This document shows, piece after piece, positions 1 through 64,000 of a stretch of 64,000 nucleotides of DNA. The stretch is from Modicisalibacter tunisiensis (lineage in GTDB: Bacteria > Pseudomonadota > Gammaproteobacteria > Pseudomonadales > Halomonadaceae), in contig NZ_JAGXFD010000001.1 in the NCBI RefSeq assembly GCF_020148005.1, forward strand, positions 2,743,593 through 2,807,592, given 5' to 3'. Every line of letters begins with the position of its first letter. The first letter of the stretch is position 1. The notes under the pieces are model-generated. The model did no database searches. It was not told where the DNA came from and saw only the letters and a list, made by a program, of their open reading frames with translations. Both the position numbers and the translations under genes were made by a program.

Positions 1-160
1 GGTCATGGACATCGTCACGGTACCGCCAGCGCCGGATCGTCGCGGGGGAGACGCCATACTGGCGAGCCAGCTCGCTATCCGTGATGCTGGACGGTGCCGC
101 CTGGATTTCAGCACGGACCTTCGGTGTCGTGGTGGCCTGCTTATGCAGCTTGATGTCCAT
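1..160 (-). CDS. IS481-type transposase, N-terminal part (cut by window edge)
   Basis: The reverse strand opens with an ATG at 158-160 and stays open to the window edge (53 codons). The product begins MDIKLHKQATTTPKVR and continues with a helix-turn-helix of the kind SELARQYGVSPATIRRWR. This is the N-terminal DNA-binding part of IS481/IS3-like DDE transposases; the catalytic core lies outside the window. A strong hairpin at 285-314 separates it from the IS5 remnant. Family assignment rests only on the HTH segment, so another transposase with the same N-terminus is possible. Confidence 0.7.
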   Translation of the reverse strand, partial: MDIKLHKQATTTPKVRAEIQAAPSSITDSELARQYGVSPATIRRWRYRDDVHD

Positions 161-284
161 GAACCTGCTCCCGAATGAATTGCTGTAGAAGCTCTCTGGC
201 TGCCAGCAGAGAATAACTCCTATAACTCATTTGATCATCCGGGCCCCTACATTTATGCGCTCGTGATCAAAACCGGGCAGCCAT

Positions 285-314
285 GTAAAACGCCCAGCGA
301 GCTGGGCGTTTTAC
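285..314. terminator. Perfect bidirectional terminator hairpin
   Basis: A 14-bp arm GTAAAACGCCCAGC (285-298) pairs exactly with GCTGGGCGTTTTAC (301-314) around a GA loop. The stem is GC-rich in the middle with A/T runs at both ends, so it can act as an intrinsic terminator in either direction. It lies between two transposase remnants. The rest of 161-400 holds no recognisable gene. Confidence 0.8.
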
Positions 315-371
315 GGAAAAGGCGAGAAAATATTAGATTTTATATATACAGATCATTTCGGTAACAATGTT

Positions 372-1118
372 TCAGTTACCCAACCTATTAAGAGCGCCTT
401 TCAAAACCTGCCTTGAAGCTTGTTCAGATAGACCAAGGAACAGCCCAGCAGCGTAAAGGCATAATGGATATCGACTCGTCGCTCATAGCGCGTGGTGAGT
501 CGCCTCATCCGGCCCAGCCAGGCAAAGGTTCGTTCGACAACCCAGCGATGGCAGCCGAGTCGCTGACTATCCTCGACACCTCGACGAGCAATACGGGGCT
601 GAATGCCACGTCGCCGACAGGCTCGGCGGCAACGGCGATGATCGCACGCCTTGTCCGCATGGAGTTTGTCGGGACGACGGCGAGGCCGTCCCGGTCGCCC
701 CGACGAAATCGGTGGAACGCTATCGAACAGAGCCGTTAATGGCACACTATCGTTCATGTTGGCTCCCGAAAGCAGGACAGCCAACGGGACTCCCTGACGA
801 TCGGTCAGGAGGTGCCGCTTGGTGCCCGGTCTTCCTCGGTCTGTCGGGTTGGGGCCGATCGATGAGCCCCCTTTTTTGCCGGTAAGGAGGCACTGTCCAT
901 ACAGGCTCGCTCCCAATCCAGTTGATCCGCATGCTGCAAGTGTTCCAGCAGCGTCTGATGCAAGCGTTCCCAGACGCCCGCTTCCTGCCAGTCACGCAGG
1001 CGCCGCCAACAGGTCACGCCGGAACCGCATCCCATCTCTTGAGGCAACATCTCCCAAGGGATACCCGAGCGCAGGACGAATAGGATGCCTGTCAGGGCTG
1101 CACGATTGGAAACTATCG
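372..1118 (-). mobile_element. Truncated IS5-family (IS427-like) insertion sequence
   Basis: The segment carries both transposase frames of a two-frame IS5-family element. The homology with transposase stops near 1118-1128, exactly where yjbH-like coding begins on the other strand. The first 30-40 codons of the transposase and that end of the element are therefore missing. The other end must lie close to 370-400, just beyond the transposase stop; no reliable terminal inverted repeat or target duplication could be recognised there. It looks like an insertion followed by a deletion. Confidence 0.65.
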
Positions 1119-1128
1119 GCGGACGTCG
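401..1128 (-). pseudogene. IS5-family transposase, 5'-truncated, two frames joined by a -1 slip
   Basis: The upstream frame (about 1128 down to 805) encodes RAALTGILFVLRSGIPWEML and CGSGVTCWRRLRDWQ, typical of the N-terminal half of IS427-group transposases. The downstream frame (916-401) encodes the catalytic C-terminal part, including ADKACDHRR and a WVVERTFAWLGRMRRL block that holds the final Glu. On the coding strand the frames overlap at a canonical slippery heptamer A AAA AAG (plus-strand 871-877), which would give a -1 programmed frameshift. The natural start is missing, because the reading frame runs into yjbH sequence, so the gene is probably inactive. Confidence 0.8.
871..877 (-). 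promoter_or_regulatory. -1 ribosomal frameshift slippery heptamer (A AAA AAG)
   Basis: Read on the minus strand the bases are A_AAA_AAG in the frame of the upstream transposase half (codons GCA AAA AAG), followed by a G run. A one-base backward slip places the ribosome in the frame of the downstream half (GGC AAA AAA GGG). This is the standard arrangement for IS5-family two-frame transposases. The function is inferred from the sequence pattern. Confidence 0.6.
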
Positions 1129-2162
1129 ATACCTTCCGCTACCGCTGGCAGTCCCGCGGCCTGGGGCTGCGGGAGGATATCCAGCCACGTCGTGCCTTTC
1201 TCGCCGCCAGCCGGTCGGCGGCCCACGATGCGATCTATCGCCACAGCCTTTACGCCACCGCCCTGACCCGGCCCGACGCCACGCCGCCTCGCGGCGAAGT
1301 GCTCCACGAATCCTCGTTGCGCGACTTTTCCTGGGCCCTGTCGCCGGGGCTCAACCAGAACCTCGGTGGGCCGGACGGCTATCTGTATCAGCTCTATGCG
1401 CGCCTGGATGCCGAATACCGCACCGACACCAACGGCTGGTTATCCGGCGAAATCGGCGTCAACCTGGCCGACAACCTCGACAATTACACCTACATCGCCG
1501 ACTCCGAGCTGCCCCGCGTGCGCACGCACATCGGTGACTACCTGGCCGGCAGCCGTGTCGGCATCCACACTCTCCAGTACACCCGCACCACGCATTTCGC
1601 CCGCAACTGGTACGCGATGGGCTATGGCGGCCTGCTGGAGATGATGTATGCCGGTGCCGGCGGCGAGGTGCTCTATCGCCCGTTCAACAGCCCGCTGGCC
1701 CTGGGCGCCGACCTCAACTGGGTCCGGCAGCGTGATTTCGACCAGCGCTTCGACCTGCGCGATTACAGCACCTGGACCGGCCACGCCACCGCCTACCTGC
1801 AGACCGGCGTCGGGGACGTGCTCGCCAAGCTCAGCGTGGGTCGCTATCTCGCCGGAGATCTCGGGACCACGCTCGACCTGTCGCGCCGGTTCGCCAACGG
1901 CGTGAACGTGGGCGCCTGGGTGACCCTGACCGATGCCGGCAACGCCTATGGCGAAGGAGATTTCGACAAGGGTGTCTACATCAGCATCCCGCTCGATGCG
2001 TTCTTCGTCGAATCCAGCCGCGGTTACTCGACCATTGCCTGGCAGCCACTGACCCGGGACGGTGGCGCGCGTCTCGCCCGGCGCTACTCCCTCTACGGCC
2101 TGACGCAGGAGCGCGACATGGGCAGCTACTGGGAAGACGCCAGGACGATCATGGAGCCGTAG
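1119..2162 (+). pseudogene. yjbH: YjbH-like exopolysaccharide/outer-membrane protein, C-terminal remnant
   Basis: From about 1119 the plus strand encodes roughly 347 residues starting ADVDTFRYRWQSRGLGLRED and ending at the TAG at 2160-2162. The alternating beta-strand pattern and the blocks LSPGLNQNLGGPDGYLYQL, FARNWYAMGYGGLLEMM and SIPLDAFF are typical of the C-terminal half of YjbH, the predicted outer-membrane beta-barrel of the yjbEFGH exopolysaccharide operon. YjbH proteins are usually about 700 residues, so half the gene, including the signal peptide, is gone. The same frame continues upstream to 819, but that part is antisense to the IS transposase and is not real protein. Confidence 0.7.
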
Positions 2163-2234
2163 CGAAACCTCGCTCGTCCATGGCCGCCGGTCAGCCGCGA
2201 GCCCGCACGTCATGGACGACCGGCAAGCGCCTCC

Positions 2235-2999
2235 TCAGCGGTAACGCCGGGCCAGTTCGCGCATCGCCCCGGCCAGCAGCAGGGCATCGACGCCCACGCC
2301 GACGAAGGTGCAGCCGGCGTCCCGCCAGGCCCGGGCCTGGGCGTCATCCAGCGTGATGATGCCGGCGGCCTTGCCGGCGTCGCGAATGCGCCGGATGGCG
2401 TCGTCGATGGCCCGCGTGACGGCCGGGTGGTCCGGCTGCCCCGGGTAGCCCATGGCGGCGGAGAGATCCGCCGGGCCGATGAACAGGCCATCCACGCCCT
2501 CCACGGCGGCGATGGCCTCGATATTGTCCAGTGCCGCCGGGCTCTCGACCTGCAGGATCAGGCAGACCTCGTCATCGGCCCGGGCAACATAGTCCTCGAT
2601 CTCGCCCCAGCGCGAGGCCCGCGCCAGCACGCTGCCGACCCCGCGAATGCCCGCGGGCGGATAGCGCGTCGCGGCGACCAGCCGCGCGGCCTGCTCGGCA
2701 TCCTCGACCATGGGGATCAGGAAGTTCTGCACCCCGATGTCCAGATACTGCTTGAGCAGGACCGGGTCACCGGTCGGCGGGCGCACGACCGGGTGACTCG
2801 CATGCGCGGCCATGACCTGCAACTGCCCCAGCAGGCTCTGCAGATCGTTCGGCGCGTGCTCGCCATCGAGCAGCAGCCAGTCGAAGCCGGCCGTGGCCGC
2901 CATGTCCGCCACATAAGGGCTCGCCAGCCCCAGCCAGATCCCGTGAAGCACGTCGCCGGCGCTAAGCCGGCGCTTGAAGTCATTTTCGCCCATTTGCAT
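2235..2999 (-). CDS. HpcH/HpaI-family class II aldolase (pyruvate-dependent)
   Basis: A 254-residue protein of the HpaI/GarL/RhmA family, which reversibly cleaves 2-keto-3-deoxy acids to pyruvate and an aldehyde using a divalent metal. Visible signatures are [11 protein letters not shown] (active-site His), [21 protein letters not shown] (metal-binding Glu) and [17 protein letters not shown]. The ATG at 2999 follows GGGGAGAG; an in-frame ATG at 2993 is also possible. It is the last gene of the minus-strand sulfonate block, 167 bp downstream of comC. Its natural substrate cannot be read from sequence. A role in a sulfonated keto-acid step is only suggested by position. Confidence 0.85.
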
Positions 3000-3069
3000 C
3001 GTTCATCTCTCCCCATCCCGGATTTCCCGACGTGACGGCGTCAATGACCGTCACGTCACACAACCTGTC

Positions 3070-3079
3070 ATGCAAGCAT
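3070..3079. promoter_or_regulatory. Possible operator upstream of the aldolase gene
   Basis: ATGCAAGCAT (arms ATGC/GCAT) lies about 70 bp upstream of the aldolase start, in the 167-bp gap after comC. It resembles a small regulator half-palindrome and suggests that the aldolase may have its own promoter. The motif is short and could be chance. Confidence 0.25.
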
Positions 3080-3166
3080 ACACAAGACGTTCGGAATGGC
3101 GAGAGCGAACAGCCGATGCTTCAGGCGTTCAGGCAGAGGGCCGATGACGCCGCCCTGCCGCCGAAC

Positions 3167-4171
3167 TCAATCGGCCGGCGTTCCACAATAGGCCCTGAGC
3201 TCCTCGACGAGTGCCGCGGGGAGTTCGATGCGCTCGGCATGACGCGCACGCGTGGCATAGCGACGAGCGCCCGGCAGGCGCACGCCATCCTGCTCGAGCA
3301 TCGCCGTCAGCAGGGTCTCGACATGGGCCGTGTAACCTTCGCCGAAATGCGCCGGATCGAAGGCCAGGATCAGGTGGCCGACCCCGGGCGGCTCCCCTTC
3401 GGCTTCGAAGAAGGAAGACGCCTGGAAGCCGAAGTGGCTGCCGGTGAGCCCGGCGGTCAGCAGCTCCACCATCAGTGCCAGCGCTGCGCCCTTGGCATCC
3501 CCCGCGGGCACCATGCTGCCGGCGATGGCGGCATCGGGGTCGGTGGTGGGCCGGCCCTCGGTATCGAGCGCCCAGCCCTCGGGAATCGACTCCCCCGCCT
3601 TCTTCGCCAACATCACCTTGCCCCGGGCGACCTTCGACAGCGAGAGATCGATCACCAGCGGGTCGGCCTCCGCCCGCGGCGTGGCGAAGGCGATCGGGTT
3701 GGTGCCATACAGCGGCCGCTTGCCGCCCCAGGGGGCCATCGCCGAGGGCGCATTGCTGAAGGCCAGCGCCACCAGCCCTTCCCGCGCCAGTTGCTCGACC
3801 GGCGCTCCGGCAACACCGAAGTGATGGGACTGGGCGATGGCCACCGCGACCATGCCCAGCTCGCGGGCCAGCGGGATCGCCCGTTCGACGCCGCGGGCGA
3901 TCGCCGGGAACGCCAGGCCGTGCCGGGCATCGACCCGAATCACCGAGCCCTTGACGTCGACCCGGGCGCGGGCATCGGCGACCACCTTGCCGCTGCGCGC
4001 CTGGGCCAGGTAGAACGGCAGGCGCGACAGCCCGTGAGACGGCAGGCCGTCGCGTTCGGCGTCCAGCAGGGCGCGCGCGCAGACACCGGCCTCCCACTCG
4101 GGAACACCGACGGCCAGCAGCGCATCGTGTGCCAGAGCCTGCGCCTCGTCCAGCGTCAGTTGCGTCTTCAT
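3167..4171 (-). CDS. comC: (R)-sulfolactate dehydrogenase, malate/LDH type 2 family
   Basis: A 334-residue member of the Ldh2/MdhC/YlbC family, NAD(P)-dependent 2-hydroxyacid dehydrogenases unrelated to classical malate dehydrogenase. Seen: SHGLSRLPFYL near residue 55, AIAQSHHFGVAGAPVEQLA (conserved His-His), ALAFSNAPSAMAPWGGKRPLYGTNPIAFA and the C-terminal LPGARRY. It overlaps the slcC stop by 4 nt (ATGA), so the two are translationally coupled. In Chromohalobacter salexigens this gene pair interconverts sulfolactate enantiomers through sulfopyruvate, with ComC acting on the (R)-form. The substrate is inferred from the family plus the suyAB, hpsN and slcC context; a malate or lactate dehydrogenase role is the alternative. 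Confidence 0.85.
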   Translation of the reverse strand: MKTQLTLDEAQALAHDALLAVGVPEWEAGVCARALLDAERDGLPSHGLSRLPFYLAQARSGKVVADARARVDVKGSVIRVDARHGLAFPAIARGVERAIPLARELGMVAVAIAQSHHFGVAGAPVEQLAREGLVALAFSNAPSAMAPWGGKRPLYGTNPIAFATPRAEADPLVIDLSLSKVARGKVMLAKKAGESIPEGWALDTEGRPTTDPDAAIAGSMVPAGDAKGAALALMVELLTAGLTGSHFGFQASSFFEAEGEPPGVGHLILAFDPAHFGEGYTAHVETLLTAMLEQDGVRLPGARRYATRARHAERIELPAALVEELRAYCGTPAD

Positions 4172-5097
4172 GCGGGGACTCCCAGCGCGCGGCGCACGTT
4201 GTCGATGGTGATCCAGCTGATGCGGGTGTTGGACTCGTGGGTGACCCCGGCGATGTGCGGCGTGGCGATCAGCCCCTCGACCCCGGCCAGCACCGAGCCT
4301 GCAGCAAGCGGCTCGTTCTCGAAGACGTCGAGCATCGCCCCGCCCAGGTGGCCTTCGCTCAGGCTGGCCGCCAGGGCCGCCTCATCGACGATGCCGCCAC
4401 GGGCCGTGTTGATCAGTACGCTGCCGGCTTTCATCCTCGCCAGCGCCGCGGCGTCGATCAGGTGTCGCGTGCCTTCGGTCAGCGGTACATGCAGGCTGAC
4501 GGCATCCGCCTTCTCCAGCAGCGTCTCGAGTTGCTCGACGCGCCCGACCGTCGCCCAGGCGGCATCGTCCTCGGCCACGAAGGGGTCGAAGGCCATCACC
4601 TGCAGCCCCAGATACTGGGCACGCCGCGCCAGATCCCGGGCAATGCCACCGAAGCCCACCAGCCCCAGCACGGCACCCTGGGTTTCATGTCCCATCAGCG
4701 CCTGACGCGGCCATTCACCGTCGAGAACCCGCGGTGTCGACAGATAGGCCCCGCGACGCAGCATGAAGATACCGGTCAGCACGTACTCGGCGACCGACAC
4801 GGTATTGCCGCCGGTCGCCGGCAGTACCTCGATGCCCCGCTCGCGACAGCTATCGAGATCGATGTTGTCCAGCCCGACCCCCAGCCGCCCCACGGCTGTC
4901 AGGTCGGGGAACCGATCGAGCAGTTCACGATCGACACGAGTGCGATTGCGCACGATCAGCGCCTTCACACCCTGCCCCAGCCCCAGCAGACGCTCGCGTT
5001 CCTCCACCAGCGTCGGGTCGAAGGTGACCTCGCAATCCTTCGCCAGGGCCGCGACGGCCGCCTCGTCCATGAACTCACTGATCAACACATCCGTCAT
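4168..5097 (-). CDS. slcC: (S)-sulfolactate dehydrogenase, D-2-hydroxyacid dehydrogenase family
   Basis: A 309-residue NAD-dependent enzyme of the SerA-like family. The Rossmann motif GLVGFGGIARDLA, the substrate-loop block GRLGVGLDNIDL, the INTARGGIVDE segment with catalytic Arg, and the TPHIAG segment with catalytic His are all present. The ATG at 5097 is preferred: the open frame continues upstream, but into the downstream end of the transporter gene. It fits SlcC of Chromohalobacter salexigens, which oxidises (S)-sulfolactate to sulfopyruvate and so feeds the (R)-specific lyase once ComC reduces the product. It lies 17 bp after the TctB-type gene and probably shares its transcript. Confidence 0.88.
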   Translation of the reverse strand: MTDVLISEFMDEAAVAALAKDCEVTFDPTLVEERERLLGLGQGVKALIVRNRTRVDRELLDRFPDLTAVGRLGVGLDNIDLDSCRERGIEVLPATGGNTVSVAEYVLTGIFMLRRGAYLSTPRVLDGEWPRQALMGHETQGAVLGLVGFGGIARDLARRAQYLGLQVMAFDPFVAEDDAAWATVGRVEQLETLLEKADAVSLHVPLTEGTRHLIDAAALARMKAGSVLINTARGGIVDEAALAASLSEGHLGGAMLDVFENEPLAAGSVLAGVEGLIATPHIAGVTHESNTRISWITIDNVRRALGVPA

Positions 5098-5114
5098 GCC
5101 GTTTTCCTCGTTAA

Positions 5115-5597
5115 TCACAATTGACGCCACAGCAGGCCCACCGGCAGCGGCACGTTCAGCACCACGGCGAACAGGGTGTAGAAAGCGCCGATAATGGCCG
5201 CCAGGGCGATGGCGTAGCCCCCGACGCGTCGCGGCGTCCAGGCGTGGTAATGCGCCAGCACGGCCAGCGCCGCGGCGCTGATCAGGCTCGCCGCCAGAAA
5301 GCCCAGCCACTTGAGCGCGAAGCTCCAGACCAGCATCACCGCGATCAGCCCCAGGCGCCGGCCGACGCTGCCCGGCTCGGGCCGCGCACGCCGCGGATGG
5401 ACCACGAAGCTCTTGATCAGCAACGCCGCGCTGAAGACCAGCAGCAGCGTGGCGATGGTGCGCGGGAAGACGCTGGCCATGATCGACATGTCCCGGCTGA
5501 AGACGATCGCCCCGGTAGCGATGACGATCATCACCACGGCCAGCACGCGATCCGACGGACGGGCGTCGAGCGTCGACGTTTCGTGGTCAGTGGCCAT
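5115..5597 (-). CDS. Tripartite tricarboxylate-type carrier, small membrane subunit (TctB/SlcHFG type)
   Basis: A 160-residue protein with four hydrophobic segments (about residues 17-35, 42-60, 84-120 and 127-150), the size and topology of TctB. It overlaps the start region of the large subunit stop by 11 nt, as is usual for these operons. Together with the TctA- and TctC-type proteins upstream it should form the uptake system for sulfolactate, corresponding to slcHFG in organisms with slcC and suyAB. Sequence in this family is poorly conserved, so the call rests mainly on topology and gene order. Confidence 0.82.
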   Translation of the reverse strand: MATDHETSTLDARPSDRVLAVVMIVIATGAIVFSRDMSIMASVFPRTIATLLLVFSAALLIKSFVVHPRRARPEPGSVGRRLGLIAVMLVWSFALKWLGFLAASLISAAALAVLAHYHAWTPRRVGGYAIALAAIIGAFYTLFAVVLNVPLPVGLLWRQL

Positions 5598-7098
5598 TGG
5601 CGGTCTCCTTGGGTGAACGGGTGCGCCAGGCGCGCCACAGCGGGAAGAGCACCGAGAGCAGCACCAGCGCGATGATCGCCAACGACAGCGGCCGACCGAA
5701 GAAGGCGCCCATCACCGAGCCGGAGGCATTGCCCATCAGGTAGCCCTGGACGAAGCCCTGCTCGGCGATCGGTCCCAGGATCAGCCCCAGCACGATCGGC
5801 GACGGCTTCACGCCGTAGCGCGACAGCACCCAGCCGACCACGCCCAGCACCACCATCACCACCACGTCGAAGGGATTGTTGCGGATGGCGTAGGTGCCGA
5901 TGATGGTCATGAAGGCGATGCTCGGCACCAGCAGTGCCTTGGGGATGCTGACGATCGACTTGAAGGCATAACGGCCGATCAGCAGCCCGATGGGCAGCAT
6001 CAGCAACGTGGCGATGAACAGCCCGCCGATGAAGGTGTAGGTGACGCCGACATTGGTGGTGAACATCTCCGGCCCGGTGCGGAATCCCTGGACCAGCAGC
6101 GCACCCAGGATCACCGCGTCGGGCGGTGTGCCCGGAATGCCCAGCACGAAGGTAGGGATGAAACCGCCGCCGACGGTGGCATTGTTGGCGGTCTCGGTGG
6201 CGATCACGCCGTCCGGCTCGCCCTTGCCGAACTGGTCACTGCGCGGCGAGGTGCGCCGGGCCTCGGAATAGGACACCAGGCTGGCAATCGAGCCGCCGGC
6301 CCCCGGCAGGATCGCCACGGCGGTGCCGATGATCGCGCTGCGCAGGGCATTGAACTTGCCCCGCCACATCAGCGAGAGCCCCTCGCCGAAGCGGATGCCG
6401 CGCCCCTCCTCGGGCGGCTCCAGGTGAGCGCTGGGTGTGGCCACCAGGTCGATCAGTACCGGGATGCAGTACAGACCGATCAGCGCCGAGATAACTTCCA
6501 CCCCGCCGAGCAGGAACTGCGAGCCGAACGCGTAACGGATATCAGCGCCGATCACCGAGACGCCGACCGTCGACAGCAGCAGCCCCAGCCCGGCGCCGAT
6601 GAAGCCCTTGAGAGCGGAGCCTTCCGATAATGCAGAAATCAGGGTCAGTCCGAAGATTGCCAACCAAAAATACTCGACGGATCCGAATTTAAGCGCAACC
6701 TGTGCCAGAAGCGGCGCCAGTGTCAAAAGCGCTAACGCCCCCACTAGCCCCCCGACCATCGAGGACATCGTAGAGAGGGTAACCGCCAGATCACCGTCAC
6801 CACGTTGCGCCATAGGATAGCCGTCGAATGTCGTGGCGATCGCCGCTGGAGTGCCCGGCGTATTGACGAGGATGGCAGCATAGGAGCCGCCATAGATGGC
6901 GCCGGTATAGATCGCCCCGAGCATGATCAGTGCGGCTTCGGGCGGCATGCCGAAGGTGACCGGTACCAACACCGCCACCGCCATAGTGGCGGATAGTCCC
7001 GGCAAGGCCTCGATGAAGATCCCCGCGGCAACACCCAATACAGCGAGTAGAAAGTTTATTGGGGAGAACGCCACCATCATGAAACTCAAGTTTTCCAT
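5587..7098 (-). CDS. Tripartite tricarboxylate-type carrier, large membrane subunit (TctA/SlcHFG type)
   Basis: A 503-residue multi-spanning protein with TctA signatures: GIFIEALPGLSATMAVAVLVPVTF at the N-terminus, YGGSYAAILVNTPGTPAAIATTFDGYPMAQ, ILPGAGGSIASLVSYSEARR, and GVIATETANNATVGGGFIPTFVLGIPG. These are the conserved Gly/Pro-rich translocation loops of the family. The 5' third of the gene (about 6600-7100) is visibly lower in GC and uses rarer codons than the rest, although the protein sequence is uninterrupted. It sits between the binding protein and TctB genes. Confidence 0.92.
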   Translation of the reverse strand: MENLSFMMVAFSPINFLLAVLGVAAGIFIEALPGLSATMAVAVLVPVTFGMPPEAALIMLGAIYTGAIYGGSYAAILVNTPGTPAAIATTFDGYPMAQRGDGDLAVTLSTMSSMVGGLVGALALLTLAPLLAQVALKFGSVEYFWLAIFGLTLISALSEGSALKGFIGAGLGLLLSTVGVSVIGADIRYAFGSQFLLGGVEVISALIGLYCIPVLIDLVATPSAHLEPPEEGRGIRFGEGLSLMWRGKFNALRSAIIGTAVAILPGAGGSIASLVSYSEARRTSPRSDQFGKGEPDGVIATETANNATVGGGFIPTFVLGIPGTPPDAVILGALLVQGFRTGPEMFTTNVGVTYTFIGGLFIATLLMLPIGLLIGRYAFKSIVSIPKALLVPSIAFMTIIGTYAIRNNPFDVVVMVVLGVVGWVLSRYGVKPSPIVLGLILGPIAEQGFVQGYLMGNASGSVMGAFFGRPLSLAIIALVLLSVLFPLWRAWRTRSPKETANGH

Positions 7099-7164
7099 AG
7101 AACTACCTCCGTACAGGATAACCCTCGAGGTCGGAGTACCGTTTTCCAGGAATTACCGATTGGC

Positions 7165-8148
7165 TCATTCGATGATGCCCATGCTGCGTGCAACCTCCTC
7201 GTAGGCCTGTTTCTGCTCGGCCATGAACTCATCCACATCGCCGTAGGGCACATTGATCAGCACGAAGCCCAGGTTTTCCATCTTCTGACGGAACTCTGGA
7301 TTCTGGTTGATCTGCTGGAAGAGGCTCGAGAGGTTCTCGGTCACGTCCTCAGGCGTTCCCTTGGGTACCGCCATGCCGCGGTAGGCCCCGCCGGTCATGT
7401 CGTAGCCGAGCTCCTTGAAGGTCGGCACGTCCGGGAACAGCGGATGACGCTCGTCGGCGGCCACCGCCAGCATGCGTACCTTGTCCTTGTGGTTGGCCGC
7501 GGTGGTGGTATAGCCCCACTCGGCCTGCACCTGGCCGCCGAGCAGCGCGGTGACCGCCGCCCCGGTGCCCTTGAAGGGGATGTAGGTGGTCTTGACGTCG
7601 GCCATGGACTCGAAGCGCCGGTTGGCGATGTCGTTGGCCGACTGGGTCCCGCTGCCCGAGACGGTGACGCTGCCCGGCGCCTTCTTGGCGGCGGCGATCA
7701 GGTCATCGAGGGTCTTGTAGGGACTGTCCTTCTTGACGATCAGCGCGTCCGGCGAATAGTGGAAGTAGAAGAAGTTCTTCAGGTCCTCGGTCTTGAAACC
7801 CGGGTCCTTGCCCATCGGCTTGAGAATGATGTGCGGCAGGTTGGTGCCCATGATGGTATAGCCATCGCCATCCATCTCGTTGAGCTGCGACCAGCCGACC
7901 GCACCCCCGCCACCGGCCATGTACTGGATGATCAGCTGCTGGCCGGTGATGTCCTGGAAGTACTTCTGCTGCAGGCGGGCGCTGATGTCCGACTCGCCGC
8001 CCGGGCCGAAGGGAATGATGTACTGGATGTTGTGATCGGGAAAGGAGCCCGCATCGGCGGCCATGGCAGGGCCGGCGATGGCGGCGGCGCTGAGCAGCCC
8101 GCCCATGAGGGCACCCAGTTTCCAGGTCTTGAAGCGTGTCTGGCGCAT
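7165..8148 (-). CDS. Tripartite carrier substrate-binding protein (TctC/SlcHFG type)
   Basis: A 327-residue periplasmic protein with a signal peptide (KLGALMGGLLSAAAIAGPAMA, cleavage after about residue 30). TctC-family features are IQYIIPFGPGGESDISAR, a glycine-rich MAGGGGAVGW loop, and VPTFKELGYDMTGGAYRGMAVPKGTP. The ATG at 8148 gives the proper signal peptide; longer open frames upstream do not. It is the first gene of the minus-strand sulfolactate operon and lies about 290 bp downstream of the shared GntR-type element, giving an unusually long leader. It would capture sulfolactate and deliver it to the TctAB-type permease. Confidence 0.88.
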   Translation of the reverse strand: MRQTRFKTWKLGALMGGLLSAAAIAGPAMAADAGSFPDHNIQYIIPFGPGGESDISARLQQKYFQDITGQQLIIQYMAGGGGAVGWSQLNEMDGDGYTIMGTNLPHIILKPMGKDPGFKTEDLKNFFYFHYSPDALIVKKDSPYKTLDDLIAAAKKAPGSVTVSGSGTQSANDIANRRFESMADVKTTYIPFKGTGAAVTALLGGQVQAEWGYTTTAANHKDKVRMLAVAADERHPLFPDVPTFKELGYDMTGGAYRGMAVPKGTPEDVTENLSSLFQQINQNPEFRQKMENLGFVLINVPYGDVDEFMAEQKQAYEEVARSMGIIE

Positions 8149-8436
8149 GTTTCGGTCTCCGATTCGGTTTGTTGCTGTTGTTGTGCTTCGGTATGGAGCG
8201 AGCCCGCGGGCCCGGCGACACATCGCCCATCGCCATGTCGCGATGCGCGGTGTTGCTCTTGTCGTTCTCGGTTGGCGGCGGACCGGCCCCAGTATTACGC
8301 ATTCCGGCCTCGCCGCGCTGTCTGTCGATACCGTTCTTTGGTCTAGACGCCCTCGGCCTTTTTGCTCAAGGCCATGCTGTTCTCGCCAGACGAGGCCGTC
8401 ATGGTGCCGTGAGGGAGAAGCGGTTTACCTCGCCTG

Positions 8437-8474
8437 CAACTCATGTATATGACATAGTATATAAAACAGTCAAG
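8437..8474 (-). promoter_or_regulatory. Copy 1 of the 38-bp shared promoter/operator (slc operon and gntR)
   Basis: The first 27 bp are identical to 18680-18706 and the last 9 bp (ACAGTCAAG) are identical to 18709-18717; only two bases between them differ. On the minus strand it supplies TTGACT as a -35 box and TATACA 18 bp later as a -10 box, directed toward the binding-protein gene. Inside it ATGT-N5-ACAT forms an imperfect palindrome, as expected for a GntR operator. It ends just upstream of the gntR ribosome-binding site, so autoregulation is likely. Confidence 0.7.
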
Positions 8475-8485
8475 GAGATGTCGGC

Positions 8486-9283
8486 ATGCCCTTTCCCCGG
8501 TATACTTCGGCCCACGACACATCCTCATCGCCAAGGACGACCCAGGCCCCCTCCAACATGAGTGCTCCGAAAAGCCCCACGTTTCAGCCCCTCTACCGGC
8601 AGATCAAGGACCTGCTGCTCGAGCGGATCACCGCCGGCGAATGGCCGCCGGGGACCTTCATCCCCAGCGAGGCCTCGCTGGCCGCCAGCTACAACGTCAG
8701 CGTCGGTACCCTGCGCAAGGCGCTTGACGAACTGGTGGCCGACAACGTCGTGGTCCGTCGCCAGGGCAAGGGCACCGCCGTGGCCACCCACGATGCCGAC
8801 CGGGCCCTGTTCCGCTTCTTCAACGTGGTACGTCGGGACGGTGAGCGCAGCCTGCCGGTCTCCCGGGTGCTGGGCCGCTCGCGCCGCCGGGCGACGGACG
8901 AGGAAGCCACGGCGCTGCAGCTCCCCGCGGACGCCGAGGTGATCCATATCCGGCGCATTCGCGAGCTGGAAGGCAAGCCGACCCTGCTCGAGACCATCGT
9001 GCTGGATGCCGGCACCTTCGCCACGCTCGAGCATCAGCCCGAGGTGCTGCCCAATACCCTCTATCAGCTCTATCAACAGCAGTTCGGCGCCACCGTCGCC
9101 CACGCCGACGAGCAGCTCGTGGCGGTGCGTGCCGACGTTCAGGACGTGGCCCACCTGGGCGTGGAACCCGGCGAGCCGCTGATCGAGATCCGCCGTGTCG
9201 CCCAGGACTATCAGGACCAGCCGCTGGAGCTGCGCATCTCGCGGCTGGCGACAAATGAGTACTGCTATGCCAGCCGGCTGTAG
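8486..9283 (+). CDS. GntR-family (HutC subfamily) regulator of the sulfolactate genes
   Basis: A 265-residue protein. Residues about 35-100 form the winged HTH (PLYRQIKDLLLERITAGEWPPG, then IPSEASLAASYNVSVGTLRKALDEL), and residues about 115-260 form a UTRA effector domain. The ATG at 8486 has AAGGAG at 8472-8477; the in-frame ATG at 8558 has no such site. The gene lies divergent to the sulfolactate transporter operon, and the 38-bp element upstream recurs at suyA. It is the best candidate regulator of slc, suy and itself; the effector (sulfolactate or DHPS) is not visible. Confidence 0.88.
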   Translation: MPFPRYTSAHDTSSSPRTTQAPSNMSAPKSPTFQPLYRQIKDLLLERITAGEWPPGTFIPSEASLAASYNVSVGTLRKALDELVADNVVVRRQGKGTAVATHDADRALFRFFNVVRRDGERSLPVSRVLGRSRRRATDEEATALQLPADAEVIHIRRIRELEGKPTLLETIVLDAGTFATLEHQPEVLPNTLYQLYQQQFGATVAHADEQLVAVRADVQDVAHLGVEPGEPLIEIRRVAQDYQDQPLELRISRLATNEYCYASRL

Positions 9284-9302
9284 CATCGAGAATGAATCCA
9301 AT

Positions 9303-9336
9303 GACGCGGCCGCCGGGCGTTGCCGGCGGCCGTGTG
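9303..9336. terminator. GC-rich hairpin between convergent gntR and zinc dehydrogenase genes
   Basis: CGGCCGCCGG (9307-9316) pairs with CCGGCGGCCG (9323-9332) around a six-base loop, in the 83-bp gap between two convergent genes. There is no clear T run, so efficiency is uncertain, but the position fits a shared terminator. Confidence 0.55.
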
Positions 9337-9366
9337 TCGTGAGTGAAAGGAAGGCGCGGGGCGAGT

Positions 9367-10356
9367 TCAGGGGGTAAGCACGATCTTCGCGGCGGCGGTA
9401 CGCCCCGCGGCCAGGTCGGCGAAGGCATCGGCGCCGTCGGCGAGCTGGCGGATCTCGACCCACTCCAGGTTGCCGAGGGCCCTGGACGCCAGCAGGTCGA
9501 CCGTCGCCCGCAGGTCGTTCTGCGTGTAGGTGTAGGCGCCGAGAAAGGTGACTTCCTTGAGGGTGAGGCTGCGCACATCCAGCGGCCCGTCGTTGTCCTG
9601 CAGGCCCAGGTGCATCACGGCCCCGCCCGGGCGCACCGCCTGTATCGCCATCGCGCGTGTCGCCGACGCCCCCACGCAGTCGAACACCGCCTCCACGCTG
9701 TCGGCGTCGACAGCCGTGTCGCGCGGGTCGATCACCGTCAGCCCCGCCTTCTCGGCGGTCTCGCGGCGCAGCGGGTTGGTGTCGGCCAGGGTCAGCCGAC
9801 GCACGCCGCGCTGGCGCAGCATCAGGCCGACCAGCAGCCCCACCGCCCCGGCACCGATCACCAGCGCATTGGCCTCGGCCAGCGGCCGGGTGAGGCTGCG
9901 CTCCAGGCGGTTGATGGCGTGCAGCGCCGTCGCCGCCGGCTCGGTGAGCGCCGCGGCCACCGGCTCCAGGTCCTCGGGCAGCTCGATCAGGCAGTGATCC
10001 GGCACCACCACGCTCTCGGCAAAGGTGCCGGGCCGGTTCATCCCCAGCATGGTGCGGTTGCTGCACAGGTTCTGGCGGCCCTCGAGGCAGTAGTCGCAGT
10101 GGCCGCAGACCACCAGCGGGTTCATGGTCACCCGCTTGCCGGCCAGCGCCCCCTCGATGACCTCGCCGGCCGCTTCGTGACCGAGGATCATCGGCGGCAC
10201 CCGACGCGGGTCGTGGCCGTGGTAGGCATGCAGGTCGGAGCCGCAGATCCCGGTCGCCAGGATGCGCACTCGCGACTCGCCGGCAGCCAGCGGCGGCACC
10301 TCGGTCTCGCGGATCTCGAGCCGATCGGGGCCCGTATAGAAAAGCGCTTGCATCAT
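9367..10356 (-). CDS. Zinc-dependent medium-chain dehydrogenase (HpsP-like, DHPS 2-dehydrogenase candidate)
   Basis: A 329-residue MDR-family alcohol dehydrogenase. Catalytic zinc ligands are visible in TGICGSDLHAYHGHDP and LGHEAAGEV, the structural zinc set in CGHCDYCLEGRQNLC, and the Rossmann motif in VIGAGAVGLLVGL. GGAGG precedes the tandem ATGs at 10356 and 10353. It follows hpsN and the SDR gene in the order hpsN-SDR-MDR, which resembles the hpsNOP clusters for 2,3-dihydroxypropane-1-sulfonate. There two 2-dehydrogenases epimerise DHPS through the ketone before HpsN acts. The family is certain; the substrate is inferred from neighbours. Confidence 0.8.
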   Translation of the reverse strand: MMQALFYTGPDRLEIRETEVPPLAAGESRVRILATGICGSDLHAYHGHDPRRVPPMILGHEAAGEVIEGALAGKRVTMNPLVVCGHCDYCLEGRQNLCSNRTMLGMNRPGTFAESVVVPDHCLIELPEDLEPVAAALTEPAATALHAINRLERSLTRPLAEANALVIGAGAVGLLVGLMLRQRGVRRLTLADTNPLRRETAEKAGLTVIDPRDTAVDADSVEAVFDCVGASATRAMAIQAVRPGGAVMHLGLQDNDGPLDVRSLTLKEVTFLGAYTYTQNDLRATVDLLASRALGNLEWVEIRQLADGADAFADLAAGRTAAAKIVLTP

Positions 10357-10375
10357 GTGTTCCTCCAGTGAGTCG

Positions 10376-11137
10376 CTAGCGCGCGGTAAAGCCGCCGTCG
10401 ACGAACAGCGTCTGCCCGGTGACGTAGGCCGAGGCCGGCGAGGCGAAGAAGACCGTGGGCCCGGCGATATCCTCCAGGGTGCCGTTGCGGCCGATCGCGG
10501 TGCGCGCCGCCAGTTCGCGGGCGCGTTCCGGGTCGTCGAACAGCGAGGCGGTCAGCTCGGTGGGAAAGAAGCCGGGAGCGATGGCGTTGGCGTTGATGCC
10601 GTCCCGCGACCAGGCCTCGGCCATCGCCCGGGTCAGCTGGACGATGCCGCCCTTGCCGGCGCCGTAGGGCGCACTGTCCGGGAAGGCGCGCTGTGACTGC
10701 AGCGACGCCAGGTTGATGATGCGCCCGTAGCCACGCTCGCGCATGCCGGGCACCAGGGCCCGGGCGAGAAAGAACGGCGTGCCCAGATGCAGCTGCAGGG
10801 TCAGGTTCCAGCTGGCCAGGTCCACCTCGTCGATGGGCTGGCGCAGGTTGACCCCCGCCGCGTTGACCAGCACCGTGACCGGGCCGAACGGCTCGGCGGC
10901 GCGCTGTGCCACGCTCTCGAGTGCGGCCGCATCGGCGAGATCGGCGACCAGGGCGGCCGCACGACCGCCCTCCTGCTCGATGGCCGCCACCGTGTCGTCG
11001 AGCGCGGCTCGCCGCCGCGCCGCGACCACCACCGCGGCCCCGGCCGCGGCCAGCGCCTGGGCCATGCCCCGACCCAGTCCGCTGCTGCCGCCGGTGACCA
11101 GCGCCACCTGCCCCGTGAGATCGAAGGCCGGGCGCAT
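10376..11137 (-). CDS. Short-chain dehydrogenase (HpsO-like, DHPS 2-dehydrogenase candidate)
   Basis: A 253-residue classical SDR. The N-terminal cofactor motif is VTGGSSGLGRGMAQAL, NAAG follows near residue 90, the catalytic Ser lies in INLASLQSQ, and the Tyr-Lys pair is PYGAGKGG. Its ATG sits one base after the hpsN stop, and the AGGAGG site lies inside the end of hpsN, so the two are tightly coupled. With the downstream zinc enzyme it would convert one DHPS enantiomer to the other through the 2-keto compound. Which enzyme acts on which enantiomer cannot be told from sequence. Confidence 0.8.
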   Translation of the reverse strand: MRPAFDLTGQVALVTGGSSGLGRGMAQALAAAGAAVVVAARRRAALDDTVAAIEQEGGRAAALVADLADAAALESVAQRAAEPFGPVTVLVNAAGVNLRQPIDEVDLASWNLTLQLHLGTPFFLARALVPGMRERGYGRIINLASLQSQRAFPDSAPYGAGKGGIVQLTRAMAEAWSRDGINANAIAPGFFPTELTASLFDDPERARELAARTAIGRNGTLEDIAGPTVFFASPASAYVTGQTLFVDGGFTAR

Positions 11138-11138
11138 G

Positions 11139-12536
<1,398 letters not shown>

Positions 12537-12539
12537 TTA

Positions 12540-12553
12540 TGTAAGCGCTTACA
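12540..12553. promoter_or_regulatory. LacI-family operator upstream of hpsN
   Basis: TGTAAGCGCTTACA is a perfect 14-bp palindrome with the central CG typical of LacI/GalR operators. It lies in the 147-bp gap between the DctM gene and hpsN. The same core recurs at 15953-15970, next to the LacI gene in this locus. Confidence 0.85.
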
Positions 12554-12599
12554 ATTCGTCACGCATCCCATTGCCCATCAAAGCTGGTTCACTGCCTGC

Positions 12600-13907
12600 C
12601 TACAGGGCCCAGGTCGACAGCCAGGGCACGAAGGCCACCAGCAGCACCACCGCCAGCATCCCGATGACGAACGGCACGGCATGCCGGGCCACCGCCAGTA
12701 CCGAACAGCGGGTCAGACCGGAGACGACGAACAGGTTCAGCCCCAGGGGTGGCGTGATGAAGCCCAGCCCCAGCGTCGTCACCATCAGGATGGCGAAGTG
12801 GAACTCGTTCATGCCCGCCTGCTGCGCCAGCGGCAGCAGCAACGGCGAGAGGATGACGATGTTGGGCGTGGTCTCCATCACGCAGCCGGCCAGCACCAGG
12901 ATGCCGATCATCATCAGGATGATCAGGGTCGGCGAGTCGGTCATTGCGCTCACCCCGCCGACCAGGGTCTGCGGAATGTTGAGGCTGGAGAGCGTCTGCG
13001 CCAGGGGCAGCGAGACGGCGATGATCGGCACGATCACCCCGCAGACCCGCGCCGAGGACTCGAGCATCCGCGGGATGTCGCCCAGCACCAGTCGCTTCTG
13101 CAGCAGACCGATGATCACCACCACCACCACGGCCACCGCTGCGGCCTCGGTGGGCGTGAAGATGCCCGAGTAGATGCCGCCGAGGATCACCACCGGCACG
13201 AACAGCGCCCAGCGGGCATCCCAGACCGTGCTCAGCCAGCGCCGCCAGGAAAAGGGCGACTTTTCGGCCTCGTAGCCATAGCGCCGGTTGATCAGCATGT
13301 TGGTGAGCATCACCGACATCATCACCAGTACCCCGGGGATCGCCGCCGCCAGGAACAGCGTGGAGGCGGACATGCCCAGCACCAGCCCCATCACGATGTA
13401 GGCGATGGAGGGCGGGATCAGGATGCCGGTACAGGCCCCCGACGCCACCAGCGCACAGGCCGCCGGCAGCGGATAGCCGCGATCGACCAGGCGATGGATG
13501 GTCATGCGCCCCACCGCCGCCGCCCCCGCGGCATCCGAGCCCGAGATGCAGGCGAAGAAGCCGCAGCCGAGGGTGGTCGAGTTGCCCAGCCCGGTCCGCA
13601 ACCCGCCGACCGTGGCCTCGGCCACGTCGAGCAGCTTGTCGGACAACCCCGATCGCACCAGGGCGTCACCGGTCAGGATGAACAGCGGGACCGCGATGAG
13701 CGCGAAGGCATTGATGCCGTCGAAGAGCGCCTCGCCGAATACCGACAGCGGCAACGTCTCGGTCAGCGTCAACATGCCCAGGGCGCCCAGGCCGATCGAG
13801 ACCCAGACCGGCACGCCGAGCGCGATCATCGCCACCAGCAACCCAAGCGGCAGATAGAAGGTCCAGTCCAGCGACGACACGGCCTGCTGTGCAGCGAGAA
13901 ATTCCAT
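12600..13907 (-). CDS. TRAP transporter large membrane subunit (DctM type), DHPS uptake
   Basis: A 435-residue protein with about 12 membrane segments and DctM blocks: GLGNSTTLGCGFFACISGSDAAGAAAVG, GACTGILIPPSIAYIVMGLVLG and ATTLGLGFITPPLGLNLFVVSGL. The start has an excellent GAGGAGG site. It is separated by 11 bp from the DctQ gene and forms with it the sodium-coupled membrane part of a TRAP carrier, matching HpsKLM-type DHPS transporters in position. The substrate is inferred from the adjacent hpsN. Confidence 0.92.
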   Translation of the reverse strand: MEFLAAQQAVSSLDWTFYLPLGLLVAMIALGVPVWVSIGLGALGMLTLTETLPLSVFGEALFDGINAFALIAVPLFILTGDALVRSGLSDKLLDVAEATVGGLRTGLGNSTTLGCGFFACISGSDAAGAAAVGRMTIHRLVDRGYPLPAACALVASGACTGILIPPSIAYIVMGLVLGMSASTLFLAAAIPGVLVMMSVMLTNMLINRRYGYEAEKSPFSWRRWLSTVWDARWALFVPVVILGGIYSGIFTPTEAAAVAVVVVVIIGLLQKRLVLGDIPRMLESSARVCGVIVPIIAVSLPLAQTLSSLNIPQTLVGGVSAMTDSPTLIILMMIGILVLAGCVMETTPNIVILSPLLLPLAQQAGMNEFHFAILMVTTLGLGFITPPLGLNLFVVSGLTRCSVLAVARHAVPFVIGMLAVVLLVAFVPWLSTWAL

Positions 13908-13918
13908 GCGTCACCTCC

Positions 13919-14485
13919 TCAATCGAAAAGCTTGTTGCCATCGAACGGTGGCTGGCCCCGGCGCATGCGCTGGATATCCATCACCATCGACTGCACGACC
14001 CGCCCCGCGACGACCAGAAAGCCCAGCGGGATCGCGACCAGGAAGATCGCCTGCGAGACCCGCAGCCCCGGCGTCACCGAACCGAACTGCAGCGAGGTCA
14101 TCACCGGCGACAGCGAGAGCCAGAGTGCCCAGATCGCCAGCACCAGCGTGGCGATGTCCGACAGCCACCAGGCCAGCCGGCGGACCCGCGGTCCGCCGAG
14201 ATTGACCAGCACGTCGATGCGAATGTGCGCACGGTCCCTGACCGCGGCGGCCGCGGCAATCCACGCCAGGTAGATGAAGGCATAGCGCGACAGCTCCTCG
14301 CCCCAGACGGACGAATAATCGAGCAGGAAGCGACGCAGCACCTCGACCGACACGGTGGTGATGATCAAGGCGTAGAACGTCAGCAGGACCCAGCGCTCGA
14401 CCCGGCGATCGAGGACCGAGAACCGGTCGCCCCATGAGCGGCGTTGCGGCTTTTTCTCAGACATTGCTGTCGACGTGATAGCCAT
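13919..14485 (-). CDS. TRAP transporter small membrane subunit (DctQ type)
   Basis: A 188-residue protein with four hydrophobic segments and the DctQ-type blocks VWGEELSRYAFIYLAWIAAAAAVRDRAHIRIDV and AIFLVAIPLGFLVVAGRVVQSM. The ATG at 14485 has GGGGG upstream; an in-frame ATG at 14464 overlaps the preceding stop (ATGTCTGA) and is a credible alternative. It overlaps the binding-protein gene, so it is translationally coupled to it. Confidence 0.88.
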   Translation of the reverse strand: MAITSTAMSEKKPQRRSWGDRFSVLDRRVERWVLLTFYALIITTVSVEVLRRFLLDYSSVWGEELSRYAFIYLAWIAAAAAVRDRAHIRIDVLVNLGGPRVRRLAWWLSDIATLVLAIWALWLSLSPVMTSLQFGSVTPGLRVSQAIFLVAIPLGFLVVAGRVVQSMVMDIQRMRRGQPPFDGNKLFD

Positions 14486-15641
14486 TTGACACCCCCGTCG
14501 CCTCCAGCAACGCGTTGAAGTTGTCCATCGACCCGGCCAGCTGGACCTTGAGGTCGTTCCAGGTCTCCAGCTGATGACCGCACTTGGCCTTCCACTGGGC
14601 GACCTCGTCCTCGGTCGGCGAATAGATGTCGATGCCGGCGTGACGCATCTCGTAGTAGGCGTAGGCCCGCGCCGCCGGCACCTTGGCCAGGTTCTCGCGG
14701 AAGGTCACGTCGGAAGCACGCATGATGGCGTCCTGAACGTCCTTGGGCCGAGCGTCGAACCACTGCTTGTTGCAGGTGTAGACCTGGGCATCGGGCACCG
14801 ACTGGATGGTCGAGATCGAAGCCAGCACATCGGTGAAGCCGTAGACGAAGAGCGCCTGAACGCTGGGATCCAGCGCATCCGCCACGCCCTGCTTCATCGC
14901 CGAGGAGGTCTCGCCCCAGGCCACGGGCGTCGGGTTGGCGCCGGCCAGCTTGTAGACCTTCTGCAGGATCTGCGAGGACGGCACGCGGAACTTGATGCCG
15001 CGAATGTCGTCGGGAGTGCGCACCGGATGGTCGAGCAGCCCCTTGCGCACGGCCACCGTCCGCGGGTCGATGCAGACGTAGGACAGTACCTTGAAGCCGC
15101 GATCCTCGACCTTGCCGTGCACCACGTCCTTCCAGGTGTCGGAGGTGACCAGGTTGATCAGGTGCTGGTTCTCGCCGCACCAGTAGGGAATGTTGATCAG
15201 GTCGACCTCCGGTGCGAACGCCGAGAGGTTCGACATCGAGTGCTGAGCCATGGCGATGGTGCCGTTCTGCACCTTGGTGATCAGGGCGCCGCCGGCGCCC
15301 AGCTGGCCGCCCGGCTGCAGACGCACGTAGAGCTTGCCGCGGCTGAAGTTCTGCAGGTTCTCCTTGAAGTTGAGCTGCATGATCGGATAGGCGCGCGAGG
15401 CCCCGAGCCGATAGCCGGTGGCCATGACCAGCACCGTGTCCGCGGCCTTTTCACGCTCGGCCTCCTCCTGGGAGATGGCGGCCATGGCCGATTCCGAGAA
15501 CAGGCTGCCGCCGAGCGCCCCGATCAGCGCGGTCGTGAAGCCGTAGCGGCCGACCATGTTCAGAAAGTGACGGCGCTCGGGGCGCTGTGGCTCGGCGTTG
15601 TCGCCGGACGTGCGTGTGAAGAGTCTGGATTGGCGTAGCAT
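14457..15641 (-). CDS. TRAP transporter substrate-binding protein (DctP type) with Tat-like signal
   Basis: A 394-residue periplasmic receptor. The N-terminus has PERRHFLNMVGRYGFTTALIG, a twin-arginine-like signal instead of a plain Sec signal. DctP-type features include KLYVRLQPGGQLGAGGALITKVQNGTIAMAQ, GIKFRVPSSQILQKVYKLAGANPTPVAWGE and a CNKQWFDARP block. It would bind DHPS. It lies 64 bp behind the small membrane-protein gene at 15706-15912 and downstream of the LacI-type operator. Confidence 0.9.
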   Translation of the reverse strand: MLRQSRLFTRTSGDNAEPQRPERRHFLNMVGRYGFTTALIGALGGSLFSESAMAAISQEEAEREKAADTVLVMATGYRLGASRAYPIMQLNFKENLQNFSRGKLYVRLQPGGQLGAGGALITKVQNGTIAMAQHSMSNLSAFAPEVDLINIPYWCGENQHLINLVTSDTWKDVVHGKVEDRGFKVLSYVCIDPRTVAVRKGLLDHPVRTPDDIRGIKFRVPSSQILQKVYKLAGANPTPVAWGETSSAMKQGVADALDPSVQALFVYGFTDVLASISTIQSVPDAQVYTCNKQWFDARPKDVQDAIMRASDVTFRENLAKVPAARAYAYYEMRHAGIDIYSPTEDEVAQWKAKCGHQLETWNDLKVQLAGSMDNFNALLEATGVSNGYHVDSNV

Positions 15642-15705
15642 GCTGAAGCTCCTGTGTTGTTATCGTGGTGCTGCATGGTGGGATTTCGACCGCCCACCTG
15701 GCCCG

Positions 15706-15912
15706 CTACTCGAGTCGGATGCAGGCCGTGATGAAGCAGGCGACGGCCGCAACGAGCAGCACCGCCTCCTCCGCCGGTGACAGCGAGAAAAGCGGGATTC
15801 CGGCGCTTTCCAGGGCCACTCGCGCGAGAAAGACCGCCATCAGCAGGCCCGCGATGGCCAGCAGGATGCGACCATGGCGGCGATGGGACGTGGTTTTCGT
15901 CGTCTGCATCAT
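15706..15912 (-). CDS. Small two-helix membrane protein heading the DHPS transport operon
   Basis: A 68-residue protein of unknown family. AGGAGAGG lies 4-5 bp before the ATG at 15912, so this start is better than the ATG at 15951. Residues about 16-36 (ILLAIAGLLMAVFLARVAL) and 46-64 (EEAVLLVAAVACFITAC) are hydrophobic, consistent with two membrane helices and a basic N-terminus. It lies between the LacI-type operator and the TRAP receptor gene, all on one strand. It may be a small accessory of the carrier; no function can be assigned. Confidence 0.65.
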   Translation of the reverse strand: MMQTTKTTSHRRHGRILLAIAGLLMAVFLARVALESAGIPLFSLSPAEEAVLLVAAVACFITACIRLE

Positions 15913-15938
15913 GCCTCTCCTGTTGTTGTTGTGCGGTC

Positions 15939-15948
15939 GCTTACAAGC
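15939..15948 (-). promoter_or_regulatory. LacI operator half-site
   Basis: CGCTTACAAG repeats one arm of the adjacent perfect palindrome, 22 bp away (about two helical turns). It could support cooperative binding or DNA bending at the hps promoter. Confidence 0.35.
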
Positions 15949-15952
15949 CATT

Positions 15953-15970
15953 ATTGTAAGCGCTTACAAT
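15953..15970. promoter_or_regulatory. LacI-family operator between lacI-type gene and DHPS transport operon
   Basis: ATTGTAAGCGCTTACAAT is a perfect 18-bp palindrome. It lies in the divergent region, 41 bp from the small membrane-protein start and 119 bp from the LacI-type start, so it can control both. Its core is identical to the site upstream of hpsN. Confidence 0.88.
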
Positions 15971-16088
15971 TAAGCTACTCTCAAAGCTAGTCAAGGGTCC
16001 ACATGCTGTCCAGTTAGACGTTCGTCAACATGACTGGGGCCTGCCGGACGCGGGTGGTACGCTCAAGCAAACACTCAAGAGGCTCATC

Positions 16089-17126
16089 ATGAACAGGGAT
16101 GCCAAACGCACGTTGCTCCAGGACGTCGCCCGGGAAGCCGGCGTCTCCACGGCATCGGTGTCGCGGGTGCTCAACCGGGCACCGCATGTCAGCGAGCGGC
16201 TGCGCAACCGGGTGGAAGCGGCGATCGACAGCCTCGGCTATGTCCCCGACGGCACCGCCAGGGCGCTGGCCTCGCGGCGTATCGGCGCCATCGGCGCGCT
16301 GGTGCCGACGCTCGACAACCCGGTCTTCAGCGCGATGATCGATAGCCTCGAGCAGCGCCTCAAGCAGTACGACTGCCGGCTGCTGATCGCCACCTATCGC
16401 TACAGTCTCGATGAGGAAGTCGAATCGCTGCGCACCCTGATCCAGCAGGGTATCGATGGTGCGGTGCTGATCGGCCATGATCACCTCCCCGCCACGCTGG
16501 AACTGTTCCGGCGTCACGAGGTGCCCTACCTGACCTGCTGGCACAGCGAGGAAGACCCGGACTGGCCGAGCATCGGTTTCGACAACGCCGCCCCGGCCCG
16601 GCATCTGGCCGAGCACCTGATCGACCTCGGGCACCGCCGATTCGGCGTCATCTCGGCGCCCGTCGACGGCAACGACCGCGCCCGCGCTCGCCTGGCGGGC
16701 TTTCGTCAGGCACTCGAGACCGCCGGGCTCGACCTGGCCGACGACCATGTCGTCACCGTCGAGTACGGGATCGAGGAAGGGGCGGCGGCATTCGCCGAAC
16801 TGATGCGGCTCATGCCCCGCCCCACGGCGATACTCTGCGGCAACGACGTGCTGGCGTTCGGGGCCATGTTCGCCGCGGCACAGGCAGGTATCGCGATTCC
16901 CGACGACCTGTCGATCACCGGATTCGACGACCTGCCGCAGTCGCGCTTCATGCACCCGGCACTGACCACCGTGGCCGCGCCTTCCGCCGAGGTGGGCCGG
17001 CTGGTGGCCGACACCCTGGTCGCGCGCATTCGCGGTGACCAGACGCCTCATCGTCAGGTGCTCGAGGCGCGAGTGGTGCTGCGGGGCACCACGGCCCCGC
17101 CGCTGCACGAGATGGAGCCGGCGTGA
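16089..17126 (+). CDS. LacI-family regulator of the DHPS genes
   Basis: A 345-residue protein with an N-terminal HTH (LLQDVAREAGVSTASVSRVLNRAPHVSERLRNRV) and the hinge-helix segment TARALASRRIGAIGALVPTL. A periplasmic-binding-protein-like effector domain follows (residues 62-335, with GHRRFGVISAPVDGNDRARARLAGF and SITGFDDLPQSRFMHPALTTVAAP). It is divergent from the DHPS transport operon, and two identical LacI-type palindromes lie only at hps promoters, so a repressor of hps genes relieved by DHPS or a derivative is the likely role. The effector is not known. Confidence 0.9.
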   Translation: MNRDAKRTLLQDVAREAGVSTASVSRVLNRAPHVSERLRNRVEAAIDSLGYVPDGTARALASRRIGAIGALVPTLDNPVFSAMIDSLEQRLKQYDCRLLIATYRYSLDEEVESLRTLIQQGIDGAVLIGHDHLPATLELFRRHEVPYLTCWHSEEDPDWPSIGFDNAAPARHLAEHLIDLGHRRFGVISAPVDGNDRARARLAGFRQALETAGLDLADDHVVTVEYGIEEGAAAFAELMRLMPRPTAILCGNDVLAFGAMFAAAQAGIAIPDDLSITGFDDLPQSRFMHPALTTVAAPSAEVGRLVADTLVARIRGDQTPHRQVLEARVVLRGTTAPPLHEMEPA

Positions 17127-17178
17127 GGCAGCTCGTCGCTGCCCCATCCGCCGCCCGTGCCTCTGGCAACCCATCGCC

Positions 17179-18357
17179 TTACGCACTCTCGTAGAGGCGC
17201 GTGAACACGAACTCCCGGTGCCCCAGTGCCTCGGCGCTGGTATTCCGGCCGTTGGCCGTGCGCAGCAGCATTTCCAGCAGCTGATCCCCTGCCTCCGGCA
17301 TGTTGATCTCGCGGCGCAGCAGGCCCGAGACATCGACGTCGATGTGCTCGCCCATCGTGCGCACCGTGCGCGGATTGGCGCAGATCTTGATCACCGGCAG
17401 GATCGGGTTGCCGATCACGTTGCCCTGGCCGGTCGGGAAGAAGTGCGCCACGTAGCCGGATGCCGCGCACAGCGTCACCATCTCTGCCGCCGCCGACGAG
17501 GAATCCATGAACCACAGCCCCGGCCCGGTGGGTGTCTCGGCCTTGTCGAGCACGCCGTCGACCCGGCATTCCTTGCCGATCTTCTGGATGTTGCCCAGCG
17601 CCTTTTCCTCGATGGTGGTCAACCCGCCCTCGATGTTGCCCTTGGTGGGCTGCGACTCGGACAGGTCGCTGGTCTTGTGGCGATCGATCATCGCGCTGTA
17701 GCGGTCGAACATCGCCTGGAATTCCTCGCGCACCTTGTCGTTGGCGCAGCGCGCGGCCACCAGATGCTCGCCGCCGGTGAGCTCGGAGGTCTCGCCGAAC
17801 ACCAGGGTACAGCCCTCGGCGTAGAGCTTGTCGAAGGCATCGCCGACGGTGGGGTTGGCACCGCACCCGGAGGTGGTGTCGGATTCGCCGCACTTGGTGG
17901 AAACCCACAGCTCACCGATGTCGCACGGTTCGCGCTGCAGCTCGGTGGCGTACTGCACGAATTCGCGGGCCTTGCGCGAGGCCGCGGCGATGGTGTTGTG
18001 GTCGCCGTTCTGCTCGATCCAGAAGCCTTCCACCGGCTTGCCGGTGGCACGGATGCCGTCGACCACCTTGCCGGTCCAGCCGGGCTCGATGCCGATCACG
18101 ATCACCGCGGCAACATTGGGGTTGGAGCCGGTGCCGATCAGGGTGCGGAAGTGCAGATCCAGGTCGGCGCCGAACTGCAGCCGGCCATAGGGGTGCGGCA
18201 GCGCCAGCGTGCCCTTGATGTTGTTGGCCACCGCTTCCGCCGCGGCATTGGAGATGTCGTCCACCGGCAGCACGATCACGTGGTTGCGGATGCCGACCCG
18301 GCCGTTGTCCCGACGATAGCCCAGGAAGGTACGTCCCTTGAGTTCCATGCTTACCAC
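17179..18357 (-). CDS. suyB: (2R)-sulfolactate sulfo-lyase, large subunit
   Basis: A 392-residue protein of the UxaA/altronate-dehydratase C-terminal family. [14 protein letters not shown] opens the domain, [20 protein letters not shown] carries conserved cysteines, and [17 protein letters not shown] follows. With SuyA it eliminates sulfite from (R)-sulfolactate to give pyruvate. The start overlaps the suyA stop by 7 nt. Small-plus-large UxaA-type genes next to slcC, comC and hpsN are diagnostic; an altronate or galactarate dehydratase is unlikely here because no uronate genes are present. Confidence 0.92.
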
Positions 18358-18635
18358 CTCTTGGTCTTGACGTTGTGAACGTGAACGTGCTCGCCCTGGC
18401 GAATCGGCTTCACCACCCGCCCGATGTCGACGCTGTACTTGATCACCGTCTCGCCCTCGGCGAGATCGCGGATCGCCAGCTTGTGGCCGATCGGGATCGC
18501 GTCCTTGACCTCGAACTGCAGGGTCTTGTCCTGATCCATTACCCAGCCGGTCAGCGTCTGACCCGCCTGGACCCCTTCCACCACCACCACGCCGACCGCG
18601 TCGTCGGCATCGTGGACCACGAAATCGATGCTCAT
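18351..18635 (-). CDS. suyA: (2R)-sulfolactate sulfo-lyase, small subunit
   Basis: A 94-residue SAF-domain protein ([43 protein letters not shown], then [20 protein letters not shown]), equal to the N-terminal domain of UxaA encoded separately, as in all SuyAB enzymes. AAGGAGAGGAG precedes its ATG. The shared 38-bp promoter element ends 45 bp upstream, so suyAB is transcribed on its own under the same control as the slc operon. Confidence 0.92.
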
Positions 18636-18679
18636 GCTCCTCTCCTTGTTGTTGCCCGAGCGACGCCTCGGCGTCGCCT

Positions 18680-18717
18680 CAACTCATGTATATGACATAG
18701 TATATAGGACAGTCAAG
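18680..18717 (-). promoter_or_regulatory. Copy 2 of the 38-bp shared promoter/operator (suyAB)
   Basis: Thirty-six of 38 bases match 8437-8474 in the same orientation relative to the minus-strand genes. It provides -35 TTGACT (complement of 18711-18716) and a -10 TATACA, with transcription expected to start near 18680, about 45 nt before suyA. The internal ATGT-N5-ACAT palindrome is the candidate GntR binding site. Confidence 0.75.
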
Positions 18718-18853
18718 CAATCTCGACAAGATTATCAATGCGGCCGACAGACGCACACATGCCTGCCACGGCCCTGAAAGGCGCCGCAGTGTGGAACACG
18801 AAACAACGGAGGGAACGAAGCGAGAGGGCCGGAACGGACGCCGGCGCCGGTGA

Positions 18854-19744
18854 TCAGCGGGACTCGAGCAGGAAGACCTTGAAGGCCTGCCAGAGGGGAC
18901 TGCGATAGCGTTCGGGGTGCCAGACCAGCGAGAAGGCCCGGGTCAGGTGCAGGGGCGACGGCAGGGCCACCAGCTCGCCGCGTTCGAGCTCGCCGGCCAC
19001 GCTCAGCCGGGACAGGCAGCCCAGGCCGAAGCCGGCGCGCACGGCCTGCTTGATCGCCTCGTGCTGATCGAGCTCCATGCGCACACGGATGCGCTCGACG
19101 TGGGCATGAATCGCCGCCTCGAAGATCGAGCGCGTCCCCGACCCGGATTCCCGCAGGATCCACTGCGCCGCCTGCAGCGCCTCGGCATCCAGGCTGTCGC
19201 GCTGCGCAAACGGGTGCTGGGGGCCGGCAACCACCACCATCTCATCCTGACGCCATACCTCGCTGACCAGCCGAGACTCGGTGCACTGCCCTTCGATCAG
19301 CCCCAGGTCGGCATCGAAACGCAGGATGTCGCGCATCACGTCTTCGGTGTTGCGCAGGCGCAGCTGGAGATCCACATCGGGATGCTGCTCGATGAAGCGT
19401 CCCGCGAGGGTCGGCAGCAAATAGGTCCCGATCGTCGCGCTGGCCGCGACGTGGAGAGTGCCCTGCAGCGCTCCCTCGGGCTCGCGGGCGGCGACCACCA
19501 GGTCGTCGAGCCCGTTGAGCACCTTTTCGGCGTGGGGGAGCAGGCGCCGCGCTGCGTCGTTGAGCTCGAGGCGTCGTCCAAGCCGCTCGAAGAGCACCAC
19601 GCCAAGCTGGCGCTCCAGGTCGGCCAGGGCCTGACTGGTCGCCGAGGGTGACAGACTGAGATGGCGCGCCGCGGCGCTGACGGTGCCGAATCGCACCACG
19701 GCGACGAAAACCTGCAATTGTCGAAAGGTGACATGGGGTAGCAT
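18854..19744 (-). CDS. yeiE: LysR-family regulator, YeiE-like
   Basis: A 296-residue LysR protein. The HTH is TFRQLQVFVAVVRFGTVSAAARHLSLSPSATSQALADLE, followed by the effector domain (LHVAASATIGTYLLPTLAGRF, IEGQCTESRLVSEVW, ESGSGTR). It is divergent from a YeiH-type gene, the arrangement of enterobacterial yeiE-yeiH, where YeiE has been linked to sulfite sensing. A palindrome fit for LysR binding lies in the 112-bp gap. Its location beside suyAB, a sulfite-producing enzyme, supports a sulfite-responsive role. Confidence 0.85.
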   Translation of the reverse strand: MLPHVTFRQLQVFVAVVRFGTVSAAARHLSLSPSATSQALADLERQLGVVLFERLGRRLELNDAARRLLPHAEKVLNGLDDLVVAAREPEGALQGTLHVAASATIGTYLLPTLAGRFIEQHPDVDLQLRLRNTEDVMRDILRFDADLGLIEGQCTESRLVSEVWRQDEMVVVAGPQHPFAQRDSLDAEALQAAQWILRESGSGTRSIFEAAIHAHVERIRVRMELDQHEAIKQAVRAGFGLGCLSRLSVAGELERGELVALPSPLHLTRAFSLVWHPERYRSPLWQAFKVFLLESR

Positions 19745-19768
19745 ACGGTTCTACTTAATAGTCATTTC

Positions 19769-19784
19769 GTTATTATCCAATAAC
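19769..19784. promoter_or_regulatory. Palindrome in the yeiE-yeiH divergent promoter
   Basis: GTTATTATCCAATAAC has perfect 6-bp arms around ATCC, and a wider pair CGTTAT/ATAACG flanks it (19768-19773 and 19787-19792). It is the AT-rich core of the divergent region and the likely LysR binding site. Confidence 0.55.
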
Positions 19785-19856
19785 ACATAACGCTATTCCC
19801 GATTAGCCTATTGAGCAATACAACGACGACATCGTCAGACACGGGAGAGCGTTACC

Positions 19857-20855
19857 ATGTGGCAAGGTCTATTACTCTGCGCCGGCCTGACCTTCGGCGG
19901 GTTCCTGCTGGCTCATGCGCCCGGCATCGCCGACAGCGGGATCAGCCCGCTGGTCTTCTCGCTGTTGCTCGGTCTGGTGATCGGCAACCTGCCCTTCATC
20001 GGTCGCCTGCCCCAGGCCCGTCCGGGGCTGCAGTTCGCCACCCGCTGGCTGCTGCGCAGCGGCATCGTGCTGTTCGGCCTGTCGCTGACCCTGCAGCAGG
20101 TACTGGGCCTGGGCCCCAAGGTCATCCTGCTCGACACCCTGGTCATCACCACGGTGCTCCTGGTCGGCTACTGGGTGGGCACGCGCCTGCTGGGGCTCGA
20201 TCGCGAGACCGCCCTGCTGACCAGTGCCGGCAGCGCCATCTGCGGCGCCGCCGCCGTGCTGGCGACCGAGACCACGATTCGCTCGAAGCCGGCGGCCACC
20301 TCGATGGCGGTGGCCACCGTGGTGCTGTTCGGCTCGCTGGCGATGCTGGTCTATCCGCTGCTCTACCCGCTCACCGGCATGGATGAGGGGCTGTTCGGCA
20401 TCTACATCGGCGCCACCGTGCATGAAGTGGCGCAAGTGGTCGCCGCCGGCGACGCGGTCGGCCCGCAGGCACTGGCCAATGCCGTCATCGTCAAGCTGGT
20501 GCGGGTCATGCTGCTGGTCCCCTTCCTGCTGGTGGTCGGCCAGTGGTGGATCCGCAGCCGGGCCGCCGACGACACGACCGAGGTGGTCCGTGGCGGACTG
20601 GTGATTCCGTGGTTCGCCTTCGGCTTCCTGGCGGTGGTGATCTTCAACAGCTTCATCGCCCTGCCCGCACCGCTTCACGAGGGGCTGGTGGTGATCGGCC
20701 AGATCGCCCTGGCCATGGCGATGGCAGCCCTGGGCTTCGAGACACGCCTGGAAAGGCTCAAGGCGCTGGGCATCAAGCCATTCCTGCTGGCGCTGTGCCT
20801 GTTCGCCATGCTGATCGGCGGCGGCATGCTGGTCACCCCGCTGCTGATGGGCTGA
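19857..20855 (+). CDS. yeiH: YeiH/SuyZ-type putative sulfite/sulfate exporter (UPF0324)
   Basis: A 332-residue protein with about 10 membrane helices. Family blocks are SPLVFSLLLGLVIGNLP, LRSGIVLFGLSLTLQQVLGLGP, LLTSAGSAICGAAAVLATE, and GIYIGATVHEVAQVVAAGDAVG. This is the putative sulfate exporter family that includes E. coli YeiH and SuyZ of Paracoccus pantotrophus, the latter found with sulfolactate sulfo-lyase. Next to suyAB it would remove the sulfite (or sulfate) produced in sulfonate catabolism. GGGAGAG precedes the ATG. Direction and ion are inferred. Confidence 0.88.
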   Translation: MWQGLLLCAGLTFGGFLLAHAPGIADSGISPLVFSLLLGLVIGNLPFIGRLPQARPGLQFATRWLLRSGIVLFGLSLTLQQVLGLGPKVILLDTLVITTVLLVGYWVGTRLLGLDRETALLTSAGSAICGAAAVLATETTIRSKPAATSMAVATVVLFGSLAMLVYPLLYPLTGMDEGLFGIYIGATVHEVAQVVAAGDAVGPQALANAVIVKLVRVMLLVPFLLVVGQWWIRSRAADDTTEVVRGGLVIPWFAFGFLAVVIFNSFIALPAPLHEGLVVIGQIALAMAMAALGFETRLERLKALGIKPFLLALCLFAMLIGGGMLVTPLLMG

Positions 20856-20890
20856 CCCGCCGTCGCCCCGGCGACACAGACGCAAAGAGA

Positions 20891-20927
20891 CGAAGGGGCC
20901 CCGACTCAACGAGTCGGGGCCCCTTCG
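20891..20927. terminator. Strong bidirectional terminator between yeiH and ugd
   Basis: A 17-bp perfect stem (20891-20907 with 20911-20927) around the loop AAC, very GC-rich, lies between two convergent genes. Confidence 0.88.
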
Positions 20928-20954
20928 TCTTCGTCGTGGGTCACGACGCGCGTG

Positions 20955-22292
20955 TCAGTCGACCAGCGAGGCGCCACGCCCCACGGCATAGTAGAGCAGC
21001 CCGGCCTGGCGCGCCGCCTGCGGGTCATAGAGATTGCGCCCGTCGACCACCACGGGGGTCGTCAGGGTCCGCCGCAGCCAGGCAAAGTCGACACTGCGAA
21101 AGGCCTTCCACTCGGTGCAGATCACCAGGGCATCGGCACCGGTCACGGCGGCCTCGCGGCCCTCGACCAGCGCCAGATCGTCGCGCTCGCCGTACAGCCG
21201 GCGACACTCGGCCATCGCCTCGGGATCGTAGGCCTGCACCCGGGCGCCGGCGGCCCAGAGCGCCTCCATCAGCACCCGGCTGGGCGCCTCGCGCATGTCG
21301 TCGGTGTTGGGCTTGAAGGCCAGCCCCCACAGTGCCACCGTCTTGCCGCTCAGATCGCCGTCGAAGGCCTGGGACAGCTTGGCGAACAGTGTCGCCTTCT
21401 GACGATGGTTGACCGCCTCCACCGCCTCGAGCAGCTCGGCCCGGTACGCCACCTCGCCTGCCGTGCGCGCCAGCGCCTGGACGTCCTTGGGAAAGCAGGA
21501 ACCGCCGTAGCCGCAGCCCGGGTAGATGAAATGGTAGCCGATACGCGGGTCGGAGCCGATGCCCCGGCGCACCTCCTCCACGTCCGCCCCCAGCCGCTCG
21601 GCGAGGTTGGCGATCTCGTTCATGAAGCTGATCTTGGTGGCGAGCATGGCATTGGCCGCGTACTTGGTCAGCTCGGCGCTTTTCACGTCCATGAACATCA
21701 GCTTTTCATGGTGGCGATTGTAGGGGGCATAGCACTCGCGCATCAGCGCCTCGACGCGCGGCGAATCGGTACCGACGATGATCCGTGCCCCGTGGGTGAA
21801 GTCCTCGATCGCTGCGCCTTCCTTGAGGAATTCGGGATTGGAACAGACATCGAAATCGAGCTCGCTGCCGCGTGTCGCCAGTGCCCCGCGCACCGCCTCG
21901 CGCACCCGGCCAGCGGTGCCCACCGGTACGGTGGACTTGTCGACGATGACCCGGTACCCGTCCATGTGCTCGCCGATGGTACGCGCCACCGCCAGCACGT
22001 ACTGCAGGTCGGCGCTGCCGTCCTCGTCGGGCGGCGTGCCCACGGCAATGAACTGCAGGGTGCCGAAGGCCACGGCGGCGGCCGGATCAGTGGTGAAGCG
22101 CAGGCGCTCCTCGGCGACGTTGTGGCTGACCAGGGCCTCGAGCCCCGGTTCGTAGATGGGAATCTCGCCGGCCTCGAGACGGGCGATCTTGTCGGCATCG
22201 ACGTCCATGCACAGGACCTCGTGGCCGACATCCGCCAGACAGGCGCCGGTGACCAGACCTACATAGCCCGTGCCGAAGATGGTGATCTGCAT
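20955..22292 (-). CDS. ugd: UDP-glucose 6-dehydrogenase
   Basis: A 445-residue enzyme that oxidises UDP-glucose to UDP-glucuronate with two NAD+. The N-terminal Rossmann motif is [61 protein letters not shown] (catalytic Lys) and the active-site Cys in [16 protein letters not shown] are present, and [16 protein letters not shown] follows. It is paired with a UDP-glucuronate epimerase 22 bp upstream; together they supply acidic sugars for surface polysaccharide. Confidence 0.95.
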
Positions 22293-22314
22293 GAGGCGTT
22301 CCTTGAGTCGGAAA

Positions 22315-23322
22315 TCAACACTGATAGAAGTCGCGATACCAGTCGACGAAGCGGGACACGCCCTCGTCGACGCTCATCTGCGGCCGGTAACCGGTCACCT
22401 CGAACAGCGCCTCGGTGTCGGCCCAGGTCTGTACCACGTCGCCGGCCTGCATGGGCTGGAAGTCGCACAGCGCGGTCTTGCCGGTGGCGCGCTCGATGGC
22501 ACGGATGAAGTCCATCAACGCCACCGGGCTGCCGTTGCCGATGTTGTAGAGCGTGAACGGCGCCCGGGCGGTGTCCGGCGTGGTGGCCTCCTGCGGCCAC
22601 TCGGGGTGTCCGGTGGGCACCACGTCGAGGATCCGCACCACGCCCTCGACAATATCGTCGATATAGGTGAAGTCCCGCGACAGCTCGCCGTGGTTGTAGA
22701 CCGGCAACGGCTGCCCCTCGAGGATCGCCCGGGTGAACTTGAACAGCGCCATGTCGGGGCGCCCCCAGGGGCCGTAGACGGTGAAGAAGCGCAGCCCGGT
22801 CATGGGAATGCCGTACAGATGGGCATAGGTGTGCCCCATCAGCTCGTTCGACTTCTTGGTCGCGGCATACAGGCTGATGGGGTGATCGACCGGGTCCCGG
22901 GTATCGAACGGCACCTTGGGGTTCATGCCGTAGACCGAACTCGACGAGGCATAGACCAGGTGGCCGACCTGCTGATGGCGGCACCCCTCGAGCACGTTGA
23001 GATGCCCCACCAGATTGGACTGGACGTAGGCATGCGGATTGTCGAGGGAATAGCGCACCCCGGCCTGGGCGGCCAGGTGCACGACGCGATCGAAGCGCTC
23101 GGCGGCGAACAACCGCTGCATGGCCTCGCCGTCGGCCAGGTCGATACGCTCGAAACGCACGTTGTCGAAGGCGTCCAGGTCCGCGAGACGGGCCTGCTTG
23201 AGCGTGATGTCGTAATAGTCGTTGAGGTTGTCGATGCCGACGATGGCGTGTCCTTCACGAGCCAGCCGTCTGGCAACCGCATGACCGATGAAGCCGGCCA
23301 TGCCGGTGATCAGAATGTTCAT
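22315..23322 (-). CDS. UDP-glucuronate 4-epimerase-type NAD-dependent epimerase
   Basis: A 335-residue extended [24 protein letters not shown] binds [19 protein letters not shown] and SSSSVYG give the catalytic Ser region, YAATKKSNE is the Tyr-Lys motif, and [18 protein letters not shown] is characteristic of GAE/WbnF-like UDP-glucuronate epimerases that make UDP-galacturonate. The start at 23322 begins with the conserved MNILITG; its ribosome-binding site is weak. It is co-oriented with ugd, which makes its substrate. Confidence 0.9.
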
Positions 23323-23407
23323 GAACGCAATGCACCAGGCAATGTCGGGCACACGACCGCGTGTGTCCCGCAGGGCGAAAACGGGTGAATGGAGGCCATG
23401 CCGAGCA

Positions 23408-23914
23408 TCAGGTCGCCCGCCGTGCCGAGAGCCGTCCCAGCACGCCCAGAACGATCAGCGCCAGCGCACCCAGCGAGATCGCGGCGAGCGCGTTGTCCAG
23501 CGAACTCAGCCGCGGGTCGTTCAGCGCGCCCTGCGCCTGACGCAGGCCGTAGAGAGACAGCTGACCGGCCCCGGCGATCAGCCCCAGCAGCAGCCCCAGC
23601 GGCAGGCAGGCCGCCATGCCACGCGGAAAGGGCACTCGCAGGGTCGGCATGGCGGGCAGGCGCCAGCCACGCCGGGAACCAGAGGAGGCGGACTTGCCAC
23701 CGGCGCGACCGGTGGAACGGTTACCACTGCCAGTCGAGGAACGCTGGCGACGGGCGCCGGAGGCCTTGGGCGAGCTGCCGGACCGGCGCCGCTTGCGGGC
23801 GCCGGCGGGCGGGGTATTGCGAGCCGCGATACGGCGCCTCGCGAGACGCACCAGGGAAACGGCCAGGATACCGCTCAGTGCCAGCAACGAAGTGAAGAAG
23901 ATCAACGCGGGCAT
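23408..23914 (-). CDS. Hypothetical membrane protein with basic Ser/Arg-rich middle
   Basis: A 168-residue protein with one N-terminal hydrophobic segment (residues 3-24) and two C-terminal ones (about 103-122 and 142-160). Between them is a strongly basic, Ser/Gly/Arg-rich low-complexity stretch, residues 30-88, likely disordered and cytoplasmic. Not recognised. It follows the polysaccharide precursor genes' upstream side on the same strand but has its own 86-bp gap. Confidence 0.55.
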   Translation of the reverse strand: MPALIFFTSLLALSGILAVSLVRLARRRIAARNTPPAGARKRRRSGSSPKASGARRQRSSTGSGNRSTGRAGGKSASSGSRRGWRLPAMPTLRVPFPRGMAACLPLGLLLGLIAGAGQLSLYGLRQAQGALNDPRLSSLDNALAAISLGALALIVLGVLGRLSARRAT

Positions 23915-24017
23915 GTTCGGCTCTCGTCCACGGCAAAGCCATACAGGGTAGCGCGATCCCTTGCTGACGTCAGGCGGGTCCGTCCGATGGCCCGCCGCTT
24001 TCTCGGACGTACCTCGA

Positions 24018-24251
24018 TTAATACAGGCCGGCGTTCTTCAGTTCGGAAGCGAACTGATGGGCGACCCGGTTCATCTGCGTGGGATCCACGCCCGGCAGCA
24101 TCTTTCGGAGTTCGGCGAACAGGCTTTCCGCATCGCTGTGACGCCCCGAATAGATCAGCAGGAACAGGTACTGCTCGATCTGCTTGTCCGTATAGATGCT
24201 GCCGGACTGGTGCTGACGTGCCTTCCAGGTATTAACGCGCTTGTTCGACAT
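24018..24251 (-). CDS. Small hypothetical helical protein
   Basis: A 77-residue protein beginning MSNKRVNTWKARQHQ and ending ASELKNAGLY, predicted mostly helical, with YSGRHSDAESLFAELRKMLPGVDP resembling a single TPR-like hairpin. The ATG at 24251 follows AGGT; a preceding short frame MNKTSESSSRYRAIHEIVAG (starting near 24312) overlaps its start and could be a leader peptide. No family recognised. Confidence 0.5.
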   Translation of the reverse strand: MSNKRVNTWKARQHQSGSIYTDKQIEQYLFLLIYSGRHSDAESLFAELRKMLPGVDPTQMNRVAHQFASELKNAGLY

Positions 24252-24322
24252 GACCTGCCACAATCTCGTGGATTGCCCGATAACGGGACGATGATTCACT
24301 GGTTTTATTCATGATACCGCAT

Positions 24323-25270
24323 TCAATGCGCTTCCGGGGCATGAATGATGACCTCGACCCGGCGGTTGGCCGCTCGTCCTGCGGCGGAACGGTTGCTCTG
24401 CAGCGGCCGAGTGTCAGCGTAGCCGACGGCGCGCAGGCGGTCGGGGTCGACACCGGCCTGGACCAGGTAACGCAGAATGGCCGTGGCCCGGGCGCTCGAC
24501 AGCTCCCAGTTCGAGGGAAACCGCGGCGTGTCGATGGGCACGCTGTCGGTATGGCCCTCGACCGAAATCTCGCCGTCGTAGCGCTGGAGAATCGCCACCA
24601 GCTGATTGATCATCTCGCGCCCGCCCCCGGTGAGCGCGGCATCGCCGGATCCGAACAGCAGATGATCCTGGATGCGCAGGTTGATGCCCCCCTTGACCCG
24701 CGACACCTCGACCCCATTGATGACGGGCAGCGGACGCGATGCCGCCTCGGCGACACGCAGCGCGGCGTCTCTGGCCGCCGGATCGAGCCGGACAGGCGAT
24801 GCCACCGACAGCCGTTCGGCGGCGGCGATGGCGGCATCTGACAGCCTGGGCGGCGATGTACCGACAGGCGACAGCATGGGACCGGCAACCAGCCGGGCAC
24901 TGGCCAGCGCCACCGGCGTCAGGCGTGGCGGCGCCAGCAGGGCCGATACCCGAACCCCGGTCATCCGGTTCGTCTCGAGCGGAAAGCGTGGCGAGGTGAC
25001 CGCCGGCGCGGCCTGCACGGCCGCCGCCGCCCGCGCCGCCGCTTCGCTCACCTGCACAGCCGGCACGGACACTCCATCGCTCACCACATCGCGGGCCACG
25101 GCGGACAGCACACCGAACTTGCCACTGAGCGTCAGCAGCAGCACGAACAGCGTGACCAGCAGGGTCATGATGTCGATGTAGCTGATCATCCATCCCTCGC
25201 CGTCGCGCCCCTCGTGGCGCACCGACAGCAGGCGCTCCCGACGACTGCGGTGCCTCGGCACGTCAAGCAT
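24323..25270 (-). CDS. MotB-like stator protein with OmpA domain and Ala-rich linker
   Basis: About 315 residues. An N-terminal single membrane helix carries the ion-binding Asp (WMISYIDIMTLLVTLFVLLL, Asp near residue 33). An unusually long Ala/Arg/Val-rich linker follows (about residues 60-200), then an OmpA/MotB peptidoglycan-binding domain (VEGHTDSVPIDTPRFPSNWELSSARA, VGYADTRPLQSN). The ATG at 25270 overlaps the upstream stop (ATGCTTGA); a GTG at 25282 is an alternative. Paired with a MotA-like protein, it would form a proton- or sodium-driven stator. The long linker differs from textbook MotB, where the OmpA domain starts much sooner. Confidence 0.82.
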   Translation of the reverse strand: MLDVPRHRSRRERLLSVRHEGRDGEGWMISYIDIMTLLVTLFVLLLTLSGKFGVLSAVARDVVSDGVSVPAVQVSEAAARAAAAVQAAPAVTSPRFPLETNRMTGVRVSALLAPPRLTPVALASARLVAGPMLSPVGTSPPRLSDAAIAAAERLSVASPVRLDPAARDAALRVAEAASRPLPVINGVEVSRVKGGINLRIQDHLLFGSGDAALTGGGREMINQLVAILQRYDGEISVEGHTDSVPIDTPRFPSNWELSSARATAILRYLVQAGVDPDRLRAVGYADTRPLQSNRSAAGRAANRRVEVIIHAPEAH

Positions 25271-26081
25271 TGACGGCGGCACCCCGCTTCTCGCGAGCGG
25301 ATCTCGGCAGGGTCTCGCGAATCTCGTCCGGCGGCGCGGCCACGAACGACTTGAGGGTTTCCTCGATGAAGGACGGGACGCGACGCCGGGCGATCAGCGA
25401 TACGCCTTCCATGACCATGTTCATGGCGATCAGCCGCTGCTCGGTACGACGCTCCAGCTTGACGGCGATCGGCTTGCACACCAGGTTGGCCAGCAGGATC
25501 CCGTAGAGGGTGGACAGCAGCGCCACCGCCATGCGCGAGCCGATGGTGGCGATATCGCCGACCTGCATCACGTCGAGCATGTCGACCAGTCCCACCAGGG
25601 TGCCGATCATGCCGAAGGCCGGCGCATAGGCCGCCATGGTCCGGAAGATCTGCGCCTCGGCCAGCTCGCGCGCCTTGAGACGCGCGATACGCCAGTGCAG
25701 CAGATCGATGACCTCCTCCTCGCGGGTATTGTCGATGACCAGCTGCACACCGGTGCGCAGGAACGGGTTGCGAGTCTCCTCCAGCGCGTTCTCCACCGCG
25801 CGGATGTCCCCCTTGAACCACAATCGCGCCATGGCGACCAGTTCCTGAATGTCCTCCTCGGCGTAATCATCCTCGCGACGAAAGACCACCAGCACCAGCC
25901 GCACGACACGCACGACCTCGCGAAGGGGATAGCTGATGAAGGTGGCGGCCAGGGTACCGGCCAGCACGATGATCAGCCCCGGCAGGTTGACGAAGCTCAT
26001 GGCTGAATCGGCACTCAGCAGAACCACGCAGGCCAGAAGCAGGACGCTGGCGATAATGCCGATGAAAGTGGAGGCGTTCAT
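25263..26081 (-). CDS. MotA-like proton/sodium channel subunit
   Basis: A 272-residue MotA/TolQ/ExbB-family protein with four hydrophobic segments: residues 5-22, 31-52, and the pair around 150-170 and 182-205. MotA blocks are NLPGLIIVLAGTLAATFISYP, FRTMAAYAPAFGMIGTLVGLVDML (conserved Pro in helix 3) and GSRMAVALLSTLYGILLANLVCKPIA. It overlaps the MotB-like gene by 8 nt. No flagellar structural genes are near, but isolated motAB pairs are common in this group. Confidence 0.85.
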   Translation of the reverse strand: MNASTFIGIIASVLLLACVVLLSADSAMSFVNLPGLIIVLAGTLAATFISYPLREVVRVVRLVLVVFRREDDYAEEDIQELVAMARLWFKGDIRAVENALEETRNPFLRTGVQLVIDNTREEEVIDLLHWRIARLKARELAEAQIFRTMAAYAPAFGMIGTLVGLVDMLDVMQVGDIATIGSRMAVALLSTLYGILLANLVCKPIAVKLERRTEQRLIAMNMVMEGVSLIARRRVPSFIEETLKSFVAAPPDEIRETLPRSAREKRGAAVNA

Positions 26082-26142
26082 GGGGGATCGACTGTCGATG
26101 GATTCGGTGAAGCTGCCATCCTAACGTCGCCCCCGTATGGCA

Positions 26143-26184
26143 AAGCCTTGAAAAGCGACGCCCGGGCGCCACTCTTCAAGGCTT
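26143..26184. terminator. Long inverted repeat upstream of the motA-like gene
   Basis: AAGCCTTGAA (26143-26152) pairs with TTCAAGGCTT (26175-26184), with a GC-rich CCCGGGCG core in the loop. It lies in the 178-bp gap between two minus-strand genes, so it may end the upstream transcript or form part of the motA leader. Confidence 0.4.
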
Positions 26185-26259
26185 GTTGCTGCCGACGCGA
26201 GACGGCGATGAGCCACAATCGCCACGGGGCGAAGCGATGGCCCCAAACATGCGACAGGA

Positions 26260-26505
26260 TCAGCCGGCTTCGTTGTTCAGCATGAGCGACAACATGTTTC
26301 GCACGCTGTCCTCGGACTGGTGAAAGTCAGCCATGAGGGTACGCAGACGCTGCTCGAAATCCTCCGACGGACTTTCCCCCTGACGGGAGTCGGGGGCATC
26401 CAGTTCGCGCAATGCCCTGGCAAAGGCATCATCAAGTTCACTGAACTTGCGCAACTTCTCGCGCTCGCTGAGCTGGGCGGGCTTTTTCGAACCGTAGTTT
26501 TTCAT
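26260..26505 (-). CDS. Short MvaT-like oligomerisation-domain protein without DNA-binding domain
   Basis: An 81-residue protein whose C-terminal part FEQRLRTLMADFHQSEDSVRNMLSLM aligns with FKERLEALMAEFDKSPRDVIDML of the MvaT protein encoded 240 bp upstream. It ends at the point where MvaT continues into its linker and AT-hook-like DNA-binding domain. The start is uncertain because no strong ribosome-binding site precedes the ATG at 26505. The structure suggests a partner or modulator of MvaT, by analogy with truncated H-NS proteins; this is inference. Confidence 0.6.
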   Translation of the reverse strand: MKNYGSKKPAQLSEREKLRKFSELDDAFARALRELDAPDSRQGESPSEDFEQRLRTLMADFHQSEDSVRNMLSLMLNNEAG

Positions 26506-26748
26506 AGGTTGACTGTTGCAGGGCCATCGGAACAGGCCGGTCTTCGATGCTCCTTGTCGCGACATGCCACGACGATAAAGAAACTCACCCGTTACGTGAT
26601 CCACGGGCGTTCATGCATGACAAGGAGGGAAAGGCATGGTAGCCCAAGTCAGACAGAATGAAAACACGGCACTGCGACATCACCACGCATCACGGCAGCG
26701 CCGGCCCTCACCGAAGGCAACGGGCCAACGCCACGAGAATCGGGAGTA

Positions 26749-27126
26749 TCAGTCCTCGGTACGCACCAGCCAGGACTCCACGGTCCTGGTACCATGCTCG
26801 TCCTTCCAGGCTTTCAGTGTCTTCTGGTTGCCGCCGCGAGTCTCGACGACTTCACCGGTATGCGGGTTCTTGTAGATCTTCAGCTTGCGCTTGCGGCGAC
26901 CGCCACTGCTCTTGGGCTGTGCAACCGTTGCAGACGCCTGCGGCTTCGGATCCAGCATGTCGATCACGTCGCGCGGAGACTTGTCGAACTCCGCCATCAG
27001 GGCCTCGAGGCGTTCCTTGAACTGCAACTCGCTCTTGAGACGGTCATCGCCTTCCAGCTGCTTCAACTCCTCGGAGATCTGCTTGAGCAGCTGTTCCTTT
27101 TTCATGTATTCGCTTAACAGGGACAT
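26749..27126 (-). CDS. mvaT: MvaT/H-NS-family xenogeneic silencer
   Basis: A 125-residue nucleoid protein. Residues 1-60 form the coiled-coil oligomerisation domain (MSLLSEYMKKEQLLKQISEELKQLE, ERLEALMAEFDKSPRDVIDML). A linker follows, then the MvaT-type DNA-binding motif RRKRKLKIYKNPHTGEVVETRGGNQKTLKAWK (residues about 77-108). The ATG at 27126 matches the start of known MvaT proteins. Such proteins bind AT-rich horizontally acquired DNA and silence it; the AT-richer cassette at 47-49 kb would be a natural target. Confidence 0.9.
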   Translation of the reverse strand: MSLLSEYMKKEQLLKQISEELKQLEGDDRLKSELQFKERLEALMAEFDKSPRDVIDMLDPKPQASATVAQPKSSGGRRKRKLKIYKNPHTGEVVETRGGNQKTLKAWKDEHGTRTVESWLVRTED

Positions 27127-27376
27127 TATCTTGCACCTCGGGATTTCGGGATAGGGGATGCGCTGCGCATTATCCGTTGTTTTATTCATTATGCCAAGTC
27201 CATATACGGAACAACTCTGCAAACACCGGTGCGCGCTAATGCAATTTAAGAAAAGATTAACCAATTAATCGCTACGACCGATTTCAACAGCAAGCGAAAA
27301 GACGGCGACCCGTTATTTCGGCTCACCCTCCCCTGCCCGCCACCGGCTTGGACAAGCCGGCCCTCGCCACCCTATC

Positions 27377-27410
27377 ATAGTAAACCTTTTTATTTTTCAA
27401 GGTTAACAGA
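27377..27410. promoter_or_regulatory. BirA (biotin repressor) operator upstream of bioA
   Basis: ATAGTAAACC (27377-27386) and GGTTAACAGA (27401-27410) are inverted half-sites separated by 14 bp of AT-rich DNA. This matches the BirA pattern TTGTAAACC-N14/15-GGTTTACAA. It directly abuts the bioA start, so biotin-dependent repression of bioA is expected. Confidence 0.75.
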
Positions 27411-28715
27411 ATGCAGCCGACGCTATCTTCCTCTTCGCTCTGGCACCCGTATGCCCAGATGCAGACCCAGCCTCCGGCCCCGCAGGTGGTCGGTGGCGAC
27501 GGAGCGCGCTTTCATCTGGCCGGCGGCGAGTCACTCATCGATGCCACCTGCTCCTGGTGGTGCATGATTCATGGCTACGGCCACCCGCGCCTGACCCGCG
27601 CGCTCAAGGAACAGGCCGATCAACTGTGCCACGTCATGCTCGGCGGATTGACGCACGAGCCAGCACAGGCGCTGGCGGATGCCCTGGTACGCATCACGCC
27701 GCCGGGGCTCGAGCATGTCTTCTTTTCCGACAGCGGCTCGGTGGGCATGGAGGTCGCCATGAAGATGGCCGTGCAATATCAGGTTCAGCGCGGCCGCCCC
27801 GGCAGGCACCGCATGCTGTCGCTGATGCGCGCCTACCACGGCGATACCAGCGGCTGCATGGCCGTCTGCGATCCCGAGGAAGGCATGCACTCGCTGTTTG
27901 CCGGCTTCCTGCCCACCCATCACTTCGCACCGGCACCGACGGCGCCGTTCGACGCCCCGCCCGAGGCTGTCGCCGGGGATATCGCGGCATTGCGGGGCGT
28001 GCTCGAGCAGCATCACCAGGAGATCGCCGCCCTGCTGATGGAACCACTGCTGCAGGCGGCGGGCGGGCTGAACATGACGTCCCCCGAGTACGTCAGGGCG
28101 GCACGCGCGCTGTGCGATGAATTCGGCGTGCTGCTGATCTTCGACGAGGTCGCCACCGGCTTCGGCCGCACCGGCAAGCTGTTCGCCGCCGAGCACGCCG
28201 GGGTGACGCCCGACATCATGGTCCTCTCCAAGGGGCTGACCGGCGGCTATCTGGGTCACGCCGCCACCCTGGCCACCGGGGAGGTCTTCGCCGCCTTCCT
28301 GAGCGACGATCCCGATCACGCCTTCATGCACGGGCCGACCTTCATGGGCAATCCGCTGGCCTGCCGTGTCGCCCTGGAAAGTCTCGCCGTGTTCGAGGAG
28401 GAGGACTACCTGGGCAGGATCGCCGCCCTCAATGCGCTCCTGCGGGAGGAACTCATGGAGGACGACGCCCTGCACCGGGACCCGCGCGTCGCCGATGTGC
28501 GCGTACTGGGCGCCACGGCGGTCATCGAGGTCAGCGATGCCGCCGACCTCGACGGTGTGCAGGCCTTTGCCCGGCAACGCGGCATCTGGCTGCGCCCCTT
28601 CGGCCGCTGGCTCTATACCATGCCCGCCTATATCACCCGCGACGACGAACTGCGTGCGATCACCACCACGATGAAGGCTTGGTTTCTGGAGGCACGAGAC
28701 GCCACGTTGCCATGA
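27411..28715 (+). CDS. bioA: Adenosylmethionine-8-amino-7-oxononanoate aminotransferase
   Basis: A 434-residue PLP enzyme that uses S-adenosylmethionine to convert KAPA to DAPA in biotin synthesis. BioA-specific features are SLWHPYAQMQ at the N-terminus, SWWCMIHGYGHP, FFSDSGSVGMEVAMKMAVQY and RAYHGDTSGCM. IFDEVATGFGRTG holds the PLP-contacting Asp, and Lys274 in LSKGLTGGY is the Schiff-base residue. It stands alone here, separated from other bio genes, but keeps its own BirA box. Confidence 0.95.
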   Translation: MQPTLSSSSLWHPYAQMQTQPPAPQVVGGDGARFHLAGGESLIDATCSWWCMIHGYGHPRLTRALKEQADQLCHVMLGGLTHEPAQALADALVRITPPGLEHVFFSDSGSVGMEVAMKMAVQYQVQRGRPGRHRMLSLMRAYHGDTSGCMAVCDPEEGMHSLFAGFLPTHHFAPAPTAPFDAPPEAVAGDIAALRGVLEQHHQEIAALLMEPLLQAAGGLNMTSPEYVRAARALCDEFGVLLIFDEVATGFGRTGKLFAAEHAGVTPDIMVLSKGLTGGYLGHAATLATGEVFAAFLSDDPDHAFMHGPTFMGNPLACRVALESLAVFEEEDYLGRIAALNALLREELMEDDALHRDPRVADVRVLGATAVIEVSDAADLDGVQAFARQRGIWLRPFGRWLYTMPAYITRDDELRAITTTMKAWFLEARDATLP

Positions 28716-28915
28716 GGCCGGCATCTGTCACGGCGTTGTCCGCCAACCGTCACGCACCTGACATCGCCGGCCGCGATCATCGGGCTCGGGATGGCGCAGA
28801 CCATCTCGCGACGGCAAGGGACACTGCCCGACGCCAGCCAGGGATGCATCGGCGCAGGAGGCGCCCGAGGAGCCATGCGGCAGGGACCGGCCGCGCAGGG
28901 AGGCACATCTTCGCG

Positions 28916-28933
28916 CCACGGTAGCTGCCGTGG
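28916..28933. terminator. Hairpin downstream of dadA-like gene
   Basis: CCACGG and CCGTGG pair around TAGCTG, followed on the plus strand by CCTCTTTC. It lies between the convergent bioA and dadA-like genes. The remaining 28716-28915 shows no gene. Confidence 0.45.
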
Positions 28934-28948
28934 CCTCTTTCTACCGCG

Positions 28949-30244
28949 TCAATGCATGAAACGCCCCGGTGCGAAGGCATCGAGCGCGAGGGCAGGACTC
29001 TCGTCATCGATCACCTGCGCGATCAGCTCGGCGCTGCCTGCCGACAGGGTCCAGCCGAAGGTACCATGGCCGGTGTTGAAGTAGAGGTTGTCGCGCCGCA
29101 GCTGACCGATGACAGGCGGCCCGTCCGGGGTCATGGGCCGAAACCCGGTCCAGGGTTCGGCCTGCGCCAGATCGGCGGCGCCGGGAAAGCGCGATTCCAC
29201 GGCCCGGCGCAGCGTCGCCAGCCTCGCGGCGGGGATGCGGCGGTCGAAGTCGGCCAGCTCGACGAAGCCGGTGACGCGCAGCCGCTCGCCGAGCCGCGTG
29301 GCCACGACCTTGTAGCGGTCATCGATGACAGTGGAACGCGGGGCGCGTGACGGATCGGCCACATCGACGGTCAGGGAATAGCCCTTCACCGGATAGATCG
29401 GCACCTCGATACCCAGCGTCGCGGCCAGCGGGCGGGACAGGCAGCCGGCGCACATCACCACGGCATCGGCCTCGAGGATTTCCGTCGCCCCGCCGGCGCC
29501 ACCCTTTTCCCCGTCCCCGACCGGCGCCAGCACCAGTGCCTGGATCAGCCCGTCACGGCGCACCAGATCCGTCACCTCCGTCCGGCAACGAAAGGTCACG
29601 CCCGCGTCACGACAGCAGTCGGCCAGGGCTCGGGTGAAACGGTGACAGTCGCCGGTGCCGTCATCGGGCAGGCGCAACGCCCCGACCAGCGGCGCCTCGC
29701 CGCACAGCCCCGGCTCATGCTCGCGCAACTGCGCCGGCGTCAGCCACTGATGGTCGATATCCAGTTCGCTGAGCAGACCGGCCGTTGCCTTGAGGCCGTC
29801 GGCTGCCGCCGTGTCGCTGGCGAGATCGATCAGGCCGCCCTGAGCGCCGTCGAAGGCCAGGTCGTGTCGCACCTCGAGGGCCTGAAAGCACTGGCGGCTG
29901 TAGGCGCCGAGGCGCAGCATGGCCCGCTTGTTGCGTTCGTACCGATCGCTCGCCTGGGCGAAGCGCCAGGTCGCGAACAGAAAGCGCAGGGTACGCAGCG
30001 AGGGCGGCAGGTGCAGCTTGAAGGGCCCGTCGGCCTGGAGCAGCCAGGGCAGCGCCTTGCGGACCATCGTCGGCGAGGCCCAGGGCGAGACATAGCCGTA
30101 GGAACGCTGCCCGGCGTTGGCGCGGCTGGTCTCCAGCCCCACGTCGGCGCAGCGCTCGATGACGGTGACACGATGCCCGCGCGCGACGAGCGCCTGGGCG
30201 GTGGTCACGCCGACGACACCCCCGCCAATCACCACCACATGCAT
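28949..30244 (-). CDS. dadA: D-amino acid dehydrogenase, DadA type
   Basis: A 431-residue FAD-dependent oxidoreductase of the DAO/DadA family that oxidises D-amino acids to keto acids and passes electrons to the respiratory chain. It starts MHVVVIGGGVVGVTTAQALVARGHRV (FAD-binding GxGxxG). SRANAGQRSYGYVSPWASPTM, YPVKGYSLTVD and the C-terminal GHGTFGWTLSAGSA are DadA hallmarks. An insertion GDGEKGGAGG lies near residue 260. No alanine racemase gene is adjacent, so it is a stand-alone paralogue, and the exact substrate is open. Confidence 0.85.
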   Translation of the reverse strand: MHVVVIGGGVVGVTTAQALVARGHRVTVIERCADVGLETSRANAGQRSYGYVSPWASPTMVRKALPWLLQADGPFKLHLPPSLRTLRFLFATWRFAQASDRYERNKRAMLRLGAYSRQCFQALEVRHDLAFDGAQGGLIDLASDTAAADGLKATAGLLSELDIDHQWLTPAQLREHEPGLCGEAPLVGALRLPDDGTGDCHRFTRALADCCRDAGVTFRCRTEVTDLVRRDGLIQALVLAPVGDGEKGGAGGATEILEADAVVMCAGCLSRPLAATLGIEVPIYPVKGYSLTVDVADPSRAPRSTVIDDRYKVVATRLGERLRVTGFVELADFDRRIPAARLATLRRAVESRFPGAADLAQAEPWTGFRPMTPDGPPVIGQLRRDNLYFNTGHGTFGWTLSAGSAELIAQVIDDESPALALDAFAPGRFMH

Positions 30245-30319
30245 GACACCTCCCGTCCATCGCCTCGTGCTTGCCGTCAGGCCGGCGCCGACGGTTCACT
30301 GGCAGCCGTCATCGCCAGT

Positions 30320-30493
30320 TCAGCAGTTGCCCTTCTTCGCCTGGCCGGGCGGGCAGAAATCGCCGCCACGGTCATGATCGTGATGGCCATCGCCGATCTC
30401 GACGATCGGTTCCGGGTCGATACGGGCCGGCGTGTAACTGCACCCCGCCAGCACCAGCCCCACCAGCAGCAGCCCGAGGGCACGGATCATCAT
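30320..30493 (-). CDS. Small outer-membrane lipoprotein, His/Asp/Cys-rich
   Basis: A 57-residue precursor. IRALGLLLVGLVLAGC is a clear lipobox signal (cleavage before Cys). The mature part is about 40 residues with a GHHDHDRGG cluster and a FCPPGQAKKGNC tail; its two Cys may form a disulfide. AAGGAGAAACCC precedes the tandem ATGs at 30493 and 30490. Function unknown; the acidic/histidine cluster suggests metal contact. Confidence 0.75.
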   Translation of the reverse strand: MMIRALGLLLVGLVLAGCSYTPARIDPEPIVEIGDGHHDHDRGGDFCPPGQAKKGNC

Positions 30494-30600
30494 GGGTTTC
30501 TCCTTCGTTCTCAGGGGTCGTTTCATGCCTGAAGCTTAGCGAAAATCGTCCCTCACCATAAGTCGCGTGACGGCGACAGCACAAAGGACACAGGAAAGGG

Positions 30601-30652
30601 TTGACAAGGCCATGCCGTGTGGACAATTTTGGTATACAACAATAGTACACAA
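30601..30652 (+). promoter_or_regulatory. Putative promoter/operator of the 8-oxoguanine deaminase gene
   Basis: TTGACA at 30601-30606 is a perfect -35 hexamer, with ACAATT about 17 bp later as a weak -10. Just downstream, GTATAC and TAGTAC units form an imperfect dyad (about 30631-30648) that may be an operator. The leader to the ATG at 30749 is about 100 nt. Confidence 0.4.
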
Positions 30653-30748
30653 AACATCTCCGGCATCGGACAGGCACCTGAACCACCCTCGCGTGGGTAA
30701 CCCTTGATCGGTCAAGGGGGTGTGGCGTCATTGGCCGAGGAGACCGAT

Positions 30749-32104
30749 ATGACCGAGACACAGCGCACTCTCTGGATTCGTCATCCACTGGCCTGCAGCG
30801 ACGACGCCGCTGCCGGTGGCGTGGTTGTCCAGGGGCAGCGAATCATCGAAGCGGTGCCTGCCGGGCACCGGCCCGACGCCCACGTCGACGAGGTCTTCGA
30901 CGCCTCGGCCCATGTGCTGCTGCCCGGGCTGGTCAATACCCACCACCATTTCTACCAGACCCTGACCCGCGCCTACTCACCGGCACTCGACAAGCCGCTG
31001 TTTCCCTGGCTGACCTCTCTCTACGACGTCTGGGCGAATCTCGACGAGGCGCAACTGGCACTGGCCAGCGAGCTGGCGATGGTCGAGCTTCTGATGTCCG
31101 GCTGCACCACGGTGGCCGACCATCACTATGTCTTCTCGGGCGCGTTGACCCACGCCATCGACATCCAGGTCGAGACCGCCCGGAGGCTGGGTGTGCGCGC
31201 CACGCTCACCCGCGGCTCCATGAGCCTGGGCCGGGATGACGGCGGCCTGCCGCCCCAGTCCGTGGTGCAGGACGAAACCACCATCCTCGACGACAGCCAG
31301 CGTCTCATCGACCGCTATCACGAGCCCGGGGACGGCGCGATGATCCATCTCGCCCTGGCGCCCTGCTCGCCCTTTTCGGTAAACCGCGAGCTGATGGAAG
31401 CCACTGCCCGTCTGGCCGAGACCAACGGCGTGCGCCTGCATACCCACCTCGCCGAGACCGAAGACGAAACCGATTTCTGCCGGCGTCAGTTCGGCATGCG
31501 CCCGCTCGACTATCTGGACGCCTGCGGCTGGCTGAGCGATCGCACCTGGCTCGCCCACGGCATCCACTTCGACGACGACGAGATCGCGCGACTGGGCCGC
31601 GCCGGCACCGGCATCGCCCACTGCCCGTCCTCGAACATGGTGCTCGGCTCCGGGCTGTGCCGCACGCTGGAGCTGGAGGCAGCCGGCGCCCCGGTGGGCC
31701 TGGCCGTGGACGGCTCCGCCTCCAACGACCACTCCAATCTCGCCGAGGAAATGCGTCAGGCCCTGCTGCTGGGCCGGCTGCGCTACTCGCCCGAGACGTT
31801 GTCCCATCAGACGGTGATCCGCTGGGCCACCCAGGGCTCGGCCCGCTGCCTGGGGCGCACCGACATCGGCGGGCTGGCGCCGGGCCAGCAGGCCGACCTG
31901 GCCCTGTTCCGGCTCGATGAAGCGCGCTTCTCGGGCGCCGAGAATCCGCTGGCCGCGCTGCTGCTGTGCGGTGCGCACCGGGCCGACCGGGTGATGGTCG
32001 CCGGCCACTGGCGGGTCACCGACGGCATGCCCCGCGGCATCGATCTGGAGGCGCTCATGGCCCGGCACGACGCTGCCGCCAGGCGCCTGCGGCACGCCCT
32101 GTAA
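30749..32104 (+). CDS. 8-oxoguanine deaminase
   Basis: A 451-residue amidohydrolase that deaminates 8-oxoguanine to uric acid and ammonia. Metal ligands are in VNTHHHFYQT (His65, His67), LHTHLAETEDE, WLAHGIHFDDDE and LAVDGSASNDHSNLAEEMRQALLL (Asp). The last two blocks and CPSSNMVLGSGLC match characterised 8-oxoguanine deaminases rather than atrazine chlorohydrolase. The ATG at 30749 is preferred because GCCGAGGAG precedes it. It is co-directional with an NCS2 permease 69 bp downstream, so it works in purine salvage or catabolism. Confidence 0.88.
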   Translation: MTETQRTLWIRHPLACSDDAAAGGVVVQGQRIIEAVPAGHRPDAHVDEVFDASAHVLLPGLVNTHHHFYQTLTRAYSPALDKPLFPWLTSLYDVWANLDEAQLALASELAMVELLMSGCTTVADHHYVFSGALTHAIDIQVETARRLGVRATLTRGSMSLGRDDGGLPPQSVVQDETTILDDSQRLIDRYHEPGDGAMIHLALAPCSPFSVNRELMEATARLAETNGVRLHTHLAETEDETDFCRRQFGMRPLDYLDACGWLSDRTWLAHGIHFDDDEIARLGRAGTGIAHCPSSNMVLGSGLCRTLELEAAGAPVGLAVDGSASNDHSNLAEEMRQALLLGRLRYSPETLSHQTVIRWATQGSARCLGRTDIGGLAPGQQADLALFRLDEARFSGAENPLAALLLCGAHRADRVMVAGHWRVTDGMPRGIDLEALMARHDAAARRLRHAL

Positions 32105-32173
32105 CCCCGATGCCGCGGTGTGGCATCGCTCATCCCCCTCAACAACAACAAGCAAGGCAAGGAGAGACACACC

Positions 32174-33523
32174 ATGACCACCGCTTCCGAGCAATCCATG
32201 CAGGAGGCTCCGCCGAGCGTGCGCAGCACCCATGACGTCAACGCCATGCCGCCGCTGGGGCGGGCCATACCGCTGGGTATTCAGCACGTGCTGGCGATGT
32301 TCGTCAGCAACGTCACCGTGCCGATCATCATCGCCGGGGCCGCCGACCTGTCCGAGGCCCAGACCACGCTGATGATCCAGGCGGCGATGTTCGTCGCCGG
32401 GGTCGCCACCCTCGTCCAGTCGCTGGGGCTCGGCCCCATCGGGGCCCGGCTGCCGATCGTCATGGGCACCAGTTTCGGCTTCGTGCCGGTGCTCATCCCC
32501 ATCGCCGTGGGCATGGGCGTGCCCACGGCCCTGGGAGCCGCCCTGTGCGGGGGCGTGGCCATGGCACTGGTGGGGCTGTTTCTACCCTATGTGCGCTTCT
32601 TGTTTCCGCCGGTGGTCACCGGCACTTTCGTGATCATGATCGGCACCCTGCTGATGCCGGTCGGCTTCGCCTATATCGGTGGCGGCTTCGGCGCCGCGGA
32701 CTTCGGGGCCCTGCACCACTGGCTGCTGGCCGCCCTGGTGCTGGTCGTGACCATCGGCTTTCACCAGTTCGGCCGCGGCATCTGGTCGGAAATGTCGCCA
32801 CTGCTGGGCCTGGTCACCGGTTTCGTGGCGGCGCTGGCTTTCGGCTACGTGGACTTTTCCGGCCTGCAATCCGCCGCCTGGTTCTCGCTGCCGGTGCCCT
32901 TCGCCATCGGCGTGGAGTTCCACCTGTCCGCCATCCTGCCGGTGGTGCTGCTGGCGGTGGTCACCTGCGCCGAATCGATCGGCGATATCGTCGGCACCAC
33001 GGTCGGCGGTGCCAACCGCGAGCCCACTCACAAGGAACTCTCCGGCGGCGTCATGGCCGACGGCCTGTCGAGCGTCTTCGCGGCGATCTTCAACGCCTAC
33101 CCGCAGATCAGCTTCAGCCAGAACGTCGGCATCGTCGCCCTGACCGGGGTGATCAGCCGCTTCGTGGTCGCCATCGGCGGGCTCTTCCTGGTCATCGCCG
33201 GGCTGCTGCCCAAGCTGGGCGCGATCATCTCGGGCATTCCCAACTCGGTCCTCGGCGGCGCCGTGGTGATCATGTTCGGCATGATCGCCAGTGCCGGCAT
33301 CAAGATGCTCAGCGGCATCGAGTTCAACAGGCGCAACATGCTGATCATGGCCATGGCCCTGGCCACCGCGCTGGGCCTGCCCGCCCAGGAAGGCCTGTAT
33401 TCGGGGCTGTCGGACAACCTGGCGGCGATCATCGATTCCGGGCTGATTCCCGGAGCCCTGGTGGCCATCGTGCTCAACCTGGTCCTGCCCCACGGCGAGC
33501 GACCGATGCGCCAGAACGTCTGA
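32174..33523 (+). CDS. NCS2-family purine permease (xanthine/uracil type)
   Basis: A 449-residue transporter with about 14 membrane segments. NCS2 signatures: GIQHVLAMFVSNVTVPIIIAGAADLS, GARLPIVMGTSFGFVPVLIPIA, AESIGDIVGTTVGGANREPTHKELSGGVMADGLSS and FSQNVGIVALTGVISRFV. The last carries the QNVGIVALTGV motif typical of the xanthine/urate branch rather than uracil (UraA). AAGGAGAGA precedes the ATG at 32174. It probably imports the purine used by the upstream deaminase. Confidence 0.9.
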   Translation: MTTASEQSMQEAPPSVRSTHDVNAMPPLGRAIPLGIQHVLAMFVSNVTVPIIIAGAADLSEAQTTLMIQAAMFVAGVATLVQSLGLGPIGARLPIVMGTSFGFVPVLIPIAVGMGVPTALGAALCGGVAMALVGLFLPYVRFLFPPVVTGTFVIMIGTLLMPVGFAYIGGGFGAADFGALHHWLLAALVLVVTIGFHQFGRGIWSEMSPLLGLVTGFVAALAFGYVDFSGLQSAAWFSLPVPFAIGVEFHLSAILPVVLLAVVTCAESIGDIVGTTVGGANREPTHKELSGGVMADGLSSVFAAIFNAYPQISFSQNVGIVALTGVISRFVVAIGGLFLVIAGLLPKLGAIISGIPNSVLGGAVVIMFGMIASAGIKMLSGIEFNRRNMLIMAMALATALGLPAQEGLYSGLSDNLAAIIDSGLIPGALVAIVLNLVLPHGERPMRQNV

Positions 33524-33557
33524 CGATCCCTCCCTCGCCTTCCCCTCTCCCCCTGCG

Positions 33558-33583
33558 CCCCGGCACGCTCGTGCCGGGGTTTC
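33558..33583 (+). terminator. Intrinsic terminator after the purine permease
   Basis: CCCCGGCAC (33558-33566) pairs with GTGCCGGGG (33571-33579) around GCTC, followed by TTTCTG. Confidence 0.85.
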
Positions 33584-33617
33584 TGTGTGTAACGCCCGTC
33601 TGCGACCAAAGCTCTAC

Positions 33618-33633
33618 TTTACGTTAACGTAAA
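33618..33633. promoter_or_regulatory. LiuR operator of the liu operon
   Basis: TTTACGTTAACGTAAA is a perfect 16-bp palindrome of the type bound by LiuR, the MerR-family regulator of branched-chain amino acid catabolism in proteobacteria. It lies about 92 bp upstream of liuA. The regulator gene itself is not in the window. Confidence 0.88.
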
Positions 33634-33725
33634 CCCTTTCTATGCTGCCCTGCATGACGGACAGCCCGTGGCCAGCTCGCGCCACGCCGACCCGCGAAGC
33701 CACCCGGTTCAGGAGACACATCGCC

Positions 33726-34895
33726 ATGCACGCCCCCTACACTCCGCTCGACTTCGGCCTTCCCGACGAACTGAACATGCTGCGCGATCATGTCAACGCC
33801 TTCGCCCGTGACGAGATCGCCCCGCGGGCCGCGCAGATCGACCACGACAACGTCTTCCCCAGTGACCTGTGGCAGAAGTTCGGCGACATGGGCCTGCTCG
33901 GCATCACCGTACCGGAGGAAGACGGCGGCAGCGGCATGGGCTATCTCGCCCACTGCATCGCCATGGAGGAGATCTCGCGGGCCAGCGCCTCGGTGGGGCT
34001 TTCCTATGGCGCGCACTCCAACCTGTGCGTCAACCAGATCAAGCTCAACGGCAATGCCGCCCAGAAGGCAAAGTACCTGCCCGGGCTGATCAGCGGCGAG
34101 CATGTCGGCGCACTGGCGATGTCCGAGCCCGGCGCCGGCTCCGACGTGGTATCGATGAAGCTTCGCGCCGAGAAGCGCGGCGACACCTACGTGCTCAACG
34201 GCAACAAGATGTGGATCACCAACGGCCCCGATGCCCACGTGCTGGTGGTCTATGCCAAGACCAACCCCGAGGCCGGCTCCAGGGGCATCACGGCGTTCAT
34301 CATCGAAAAGGACTTTGCCGGTTTCTCCACCGCCCAGAAGCTCGACAAGCTGGGCATGCGCGGCTCCAACACCTGCGAACTGGTGTTCGAGGACTGCGAG
34401 GTCCCCGCGGAGAACGTACTCGGCGAGGAGAATCGTGGCGCCAGGGTGCTGATGAGCGGCCTGGACTACGAGCGCACCGTGCTCGCCGCCGGGCCCATCG
34501 GCATCATGCAGGCGGCCATGGACGTGGTGGTGCCCTACCTTCACGAGCGCAAGCAGTTCGGCCAGTCGATCGGCGAGTTCCAGCTGGTCCAGGGCAAGGT
34601 GGCCGACATGCTCACCACGCTGAATGCCTGCCGCGCCTATCTCTACGCCGTGGCCGGCGCCTGCGACCGTGGTCGCAGCTCGCGCAAGGATGCCGCCGGC
34701 GTGATCCTCTACTGCGCCGAGAAGGCCACCCAGGTCGCACTGGATGCCATCCAGCTGCTCGGTGGCAACGGTTACATCAACGAATACCCCACCGGGCGCC
34801 TGCTGCGCGATGCCAAGCTCTACGAGATCGGTGCCGGCACCAGCGAGATTCGCCGCATGCTGATCGGTCGTGAACTCTTCAACGAGTCAGCATAA
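33726..34895 (+). CDS. liuA: Isovaleryl-CoA dehydrogenase
   Basis: A 389-residue acyl-CoA dehydrogenase that oxidises isovaleryl-CoA to 3-methylcrotonyl-CoA. Seen: [30 protein letters not shown] (FAD/substrate loop), [17 protein letters not shown], the catalytic Glu of [14 protein letters not shown] that defines the isovaleryl type, and [36 protein letters not shown]. The ATG at 33726 is the family start. First gene of liuABCDE in leucine degradation, under a LiuR box. Confidence 0.95.
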
Positions 34896-34907
34896 GGGCG
34901 ACGAGAC

Positions 34908-36515
34908 ATGGCTATCCTGACGACCCAGATCAACCCGCGCACCGAGGCTTTCCAGGCCAACGACGCGGCAATGCGCGCCGAGGTCGGCAAGCTGCACGAG
35001 CTGACCGCATCGATCGTCCGGGGCGGCGGCGACAAGGCCCGCGAGCGCCACGAGTCGCGCGGCAAGCTGTTCGTGCGCGACCGCATCGACCACCTGCTCG
35101 ACGAGGGCGCGCCGTTTCTCGAGATCGGCGCGCTGGCCGCCCATGAGGTCTACGGCACCGAAGTGCCCGCCGCCGGCGTGGTGGCCGGTATCGGCCGGGT
35201 GTCGGGGGTCGAGTGCGTGATCGTCGCCAACGACGCCACGGTCAAGGGCGGCACCTATTTCCCGCTGACCGTGAAGAAGCACCTGCGCGCCCAGGAGATC
35301 GCCCGCAAGCACCGCCTGCCGTGCCTCTACCTGGTCGACTCCGGCGGCGCCCACCTGCCTCATCAGGACGAGGTGTTCCCCGACCGCGACCACTTCGGGC
35401 GCATCTTCTACAACCAGGCCACGCTCTCCGCCGAAGGCATCCCGCAGATCGCCGTGGTGATGGGCTCGTGCACCGCCGGCGGCGCCTACGTGCCGGCAAT
35501 GGCCGACGAGTCGATCATCGTGCGCAACCAGGGCACGATCTTCCTCGGCGGTCCGCCGCTGGTGAAGGCCGCCACCGGCGAGACGATCAGCGCCGAGGAC
35601 CTGGGCGGCGCCGACGTCCACGCCAAGGTCAGCGGCGTGGCCGACCATTACGCCGACAACGACGCCCACGCCCTGCAGCTCGCCCGCCGCGCGGTATCGC
35701 GGCTGAACTGGCAGAAGCGCGGCGCGCTGGCGATGCGCGAATCGCGCCCGCCGCGGCTCGACCCGGACGAGCTCTACGGCATCGTCGGCACCGACCTCAA
35801 GAAGCCCTATGACGTGCGTGAAGTCATCGCGCGGCTGGTCGACGACTCCGACTTCGACGAGTTCAAGCGCTACTACGGCGACACCCTGGTCACCGGCTTC
35901 GCCCACTGGTGCGGCCATCCGGTGGGCATCATCGCCAACAACGGCGTGCTGTTCTCGGAATCCGCCGTCAAGGGCGCGCACTTCATCGAACTCTGCGCCC
36001 AGCGCAAGATTCCGCTGATCTTCCTGCAGAACATCACCGGCTTCATGGTCGGCTCCAAGTATGAGCAGGAAGGCATCGCCAAGCACGGCGCCAAGCTGGT
36101 CACCGCCGTGGCCTGCGCCAAGGTGCCCAAGTTCACGGTGCTGATCGGCGGCAGCTTCGGCGCCGGCAACTACGGCATGTGCGGACGCGCCTACGACCCC
36201 AACCTGCTGTTCATGTGGCCCAACGCGCGTATCTCGGTGATGGGCGGCGAGCAGGCGGCCAACGTGCTGGCCCAGGTCAAGCGCGATCAGTTCGATCGCA
36301 GCGGCGAGACCTGGAGCGAGGACGACGAGAGCACCTTCAAGGCGCCGATCCGCGACCAGTACGAACGCCAGGGCCACCCGTTCTATGCCAGTGCGCGGCT
36401 GTGGGACGACGGCGTGATCGATCCGCTGCAGACCCGCGACGTGATCGGCCTGGCGCTGGCGGCGGCGATGAATGCCGAAGTCGAAGAGACACGCTTCGGC
36501 GTGTTCCGCATGTGA
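34908..36515 (+). CDS. liuB: Methylcrotonyl-CoA carboxylase, carboxyltransferase (beta) subunit
   Basis: A 535-residue carboxyltransferase that moves CO2 from biotin to 3-methylcrotonyl-CoA. [57 protein letters not shown] and [16 protein letters not shown] are typical, as is the second-half block [25 protein letters not shown] with [18 protein letters not shown]. It lies 12 bp after liuA and 7 bp before liuC. Confidence 0.96.
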
Positions 36516-36522
36516 GGACGCC

Positions 36523-37352
36523 ATGACAGACGCAATCCGCTATTCCCGTCTCGACATCGATATCCGCGGCGTCGCCTGGCTGAGGCTCGCCAGGCCCGAC
36601 GTCCACAACGCCTTCGACGATGCCCTGATCGGCGAGCTCAACGCTCATCTCGACCGCCTGCATGACGCCGCCGAGCATGGCGAGGTGCGGGTGATGGTAC
36701 TCGGTTCCGAGGGCAAGCACTTCTCCGCCGGCGCCGACCTGAACTGGATGAAGCGCATGGTCGACTACAGTGTCGACGACAACCTGGCCGATTCCCGGGA
36801 GCTGGCGCGCCTGATGCAACGCATCGACAGCCTGCCCTGCCCCACGCTGTGCCGCGTGCAGGGTGCCGCCTATGGCGGCGCGGTGGGACTGGCGGCATGC
36901 TGCGACATCGTCGTCGCCTCGGAGGCCGCACGCTTCTGTCTCTCCGAGGTCAGGATCGGCCTCTCGCCGGCGGTGATCAGTCCCTATGTGCAGCGCGCCA
37001 TCGGCAGCCGCCAGATGCGCCGCTTCGCGCTGACCGCCGAGGTCATGGACGCCACCACCGCGCAGACGCTGGGCCTGGTCCACGAGGTCGCCGGCAGCCA
37101 CGAACTCGACGAGCGTGTCGAGCACTGCGTCGCCCGCCTCCTCGAGGCTTCGCCCCGGGCACAGCGCGCCACCAAGGCCCTGCTCGCCGAGGTGGCCCGC
37201 GCGCCCGACAGCGACGCCACCCGCGAGACCACCTGTCGGGTGATCAGCGAACTGCGCGTCGGCGATGAAGGGCAGGAGGGTCTGGCCGCCTTCTTCGACA
37301 AACGCACCCCCGCCTGGCGACCGGCCGGCGACGACGACAAGGAATCCCGCTC

Positions 37353-37356
<4 letters not shown>
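36523..37356 (+). CDS. liuC: Methylglutaconyl-CoA hydratase
   Basis: A 277-residue crotonase that hydrates 3-methylglutaconyl-CoA to HMG-CoA. The oxyanion-hole segment is GKHFSAGADLNWMKRMVDY. The GAAYGGAVGLAACCDIVVASEAARFCLSEVRIGLSPAVISPY region carries the catalytic Glu of the SEVRIGL loop. Its start at 36523 follows GAGGACGCC, and its stop overlaps the liuD start. Confidence 0.93.
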
Positions 37357-39407
<2,051 letters not shown>

Positions 39408-39440
39408 CCCGAGGAGTCCCCGGGCTCGCAGGAGCAAATT

Positions 39441-39461
39441 GCGGGAGCGACTTCAGTCGCG
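39441..39461 (+). repeat. REP-like palindromic repeat, copy 1
   Basis: GCGGGAGCGACTTCAGTCGC plus one G; the core GCGAC-TTCA-GTCGC folds as a short hairpin. An identical 21-bp copy lies at 39537-39557. Both sit in the 203-bp gap between liuD and liuE. Confidence 0.8.
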
Positions 39462-39536
39462 ATGAACCGGCCTCCGGGCCCTTGCCGTCGGGGGTGAATG
39501 CCCTCCCACGACAAGCCTGGGGTGCCGGGCCGAACG

Positions 39537-39557
39537 GCGGGAGCGACTTCAGTCGCG
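39537..39557 (+). repeat. REP-like palindromic repeat, copy 2
   Basis: Identical over 21 bp to 39441-39461 and in the same orientation, 96 bp apart. Such GGGAGCGACTTCAGTCGC units are dispersed extragenic palindromes in several gammaproteobacteria and can affect mRNA stability between operon genes. Confidence 0.8.
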
Positions 39558-39610
39558 TTGCAACGCGTTGCGTGGAGTCATCACCCGCATCTTGCCACCA
39601 GGAGGTCCCA

Positions 39611-40513
39611 ATGCCCTTTCCCCAATCCGTCAGGCTGGTCGAGGTCGGACCCCGCGACGGCCTGCAGAACGAACCCGAACCGATCAGCACCGCCACCAAG
39701 CTGGAACTGATCGACCGGCTGGGCGTGGCGGGCCTGCGGCACATCGAAGCAGCGAGCTTCGTTTCGCCCAAATGGGTGCCGCAGATGGCCGATCATCGCG
39801 AGGTGATGACCGGCCTAGCCCGTCGCCCGGGGGTGGTGTACTCCGCCCTCACCCCCAACCTCAAGGGGCTGGAAGCCGCACTGGAAGGCGGCGTCGAAGA
39901 GGTCGCCGTGTTCGCCGCCGCCAGCGAGAGCTTTTCGCAGAAGAACATCAACTGCTCGATTGCCGAATCGCTGGCACGTTTCGAGCCGGTGCTGGAACGC
40001 GCCAGACAGGCCGATGTGCGCGTGCGCGGCTACGTCTCCTGCGTGCTCGGCTGCCCCTATGAAGGCGAGATCGCGCCAAGCAAGGTGGCGGAAGTCTCGA
40101 AGGCGCTGCATGAGATGGGCTGCTACGAGGTCTCGCTCGGCGACACCATCGGCACCGGCACCCCGCTCAAGGCCAGACGCATGCTGGAGTCCGTAGCCCG
40201 CGACATGCCGATGGACAGGCTCGCCGCTCACTTCCATGACACCTACGGCCAGGCACTCGCCAACCTCTACGCCGTGCTCGAGGAAGGCATCGCCGTCATC
40301 GACAGCTCCGTCGCCGGCCTCGGCGGCTGCCCCTACGCCAGGGGCGCCTCCGGCAACGTCGCGAGCGAGGACGTGGTCTACCTGCTCCACGGGCTCGGCA
40401 TCGAAACCGGCATCGACCTGGAGACCCTGGCCGACACCGGCACCTGGATCACCCGGACCATCGGGCGACCCAATCGATCGAAGGTGGGTGTGGCGCTGGC
40501 CGCCAGGGGATGA
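39611..40513 (+). CDS. liuE: Hydroxymethylglutaryl-CoA lyase
   Basis: A 300-residue TIM-barrel lyase that splits HMG-CoA to acetyl-CoA and acetoacetate. VEVGPRDGLQNEP opens the active site, EAASFVSPKWVPQMAD follows, and metal-binding HFHDTYGQAL and the GLGGCPYARGASGNVASEDVVYLLHGLG segment with the catalytic Cys are intact. CAGGAGG precedes the ATG at 39611. It ends the leucine-degradation operon; the REP pair separates it from liuD. Confidence 0.95.
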   Translation: MPFPQSVRLVEVGPRDGLQNEPEPISTATKLELIDRLGVAGLRHIEAASFVSPKWVPQMADHREVMTGLARRPGVVYSALTPNLKGLEAALEGGVEEVAVFAAASESFSQKNINCSIAESLARFEPVLERARQADVRVRGYVSCVLGCPYEGEIAPSKVAEVSKALHEMGCYEVSLGDTIGTGTPLKARRMLESVARDMPMDRLAAHFHDTYGQALANLYAVLEEGIAVIDSSVAGLGGCPYARGASGNVASEDVVYLLHGLGIETGIDLETLADTGTWITRTIGRPNRSKVGVALAARG

Positions 40514-40534
40514 TGCGGCCATGTTACCGATACC

Positions 40535-40567
40535 GGCCCCGGTCAGCCGGAGGAGGGCCTCGGGGCC
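40535..40567. terminator. Weak hairpin after liuE
   Basis: GGCCCCG (40535-40541) pairs with CGGGGCC (40561-40567), with a 19-base loop, between convergent liuE and the LysR gene. No T run follows. Confidence 0.35.
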
Positions 40568-40598
40568 TACCACTGGATAGTCGGCTCAGGTCAGCCGG

Positions 40599-41546
40599 TC
40601 AGCGGCTCTCTTCATTTTCGGCCAGCATGCCGGCCTCTTCCAGCAACCAGTCTCGGAACTGACAGGCGATGGGGCGCTCCAGGCTCTCGCCCGCGCTCAC
40701 CACGTAGTAGGCCTGGTCACAGTTCAGCGGGCGATCGGCCAGCACGACCAGCTTTCCGGCGGACAGCTCCGCCTGGTGGAGGTCCCGGCTGCCGAGCAGG
40801 ACGCCCTGGCCGGCGATGGCCGCCTCCAGCGCCAGCAACCCGTTGCCGAACCGCAGTTCGCGTAAGGCGCCAGTATCGTCCCCCTGCTGCTGGAACCATT
40901 CCTTCCAGCCATAGGGCTCCTTCAAGCGGGACAGGGTGCCGTCACACAGCAACGGCAACCCCTTCAGTGACTCGATACCCGCCCTGGTGGAGGCCAGTTC
41001 CGGCGCGCAGATCGGTACCAGGTCCAGGCTCAGCAACCGCCGGGGCGCCAGGCCGGGATAGTTGCCATAGCCAAGACGCACGGAGACATCGATGCCGGCA
41101 CGCTTGAGATCGGCTACGCCCAGGACGCTTCCTCGGTCCCGGTCCACCGTATGCAGGCTTGCCTGCAGTCTCACTTCGGCGTCGGGGCAACGGGCATAGA
41201 ACCGGTGCAGGCGCGGCACAATCCACTTGGTGGCGAACAGCGGTTCGGCGCACACGGTGACGATCAGACGTTCCTCGCCGTAGGAGCGGATCTTCTCGAC
41301 CGCACGCCCCAGGGTCTGGAATCCCTCATGCAACTCCGGCAAGGCACCACGCGCGGCCGGCGTCAGGCTGACCCGCCGATGGTGGCGGACAAATAGATCA
41401 ACACCGAGATACTCCTCGAGCGCCTTGATTTGATGGCTGATCGCCGCCGGCGTGACATTGAGCTCCTTGGCCGCCGCGGCGAAGCTCCTGGTTCGCGCGG
41501 CGACCTCGAAGTAGGAGAGCGCAATCAGGGGAGGAAGTCGTGACAT
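40599..41546 (-). CDS. LysR-family regulator, GcvA-like
   Basis: A 315-residue protein with the GcvA-type N-terminus: LPPLIALSYFEVAARTRSFAAAAKELNVTPAAISHQIKALEEYLGVDLFVRHHRRVSLT. The effector domain includes LIVTVCAEPLFATKWIVPRLHRF and VSVRLGYGNYPGLAPRRLL. It is the last gene of a minus-strand group with an acyl-CoA ligase and a crotonase and is the natural candidate to control them. The inducer is unknown. Confidence 0.82.
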   Translation of the reverse strand: MSRLPPLIALSYFEVAARTRSFAAAAKELNVTPAAISHQIKALEEYLGVDLFVRHHRRVSLTPAARGALPELHEGFQTLGRAVEKIRSYGEERLIVTVCAEPLFATKWIVPRLHRFYARCPDAEVRLQASLHTVDRDRGSVLGVADLKRAGIDVSVRLGYGNYPGLAPRRLLSLDLVPICAPELASTRAGIESLKGLPLLCDGTLSRLKEPYGWKEWFQQQGDDTGALRELRFGNGLLALEAAIAGQGVLLGSRDLHQAELSAGKLVVLADRPLNCDQAYYVVSAGESLERPIACQFRDWLLEEAGMLAENEESR

Positions 41547-41675
41547 GACCAGTGCTCACTTGAGTGACGGGGGCCACCGGCCCGATCGAGCGACCCGGTG
41601 AAGGGCCACTATAATTGTTGCCGGGCTACACACCATACCGTCCACTTCAAGGCCCTCACCTCCTGTCGCGACTTC

Positions 41676-43316
41676 TCAGGCCGGCAGACGGCTCTCGAGT
41701 TGCCGACGCAACTGGAACTTCTGGATCTTGCCGGTCGAGGTGGTCGGGAGCCGGGTGAATATCACCTTCTTGGGGACCTTGAAGCGACTGATGTTCTCTC
41801 TGCAGAAATGGATCAACGCCGCCTCGTTCAACTCGCTGCCGGGGCGCAGCTGGACGAAGGCGGCGGGCACCTCGCCCCATTTCTCGTCCGCCATCGCCAC
41901 CACCGCTGCCAGTTCGACGTCATCGTGCCGCTGGATGACTTCCTCGACTTCCAGGGAGGAGATGTTCTCCCCGCCCGAGATGATCACGTCCTTGAGCCGA
42001 TCACGGATCTTGACGTAACCATCCGCTTCCACCACGGCAAGATCACCGGAGTGAAACCAGCCACCGGCAAAGGCTTCCCGGGTCGCGGCCTCGTTCCGCA
42101 GGTATCCCTTCATGACGATGTTGCCACGAAACATGATCTCGCCCACCGTCTCGCCATCGGCGGGGACGGGTTCCAGCGTGACAGGGTCCAGCACCGCCAT
42201 GCTTTCCTGCAAGGGGTAGGCCACCCCCTGACGTCCGTTGAGCCGGACCCGCTCCTCCAGGGGGTATTGATCCCAGCTATCCTGCTTGACGCACACAGAT
42301 GCCGGGCCATAAGTCTCGGTCAGTCCATAGACATGGGTGAGCTCGATGCCGATGGTCTCCATCCGCTCCAGCACCGACGCCGGGGGCGCCGCCCCGGCGA
42401 TCAGGCCGGACACGGGGTGGTCGATCGGTCGCTGCGCCGCCACGGCGGCATCGGCGATCATCGAGTGGACGACGGGCGCACCACAGTAGTGAGTGACCCC
42501 ATGCCGCCGGATCAAGTCCAGGATTACCTCCGGATCGACTCGACGCAGACAGACGCTGGTTCCGCCGAGCGCCGCCAGTGTCCACGGGAAACACCAGCCG
42601 TTGCAGTGAAACATCGGTAGCGTCCAGAGATAGACCACCTCGGCGGGCAGCGTCCAGGACAGCACGTTGCTGACCGCATTCAGGTAAGCGCCTCGATGGT
42701 GGGTGACCACCCCTTTCGGATTGCCGGTGGTGCCGGAGGTGTACCCCAGCGCAATCGCATCCCACTCATCGACCGGCAGCTGCCAGTCGTCCTGCTCCGG
42801 CTGCTCGGCCAAAAGCGCCTCGTACTCCAGGTCGCCCACGAAACGCTCCGCGCCCTGGCTTGGATCGGAGACGTTGATCACTCGGGGCGCCGGACCTTTC
42901 AGCCGGTCCAGGGCCTTGTCGACCACGTCCGCATACTCGGGATCGACCAACAACAACCGTGAGCGGCTGTGATCCAGGATGAAGGCTACCGCGTCCGCAT
43001 CCAGGCGAATGTTGATGGCATTCAATACCGCCCCCGCCATCGGCACCCCGAAGTGTGCCTCATACATGGCCGGGACATTCGGCAGCATGACCGCGACCGT
43101 ATCGCCGCGGCCAATGCCGAAGCGTCTCAACAGGGAGGCCAGTCGGCAGCAGCGGCCATAGGTCTGCCGCCAGGTGTACCGTGTGTCGTTGTAGATCAGC
43201 GCCGTCCTGTCTGGATAAACGGCGGCAGCCCGCTTGATGAAGCTCAAGGGAGACAGCGCCACATGATTCGCCGCCGTTTTCTCGAGAGCCTCATTGAAAT
43301 GGCAAATATCGTTCAT
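41676..43316 (-). CDS. Acyl-CoA synthetase (AMP-forming), DmdB-like
   Basis: A 546-residue ANL-family ligase. The P-loop block is GYTSGTTGNPKGVVTHHRGAYLN, followed by YLWTLPMFHCNGWCFPWTLAALGG, HVYGLTETYGPASVC, FHSGDLAVVEADGYVKIRDRLKDVIISGGENISSLEVEE and the C-terminal catalytic Lys in LPTTSTGKIQKFQLR. The whole architecture resembles the 3-methylmercaptopropionate-CoA ligases (DmdB) of DMSP-demethylating bacteria, but medium-chain or branched acyl-CoA ligases look alike. A DmdA-type gene 7 kb away makes the DmdB option worth testing. It lies 207 bp from the crotonase gene. Confidence 0.82.
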   Translation of the reverse strand: MNDICHFNEALEKTAANHVALSPLSFIKRAAAVYPDRTALIYNDTRYTWRQTYGRCCRLASLLRRFGIGRGDTVAVMLPNVPAMYEAHFGVPMAGAVLNAINIRLDADAVAFILDHSRSRLLLVDPEYADVVDKALDRLKGPAPRVINVSDPSQGAERFVGDLEYEALLAEQPEQDDWQLPVDEWDAIALGYTSGTTGNPKGVVTHHRGAYLNAVSNVLSWTLPAEVVYLWTLPMFHCNGWCFPWTLAALGGTSVCLRRVDPEVILDLIRRHGVTHYCGAPVVHSMIADAAVAAQRPIDHPVSGLIAGAAPPASVLERMETIGIELTHVYGLTETYGPASVCVKQDSWDQYPLEERVRLNGRQGVAYPLQESMAVLDPVTLEPVPADGETVGEIMFRGNIVMKGYLRNEAATREAFAGGWFHSGDLAVVEADGYVKIRDRLKDVIISGGENISSLEVEEVIQRHDDVELAAVVAMADEKWGEVPAAFVQLRPGSELNEAALIHFCRENISRFKVPKKVIFTRLPTTSTGKIQKFQLRRQLESRLPA

Positions 43317-43523
43317 GGATCAACCCCTGTTATTTTAGGGAAGGGTTCATAACCCGGGCTTTCAACCGCCATAACCACGGTACGGGCCAATAGCCTTTCA
43401 GCCGTCACCACACATGTCGACGGCAAGGCCGTTTCAGGATTTACTTCGATTTTCAAATGCATGACGTGCTGCTCGTCAGTGGCCAAAAAGAATCAACGAT
43501 TGCAGGCACGTTTCAGGTATTGG

Positions 43524-44324
43524 CTACTGGCCAGGCTGTTCCCAGACGGGTCGACGCTTGCCGAGGAAGGCATCGATCCCCTCGCCTGCGTCGGGGCTCA
43601 TCATGTTTTCCGCCATCACATTGCCGGCGTAATCGTAGGCATCGGCCAGTACCATCTGACGCTGGGAATGGAACATGGACTTTCCGAAACGAACCGCCGC
43701 CGGACTCTTGCCGAGTATTTGATCGACCTTGTCAGCCACGGCAGCATCCAGGTTGTCGTCATCGGTAACAGCGCTCAACAGGCCCCAGTCAAAAGCCGTG
43801 TCCGCATCGATGAAATTGCCCGACACCAGCATGTCGAACGCCCGTTTGGGAGAGATGCTGCGTGACAGCGCGACGGCCGGAGTCGAGCAGAACAGTCCTA
43901 CATTGATGCCCGATACCGCGAAGCTGGCAGAACGGCCCGCGATGGCCAGGTCACAGCTGGCCACCAACTGGCACCCCGCCGCCGTGGCCATGCCCTGGAC
44001 CCTGGCGATGACCGGGACCGGCAGGGCCACGATACTCTGCATCACCCGGCTGCAGCTGCGAAACAATTCCTGGTAATAGGCCTTGTCGGGATTGGCACGC
44101 ATCTCCCGCAGGTCGTGTCCGGCACAAAAACCACGACCCTTGCCGGCGATAACCACACAGCGGACAGCAGGATCGCCCGCTAGCGTATCCAGCTCCCGCT
44201 GCAACGCGATCAGCATCGCTTGGGAAAGGGTGTTGAACTTGTCCGGACGATTCAGCGTGAGATAGACGGCTCCATCGCTCTCTTCCCTGAGAAGAATATC
44301 GTCCATGGTGTGACTGAGACTCAT
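43524..44324 (-). CDS. Crotonase-family protein (ECHDC3-like) lacking catalytic glutamates
   Basis: A 266-residue enoyl-CoA hydratase-like protein. The CoA/oxyanion segment GKGRGFCAGHDLREMRA and GMATAAGCQLVASCDLAIAGRSASFAVSGINVGLFCSTPAVALSR are typical of the ECHDC3 branch. The two Glu residues used by true hydratases are replaced (AAGCQL instead of GGGxE, and VGLFCSTP instead of xExxLGxxP). A simple water-adding role is therefore doubtful. It is 26 bp downstream of the OsmC gene and co-directional with the ligase. Confidence 0.8.
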   Translation of the reverse strand: MSLSHTMDDILLREESDGAVYLTLNRPDKFNTLSQAMLIALQRELDTLAGDPAVRCVVIAGKGRGFCAGHDLREMRANPDKAYYQELFRSCSRVMQSIVALPVPVIARVQGMATAAGCQLVASCDLAIAGRSASFAVSGINVGLFCSTPAVALSRSISPKRAFDMLVSGNFIDADTAFDWGLLSAVTDDDNLDAAVADKVDQILGKSPAAVRFGKSMFHSQRQMVLADAYDYAGNVMAENMMSPDAGEGIDAFLGKRRPVWEQPGQ

Positions 44325-44350
44325 ACATGCCTCGCGACAAAAGTAGATTT

Positions 44351-44800
44351 TTAAAGGTGATTTATCGTCACCTCGGCGGTGATCGAGTTTCGGATAAAAC
44401 AGTTCCGGTGAGCCCCGGCATGCATCCGGGATATTGCCTTCTGGTCCGGCATGGTATCACCACTGAAAGTGATGCGCGGTGACAGCTCGATACGCGTCAC
44501 TTCCCGCCCCTTTTTATCATTGCTCTCCAGATAGCCTACCGGATCATCTTCATAGACTTCGACCTGATAACCCTGAAACTCGGCGATAGCCAGAAAAAAC
44601 AGCATATGGCAGCTGGACACCGCACTGATCAGCATTTGCTCCGGGTCGGCACAGCCTGGATCGCCCTTGAATTCGGTCGACGCGGAAACATCGATCTGCT
44701 GGCCACCGTTCAATGTAACCCGGTGATTACGCGAATAGGTACTTGCATCGCTTTCGTGGGGAGCACGCTGCCAACGGATGACGGACTGATGGACTGACAT
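44351..44800 (-). CDS. OsmC-family thiol peroxidase-like protein
   Basis: A 149-residue OsmC/Ohr-fold protein. NGGQQIDVSASTEFKGDPGCADPEQMLISAVSSCHMLFFLAIAEFQG contains the two conserved Cys (GCADPE and SSCHM) that reduce organic hydroperoxides. The ATG at 44800 has GAGGTATTTCT upstream; the longer frame to 44902 lacks support. It heads the minus-strand crotonase-ligase group and suggests that the group handles reactive or peroxide-generating substrates. Confidence 0.82.
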   Translation of the reverse strand: MSVHQSVIRWQRAPHESDASTYSRNHRVTLNGGQQIDVSASTEFKGDPGCADPEQMLISAVSSCHMLFFLAIAEFQGYQVEVYEDDPVGYLESNDKKGREVTRIELSPRITFSGDTMPDQKAISRMHAGAHRNCFIRNSITAEVTINHL

Positions 44801-44876
44801 AGAAATACCTCCTGAGCATGCCCGCAGGCTATGCCATCCGAGGGTAGCCGTAAAACGACGATTGCTAACCCGTAAG

Positions 44877-44891
44877 ATTAGCTTATCTAAT
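44877..44891. promoter_or_regulatory. LysR-type palindrome upstream of the osmC-like gene
   Basis: ATTAG-CTTAT-CTAAT is a perfect interrupted palindrome with the T-N11-A spacing of LysR boxes, about 77 bp upstream of the OsmC-like start. It could be the site of the LysR protein at the end of the same gene group. Confidence 0.45.
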
Positions 44892-45087
44892 GCAAAGCTC
44901 ACCGGAAAGATCGCCGCCGGCCACGCGGCGTTATCATGGCGGGAGATAACGAGGACCAGGCAATGGAGCGAAAATAGATGAATGACAAAAAGTAAGCCAA
45001 ATACTTAGAAAGGGTCACTTTACCCCCTTGCATGGGTCCGGCTAGCCTGCATGCGTCATGAGATCACGCGGGACAGGGCGATTGAGC

Positions 45088-46509
45088 ATGAAGACCATTG
45101 AGGTTGAATACGCGATCATCGGTGCCGGCACCAGTGGACTGGGTGCCTATTCAAGGATCAGTCGCCAGACCGACAGCCTGGTGATGATCCAGGACGGCCC
45201 CTACGGTACCACCTGTGCGCGGGTTGGCTGCATGCCCAGCAAACTGTTGATCACTGCCGCCGACCATGCCCACCATTTGCACACTGGCGATTTCTTCGGG
45301 GTGCCCTCCTCGGGCCGCGTGGAAGGACGCAAGGTACTGGAGCGGTTGCGGCGAGAGCGCGATCATCGGTTCGTCGCCCGCAACCTCCGCTACATCGACA
45401 AGATTCCGAACCATCACAAGCTCGAGGGGCGCGCCCGGTTTATCGGGCCGGGGCGCCTGATGGTGGGTGAGTCGGTCGAGGTCAGGGCGGAAAAGTTCAT
45501 CCTCGCCTGCGGCTCGCGTCCCGCGATCAGCGAGGTCTTCAATCCCGTGATGTCCCGCGTCCTCACCAGCGACACGATATTCGAGCTGGAAGACCTGCCC
45601 CGTTCGATTGCCGTGATCGGCATGGGCGTCATCGCCCTGGAACTGGGCCAGGCGCTCCATCGACTGGGCGTCGACACGACCCTTTACGGGCGCTCCGGCA
45701 GGATCAACGCCCTCACCCACCCGATCATGCAGCGCCAGGCGCTCGAGGTGCTTTCCGCCGAACTGGACATCCAGCCATGTGGCCAGGTACTGAGCACCTG
45801 GGAAGACGCGGAAGGCGCCTGGATCGAGTATGAGCAGCCGGACGGCCAACGCATCACCAAGGTATTCGACAGGATCCTGGTCGCCATGGGGCGGGTGTCC
45901 AACCTGGACCGGCTGGGGCTGGAGCAAGCGGGTGTGGAGATCACGGACCGGGGCACGGTGAGTTTCGATCCGCACACGATGCGCTGCGGCAACCTGCCCC
46001 TCTTCATTGCCGGGGATGCCACCGATCACCTGCCAGTCTGGCACGAAGCCTATGACGAGGGACGAATCGCCGCCGACAATGCACTGAACTCCCCGGCCCC
46101 CGCCCCGGCAGGACGTCGACCGCCATTGATGGTCTTCTTCACCGATCCCCAGATCGCCATCATCGGCCAGAGCTTCCAGCAGCTTCAAGGCCGGGAGATC
46201 GTCATCGGTGAACTGCCGTTCACCAGCGCCCGCCATGTGGTCTGGAACAAGGTGCAAGGGCGTATTCAGGTCTACCTGGACGCACGAACCGACGTCATCC
46301 TGGGTGCCGAGTTGCTGGGATACCAGGCCGAGCACCTGGCACATCTGCTGGCCCTGGCCATCACGCATGGCATGACGGCGGAACAGGTACTGGCGATGCC
46401 CATCTACCACCCCAGTGCCGAAGAATTGCTGCGGGATGTGTTGATCGATGCCCGGAAAAAGCGCAAGCGACACGAAGCGGAGACAGTGAGCCTGACTACA
46501 CCAGCTTAA
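45088..46509 (+). CDS. Pyridine nucleotide-disulfide oxidoreductase, dihydrolipoamide dehydrogenase-like
   Basis: A 473-residue flavoprotein. AIIGAGTSGLGAYSRISRQ binds FAD, TTCARVGCMPSKLLI carries the redox-active disulfide (C-x4-C), IAVIGMGVIALELGQALHRLG binds NAD, and IAGDATDHLP contacts FAD again. The C-terminal YHPSAEELLRDVL replaces the usual HAHPTxSE, keeping His-Pro and the Glu. The frame continues to an ATG at 45058, but 45088 begins with the family N-terminus. There is no 2-oxoacid dehydrogenase nearby, so it is an orphan Lpd-like reductase; the partner is unknown. Confidence 0.82.
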   Translation: MKTIEVEYAIIGAGTSGLGAYSRISRQTDSLVMIQDGPYGTTCARVGCMPSKLLITAADHAHHLHTGDFFGVPSSGRVEGRKVLERLRRERDHRFVARNLRYIDKIPNHHKLEGRARFIGPGRLMVGESVEVRAEKFILACGSRPAISEVFNPVMSRVLTSDTIFELEDLPRSIAVIGMGVIALELGQALHRLGVDTTLYGRSGRINALTHPIMQRQALEVLSAELDIQPCGQVLSTWEDAEGAWIEYEQPDGQRITKVFDRILVAMGRVSNLDRLGLEQAGVEITDRGTVSFDPHTMRCGNLPLFIAGDATDHLPVWHEAYDEGRIAADNALNSPAPAPAGRRPPLMVFFTDPQIAIIGQSFQQLQGREIVIGELPFTSARHVVWNKVQGRIQVYLDARTDVILGAELLGYQAEHLAHLLALAITHGMTAEQVLAMPIYHPSAEELLRDVLIDARKKRKRHEAETVSLTTPA

Positions 46510-47012
46510 CGCTAGACCTCCATGAAAAAGTAACGGCACGCCCTCTGGCAGCATGCTTGAAAGGATCCGCACCACCTACGGGCCAGGAGTGCAAAGCTCT
46601 CATCGACCATCAGGTCAGCCAGACATACCTAGAATATAGGGAGAGGACAACTTCATCGCGATGCTCTGTCTAATCAGCAGTCCCGGCAATCGCGCCCTCA
46701 GTCAAGAATATTCAGGTGATGTATCGAAGCCTGATGACAGCGGCAGGCATTAGGCCATGTCAGATAAGAACCTGCGACGGCTGCAAAGCATCAACAACCG
46801 TCTCGAAAAAACCCGAGTGCCAGTAACGTTCAAACATCGATGCCACAGACAAAACCAGCCCCCGGATTCTCGGTACGCGATGACCGAGACCGGGACCATC
46901 TGCGAGAACCCCAGACCCCACCCGGTACTCACTGTGCTGAGGCAGTAGGGCTTATTTTCCAGCGCTTATTAAAAGCCGTGCTCAATGTTTAATGAGGGTT
47001 AAATTGAATAGC
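46510..47012. other. Gene-poor 500-bp gap before the AT-richer cassette
   Basis: Base composition drops from the high-GC flank toward the cassette that follows. A 63-codon plus frame (46757-46948) and a 60-codon minus frame (46750-46932) overlap here; neither has a ribosome-binding site or a recognisable family. I see no RNA gene. The gap likely marks the left boundary of an acquired segment. Confidence 0.4.
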
Positions 47013-47477
47013 ATGAATGATGGCATCGAGAACCCTGACTTTATCCTTCAACTGAGAAAATATTCTTCTCGGGCACGTCGTGACCGACGCCTCCAGGGTG
47101 GCAATGTCCGTACGATCACTCTCACAATCCAGTCAGAAAGCAAGGATAGCGTCACCATTGATGCAGTGATCGAAGATGGCATTATCCAGGAGGTGGGGTA
47201 TCGAGTTCGCGCCTGTTCACTGGCACAAGCGACAACGGCACTCGTTGCTGAACGTGCAGCTGGCTTAAACATGGAGTCACTATCAGCTATTGAGCAACAA
47301 GTGTCGCTGATTTTTCAAGACAAGCCACCTGATGACGGCGCGCTGATCTGGCCAGAATTGATGATGTTGCAAAACGCAGCAGCCATGCCTTCGCGCCATG
47401 AAGTTGCATTTCTGCCATTTCAGGCCCTGAAAAAACTATTGAGCACGGCGGGAGATGTGCATGCAGGCGTGACTTGA
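47013..47477 (+). CDS. Degenerate IscU/NifU-N-like protein
   Basis: About 154 residues (an ATG at 46992 adds seven). The fold pattern of the Fe-S scaffold is recognisable: VTIDAVIEDGIIQEVGYRVRACSLAQATTALVAERAAG corresponds to the strand-helix around the second scaffold Cys, and MPSRHEVAFLPFQALKKLL to the C-terminal helix. Only that middle Cys remains; the positions of the first and third ligands are not Cys. It cannot hold a cluster like IscU. It precedes an SQR-like gene by 51 bp, in lower-GC DNA, and probably belongs to the same operon. Confidence 0.65.
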   Translation: MNDGIENPDFILQLRKYSSRARRDRRLQGGNVRTITLTIQSESKDSVTIDAVIEDGIIQEVGYRVRACSLAQATTALVAERAAGLNMESLSAIEQQVSLIFQDKPPDDGALIWPELMMLQNAAAMPSRHEVAFLPFQALKKLLSTAGDVHAGVT

Positions 47478-47528
47478 AAACCAATTACCCTACATTCGGC
47501 CCAGGCAGGGCACTTCCGGAGAAACCAT

Positions 47529-48719
47529 ATGGTGAAGGATATCATTGTAGTGGGTGGCGGCATTGGTGGAACAATGACTGCCAACAACCTTGTTCGAAAA
47601 ATCTACCCCGAGATCAAAAGCGGAAAGGCACGCATCACCCTGATTTCCAACAGTCATTGGCATTACTACAAACCAGCATTCATGTACGTGGCATTTGGAA
47701 AGTTCTTCAAGAATGAACTAAGACGCCCCCTGGCATCCCTACTACGCCCGGAAATCAATTTCACACTTGATCAAGTAGAAGGATTTGAATTCAAAAACAG
47801 TCGATTAAGAATGCGTTCGGGTGACGTGCATGACTATGACTACCTGGTGGTCTCCACAGGCTGCATCCCCGCCCCGGAACGGATAGACGGTTTGCAGGAA
47901 GCGGGAGATCACTTCTACCAGCACAATCCGGCGCGACAGCTTTTTGAAAAAATCTCGACCATCGAAAAAGGTCGCATATTTATTGGTGTAACATTTCCCA
48001 AAACCCCGAACGTGCCCCATCAGTGCGGTATCGCACCGATAGAAACCACATTGATGCTGGATGAATTCTTACGTCAACGAGGGGTGCGCGACAAAATTGA
48101 ACTGGTGTACACTTACCCAACAATTTCTCAGCTAACTCGCAACTGCCTGTTCTTGCAGAAGCCCACCGGTGAAATATTGCCGTCGATTTTTGACTCAAAA
48201 AACATCAAGCACAAAAGAGGTTTCACCCTGGCCAGCGTTGACCCCGAAAACAATGTCGCCACTTCAGAAGAAGGCGACGAAGAAAACTTTGACATCCTGA
48301 TGCAAACGCCCCCCATCCGAGCCGTCGATGCAGTGCTTGACTCGAATATTTCAGAGTCGCCCAATCATGAAGGCTGGTTACCCACCGATCGCCAGTCACT
48401 GCAACTTGAAGGCTTTAATAACGTGTTCATCATGGGCGACACTGTTGACTTGCCCATCAGCAAAGCTGGAGGAAGTTGCCACAACCAGTCCCCTGTCATT
48501 TGCAACAATATTGCAGGATTGATGCGCATCGGGAAAACAGTCGATGAATACGATGGCAAAGTACAAGCCATTGCCCAAATGGGCCTGGAGGCAGGCATGC
48601 CTCTTTGGTACGACTATGATGAAGATGTAAAACCGACACCACCGACCAAGATTGGCGGGCTCATGCGCAAGAGCTTTAATCGTGGAGTGTACTGGTCTGT
48701 AGCTCGCGGCCTTATTTAA
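47529..48719 (+). CDS. Sulfide:quinone oxidoreductase-family flavoprotein
   Basis: A 396-residue protein of the SQR/FCSD group. VVGGGIGGTMTANNLVRKIY binds FAD, and WHYYKPAFMYVAFGK is the typical SQR segment. Candidate redox Cys are Cys112 (STGCIPAP), Cys166 (PHQCGIAP) and Cys317/Cys325 (GGSCHNQSPVICNN). FIMGDTVDLPISKAG contacts FAD, and the C-terminal amphipathic GGLMRKSFNRGVYWSVARG would bind the membrane. It should oxidise sulfide (or a related thiol) and reduce quinone. It lies 16 bp before the DUF1641 gene, a common SQR partner. Confidence 0.82.
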   Translation: MVKDIIVVGGGIGGTMTANNLVRKIYPEIKSGKARITLISNSHWHYYKPAFMYVAFGKFFKNELRRPLASLLRPEINFTLDQVEGFEFKNSRLRMRSGDVHDYDYLVVSTGCIPAPERIDGLQEAGDHFYQHNPARQLFEKISTIEKGRIFIGVTFPKTPNVPHQCGIAPIETTLMLDEFLRQRGVRDKIELVYTYPTISQLTRNCLFLQKPTGEILPSIFDSKNIKHKRGFTLASVDPENNVATSEEGDEENFDILMQTPPIRAVDAVLDSNISESPNHEGWLPTDRQSLQLEGFNNVFIMGDTVDLPISKAGGSCHNQSPVICNNIAGLMRIGKTVDEYDGKVQAIAQMGLEAGMPLWYDYDEDVKPTPPTKIGGLMRKSFNRGVYWSVARGLI

Positions 48720-48735
48720 ACAAGGAGAAAAACTC

Positions 48736-49182
48736 ATGAAAAATGATACAGCGGCCGCTTCCATACAGTCACTTGAGACTATACTTGAATCTTCACCGGC
48801 CCTGCAAGACCCTGCGACTTTAAAAGGCGTTGTTGAATTGATAGAAAAAGTCTCGCCCTTGCTTCAAGGACGTCGACTGCATAATATCGTTGACTTGCTA
48901 GCCGCAGCATCCGATGTCATTGAAATGACAGACGACGCCATGATTCAGAAACTCATGACACTCTATGACGACAGCATCGGAGGTGCCTGGAAAATCACGA
49001 GCGCACTTCAATATGCATCAGTTCGAGCGGGACAAAAAGAAGCTCCTCCGACGCTATGGAAAAGTGTCAGGCGGTTAAACAATGATGAGGATGCTCGTCG
49101 CGGGCTGGACACCACAATCAATCTAATGTCAGAGCTAGGGCGCCAGTCAAGAATCTCTGGCCAGCCTGTTTTTGAAGACTAG
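48736..49182 (+). CDS. DUF1641-family protein, SQR partner
   Basis: A 148-residue, mostly helical, soluble protein (LKGVVELIEKVSPLLQGRRLHNIVDLLAAASDVIEMTDDAMIQKLM, then GGAWKITSALQYASVRAG). DUF1641 proteins are often encoded next to SQR-type or formate-dehydrogenase genes, but their biochemical role is not established. AAGGAG precedes the ATG. It is the last gene of the AT-richer cassette. Confidence 0.72.
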   Translation: MKNDTAAASIQSLETILESSPALQDPATLKGVVELIEKVSPLLQGRRLHNIVDLLAAASDVIEMTDDAMIQKLMTLYDDSIGGAWKITSALQYASVRAGQKEAPPTLWKSVRRLNNDEDARRGLDTTINLMSELGRQSRISGQPVFED

Positions 49183-49731
49183 CGGCAGCAACTTGTATCT
49201 TTTCATACTCGTCGGCGATGCAGCTCAACATCCTGAATGCCTGGCACGCATATAGTGTGCTCGGCATTCTCGAGATCGACTTCGCCTTTCCCTCGGTCTG
49301 CCGGTCTTTACAGAAGGTGGGGGAGTCACTCGGCTGTTCCCTGAGACACGTGACGGAGAGGTACATTTCCCTCGTTCGGCATTCGACCTCCGGTTCCGCG
49401 GCGTTACGCTGCCATCCTGCCCGGGGACTGGCTCCGGGGATTCCTGCTTTGCCACGGCACGGGGCGATATGGCGCCTTGCCCTTGAGCTAGCCGATATCA
49501 GCGTCTGCAGCGGTTATGCGTGAAGGGTTGCCCTTCGCTCATGCCTGACTGTTCCGGGAGTCGGCGACAGATACCTCACGAACGCCCCTGGATGATTGCA
49601 GTGACATCATTATCCCATTACGACATCACCTGTAGCGTGGCCGTCAGATGCCATGCATGGCGCCAGGAAATGTTGCAACTCACTCCTGAATGAGTCACAT
49701 CTGTAGGGATTACCATGAGGGCTGAGAACCA
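49183..49731. other. Intergenic region without recognisable genes
   Basis: Open frames here (for example 49218-49523 plus, 49225-49455 minus) overlap on opposite strands and have no family resemblance or ribosome-binding site. The higher-GC stretch from about 49380 contrasts with the preceding cassette and may be its right boundary. No tRNA fold or long repeat was seen. Confidence 0.35.
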
Positions 49732-50230
49732 ATGAGGAAAATCGCCATTGATGCGGCAGACATCCGCATTCTGCGTGCACTTCAGCAGCATAGCCAGCTC
49801 AGCAAGACCAAGCTATCGGAACTGGTCAACCTGTCACCGACGCCATGCTGGATTCGCTTCTCTCGATTAAAGGAAGCCGGACTGATACGCGGATATCACG
49901 CAGATATCGCGCTCGACAGGATCGCGAACACCACCACGGTAATGGTAACCGTTTCGCTCGAGGGACATCGCAAGGAAAACTTCGAACGTTTCGAGAGTTA
50001 TATTTTCCAGGTCGATGAGATCGTCGAATGCATGACGACGGGGGGGCGGTATGGACTACGTCCTGAAAGTCGTGACGCCCAGCCTTTCCGCCTTTCAGCA
50101 AGTCATTGATCGGCTTCTTTCGGCAGAGCTGGGGATCGAACGCTACATGACCTACATCGCCACCCGAGAGATAAAATCGACGCAAGTCAACCTCGCCAAT
50201 CTAATGGTAATCAACAACGACAAAGCCTGA
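49732..50230 (+). pseudogene. Lrp/AsnC-family regulator with frameshift in a G7 run
   Basis: The N-terminal HTH is intact (IDAADIRILRALQQHSQLSKTKLSELVNLSPTPCWIRFSRLKEAGLIRGYHADI), and the effector domain starts normally (TTTVMVTVSLEGHRKENFERFE, then VDEIVECMTTGG). The frame then breaks. The expected continuation MDYVLKVVTPSLSAFQQVID and LGIERYMTYIATREIKSTQ is in another frame up to the TGA at 50228-50230. One extra base in the seven-G run at 50040-50046 explains it. As it stands the product ends after 125 residues, at 50109. It may be a true mutation, a phase-variable tract or a sequencing error. Confidence 0.85.
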
Positions 50231-50643
50231 GCCGGTCTTTCGCCAGACGTTGTACGGCATGCCCCCGGCGGGTTGGAGGCTGACCTGCGCGAAAGGCTCT
50301 CCTGAACCTCGAGCTCGAGGCTACGGGGCTGATGCCAACGGCCCGCAGGCCCCCGTCATGCGAGACTTGTTCTCCCAACGCCTTCTTCCATCCTCCAGCA
50401 GGGCTTCTTCGATCCCGCCATGCTCTGCAAGGGCCAGGGTCACGAGCGCGATGAGACCGGGGTGGCCCCCTTTCGCAGGCACCGGACCAAACGGACTTCA
50501 CAGCGCCAATAATTGGCCTTTTCATCCTAGTTTTAGAGTGCTTTTAGGACGCGTTTCGAGGCCTGCCAGAGCTATAGTGAGCCATGCTGAATAAACGGGT
50601 TTTCACACCTCAATGAATTCCATATCCTGAAAAGGTGTTCATC
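50231..50643. other. Gap upstream of the DmdA-type gene
   Basis: No credible gene. A 58-codon minus-strand stretch is free of stops but has no start and no recognised family. The last 130 bp are AT-rich and probably hold the promoter of the methyltransferase gene; no clear operator was seen. Confidence 0.35.
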
Positions 50644-51837
50644 ATGACAAGCGTATCACCCAGCAATGTAATCCAGATGGAAAGAAAGGCGGATTTCGGT
50701 TTCGGAACACAGGTCCGAAAATCTCCCTACTTCGATGCAACACTACGCTGGGGCGCAACAGCTTTCTCAGTATACAATCATATGTATATACCGCGTGACT
50801 TCGGAGACCCGGAACAGAACTTCTGGAACCTTGTCAACGAGGCCATCCTCTGCGATGTCGCCGCTGAACGGCAGGTAGAAATCACCGGTCCGGATGCGGC
50901 GAAGTTTGTGCAGAACCTGACCCCGCGCGACCTTTCCCAAATGGCTGTCGGGCAGTGCAAGTACATCCTGATCACCAATGCCGACGGCGGCATCCTCAAT
51001 GACCCCATTCTTCTGCGCCTGGCGGAAAATCATTTCTGGATCTCACTGGCTGACAGCGACATTCTGTTATGGGCACAGGGTGTCGCTGTCAACTCCAGCC
51101 TCGATGTCACCATTCGTGAACCCGATGTCTCACCCTTGCAATTGCAGGGCCCACAGTCCGGGGAGATCATGAAGTCACTCTTCGGAGACGACATCACGGA
51201 CCTGCGCTACTTCTGGCTTCGCGAGATCGAACTCGACGGTATCCCACTGATCGTCTCGCGCACCGGCTGGTCGAGTGAACTGGGCTATGAGCTGTATCTT
51301 CAAGACGGCTCCCGTGGCGACGAACTTTGGGAGAAAATCATGGCGGCAGGTCAGCCCTTCGGGCTTCGTCCCGGCCATACCTCTTCCATTCGCCGCATCG
51401 AAGGCGGCATGCTCTCCTATCACGCCGATGCGGACATCGACACCAATCCCTACGAACTGGGGATGGACCGTCTAGTGAACCCGGATATGGAGTCTGATTT
51501 CATCGGCAAGGCCGCCTTGAAGCGCATCCGTGACAATGGCGTGAGCCGCAAGCAGGTCGGGCTGCGTATCGAAGGGGCACCTCTCAAAGGACCAAACACT
51601 ACCTTCTGGCCCCTGAATCATGATGGTGAAACTGTCGGCAAGGTTACTTCCGCCGTCTACTCCCCGAGGCTTGATCAGAACATCGCCCTGGCCATGGTGG
51701 CTGTTGACCATGCTCGGATCGGAACTGAGCTGGAGGTGCAGACTCTGTCGGGACCGGCAAAGGCTTTGGTTGTCGAAAAGCCGTTCTTCGACCCCAAGAA
51801 GAAAATTGCGGCATCCGCTTGCACGTCAGCCAACTGA
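50644..51837 (+). CDS. dmdA: DmdA-type tetrahydrofolate-dependent methyltransferase (DMSP demethylase candidate)
   Basis: A 397-residue GcvT-fold protein. It resembles DMSP demethylase rather than true glycine-cleavage T protein: FGFGTQVRKSPYFDATLRWGATAFSVYNHMYIP (residues 18-50), CDVAAERQVEITGPDA (70-85), NLTPRDLSQMAVGQCKY, HFWISLADSDILLWA (130-144) and NPYELGMDRLVN (268-279). DmdA transfers a methyl of dimethylsulfoniopropionate to THF. The following genes oxidise methyl-THF to formate, supporting a catabolic demethylase. No glycine-cleavage P or H genes are near. Another methylated substrate remains possible. AAGGTG supports the ATG at 50644. Confidence 0.75.
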   Translation: MTSVSPSNVIQMERKADFGFGTQVRKSPYFDATLRWGATAFSVYNHMYIPRDFGDPEQNFWNLVNEAILCDVAAERQVEITGPDAAKFVQNLTPRDLSQMAVGQCKYILITNADGGILNDPILLRLAENHFWISLADSDILLWAQGVAVNSSLDVTIREPDVSPLQLQGPQSGEIMKSLFGDDITDLRYFWLREIELDGIPLIVSRTGWSSELGYELYLQDGSRGDELWEKIMAAGQPFGLRPGHTSSIRRIEGGMLSYHADADIDTNPYELGMDRLVNPDMESDFIGKAALKRIRDNGVSRKQVGLRIEGAPLKGPNTTFWPLNHDGETVGKVTSAVYSPRLDQNIALAMVAVDHARIGTELEVQTLSGPAKALVVEKPFFDPKKKIAASACTSAN

Positions 51838-52119
51838 ACGAGGAAGGTGGGCTACTGCGAAGTCGGGAATGGTGGTCCGGGATCGCAGGCCGATACCGTC
51901 TATAAGAATTTCGGATCACCGTCCCAAACAATCCCTGAATGCTTGAGGGCTATTGAAACACCGATAACCATCAATGAATGCCTTTATCACAAGGTATCTC
52001 CTGGAGGATGCTGTCCAGTCCCCGGGGATCACGATGGCATACGATTTTCAATAGACGCATCAATAATTCAGGAAGCAAGAATTGGCTCCACGGTGGTGCT
52101 ACCGTGGTAGGAGAAGCTT

Positions 52120-52596
52120 GTGTATTCCGTTCGCCTTTGGGCCGTACGGCACGCGAGACTGCTTGAACTTACCTATCGAGCCTTCGAGCCGGTAATCGTC
52201 AAACTGCATCCGTTGTGGAAAGCGGTTGGCTACCAGCGTGCAGAAAAGCCAGTTGGCAAGCTGGAGGAGCTCAGCAAGGGGCTACTTTTCGATTGCAAGA
52301 TGTGTGGTCAATGCATTCTCAGCTCTACCGGCATGTCCTGTTCCATGAACTGCCCAAAGACCATGCGAAACGGACCCTGTGGCGGTGTCCTTCAGAACGG
52401 GAATTGCGAGGTCTATCCCGAGAAACGCTGTGTCTGGGTTGAAGCCTGGGAGGGGAGCCAGAAGATGAAAGGGGGCGACAAGATACAGGTGGTACAACTG
52501 CCGGTTGATCATCGTCTTGAAGGAAGCTCCTCCTGGCTGCGCGTGGCTCGCGAGGCATCGGAACAGCAGGCAGTACAAAAAGGAGGCTCGCAGTGA
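52120..52596 (+). CDS. Methylenetetrahydrofolate reductase C-terminal-domain protein (MetV-like), Cys-rich
   Basis: A 158-residue protein starting at GTG 52120, after TAGGAGAAG. The middle holds eight Cys: positions 59, 62, 65, 74, 78, 87, 96 and 104 (DCKMCGQCILSS, MSCSMNCPKTMRNGPCGG). This is the pattern of the MTHFR_C/MetV domain, which binds zinc and/or an Fe-S cluster and partners with MetF in MetVF-type reductases. Its stop overlaps the GTG start of the MetF gene. It suggests that the reductase differs from the simple enterobacterial MetF and may run in the oxidative direction. The 281-bp gap before it shows no gene. Confidence 0.8.
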   Translation: MYSVRLWAVRHARLLELTYRAFEPVIVKLHPLWKAVGYQRAEKPVGKLEELSKGLLFDCKMCGQCILSSTGMSCSMNCPKTMRNGPCGGVLQNGNCEVYPEKRCVWVEAWEGSQKMKGGDKIQVVQLPVDHRLEGSSSWLRVAREASEQQAVQKGGSQ

Positions 52597-53606
52597 GCGT
52601 TAACGTTGGGCCTGAAGCTGGCCGCATGATATCCGACACAACGGGCTATAGCTCTACCGGACGGCTCGAACGGGTGCTGAAGTCAGGGCATTTTGCCGTC
52701 ACCACTGAACTGGCGCCCCCCGATTCGGCCAATCCGGAGGAGGTCTATGCCCGGGCGCGAATCTTCGACGGTTACGTTGACAGCATGAACGCCACCGATG
52801 GCTCGGGGGCCAACTGCCATATGTCCAGCGTCGCGATGTGTGCGCTGCTGGCACGAGAAGGTTACGAGACAGTGATGCAAATCTCCTGTCGGGACAGGAA
52901 CCGGATTGCCATTCAAGGGGATGTACTGGGAGGGGCGGCGCTGGGCATCAATAATATTCTCTGCCTGACGGGGGATGGGGTACAAGCGGGAGATCATCCG
53001 GAAGCCAAGCCGGTATTCGATCTGGATTCCTTGTCGCTGCTCGAGACGGTCTCCAGGTTACGCGACAAGCATGTATTTGCCAGCGGAAGGACGCTCAGTG
53101 AGCCGCCGAGAGTGTTCCTCGGTGCGGCAGAAAACCCGTTCGTCCCCCCCTTTGATTTCCGTCCTTACCGGCTGGCGAAAAAGATTGCTGCAGGTGCTCA
53201 GTTCATTCAGACGCAATACTGCTTCGACCTGCCCCGCTTCCGGAATTTCATGGACCGATCCCGAGACCTGGGATTGCTGGACAAGTGTTTCATCCTGCCC
53301 GGTGTGGGGCCGCTGGCCTCGGCACGTGCGGCAGACTGGATGCGAAGAAAAGTTCCGGGCATTCATATTCCGGATGCCATCATCAAGCGCCTGGAAGGTG
53401 CCCAGGATCAAAAGGCAGAGGGTCGAAACATCTGCATTGAACTGATTCAGCAATTGCGGGAGATCGAAGGGGTCAGCGGTATACACGTGATGGCTCATCG
53501 CCAGGAGTCTTCCGTTGCCGGGATTATTGAACGATCCGGGGTACTGGGCGGCCGAGTGCCATGGGTGCCCTCCCGCGAATCCGCTTTCGAGGGAGATTAT
53601 GCTTGA
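52593..53606 (+). CDS. metF: Methylenetetrahydrofolate reductase, MetF-type
   Basis: A 337-residue TIM-barrel flavoprotein. FAVTTELAPPDSANPEEVYARA opens the barrel, then VMQISCRDRNRIAIQGDVLGGAALGINNILCLTGDG, GAQFIQTQYCFDLPRF and PGVGPLASARAADWM. It starts with GTG at 52593, overlapping the MetV-like stop (GTGA), with AAGGAGG upstream. Together they would interconvert 5-methyl- and 5,10-methylene-THF; here oxidation of the methyl group delivered by the DmdA-type enzyme is the likely direction. Confidence 0.9.
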   Translation: MSVNVGPEAGRMISDTTGYSSTGRLERVLKSGHFAVTTELAPPDSANPEEVYARARIFDGYVDSMNATDGSGANCHMSSVAMCALLAREGYETVMQISCRDRNRIAIQGDVLGGAALGINNILCLTGDGVQAGDHPEAKPVFDLDSLSLLETVSRLRDKHVFASGRTLSEPPRVFLGAAENPFVPPFDFRPYRLAKKIAAGAQFIQTQYCFDLPRFRNFMDRSRDLGLLDKCFILPGVGPLASARAADWMRRKVPGIHIPDAIIKRLEGAQDQKAEGRNICIELIQQLREIEGVSGIHVMAHRQESSVAGIIERSGVLGGRVPWVPSRESAFEGDYA

Positions 53607-53749
53607 TCATACGGCATTCCAGTTCAGAGCATCAGTCGGCAACCCGATAATCGGCTACGTCCCGGGCCCTTCTTTGCAGACGAGGAACGGGAGCTCGGGA
53701 TGCCCTCCAACCAGCGGCAAACAACCATTACTCTAGTAGGGTCTCTGTC

Positions 53750-54625
53750 ATGACAACTTCCCCGGACCAGAACAATCAATTCGTCCTGACTGTCAGCTGC
53801 GAAACCGGACCAGGCATCGTTTCCGGCATTACCTCTTACCTTTCCGAACGAGGGGGTAACATCATTGAACTGGCCCAGTTCGATGACAAGGTCAGCGGTC
53901 AGTTCTTCATGAGGAGCGTATTCAGTCTCCTGCCGGATTCGCTGCATACCTTTGAAGACCTGCGTTCCGGGTTCGTTGATCTGGCAGAGAAGTTCTCCCT
54001 GAAGTGGGCCATGCATGATGCCCACATCCCGACCAAGGTCTTGATCATGGTATCTCGATTCGACCATTGTCTGGTCGATCTTCTCTACCGTCATCGCAAG
54101 GGAGAGTTGAACATAGAGATCACTGCGGTGGTATCCAATCACCTGGATCTTCGGCCAATCGCCGAACGAGAAGGCATACGCTTTGTCTATCTCCCTGTGA
54201 CAAAGGACACCAAGCCGGAGAAGGAGGCTGATCTCCTCAATATTGTCAATGAGACCGGTACGGACCTGGTCGTACTGGCACGCTACATGCAGGTGTTGTC
54301 CGACAACCTCTGCGAGAAGCTCCACGCCCGAGCCATCAACATCCATCACTCCTTCCTGCCTGGCTTCAAGGGTGCCAAGCCCTATCACCAGGCGTTCGAT
54401 CGTGGTGTCAAGCTGATCGGAGCTACCGCGCACTACGTGACTGCGGATCTGGATGAGGGCCCGATCATCGAGCAATCCGTGCAACCGGTAAACCACGCCT
54501 ACTATCCGGAAGAGCTGGTGGCCCTTGGGCGAGATACCGAAACGATAGCGCTGGCTCGCGCCGTGAAACTGCATGCCGAGCACCGGGTCTTTCTGTCGGG
54601 CAACAAGACCATCATTTTCAAATAG
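53750..54625 (+). CDS. purU: Formyltetrahydrofolate deformylase
   Basis: A 291-residue protein. The N-terminal ACT domain is residues 9-90 (FVLTVSCETGPGIVSGITSYLSERGGNIIELAQF). The C-terminal formyltransferase-like domain has VVLARYMQVLSD, the catalytic Asn-His region INIHHSFLPGFKGAKPYHQAF and the catalytic Asp in GATAHYVTADLDEGPIIEQ. It hydrolyses 10-formyl-THF to formate and THF, regenerating the methyl acceptor. It lies 13 bp before folD, which makes its substrate. Confidence 0.94.
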   Translation: MTTSPDQNNQFVLTVSCETGPGIVSGITSYLSERGGNIIELAQFDDKVSGQFFMRSVFSLLPDSLHTFEDLRSGFVDLAEKFSLKWAMHDAHIPTKVLIMVSRFDHCLVDLLYRHRKGELNIEITAVVSNHLDLRPIAEREGIRFVYLPVTKDTKPEKEADLLNIVNETGTDLVVLARYMQVLSDNLCEKLHARAINIHHSFLPGFKGAKPYHQAFDRGVKLIGATAHYVTADLDEGPIIEQSVQPVNHAYYPEELVALGRDTETIALARAVKLHAEHRVFLSGNKTIIFK

Positions 54626-54638
54626 AGGCTGACGTGCC

Positions 54639-55499
54639 ATGGCTCAATTAATAGACGGAAAGCAGCTTTCGAACCAGGTACTTCAGAAGGTGGCCTCCGA
54701 AGTCGAGTACCTCAAGGGCGAGTATGGTGTGGTGCCGACACTCGCGGTGGTGCTGGTCGGAGAGGATCCTGCCAGCCAGGTGTATGTGAGAAACAAGGTG
54801 AAGCGGGCGAAAGAGGCAGGGATGGGGTCCATAGAGTACCGTCTCGACACGGAAACCACGCAGGGGGACCTGAACCAGCTGGTTGCTCAACTGAACAATG
54901 ACCCTCAAGTGCACGGCATCCTGGTACAGCTGCCACTCCCGCCACACCTCGATGAGGACGAGGTCATCGCCTCGATCGATCCGGCCAAGGATGTCGATGG
55001 CTTTCACCCTCTCAATGTCGGGGCGCTTGCTGCCGGGCAGGCATCGCTGGTGCCGTGCACTCCCCAGGGCTGCATGATCATGCTGCGTCAAGTCCATCAG
55101 GACTTGAGCGGCAAGCATGCCGTGGTGGTGGGTCGTTCCAACATCGTTGGCAAACCGATGATGGCACTTCTGTTGCAGGCCGACTGTACCGTCACCATGG
55201 CACATTCTCGCACACGGGATATCGAGTCGCTGTGCCGCAACGCCGATATCGTGGTTGCCGCCGCCGGCCGGAAGGAACTCGTCAACGCCGACTGGATCAA
55301 GCCGGGTGCCACGGTCATCGATGTCGGTATCAATGCCATCGAAGCGGATGGCAAGAGAAAGCTTGTGGGTGACGTGGCGTTTGCCCCGGTCTCCGAGACA
55401 GCGGGAGCTATTAGCCCGGTGCCCGGTGGAGTGGGCCCGATGACCATCGCCTGCCTGCTCCTGAACACGACGCGTGCCGCCAGACGCCAGCTGGCCTGA
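54639..55499 (+). CDS. folD: Bifunctional methylene-THF dehydrogenase/methenyl-THF cyclohydrolase
   Basis: A 286-residue enzyme. [26 protein letters not shown] holds the catalytic Tyr/Lys, followed by [47 protein letters not shown] (NADP site) and the C-terminal [13 protein letters not shown]. It converts methylene-THF to 10-formyl-THF in two steps, linking MetF and PurU. Most genomes have a housekeeping folD elsewhere; this copy belongs to the C1-oxidation cluster. Confidence 0.95.
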
Positions 55500-55537
55500 C
55501 CCTCGCTGACCGGCGAAATGACGCCTCGTATCCACAG

Positions 55538-55567
55538 CCCCCGGGCCGGGCAATCGGCTCGGGGGCC
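55538..55567. terminator. Bidirectional terminator between folD and dabA
   Basis: GCCCCCGGGCCG (55538-55549) pairs with CGGCTCGGGGGC (55556-55567) with one G:T position, between convergent genes; CTGTTCTCTC follows. Confidence 0.75.
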
Positions 55568-55647
55568 TGTTCTCTCGGCGGAAGACACGCGGCGGTCGCA
55601 CTCGACGACATGCCGACGAGTTTCCCGGCCGGGTCTCCCCTGCGCCG

Positions 55648-58131
55648 CTAGGCGGCGACCCAGGCCCCTCCCCGACAGGCAAGGATCTCGCCGCTTTCGT
55701 CATCGAGGGTGAACAGGTGCAGCCAGCCGTTCTCCACCAGAGAGCGCAGTATCTCGTGTCGCCCCACGATCGAGTCGACGGCCTCGGGCGGCGCCGCCAG
55801 GTAGGCACTCAGGCGCAGGGGCTCGTGCCGCCAGCGCTCACCGTCGTGCAGCGACTGCATCGGCAGGCCGATCCGCAGGTCACCGCCGTTGCCCTCGAAC
55901 ACGCCGATATGCCCACCGACCACGTTGTGCAGCACCTTGTTGCCGCTGCCCAGCTTGCGGTTGTCCAGGGTGGAGGCGTTGTACTGCATGTTGATCCAGT
56001 GGGCGACGATCAGGGGCGCGGTCATGATCTGTTCCAGCCGCGCGAAGTCGGGGTCGGTGCGCCAGTCGTAGTCGTGCAGGAAGCTGCGCCCATCCAGGTC
56101 GATCGGTGCGGTGACACGGCGCGGCGCGGCGATGAAGCTGGCATTGTTGGCCAGCCCCCACTCCGGGCGGGTCTGCGACCAGTCGGCGCCGCGGCGATCG
56201 AGGCTCTCCTCGAGTTCCGCCGCGTCACCCGACAGGCCGAGCCGCGGGGCACGCTCGCGTCGCGCCTCGGCCCCGGCCTGGTCGAGCCACGAACGCTCCT
56301 CCTCGCTCAGCGAGAAGGCATCCGCCGCGCCCTCCGGCAGCTCGATGCGATCGGTGATGGTGTAATGCAGCGCCGGTATGAAACGGGTCTCTTCCGGGAT
56401 GACAAGGCCGGCCTCGGCCAGTGCGTCGCGCAGCGCGGGATCATTGAGCAGCCGAGCCAGGGCACGGACCGAGACCTCCCCCGACTGCCCGCCGCAGGCG
56501 CCGCACTCGAGCCCCGCGGCATGCGGATTGTTGGCGCTGTGGCTGCCGTGCCCCACCAGCAGCACCCGGGGCGCGAAGCTTTCGGTGAGCCCCATGGTAC
56601 CCAGCACGGTCCGAGCGAGCGCCGCCTTGTCGGCGAGGCTCAACGCCTCGCCGCTATCCCGCCAGTGCCAGCGGAGTTCGTCCATGACGAGCGGGCCGCG
56701 CTTGCCCCTGGCGTCCAGCGAGCGCCGCAGGAGCTTGCCGGCGTACAGCAGCCCCCCGGTCTCCACGGCGGTGAAGGTGGCGCTCGCCGCCCGGCTCCAC
56801 TCCTGCAGGCGCGCCTGCCAGTTCAGCCGCCGGGCCGAGCGCCGGCCACCCTCGGCCGAACCGCTGCTCAGGGTCACCCGGGGGGCCAGCAGGCCCGGCA
56901 GGTGGGGCTGGGCCAACTCGGCACCACCCGGTCGATACTCCATCGGCAGGCCGAAGAAGCCGGCGAATCCCAGGGTCTGGATGGCCGGACTCTGGTGCTC
57001 CAGCGCCCGTCGCAGCGGCTCGGAGCGCACGTCGATGCAGAACACCGCCTGCAGTTGCGGCGATGTGGCGCTCGCACTCCCCGCCTTTACCGACTCCTCC
57101 AGGGCCCGATGCAGCGGCTGCTGATAGGCCAGTTCGCTGGCGAGCTGCCATACCCACAGGGGTTGCTGGGCGCGACGATGCCGCTCGATGCGCGCCGGCA
57201 GCGCCACCAGCTCGGCATGCCACAGACGCGTCAGCCGGTCGGCCTGGTCGGGCTGTTCCGTGCGGATGTAACGCCACAGCACCAGCTCCCAGGCCAGGCG
57301 GATGGCCAATAGGCTGCGCATGTCGGAAGGGTGACGTGGCGTCTCGGGCGACGCCAGTTCCCGTTGCCAGTCCTGATAGGCCACCCAGGCGGCCCAGCCG
57401 TTGATGTCCAGCAGCAGCGCCTGGGCATAGCCGCTCAAGCGGCTGGCATCGAGGTCCAGTTCGGCGACCGCAGCCTGGAAGAGGCCGGCCTCGGCAGTCG
57501 GCAGGGTCTCGAAATAGTGCCGCAGCCGCGGCTCCCCCATCAGGATGGCGATGCCGCGGTCCTTGAGGGTCATGTCCCGCCAGTGGCCATAGAGCCGCTT
57601 GCCGGCGGGCGCATTCAGCCGTGCGGCATTGAGCGGTCCGTCCTCCTGGAAGAAGGCGGCACAGAACTGGCTGATCTGGTGGGTGATCTCGTCGCGCCAG
57701 GCCATCTTGTGCTGCCGGTCACGGCGCGCATCCACCAGGTCGCTGATGTTGTGCCAGTGCGGCAGCCGGCCGAGTTCCTCGACGACCCCCAGCAGGTTCC
57801 GGTAGGGCCCGCGATAGCCGAGCCGCTCCGCCGCCTGGTCCAGGTGATGATCGGTGATCTCGCCACGCTGCCGACGCCCCAGGTAATGGCTCGGCGGCAT
57901 CAGGCAGTGCACATTGCCCAGCGCCGAAAGCCGGGCCGAGACGCTGGCGATGTGTTCCCCACGCATCGCCCAGAAGGGGCTGGTCGCGATCAGCCGGTCC
58001 AGGGGCCAGTTCGGCGCCACGCTGGCACAGGCCTGGTCCAGGGCCTGCTCATGCGCCGGCGTCAGCGGCGGGTACTGGCTCTCCTCGACGTCGGAGATCC
58101 ATGCCATCCTGGTGTTGTCGAGATTCGTCAT
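55648..58131 (-). CDS. dabA: Inorganic carbon transporter subunit DabA (DUF2309)
   Basis: An 827-residue soluble subunit with a beta-carbonic-anhydrase-like zinc site. Ligands appear as Cys365/Asp367 in FCIDVRSEPLRR, and His528 plus Cys543 (or Cys546) in GHGSHSANNPHAAGLECGACGG. MTAPLIVAHWINMQYNAST and GNKVLHNVVGGHIGVFEGNGGDLRIGLPMQS are family signatures. With DabB it forms an energy-coupled CO2-to-bicarbonate trap. The ATG at 58131 gives the correct N-terminus. The stop-free frame continues further upstream, but that part lies on top of dabB in another frame. Confidence 0.94.
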   Translation of the reverse strand: MTNLDNTRMAWISDVEESQYPPLTPAHEQALDQACASVAPNWPLDRLIATSPFWAMRGEHIASVSARLSALGNVHCLMPPSHYLGRRQRGEITDHHLDQAAERLGYRGPYRNLLGVVEELGRLPHWHNISDLVDARRDRQHKMAWRDEITHQISQFCAAFFQEDGPLNAARLNAPAGKRLYGHWRDMTLKDRGIAILMGEPRLRHYFETLPTAEAGLFQAAVAELDLDASRLSGYAQALLLDINGWAAWVAYQDWQRELASPETPRHPSDMRSLLAIRLAWELVLWRYIRTEQPDQADRLTRLWHAELVALPARIERHRRAQQPLWVWQLASELAYQQPLHRALEESVKAGSASATSPQLQAVFCIDVRSEPLRRALEHQSPAIQTLGFAGFFGLPMEYRPGGAELAQPHLPGLLAPRVTLSSGSAEGGRRSARRLNWQARLQEWSRAASATFTAVETGGLLYAGKLLRRSLDARGKRGPLVMDELRWHWRDSGEALSLADKAALARTVLGTMGLTESFAPRVLLVGHGSHSANNPHAAGLECGACGGQSGEVSVRALARLLNDPALRDALAEAGLVIPEETRFIPALHYTITDRIELPEGAADAFSLSEEERSWLDQAGAEARRERAPRLGLSGDAAELEESLDRRGADWSQTRPEWGLANNASFIAAPRRVTAPIDLDGRSFLHDYDWRTDPDFARLEQIMTAPLIVAHWINMQYNASTLDNRKLGSGNKVLHNVVGGHIGVFEGNGGDLRIGLPMQSLHDGERWRHEPLRLSAYLAAPPEAVDSIVGRHEILRSLVENGWLHLFTLDDESGEILACRGGAWVAA

Positions 58132-58133
58132 GG

Positions 58134-59708
58134 TCAAGCCTCCCCGGTAGTGGCGTGCAGTCGTTTGGCCTTGATCCGAGCGGGCAGCGGGTGTGGCCAG
58201 AGTCTCAGGGTGCTGCGGGTGACCCACTCGTCCAGGTAGAACCCGGCGTAGCAGTAGAGGTTGAGCGTCTGTACCCAGCGAAGGTGCAGGCCATGGCGCT
58301 GCAGGCCGTAGCCCGCGAACAGCAGCACGAACAGCGTGCTCATCCAGAGATCCGCCCACAGCGGCGCCGTGTGCTCGGCGGGGGGCAGCAGGACGGCGAA
58401 CAGCGACTTGAGACCGAAATAAGCGAGCATCACCAGCGCGGCCAGGCCGAGGAAGCCCGCCCCGTCCCCCGACGCCAGCGGACCGCGCCGCTCGGCCAGC
58501 AAGGCCGTCAGCGCCAGGGTCAACAGCACCCAGGGGCTGACCACCGCGAAGGCGCTCGAGTCGAAGCCGGCGCGCACGACAACCGCCAGGCCCGCCACCA
58601 GGGCAACGCTGGTGGCACCGGCCGCCAGCCACTGTGCCGGCGTCGGGCGACGGCCCGGCGCCTGCCGGCGCAGCAGATCCTCCTGCACGGCCTCGCCGGA
58701 ACTCAGGAAGGCGTAGGCCTTGTAGCAGGAGTGCGCCAGCAGATGCAGCAGCGCCAGCTCCACCAGTCCCAGAGCGATCTCGACCAGCATCAGCCCCATC
58801 TGGGCGCTGGTCGACCACGCCAGTCGGACCTTGATGCTGATGCGCGTCATCATGACCAGCGCCGCCAGTACGCTGCCGAGACCCGCGACGATCAGGATCA
58901 GCGCCCGGGCCGGCGTGGACTGCAGCAACAGCGGCGAGAACAGCAGCAGCAGATAGCCGCCGAGGTTGATCACGCCCCCGTGCAACGCCGCCGAGACCGG
59001 CGTGGGCGCCTCGACCACCTGGATCAGCCAGCCATGCAAGGGCAGCTGGGCGCACTTGATCAGCGCCGCCAGCGCGAGCAGGCAGGCCGCCGCCTGTTCC
59101 CCGACGGACAGGTTCCCGCCCGGCGCCGCATAGGCGCCGACGATCACGCTGATCCGGGCGCTGTCGTGGTGGAGGTACAACAGCAGGAAGGCCCCCAGGG
59201 CACACAGCTCGGCGGCGCGGGCGAAGAGAAACTTCTTGTGGGCTGCCAGGGCCGCACGGGGCCGGTCGGGGTAGAACATCAGCAGCTGATGCATGGCCAG
59301 GCTGATGCCCAGCCAGGCGGCCAGGAACATCGGAAGAAAGTCGCTCAGCACCGCCACGCTGACCGCCGCGAATACCGTCTGGACGAGCGTGACGAAGCGC
59401 TGCTGGCGAGGCTCGCCCTGCAGATAGGTGGCGCTGTAGCGCACCACCACGAAGGCAATGAAGTTGGCGAGCAGCAGCATGATCAGTTGCAGGGGCGTCG
59501 CCTGCCACACGCCGATCACCGCCGGCAGCCTCTGTGCCAGGCCCAGCGCCAGCAGCAGCGCCGAGAGACACAGCCCGGCCAGGGTGGCGGTCCGGGCCGT
59601 GCGCCAGGCGCGTGCACTCGTCTGGCGGCCGCTTGCCAGGGCGCCCAGCACCAGGATGGCAGGCACCAGGGAAAGCAGGATGGTGGGCAACAGCTCGTTC
59701 CAATGCAT
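58134..59708 (-). CDS. dabB: Inorganic carbon transporter membrane subunit DabB (NuoL-like)
   Basis: A 524-residue, about 13-helix protein of the NADH dehydrogenase subunit 5/antiporter family (FVVVRYSATYLQGEPRQQRF, PLHGWLIQVVEAPTPVSAALHGGVINLGGYLLLLF, STSAQMGLMLVEIALG, AHSCYKAYAFLSSG). These are proton-pathway motifs with conserved Lys/His. Two bases separate its stop from the dabA start. Without complex I genes, this pairing is diagnostic for the DAB bicarbonate system, energised by the cation gradient. Confidence 0.93.
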   Translation of the reverse strand: MHWNELLPTILLSLVPAILVLGALASGRQTSARAWRTARTATLAGLCLSALLLALGLAQRLPAVIGVWQATPLQLIMLLLANFIAFVVVRYSATYLQGEPRQQRFVTLVQTVFAAVSVAVLSDFLPMFLAAWLGISLAMHQLLMFYPDRPRAALAAHKKFLFARAAELCALGAFLLLYLHHDSARISVIVGAYAAPGGNLSVGEQAAACLLALAALIKCAQLPLHGWLIQVVEAPTPVSAALHGGVINLGGYLLLLFSPLLLQSTPARALILIVAGLGSVLAALVMMTRISIKVRLAWSTSAQMGLMLVEIALGLVELALLHLLAHSCYKAYAFLSSGEAVQEDLLRRQAPGRRPTPAQWLAAGATSVALVAGLAVVVRAGFDSSAFAVVSPWVLLTLALTALLAERRGPLASGDGAGFLGLAALVMLAYFGLKSLFAVLLPPAEHTAPLWADLWMSTLFVLLFAGYGLQRHGLHLRWVQTLNLYCYAGFYLDEWVTRSTLRLWPHPLPARIKAKRLHATTGEA

Positions 59709-59808
59709 GGAATGCCTCCGATGATCCGTGGAGGGAGCAGTATCCAGCCTGCTTTTCTTGAATTAAAATGGATATATATTGATTTATTGTTCTATAAAAG
59801 AGAACGAA

Positions 59809-60708
59809 ATGAGCCGTTTGAACTACCACCACCTCTACTACTTCTGGCACGTGGCCCGCGAGGGCAAGCTCACGCGGGTTGCCGAGGCGCTGCACCTGTC
59901 GCAGAGCGCCCTCTCGGCGCAGATCCGCAAGCTGGAGGACCGGATGGGCAAGCGGCTGTTCGAGCGGCGCAATCGTACCCTGGTGCTGACCGAGGCGGGG
60001 CGGCAGGTGTTCAACTATGCCGAGGTGATCTTCACCAAGGGCGAGGAGCTGGAATCGCTGATCAGCCGGGGCATCGAACCCGAGTATCAGCGCCTGCGGA
60101 TCGGCACGCTCTCCACCATGTCGCGCAACTTCATCGAGAGCTTCATCGATCCGCTGCTCAACCGCGACGAGCACAAGGTGCATTTCAGCCTGCATGCCCG
60201 GGGCATGAGCAACCTGCTCGACGGCCTGGCCCGGCACGAGTTCGACGTCGTGCTTACCAACACCCAGCTGTCCCCTTCCGACTCACCCCGGGCGGCGTGG
60301 CAGAGCCAGCTGCTGGCCCGCCAGCCGCTGTCGATCCTCGGTCCGCCGGAGTCCGATCCGGGCGCCGCCTTCCCCGAGGGCTACGCCGACCTGCGCTGGG
60401 TGCTGCCCGGCGAGCATCATGAAATACGCCGCGCCTTCGACGGCTTCTGCAGCCTGCATCAGTACCGGCCGGAGATCCTCGCCGAGGCCGACGACATGGC
60501 CATGCTGCGCCTGCTGGCCCGGGACAGCGGCGCGCTGAGCGTGCTGCCGGAGGTGGTGGTCAAGGATGAGGTGAAGCAGGGGCGGCTGACTCGCTACGCC
60601 AGGCTGCCCAACGTCTACGAGAACTTCTATGCCATCACCCTGCCCCGGGAATTCATGCCGAGCGTGGTCTCGGAACTGCTGTCCCGCCCGCTGAAGGACC
60701 TGGCCTGA
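59809..60708 (+). CDS. LysR-family regulator (NhaR-like) of dabBA
   Basis: A 299-residue protein. LNYHHLYYFWHVAREGKLTRVAEALHLSQSALSAQIRKLEDRMGKRLFERRNRTLVLTEAGR is the NhaR-type HTH. The effector domain includes LRIGTLSTMSRNFIESFIDPLL and GALSVLPEVVVKDEV. It is divergent from dabBA with a 100-bp AT-rich gap, so it likely responds to CO2 supply, pH or sodium. The ATG at 59809 matches NhaR starts and follows AAGAGAACGA. Confidence 0.88.
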   Translation: MSRLNYHHLYYFWHVAREGKLTRVAEALHLSQSALSAQIRKLEDRMGKRLFERRNRTLVLTEAGRQVFNYAEVIFTKGEELESLISRGIEPEYQRLRIGTLSTMSRNFIESFIDPLLNRDEHKVHFSLHARGMSNLLDGLARHEFDVVLTNTQLSPSDSPRAAWQSQLLARQPLSILGPPESDPGAAFPEGYADLRWVLPGEHHEIRRAFDGFCSLHQYRPEILAEADDMAMLRLLARDSGALSVLPEVVVKDEVKQGRLTRYARLPNVYENFYAITLPREFMPSVVSELLSRPLKDLA

Positions 60709-60729
60709 CCTGAAAGCCCCCGCGAAAAG

Positions 60730-60756
60730 CCCCGAACCGGTTGGCCGACTCGGGGC
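60730..60756. terminator. Hairpin after the dab regulator
   Basis: GCCCCGA (60730-60736) pairs with TCGGGGC (60750-60756), with a second CCGG/GGCC pair inside, in the 171-bp convergent gap. Confidence 0.5.
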
Positions 60757-60879
60757 CCTGAACGGCAGTATCACCTGTCTTCCGGCGGTCAATGCCTGCA
60801 ACAGGCCACCCTGTGACGCGGGCAGATGCAGTACGGAATAGGCTGTCTCGTCCGATGTTGACGGGGCTCTCGCGCCGGG

Positions 60880-61113
60880 CTATTTCAGCCATTCTTCTAT
60901 CTTTTTCCTGGGAGGTATGGACCCCGAATGCACCAGCTGATCGTCGACGACCACGGCAGGAGTGCTCATCACACCATATTTCAACATGGCTTCCGGACTG
61001 GTTTCCTTCGTGACATTGACAGGAATCCCGCTATCCCTTGCCACCCGCTGAATGGACTCGGCCGTCTTGACACATTTGGCACATCCACTACCCAGAACCT
61101 TGATTTCTTTCAT
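60880..61113 (-). CDS. Small thioredoxin-like protein with CxxC
   Basis: A 77-residue thioredoxin-fold protein (redox-active disulfide family). VLGSGCAKCVKTAESIQRVA has the Cys-Ala-Lys-Cys motif and MSTPAVVVDDQLVHSG the cis-Pro. GGGGGTGG precedes the ATG at 61113 (a GTG at 61119 is also in frame). It lies 9 bp behind a COG0701 permease; such pairs are common and may handle a reduced metal or metalloid or a thiol compound. Confidence 0.85.
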   Translation of the reverse strand: MKEIKVLGSGCAKCVKTAESIQRVARDSGIPVNVTKETSPEAMLKYGVMSTPAVVVDDQLVHSGSIPPRKKIEEWLK

Positions 61114-61122
61114 GGCCACCCC

Positions 61123-62106
61123 CTAAATCACGTAAACGATATTAACTACCCAGCCGATGATGGTGAACGACATCAGCAAGATCGCGAAGATGATGGCAAG
61201 CAGCTTCCAGGTCATCACCTGTTTCAACAGGATGAATTCCGGAAAGCTCGCGGCCACCGTACTCATGCAAAATGCCAATGTTGTTCCCAGCGGCAACCCC
61301 TTCATGATCAAGCTCTCCATCACCGGAATAATACCCGTGGAATTTGAGTAGAGAGGGATTCCAACCAGCACCGCGAGGGGCACCGACCACCATTGACCAC
61401 TGCCCAGGTTACTTTCAAACCAGGCTTCTGGTACAAAACCATGCAATGCTGCGCCCAGCCCCACACCAATAAACACCCACTTCCAGACACGCCCCAGAAT
61501 ACCCAGCAACTCCATCTTGGCGAATTCATGGCGCTCCTTCAGGGAAATTCTGGAGCCGTCACCGGGCTCCACACCGGGGGCCCCGGCCGTTTGATAGGCC
61601 TTGAGAGCAAAGGGTTGCAAAAGGCGCTCGGCACGCACGAGGTCGAGAAACATGCCACCGAAAACGCCAATCAACATCCCTGTCAGCACATAGATAAGAG
61701 TTATCTCCCATCCTACCAGGCTGAACAGAAGCAATACTGCAACCTCATTAATCAACGGCGACGTCAAGAGAAATGACATTGTAATGCCGATGGGTATCCC
61801 TGCTGATGTAAAGCCCAAGAAAATAGGGATGCTGGAACACGAGCAGAATGGCGTGATTGCACCAAACGTGGAACCGAGAACATAGCCAAGGTATTTATTA
61901 TTCCCTGCAAGATAGTTACGTATTTTCTCGACGTTCAGCGAGGCTCGAGCGAGAGAAATCACATAAATCATAACGACCAGAAGAAAAAATATCTTCGTGA
62001 CGTCTTCAACAAAAAAATGAACAGCGCCTCCCAGCCTCGAGCCCGGAACCAGGCCCAGAACAGAATACACCAGAAAATCTGCCAAGCTTGTAAATATCCA
62101 GAACAT
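61123..62106 (-). CDS. COG0701-family permease (ArsP/YraQ-like)
   Basis: A 327-residue membrane protein with 8-10 helices. The two hallmark repeats are LGSTFGAITPFCSCSSIPIFLGFTSAGIPIGITMSFLLTSPLINEVAVLLL and VLVGIPLYSNSTGIIPVMESLIMKGLPLGTTLAFCMSTVAASFPEFILLKQ. The Cys-Ser-Cys of the first repeat is the motif seen in ArsP organoarsenical exporters and relatives. The substrate is unknown; coupling to a thioredoxin-like protein fits a redox-active cargo. Confidence 0.85.
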   Translation of the reverse strand: MFWIFTSLADFLVYSVLGLVPGSRLGGAVHFFVEDVTKIFFLLVVMIYVISLARASLNVEKIRNYLAGNNKYLGYVLGSTFGAITPFCSCSSIPIFLGFTSAGIPIGITMSFLLTSPLINEVAVLLLFSLVGWEITLIYVLTGMLIGVFGGMFLDLVRAERLLQPFALKAYQTAGAPGVEPGDGSRISLKERHEFAKMELLGILGRVWKWVFIGVGLGAALHGFVPEAWFESNLGSGQWWSVPLAVLVGIPLYSNSTGIIPVMESLIMKGLPLGTTLAFCMSTVAASFPEFILLKQVMTWKLLAIIFAILLMSFTIIGWVVNIVYVI

Positions 62107-62240
62107 CGCAAGTTCCGTCCCTACCCTGACATGACTTCACGGGGCCTCACTCTATGCCAGACATGCCGGACAAGAGGTCGGGGCCACATCCAAAAAAATT
62201 TCGAGAATCACACATCATGGACTCATGAAGCGTCTTGCTT

Positions 62241-62639
62241 CTAGGTCGTCCACTCCCGATTTTGCAGAACAACCCGATAGCCATCGATATCTTCGAATGT
62301 CTTCCCAGCGACATCCCAGTAGGGGTTGCAAGAATTCACTGAAGCGAAACCTGCTCGCGACATGGCCTCGCAGCACCCTTTCCAAACGGCATGGTCAGGC
62401 AGATAAAAGACCAGAAGGTGATCTTTTGCTGGCGCCCTGCCCACTGAACTCCCTCGCTGGCAAGTAAACTCCAGATGGTAATTATGTAAAGAATGCCCCA
62501 GAATCGAGCCGTCAAAACCATCATGGTCCTCAAAAGCACCCAGCAACTGAAACCCTAGACCCTCAATATACATCTCGGTAATTTCCGACAGATTATCGGT
62601 CGGCCTGGCTATTCTCAGCACTGCTGATTTCGGAACCAT
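62241..62639 (-). CDS. VOC (glyoxalase-like) superfamily protein
   Basis: A 132-residue protein with the beta-alpha-beta-beta-beta pattern of VOC metalloproteins (VLRIARPTDNLSEITEMYIEGLGFQLLGAFEDHDGFDG, then LHNYHLEFT, and ending FEDIDGYRVVLQNREWTT). CAGGAAAAAAAT before the ATG at 62639 supports that start. It resembles small YycE-type proteins; substrate unknown. Confidence 0.75.
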   Translation of the reverse strand: MVPKSAVLRIARPTDNLSEITEMYIEGLGFQLLGAFEDHDGFDGSILGHSLHNYHLEFTCQRGSSVGRAPAKDHLLVFYLPDHAVWKGCCEAMSRAGFASVNSCNPYWDVAGKTFEDIDGYRVVLQNREWTT

Positions 62640-62936
62640 ATTTTTTTCCTGGCAGGAGCTGATAAAAAGATAGTGCACGATGAAATTCTGGCTTGGCGCT
62701 CTATTAGCCCATCAGCCTAGCAGGCGCAACAAGCCATGCGGATCCGATCATGGAGACACCTCGATACATCTCACGGACTACCGGGTGCAGTCAAAGGCTC
62801 GAAAATTCAGATTAAGCGGAGTCATGAAAAAAACCAAGCCCAGAAATTGACCGTAGTCAGAGGGGCCTGGTTTTCTTCAATAGAGAAGAATAGGACGTCA
62901 CTTCAGTCTCGCGACATGTATCGTCAGATCGGCCGC
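62640..62936. other. Gap without recognisable genes
   Basis: No coding frame with a family resemblance or ribosome-binding site; the AT content is higher than in the flanks. It contains the promoter of the VOC gene. Confidence 0.3.
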
Positions 62937-63200
62937 CTACGATGCCACGAAGAGCTCCACCGTGTCGGGGTGTACCCCGTCGAGCTTCATTGCCTCGGCC
63001 GCATCCGCTCCTTGAAGGACTTCCGTGAGGGCCTCGAGACTGGGCACGTTCTCGATAATCAGCCCCACCCGGCTTCCGCCGCCAGGACTCACGAATGGCC
63101 TGACATCCATCCCGTGTGCCCCGAAGAACTCGGCTCGTCTGGACGACCCCAGCCAGCGAGTGACGTCATCCACATCATGCACTGCAATCACCGTGGTCAT
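62937..63200 (-). CDS. Small conserved hypothetical protein (ABM/DUF-type fold)
   Basis: An 87-residue soluble protein beginning MTTVIAVHDVDDVTRWLGSSRRAEFFGAHGMDVRPFV and ending VHPDTVELFVAS. The alternating strand-helix pattern suggests a ferredoxin-like/dimeric alpha-beta barrel fold. AGAGAGGTGG precedes the ATG at 63200. Function unknown. Confidence 0.65.
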   Translation of the reverse strand: MTTVIAVHDVDDVTRWLGSSRRAEFFGAHGMDVRPFVSPGGGSRVGLIIENVPSLEALTEVLQGADAAEAMKLDGVHPDTVELFVAS

Positions 63201-63586
63201 GGTGACCACCTCTCTATAGAAAAGCATGCAAGAATACCGCCCTGCCCCGGTCCGGGATCTCACGCCCGACGTCACCTGACATTATAGTTGCAAAGGGCGG
63301 AATGTATCGAAACCGGTATCGATCCGGGTGAACTCGGCACTGGCGGCACAAACCTGAGGGCGCAGCGTCGTTCCGGAAAAATCGCCCTCGGCCTACTCTG
63401 CGACCGATGGCTGCCGATATAACTATGCAGGGGAACGCCGTGGGCCGGCAGTCTCATCGCCCCACGCCCGACCTGTCGCGAGGGCGCCAGCCGACCGGCG
63501 TCCTGGGAGCCATCCGCGAGCCGATGGCGCAAACCAGCCGTGGCGTTGGCAACGCCCGATATTCGACTCGATCGAGGACGCATTTC
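63201..63586. other. Divergent intergenic region
   Basis: A 386-bp region between two divergently oriented genes. Overlapping open frames on both strands have no family resemblance. No clear palindrome or RNA was recognised. Confidence 0.3.
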
Positions 63587-64000
63587 ATGACCCAAGAGAC
63601 TCCTGCCATCGTCGCCGACATCATGACGCGCGACATCGTGACACTACGTCTCGAGCAGACGCTCCACGACGGCAACGAGGCCATGCGGGAGCACAAGGTA
63701 CGCCACCTGCCGGTGCTGGACGAACAGGATCGCCTGGTCGGCCTGCTCAATCAGAAGGTGGTGCTGCGCGAAGCCTTGCGGATCACCGACACCTTCGGCT
63801 CGCTGCACCTGAGCCGCCACCTGGGACGAATCCCGCTCGCCAAGGCCCTCTCCCGCGACGTGCTCACGCTCTCGACCGACACGCCGCTCGCCGAGGCCGG
63901 CCGGCAACTGCTGGCCCACCGCCAGGGAGCCATGCCGGTGGTGGATGACGACGGGCACCTCGTCGGCATCGTCTCTTCGGTGGATTTCGTGCGCCTGGCC
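63587..64000 (+). CDS. CBS-domain protein (partial, runs off the window)
   Basis: The ATG at 63587 opens 138 codons to the window edge. Two CBS motifs are visible: IVADIMTRDIVTLRLEQTLHDGNEAMREHKVRHLPVLDEQDRLVGLLN and SRDVLTLSTDTPLAEAGRQLLAHRQGAMPVVDDDGHLVGIVSSVDFV. Tandem CBS modules bind adenine nucleotides and regulate partner domains or proteins. Whether an extra domain follows lies outside the window. Confidence 0.88.
   Translation, partial: MTQETPAIVADIMTRDIVTLRLEQTLHDGNEAMREHKVRHLPVLDEQDRLVGLLNQKVVLREALRITDTFGSLHLSRHLGRIPLAKALSRDVLTLSTDTPLAEAGRQLLAHRQGAMPVVDDDGHLVGIVSSVDFVRLA

Follow-up and report, generated by a model that had tools for sequence, protein, structure and literature searches.

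Genes at the locus

The analysed window is a 64,000-nucleotide stretch of the genome of the halophile Modicisalibacter tunisiensis. A gene encoding a member of a THF-dependent methyltransferase family, a sister group of DmdA, was identified at 50644..51837 on the + strand and is here termed X; its product matched GCV_T (PF01571, 152 bits) and GCV_T_C (PF08669, 77 bits). Four genes follow on the same strand. They encode a MetV-like protein (52120..52596; PF12225, 87 bits), a MetF (MTHFR) far removed from the E. coli type (52593..53606; PF02219, 124 bits), the formyl-THF deformylase PurU (53750..54625; TIGR00655, 326 bits, above the cut-off), and the methylene-THF dehydrogenase/cyclohydrolase FolD (54639..55499; NF010785, 459 bits, above the cut-off). 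The open frames and profile matches agreed with a preliminary description, which had placed these five genes on one strand. A terminator-like hairpin of 13 pairs (11 GC) lies after folD (55537..55566, + strand), as judged by a consensus scan only, which returned seven such sites in the region vs 5.0 expected.

Conserved partners of X were also found beyond the span of that description, namely − strand genes at 41676-44902 and an Lrp gene at 49732. The − strand genes encode an acyl-CoA ligase of the PRK08162 subfamily (41676..43316; NF006020, 904.6 bits, above the cut-off of 677), a crotonase-superfamily protein of the PRK08139 type that NCBI names enoyl-CoA hydratase (43524..44324; NF006008, 411 bits, above the cut-off of 313), and an OsmC-family protein (44351..44902; PF02566, 49 bits). 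The Lrp/AsnC regulator gene (49732..50230, + strand) was recognized by its match to the Lrp of a related locus (L004), relative to which it is frameshifted: the matching segments, 49732-50046 and 50042-50221, lie in different frames. X is part of a larger conserved group that includes the Lrp regulator, OsmC, a crotonase without the hydratase glutamates, and a CoA ligase. A dihydrolipoyl-dehydrogenase-like flavoprotein is encoded between the two sets of genes (45058..46509, + strand; NF004939, 536 bits, above the cut-off of 435); its protein cluster occurred in 8/80 X loci, and a similar protein was seen in L225. The possible edge of the gene cluster is a LysR-type regulator gene near the GcvA subfamily (40599..41546, − strand; NF008352, 257 bits, below the cut-off of 288), a relative of which adjoins the ligase gene in L004 and L225.

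An X-type gene was found in none of 13 same-genus genomes, one of which has a 52% relative. X lies in a low-GC stretch, and its partners at 41676-44902 lie in and beside that stretch. The cluster was probably acquired by transfer, a reading with which the low-GC position of X is consistent. The earlier remark that a demethylation route is unexpected in Halomonas was therefore fair.

Relationship of X to DmdA and GcvT

X scored 377.9 bits against the NCBIfam DmdA model NF009133, below the cut-off of 410, whereas the sequences above this cut-off in the genomes examined scored 462-712 bits. Its nearest solved structure was DmdA 3tfh (268.6 bits), followed by GcvT 1yx2 (161.1 bits). In the trees, X fell in a clade apart from the DmdA proteins of P. 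ubique (3tfh), P. inhibens (PGA1_RS19020), and R. pomeroyi. An AU test rejected the joining of the window X to the DmdA clade with p = 1.1e-10, with groups that were picked when an earlier tree was already known. The identity of X rows to P. ubique DmdA was 34.5-37.4%, and that of the window X was 37.7-45.3% to 15 roseobacter-type DmdA loci and 38.1% to P. inhibens DmdA. W58, K/R199-Q200-G201, and E238 of the DmdA rows (P. ubique numbering) were replaced by C/A70, S/T211-E212-L/I213, and R250 in 28 X rows. Hence, X was rejected as a DmdA, being below the cut-off, outside the clade, and without these residues.

X was also rejected as a GcvT. Its scores against the GcvT models TIGR00528 (162.8 bits) and NF001567 (183.5 bits) were below both cut-offs (235.85 and 300, respectively), and in the alignment the catalytic Asp of GcvT is Asn (N119) in X and DmdA alike. 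On its sequence, X is a member of a sister family of DmdA and is neither DmdA nor GcvT. The naming of X as a DmdA-type methyltransferase thus held for the DmdA/GcvT superfamily but was not borne out in the sense of a DMSP demethylase; of the two placements considered earlier, X lies outside the DmdA clade, but not among the GcvT proteins. An AlphaFold model of X, based on a 15-sequence alignment of the window and related loci, was too poor to use (pLDDT 47.2).

Methyl-THF oxidation genes and conserved neighbors

The gene set for conversion of methyl-THF to formate is complete, as had been proposed: MetF, FolD, and PurU stand together, each with a profile match. This set comes on top of copies elsewhere in the genome, which encodes two MTHFR, three PurU above the cut-off, and two FolD in total, each count including the module's own. 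The assignment of a MetVF-type reductase was likewise borne out by the PF12225 domain, the NGPCGG motif and eight Cys that are invariant in an alignment of 15 MetV sequences, and a 4-base overlap of metF with metV directly upstream. The best NCBIfam model for the window MetF was PRK08645 (207 bits, cut-off 453), the E. coli-type model PRK09432 gave 31 bits, and no model was matched above its cut-off. MetV had no match among PDB sequences up to E = 1, and its AlphaFold model from a 15-sequence alignment of the window and related loci was also too poor to use (pLDDT 46.5). In several halomonad loci, MetV is present but no MetF adjoins it.

According to the sections consulted of PMC8515935, metV also lies upstream of metF in the acetogen Clostridium ljungdahlii, whose MetVF shares the NGPCGG motif, and the two genes overlap in M. 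thermoacetica, as in the window. The eight conserved Cys of the window MetV would suffice for the two [4Fe4S] clusters of the acetogen enzyme described there. The same source places MetFV mainly in anaerobes, whereas the occurrences seen here adjoin a demethylase-like gene in halomonads and roseobacters. It gives an E0' of about -200 mV for methyl-THF oxidation, and in the window MetVF presumably works in the oxidative direction.

We examined the neighborhood of X in 80 loci, which are not independent (L020-L022, for example, are one genome). Lrp was near X in 67 loci, OsmC in 57, crotonase in 56, and ligase in 55; OsmC, crotonase, and ligase occurred together in 48. In 19 loci, a C1 gene (MetV, MetF, PurU, or FolD) lay no more than 9 kb from X, and in 12 it accompanied this trio. 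The C1-bearing loci comprised 15 gammaproteobacterial (of 16 or 17) and four alphaproteobacterial ones (L017, L020, L021, and L044, two of them from one genome; of about 63), and their gene order differed between the two classes. In the Rhodobacterales locus L044 the order was FolD-PurU-X-OsmC-crotonase-ligase-MetV-MetF-Usp-BCCT, with Usp named from L020. One row in Nitrincola (L079) contained X, FolD, PurU, OsmC, crotonase, ligase, and a weakly named MetF-like protein, which had no Pfam match and whose 41-42% relative scored 24.7 vs a cut-off of 24. As a control, a C1 gene was found within about 9 kb of true DmdA in 0/14 loci, all of them alphaproteobacterial. The control does not separate X from DmdA in that class, since 4 of about 63 vs 0/14 is no clear excess.

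Neither the trio nor C1 genes were nearby in 13/80 loci, some of which are on short contigs. At least one member of the trio was present in 13 of 18 further loci; among these 18, the queried partners were absent from the gammaproteobacterial loci L221-L224, and L220 had only a MetF-like gene. Among ten more loci with X of at least 63% identity (L159-L168), no queried partners were found in L159, L160, L161, L163, or L165. In L159, which is from a 1.3 Mb genome, X adjoins a crotonase and a ligase of other kinds (17-18% identical to those of the window). In Lichenihabitans, a 59% relative lies beside a GlcD-like oxidase and an aminotransferase, without the trio.

Proposed pathway, alternatives, and known systems

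Here, we propose that X is a THF-dependent methyltransferase of the DmdA/GcvT superfamily that acts on a zwitterionic carboxylate other than DMSP, with oxidation of the methyl group to formate (probability roughly 0.6). Every catalytic step and the direction of the pathway are predicted. Several observations count against the proposal: the loci described above in which these partners were missing, the true-DmdA control, which says little within the alphaproteobacteria, and the score of the ligase with the NCBIfam model for 3-(methylthio)propionyl-CoA ligase (DmdB), which was only 304 bits (cut-off 822). X would transfer one methyl to THF from a small zwitterion that bears a carboxylate; this would be a sulfonium or quaternary ammonium compound, with something other than DMSP as the main substrate. 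The products would be 5-methyl-THF and a thioether or tertiary-amine acid. MetVF would convert methyl-THF to methylene-THF, FolD methylene-THF to formyl-THF, and PurU formyl-THF to formate and THF. The ligase would turn the leftover acid into a CoA ester, to be handled by the crotonase, which is not a classical hydratase. OsmC, in halomonads together with the dihydrolipoyl-dehydrogenase-like protein, may clear a reactive thiol or peroxide by-product; two Cys were conserved in all five OsmC aligned, and most relatives begin about 34 residues further in. The doubt expressed earlier about the substrate of X was justified.

True DmdA was encoded alongside X in 14/14 alphaproteobacterial genomes examined, so that a second enzyme with the same job is less likely. 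Tentatively, X, OsmC, crotonase, and ligase may form a second, so far undescribed, route of demethylation or perhaps of demethiolation for a zwitterion that DmdA refuses, such as dimethylsulfonioacetate (DMSA) or another sulfonium. This pathway would exist beside DmdA in roseobacters and also in some alphaproteobacterial genomes of 1.3-1.4 Mb; halophiles, which oxidize methyl groups through a MetVF of their own, would have gained it by transfer. No report of the X operon was found in the literature searched, including the sections consulted of PMC5395565, PMC6309047, PMC11306105, and PMC9769926, and searches for DmdA with PurU and for DmdA with OsmC returned nothing.

DMSA itself was considered as the substrate. 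X would demethylate it to methylthioacetate, which would be converted to its CoA ester, and the crotonase would displace methanethiol at C2; in the absence of a beta carbon, the route would require no dehydrogenase. The operon fits this route: besides a ligase it encodes a crotonase that lacks the two hydratase glutamates of DmdD (by alignment with two annotated DmdD), and DmdC, which was among the queries, was near X in none of the 80 loci. In the parts consulted of PMC7221440, R. pomeroyi is described as freeing MeSH from DMSA, DmdA as not recognizing DMSA (citing Reisch 2008), and an unrecognized demethylation/demethiolation pathway with C2 attack is proposed. However, X is missing from the genome of R. 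pomeroyi DSS-3 (G994, 100% identical to the megaplasmid of that strain over 3117 bases): the best matches were 43% and 39% identical, and the former groups with a Marivivens demethylase that has dmdBCD. Moreover, Halomonas HTNK1 and Sulfitobacter EE-36 use DMSA with MeSH/DMS not above controls (PMC7221440, same parts). Owing to the DSS-3 genome, DMSA was dropped as a firm assignment and is a rather doubtful one.

It is also unlikely that X is a genuine DMSP demethylase of a divergent DmdA clade, with the ligase and crotonase in place of DmdB/DmdD and DmdC encoded elsewhere. DmdA is indeed the closest characterized family, and the window ligase is about equally close to the AMP-binding protein encoded in the P. 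inhibens dmdA operon (50%) and to the ligase of a P. inhibens X operon (53%). BCCT transporters were near X in 11/80 loci, and some BCCT import DMSP (PMC13270143, in part). Divergent DmdA candidates of SAR92, which lie at the periphery of clades A-E, were from strains capable of growth on DMSP as the sole sulfur source, according to the sections consulted of PMC10746254. Nevertheless, the sub-threshold score, the separate clade, and the replaced residues speak against this explanation, as do the true DmdA in all 14 alphaproteobacteria with X, the lack of DmdC near X, and the crotonase without the two DmdD glutamates.

Less probable still is that X assists amine oxidation in the manner of GcvT, with an aminomethyl donor giving rise to methylene-THF. 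The GCV_T fold would suit this role, and in L116/L117 a 50% relative lies beside a protein read from its sequence as dimethylglycine-dehydrogenase-like, but the Asp-to-Asn change is that of DmdA, with methylene-THF as the product there would be no purpose for MetF, and no amine oxidase was among the recurrent neighbors in the 80 loci. Least probable is that X removes the O-methyl group of a methoxylated aromatic acid: the THF-dependent LigM and DesA are within the superfamily, and the ligase and crotonase of the X cluster recall the pairing known from ferulate pathways and hydroxycinnamate breakdown, but X scored 63 and 75 bits with LigM and DesA vs 378 with DmdA, and no aromatic genes were recognized among the annotated recurrent neighbors.

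dmdA-like genes serve in surveys as evidence for DMSP demethylation. The X family, which has the DmdA fold, occurs in genomes that also have DmdA, and has its own operon, could inflate such counts, and it would hint at a further methylated compound in the marine cycling of methyl groups and sulfur. Furthermore, a MetVF-type reductase, known from acetogens, would apparently work oxidatively in non-acetogens, for which the oxidation of methyl-THF poses an energetic puzzle (E0' as given above, PMC8515935).

Close homologues set apart from DmdA, like X, have been described as 'non-DmdA' (Hernandez et al. 2020, PMC7487153), and X probably falls in this group, compared by description only. No operon, substrate, or C1 module is described for the group in the sections consulted of that paper, whereas X has an operon and a C1 module. 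X resembles DmdA in superfamily, domain order, the Asp-to-Asn change, and a YNHM-type N-terminal motif, and methyl-THF would be its expected product too. DmdA is linked to dmdC, dmdD, and a ligase gene in P. inhibens and to an AcuI-sized ORF in R. pomeroyi. The P. inhibens pPGA1_262 operon (dmdC-dmdD-ligase-dmdA) and the X operon both have a demethylase gene adjoining those for a PRK08162-like ligase and a crotonase; unlike the former, the X operon has no acyl-CoA dehydrogenase gene (dmdC), its crotonase has no such glutamates, and it includes OsmC and Lrp. Demethylases are coupled to THF-linked methyl oxidation in LigM-MetF-LigH and Cmu-MetF-FolD-PurU, whose methyltransferase families and substrates are other than those of X.

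Relationship of X to DmdA

A preliminary description had placed a DmdA-type demethylase (here X, 50644–51837) before a MetV-like protein, MetF, PurU and FolD, up to 55499. The positions, plus-strand orientation, open frames and families of these five genes were right; the DmdA label for X was not borne out by its score or by trees. X scored 377.9 bits with the NCBIfam DmdA model, below the cut-off of 410 bits. In 22 genomes picked for having an X gene, window-type genes scored 366–382 bits. True DmdA was present at 564–712 bits in 14 of these, namely every alphaproteobacterium of the set (13 Rhodobacterales and Aestuariispira), and the eight genomes lacking it were those of seven Halomonadaceae and Nitrincola. 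The genome of the window has, besides X, just two distant relatives (28–29%). The closest relatives of X are in Halomonadaceae, with 89% identity in Bisbaumannia pacifica.

In trees of 48, 56, and 58 rows, which include long branches such as that of P. ubique, X formed a separate supported group outside the clade of studied DmdAs (P. ubique, with P. inhibens added from the second tree and R. pomeroyi in the third). Forcing the window X into the DmdA clade was 75 log units worse (16 rows vs 40), and the AU p value of 1.1e-10 is weakened by the fact that an earlier tree had been seen before the groups were tested. In X (N119) as in DmdA (N107 in P. ubique), Asn stands in place of the Asp that has a catalytic role in GcvT; X and DmdA also share several residues near the N terminus that GcvT lacks. 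Other residues are near-invariant within each group and differ between them: Cys70 (Ala in one row), Ser/Thr211-Glu212-Leu/Ile213, His245, Arg250, and His260 of X correspond to Trp58, Lys/Arg199-Gln200-Gly201, Cys233, Glu238, and Gly248 of DmdA, respectively. We concluded that X is a sister family of DmdA with a conserved operon and that the DmdA label is wrong. 'Non-DmdA' homologues beside DmdA are recognised in PMC7487153, and no paper on the X operon was found in a literature search that had most subscription journals outside its reach.

Genes accompanying X

Neighbours within 9 kb of X were counted in 80 loci, which were the best 80 of 505 matches in the genome collection (77–89% identity) and are not independent, some sharing one genome. 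Lrp was present in 67 loci, OsmC in 57, crotonase in 56, ligase in 55, and the whole trio of the last three in 48. A C1 gene (MetV, MetF, PurU, or FolD) was found in 19, together with the trio in 12; 13 loci, some on short contigs, had neither. DmdC and true DmdA were detected within 9 kb in none of the 80, and about 7 kb separates X from a DmdA-type gene in L161, a locus outside this set. Named plasmid records for P. inhibens P51 and Loktanella salsilacus have the genes in the order Lrp, X, OsmC, enoyl-CoA hydratase, and acyl-CoA synthetase. The order is FolD, PurU, X, OsmC, crotonase, ligase, MetV, MetF, Usp, and BCCT in a Rhodobacterales locus (L044), and X, a weakly named MetF-like gene, FolD, PurU, OsmC, crotonase, and ligase in Nitrincola (L079). 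At least one trio member was found in 13 of 18 further X loci; L220 had a MetF-like gene only, and gammaproteobacterial L221–L224 had no queried partner. The gammaproteobacterial X of L220 (77%; 4432–10100) lies by this MetF-like gene, a pterin-binding methyltransferase, and a RACo-type corrinoid activator. Among ten more loci with X at 63% identity or above (L159–L168), five had none of the queried partners. The pattern recurs in L159 (29% GC, from a 1.3 Mb genome), where the crotonase and ligase adjoining X and a TRAP transporter are different proteins (17–18% identity).

In the window, the ligase, crotonase, and OsmC genes lie on the minus strand (41676–44902), beside dihydrolipoyl-dehydrogenase-like and GcvA-like LysR genes. 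The crotonase belongs to the PRK08139 family and is named enoyl-CoA hydratase by NCBI. Both glutamates of DmdD have a catalytic role, and neither was present in the aligned crotonases of the window, Nitrincola, Leisingera, P. inhibens, and L162. The ligase shares 53% identity with the AMP-binding protein of a P. inhibens X operon and 50% with its counterpart in the P. inhibens dmdA operon. Its score with the NCBIfam 3-(methylthio)propionyl-CoA ligase model was 304 bits, far under the cut-off of 822, so that a DmdB-like naming leans solely on the P. inhibens dmdA operon. From this composition of the trio, the product of X is probably a carboxylic acid, passed on as a CoA ester with no linked dehydrogenase.

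Compared with a relative of 163 residues, the Lrp/AsnC gene by X (49732–50230) has a frameshift close to a seven-G run, reflecting a sequencing error or a genuine loss of regulation. Between the dihydrolipoyl-dehydrogenase-like gene and Lrp, a stretch of about 49% GC (46992–49182) encodes a SufU-like protein, a sulfide-quinone-reductase-like protein, and a short unknown protein, a set repeated among the compared loci only in Halomonas cerina (L010). Methylcrotonyl-CoA carboxylase-like and HMG-CoA-lyase genes of leucine breakdown (34908–40513) flank the cluster.

The MetV and MetF frames share four bases and are followed by PurU, FolD, and a terminator-like hairpin. The hairpin comes from a consensus scan that found such sites hardly more often than expected. 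As the genome has another MTHFR at 290 bits (124 bits for that of the window) and, counting the window, three PurU above the cut-off and two FolD, the C1 set of the window is additional to other copies. Since PurU hydrolysis is irreversible, the module would run towards formate. MetV has an NGPCGG motif and eight Cys, invariant in 15 sequences. In PMC8515935, MetFV of C. ljungdahlii is described with an NGPCGG motif, two [4Fe4S] clusters, and metV upstream of metF, was assayed via methyl-THF-dependent viologen reduction, and has a mainly anaerobic distribution. In halophiles, the X family has a linked methyl oxidation module. At 55648–59708 on the minus strand, DabA (780.8 bits) and a NuoL-like protein, with a LysR gene alongside, form a DabAB-type inorganic carbon transporter.

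Distribution and substrate of X

With a threshold of at least 64% identity, as judged from match tables, X-type genes occurred in 19 of 385 sampled alphaproteobacterial genomes, four of the 19 being 1.3–1.4 Mb in size. Among 369 gammaproteobacterial genomes, 7 carried such a gene, that of the window included. No X-type gene was found in 13 genomes of the same genus, one of which had a 52% relative. Elsewhere in the family, 1 of 23 genomes from other genera had one, as did 1 of 21 further genomes from the order. The GC content is 0.49–0.63 across 43–55 kb against 0.64–0.72 on both sides, with an extra low bin of 0.51 at 61 kb; the ligase gene lies mostly beyond the low-GC part. The cluster was likely acquired by transfer.

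Dimethylsulfonioacetate is one candidate substrate among several; a two-carbon acid would fit the X operon. PMC7221440 reports that R. pomeroyi makes MeSH from this compound, states that it is not a DmdA substrate, and proposes an unrecognised demethylation/demethiolation pathway. However, X is absent from the genome of R. pomeroyi DSS-3, and that report is therefore not explicable by X. The best matches in this genome are its DmdA (39%) and a 43% protein that clusters with the demethylase from the dmdBCD operon of Marivivens and is a possible candidate for its dimethylsulfonioacetate activity. These two clustered proteins represent another DmdA-like clade (at L261, 8743–9846, and L127, 7980–9083), encoded inside a full dmdBCD operon in Marivivens sp. 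LCG002 and by transporter-like genes in R. pomeroyi DSS-3. A 59% relative of X on a Lichenihabitans psoromatis plasmid (L126, 4892–14969) accompanies MetF, PurU, and FolD, with a GlcD-like oxidase, an aminotransferase, and an amino-acid ABC transporter in place of the trio, which suggests that substrates differ within the wider X group.

Comparison with true DmdA loci

As a control, 14 true-DmdA loci from the same genomes, all alphaproteobacterial, were trimmed to about 9 kb on either side. MetV, MetF, PurU, FolD, and OsmC were found in none of them; a BCCT gene was present in six, an enoyl-CoA-hydratase match (31–32%) in two, and a ligase match in one. OsmC thus gives a clear contrast between X and true-DmdA loci. 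The C1 genes give no clear contrast, because the control is alphaproteobacterial and only 4 of about 63 alphaproteobacterial X loci are among the 19 with a C1 gene. The evidence that links X to C1 genes comes from 15 gammaproteobacterial loci and a few alphaproteobacterial ones with other gene orders; further alphaproteobacterial X-type loci with C1 genes are L227, L229, and that of Lichenihabitans.

In P. inhibens DSM 17395, where deletion of dmdA abolished the effect of DMSP on lag time according to PMC11306105, dmdA is adjoined by an acyl-CoA dehydrogenase, dmdD, and an AMP-binding protein. In R. pomeroyi, an ORF of 330 residues lies directly behind dmdA, as expected for acuI, and the dmdA-acuI gene order is given in PMC5395565.
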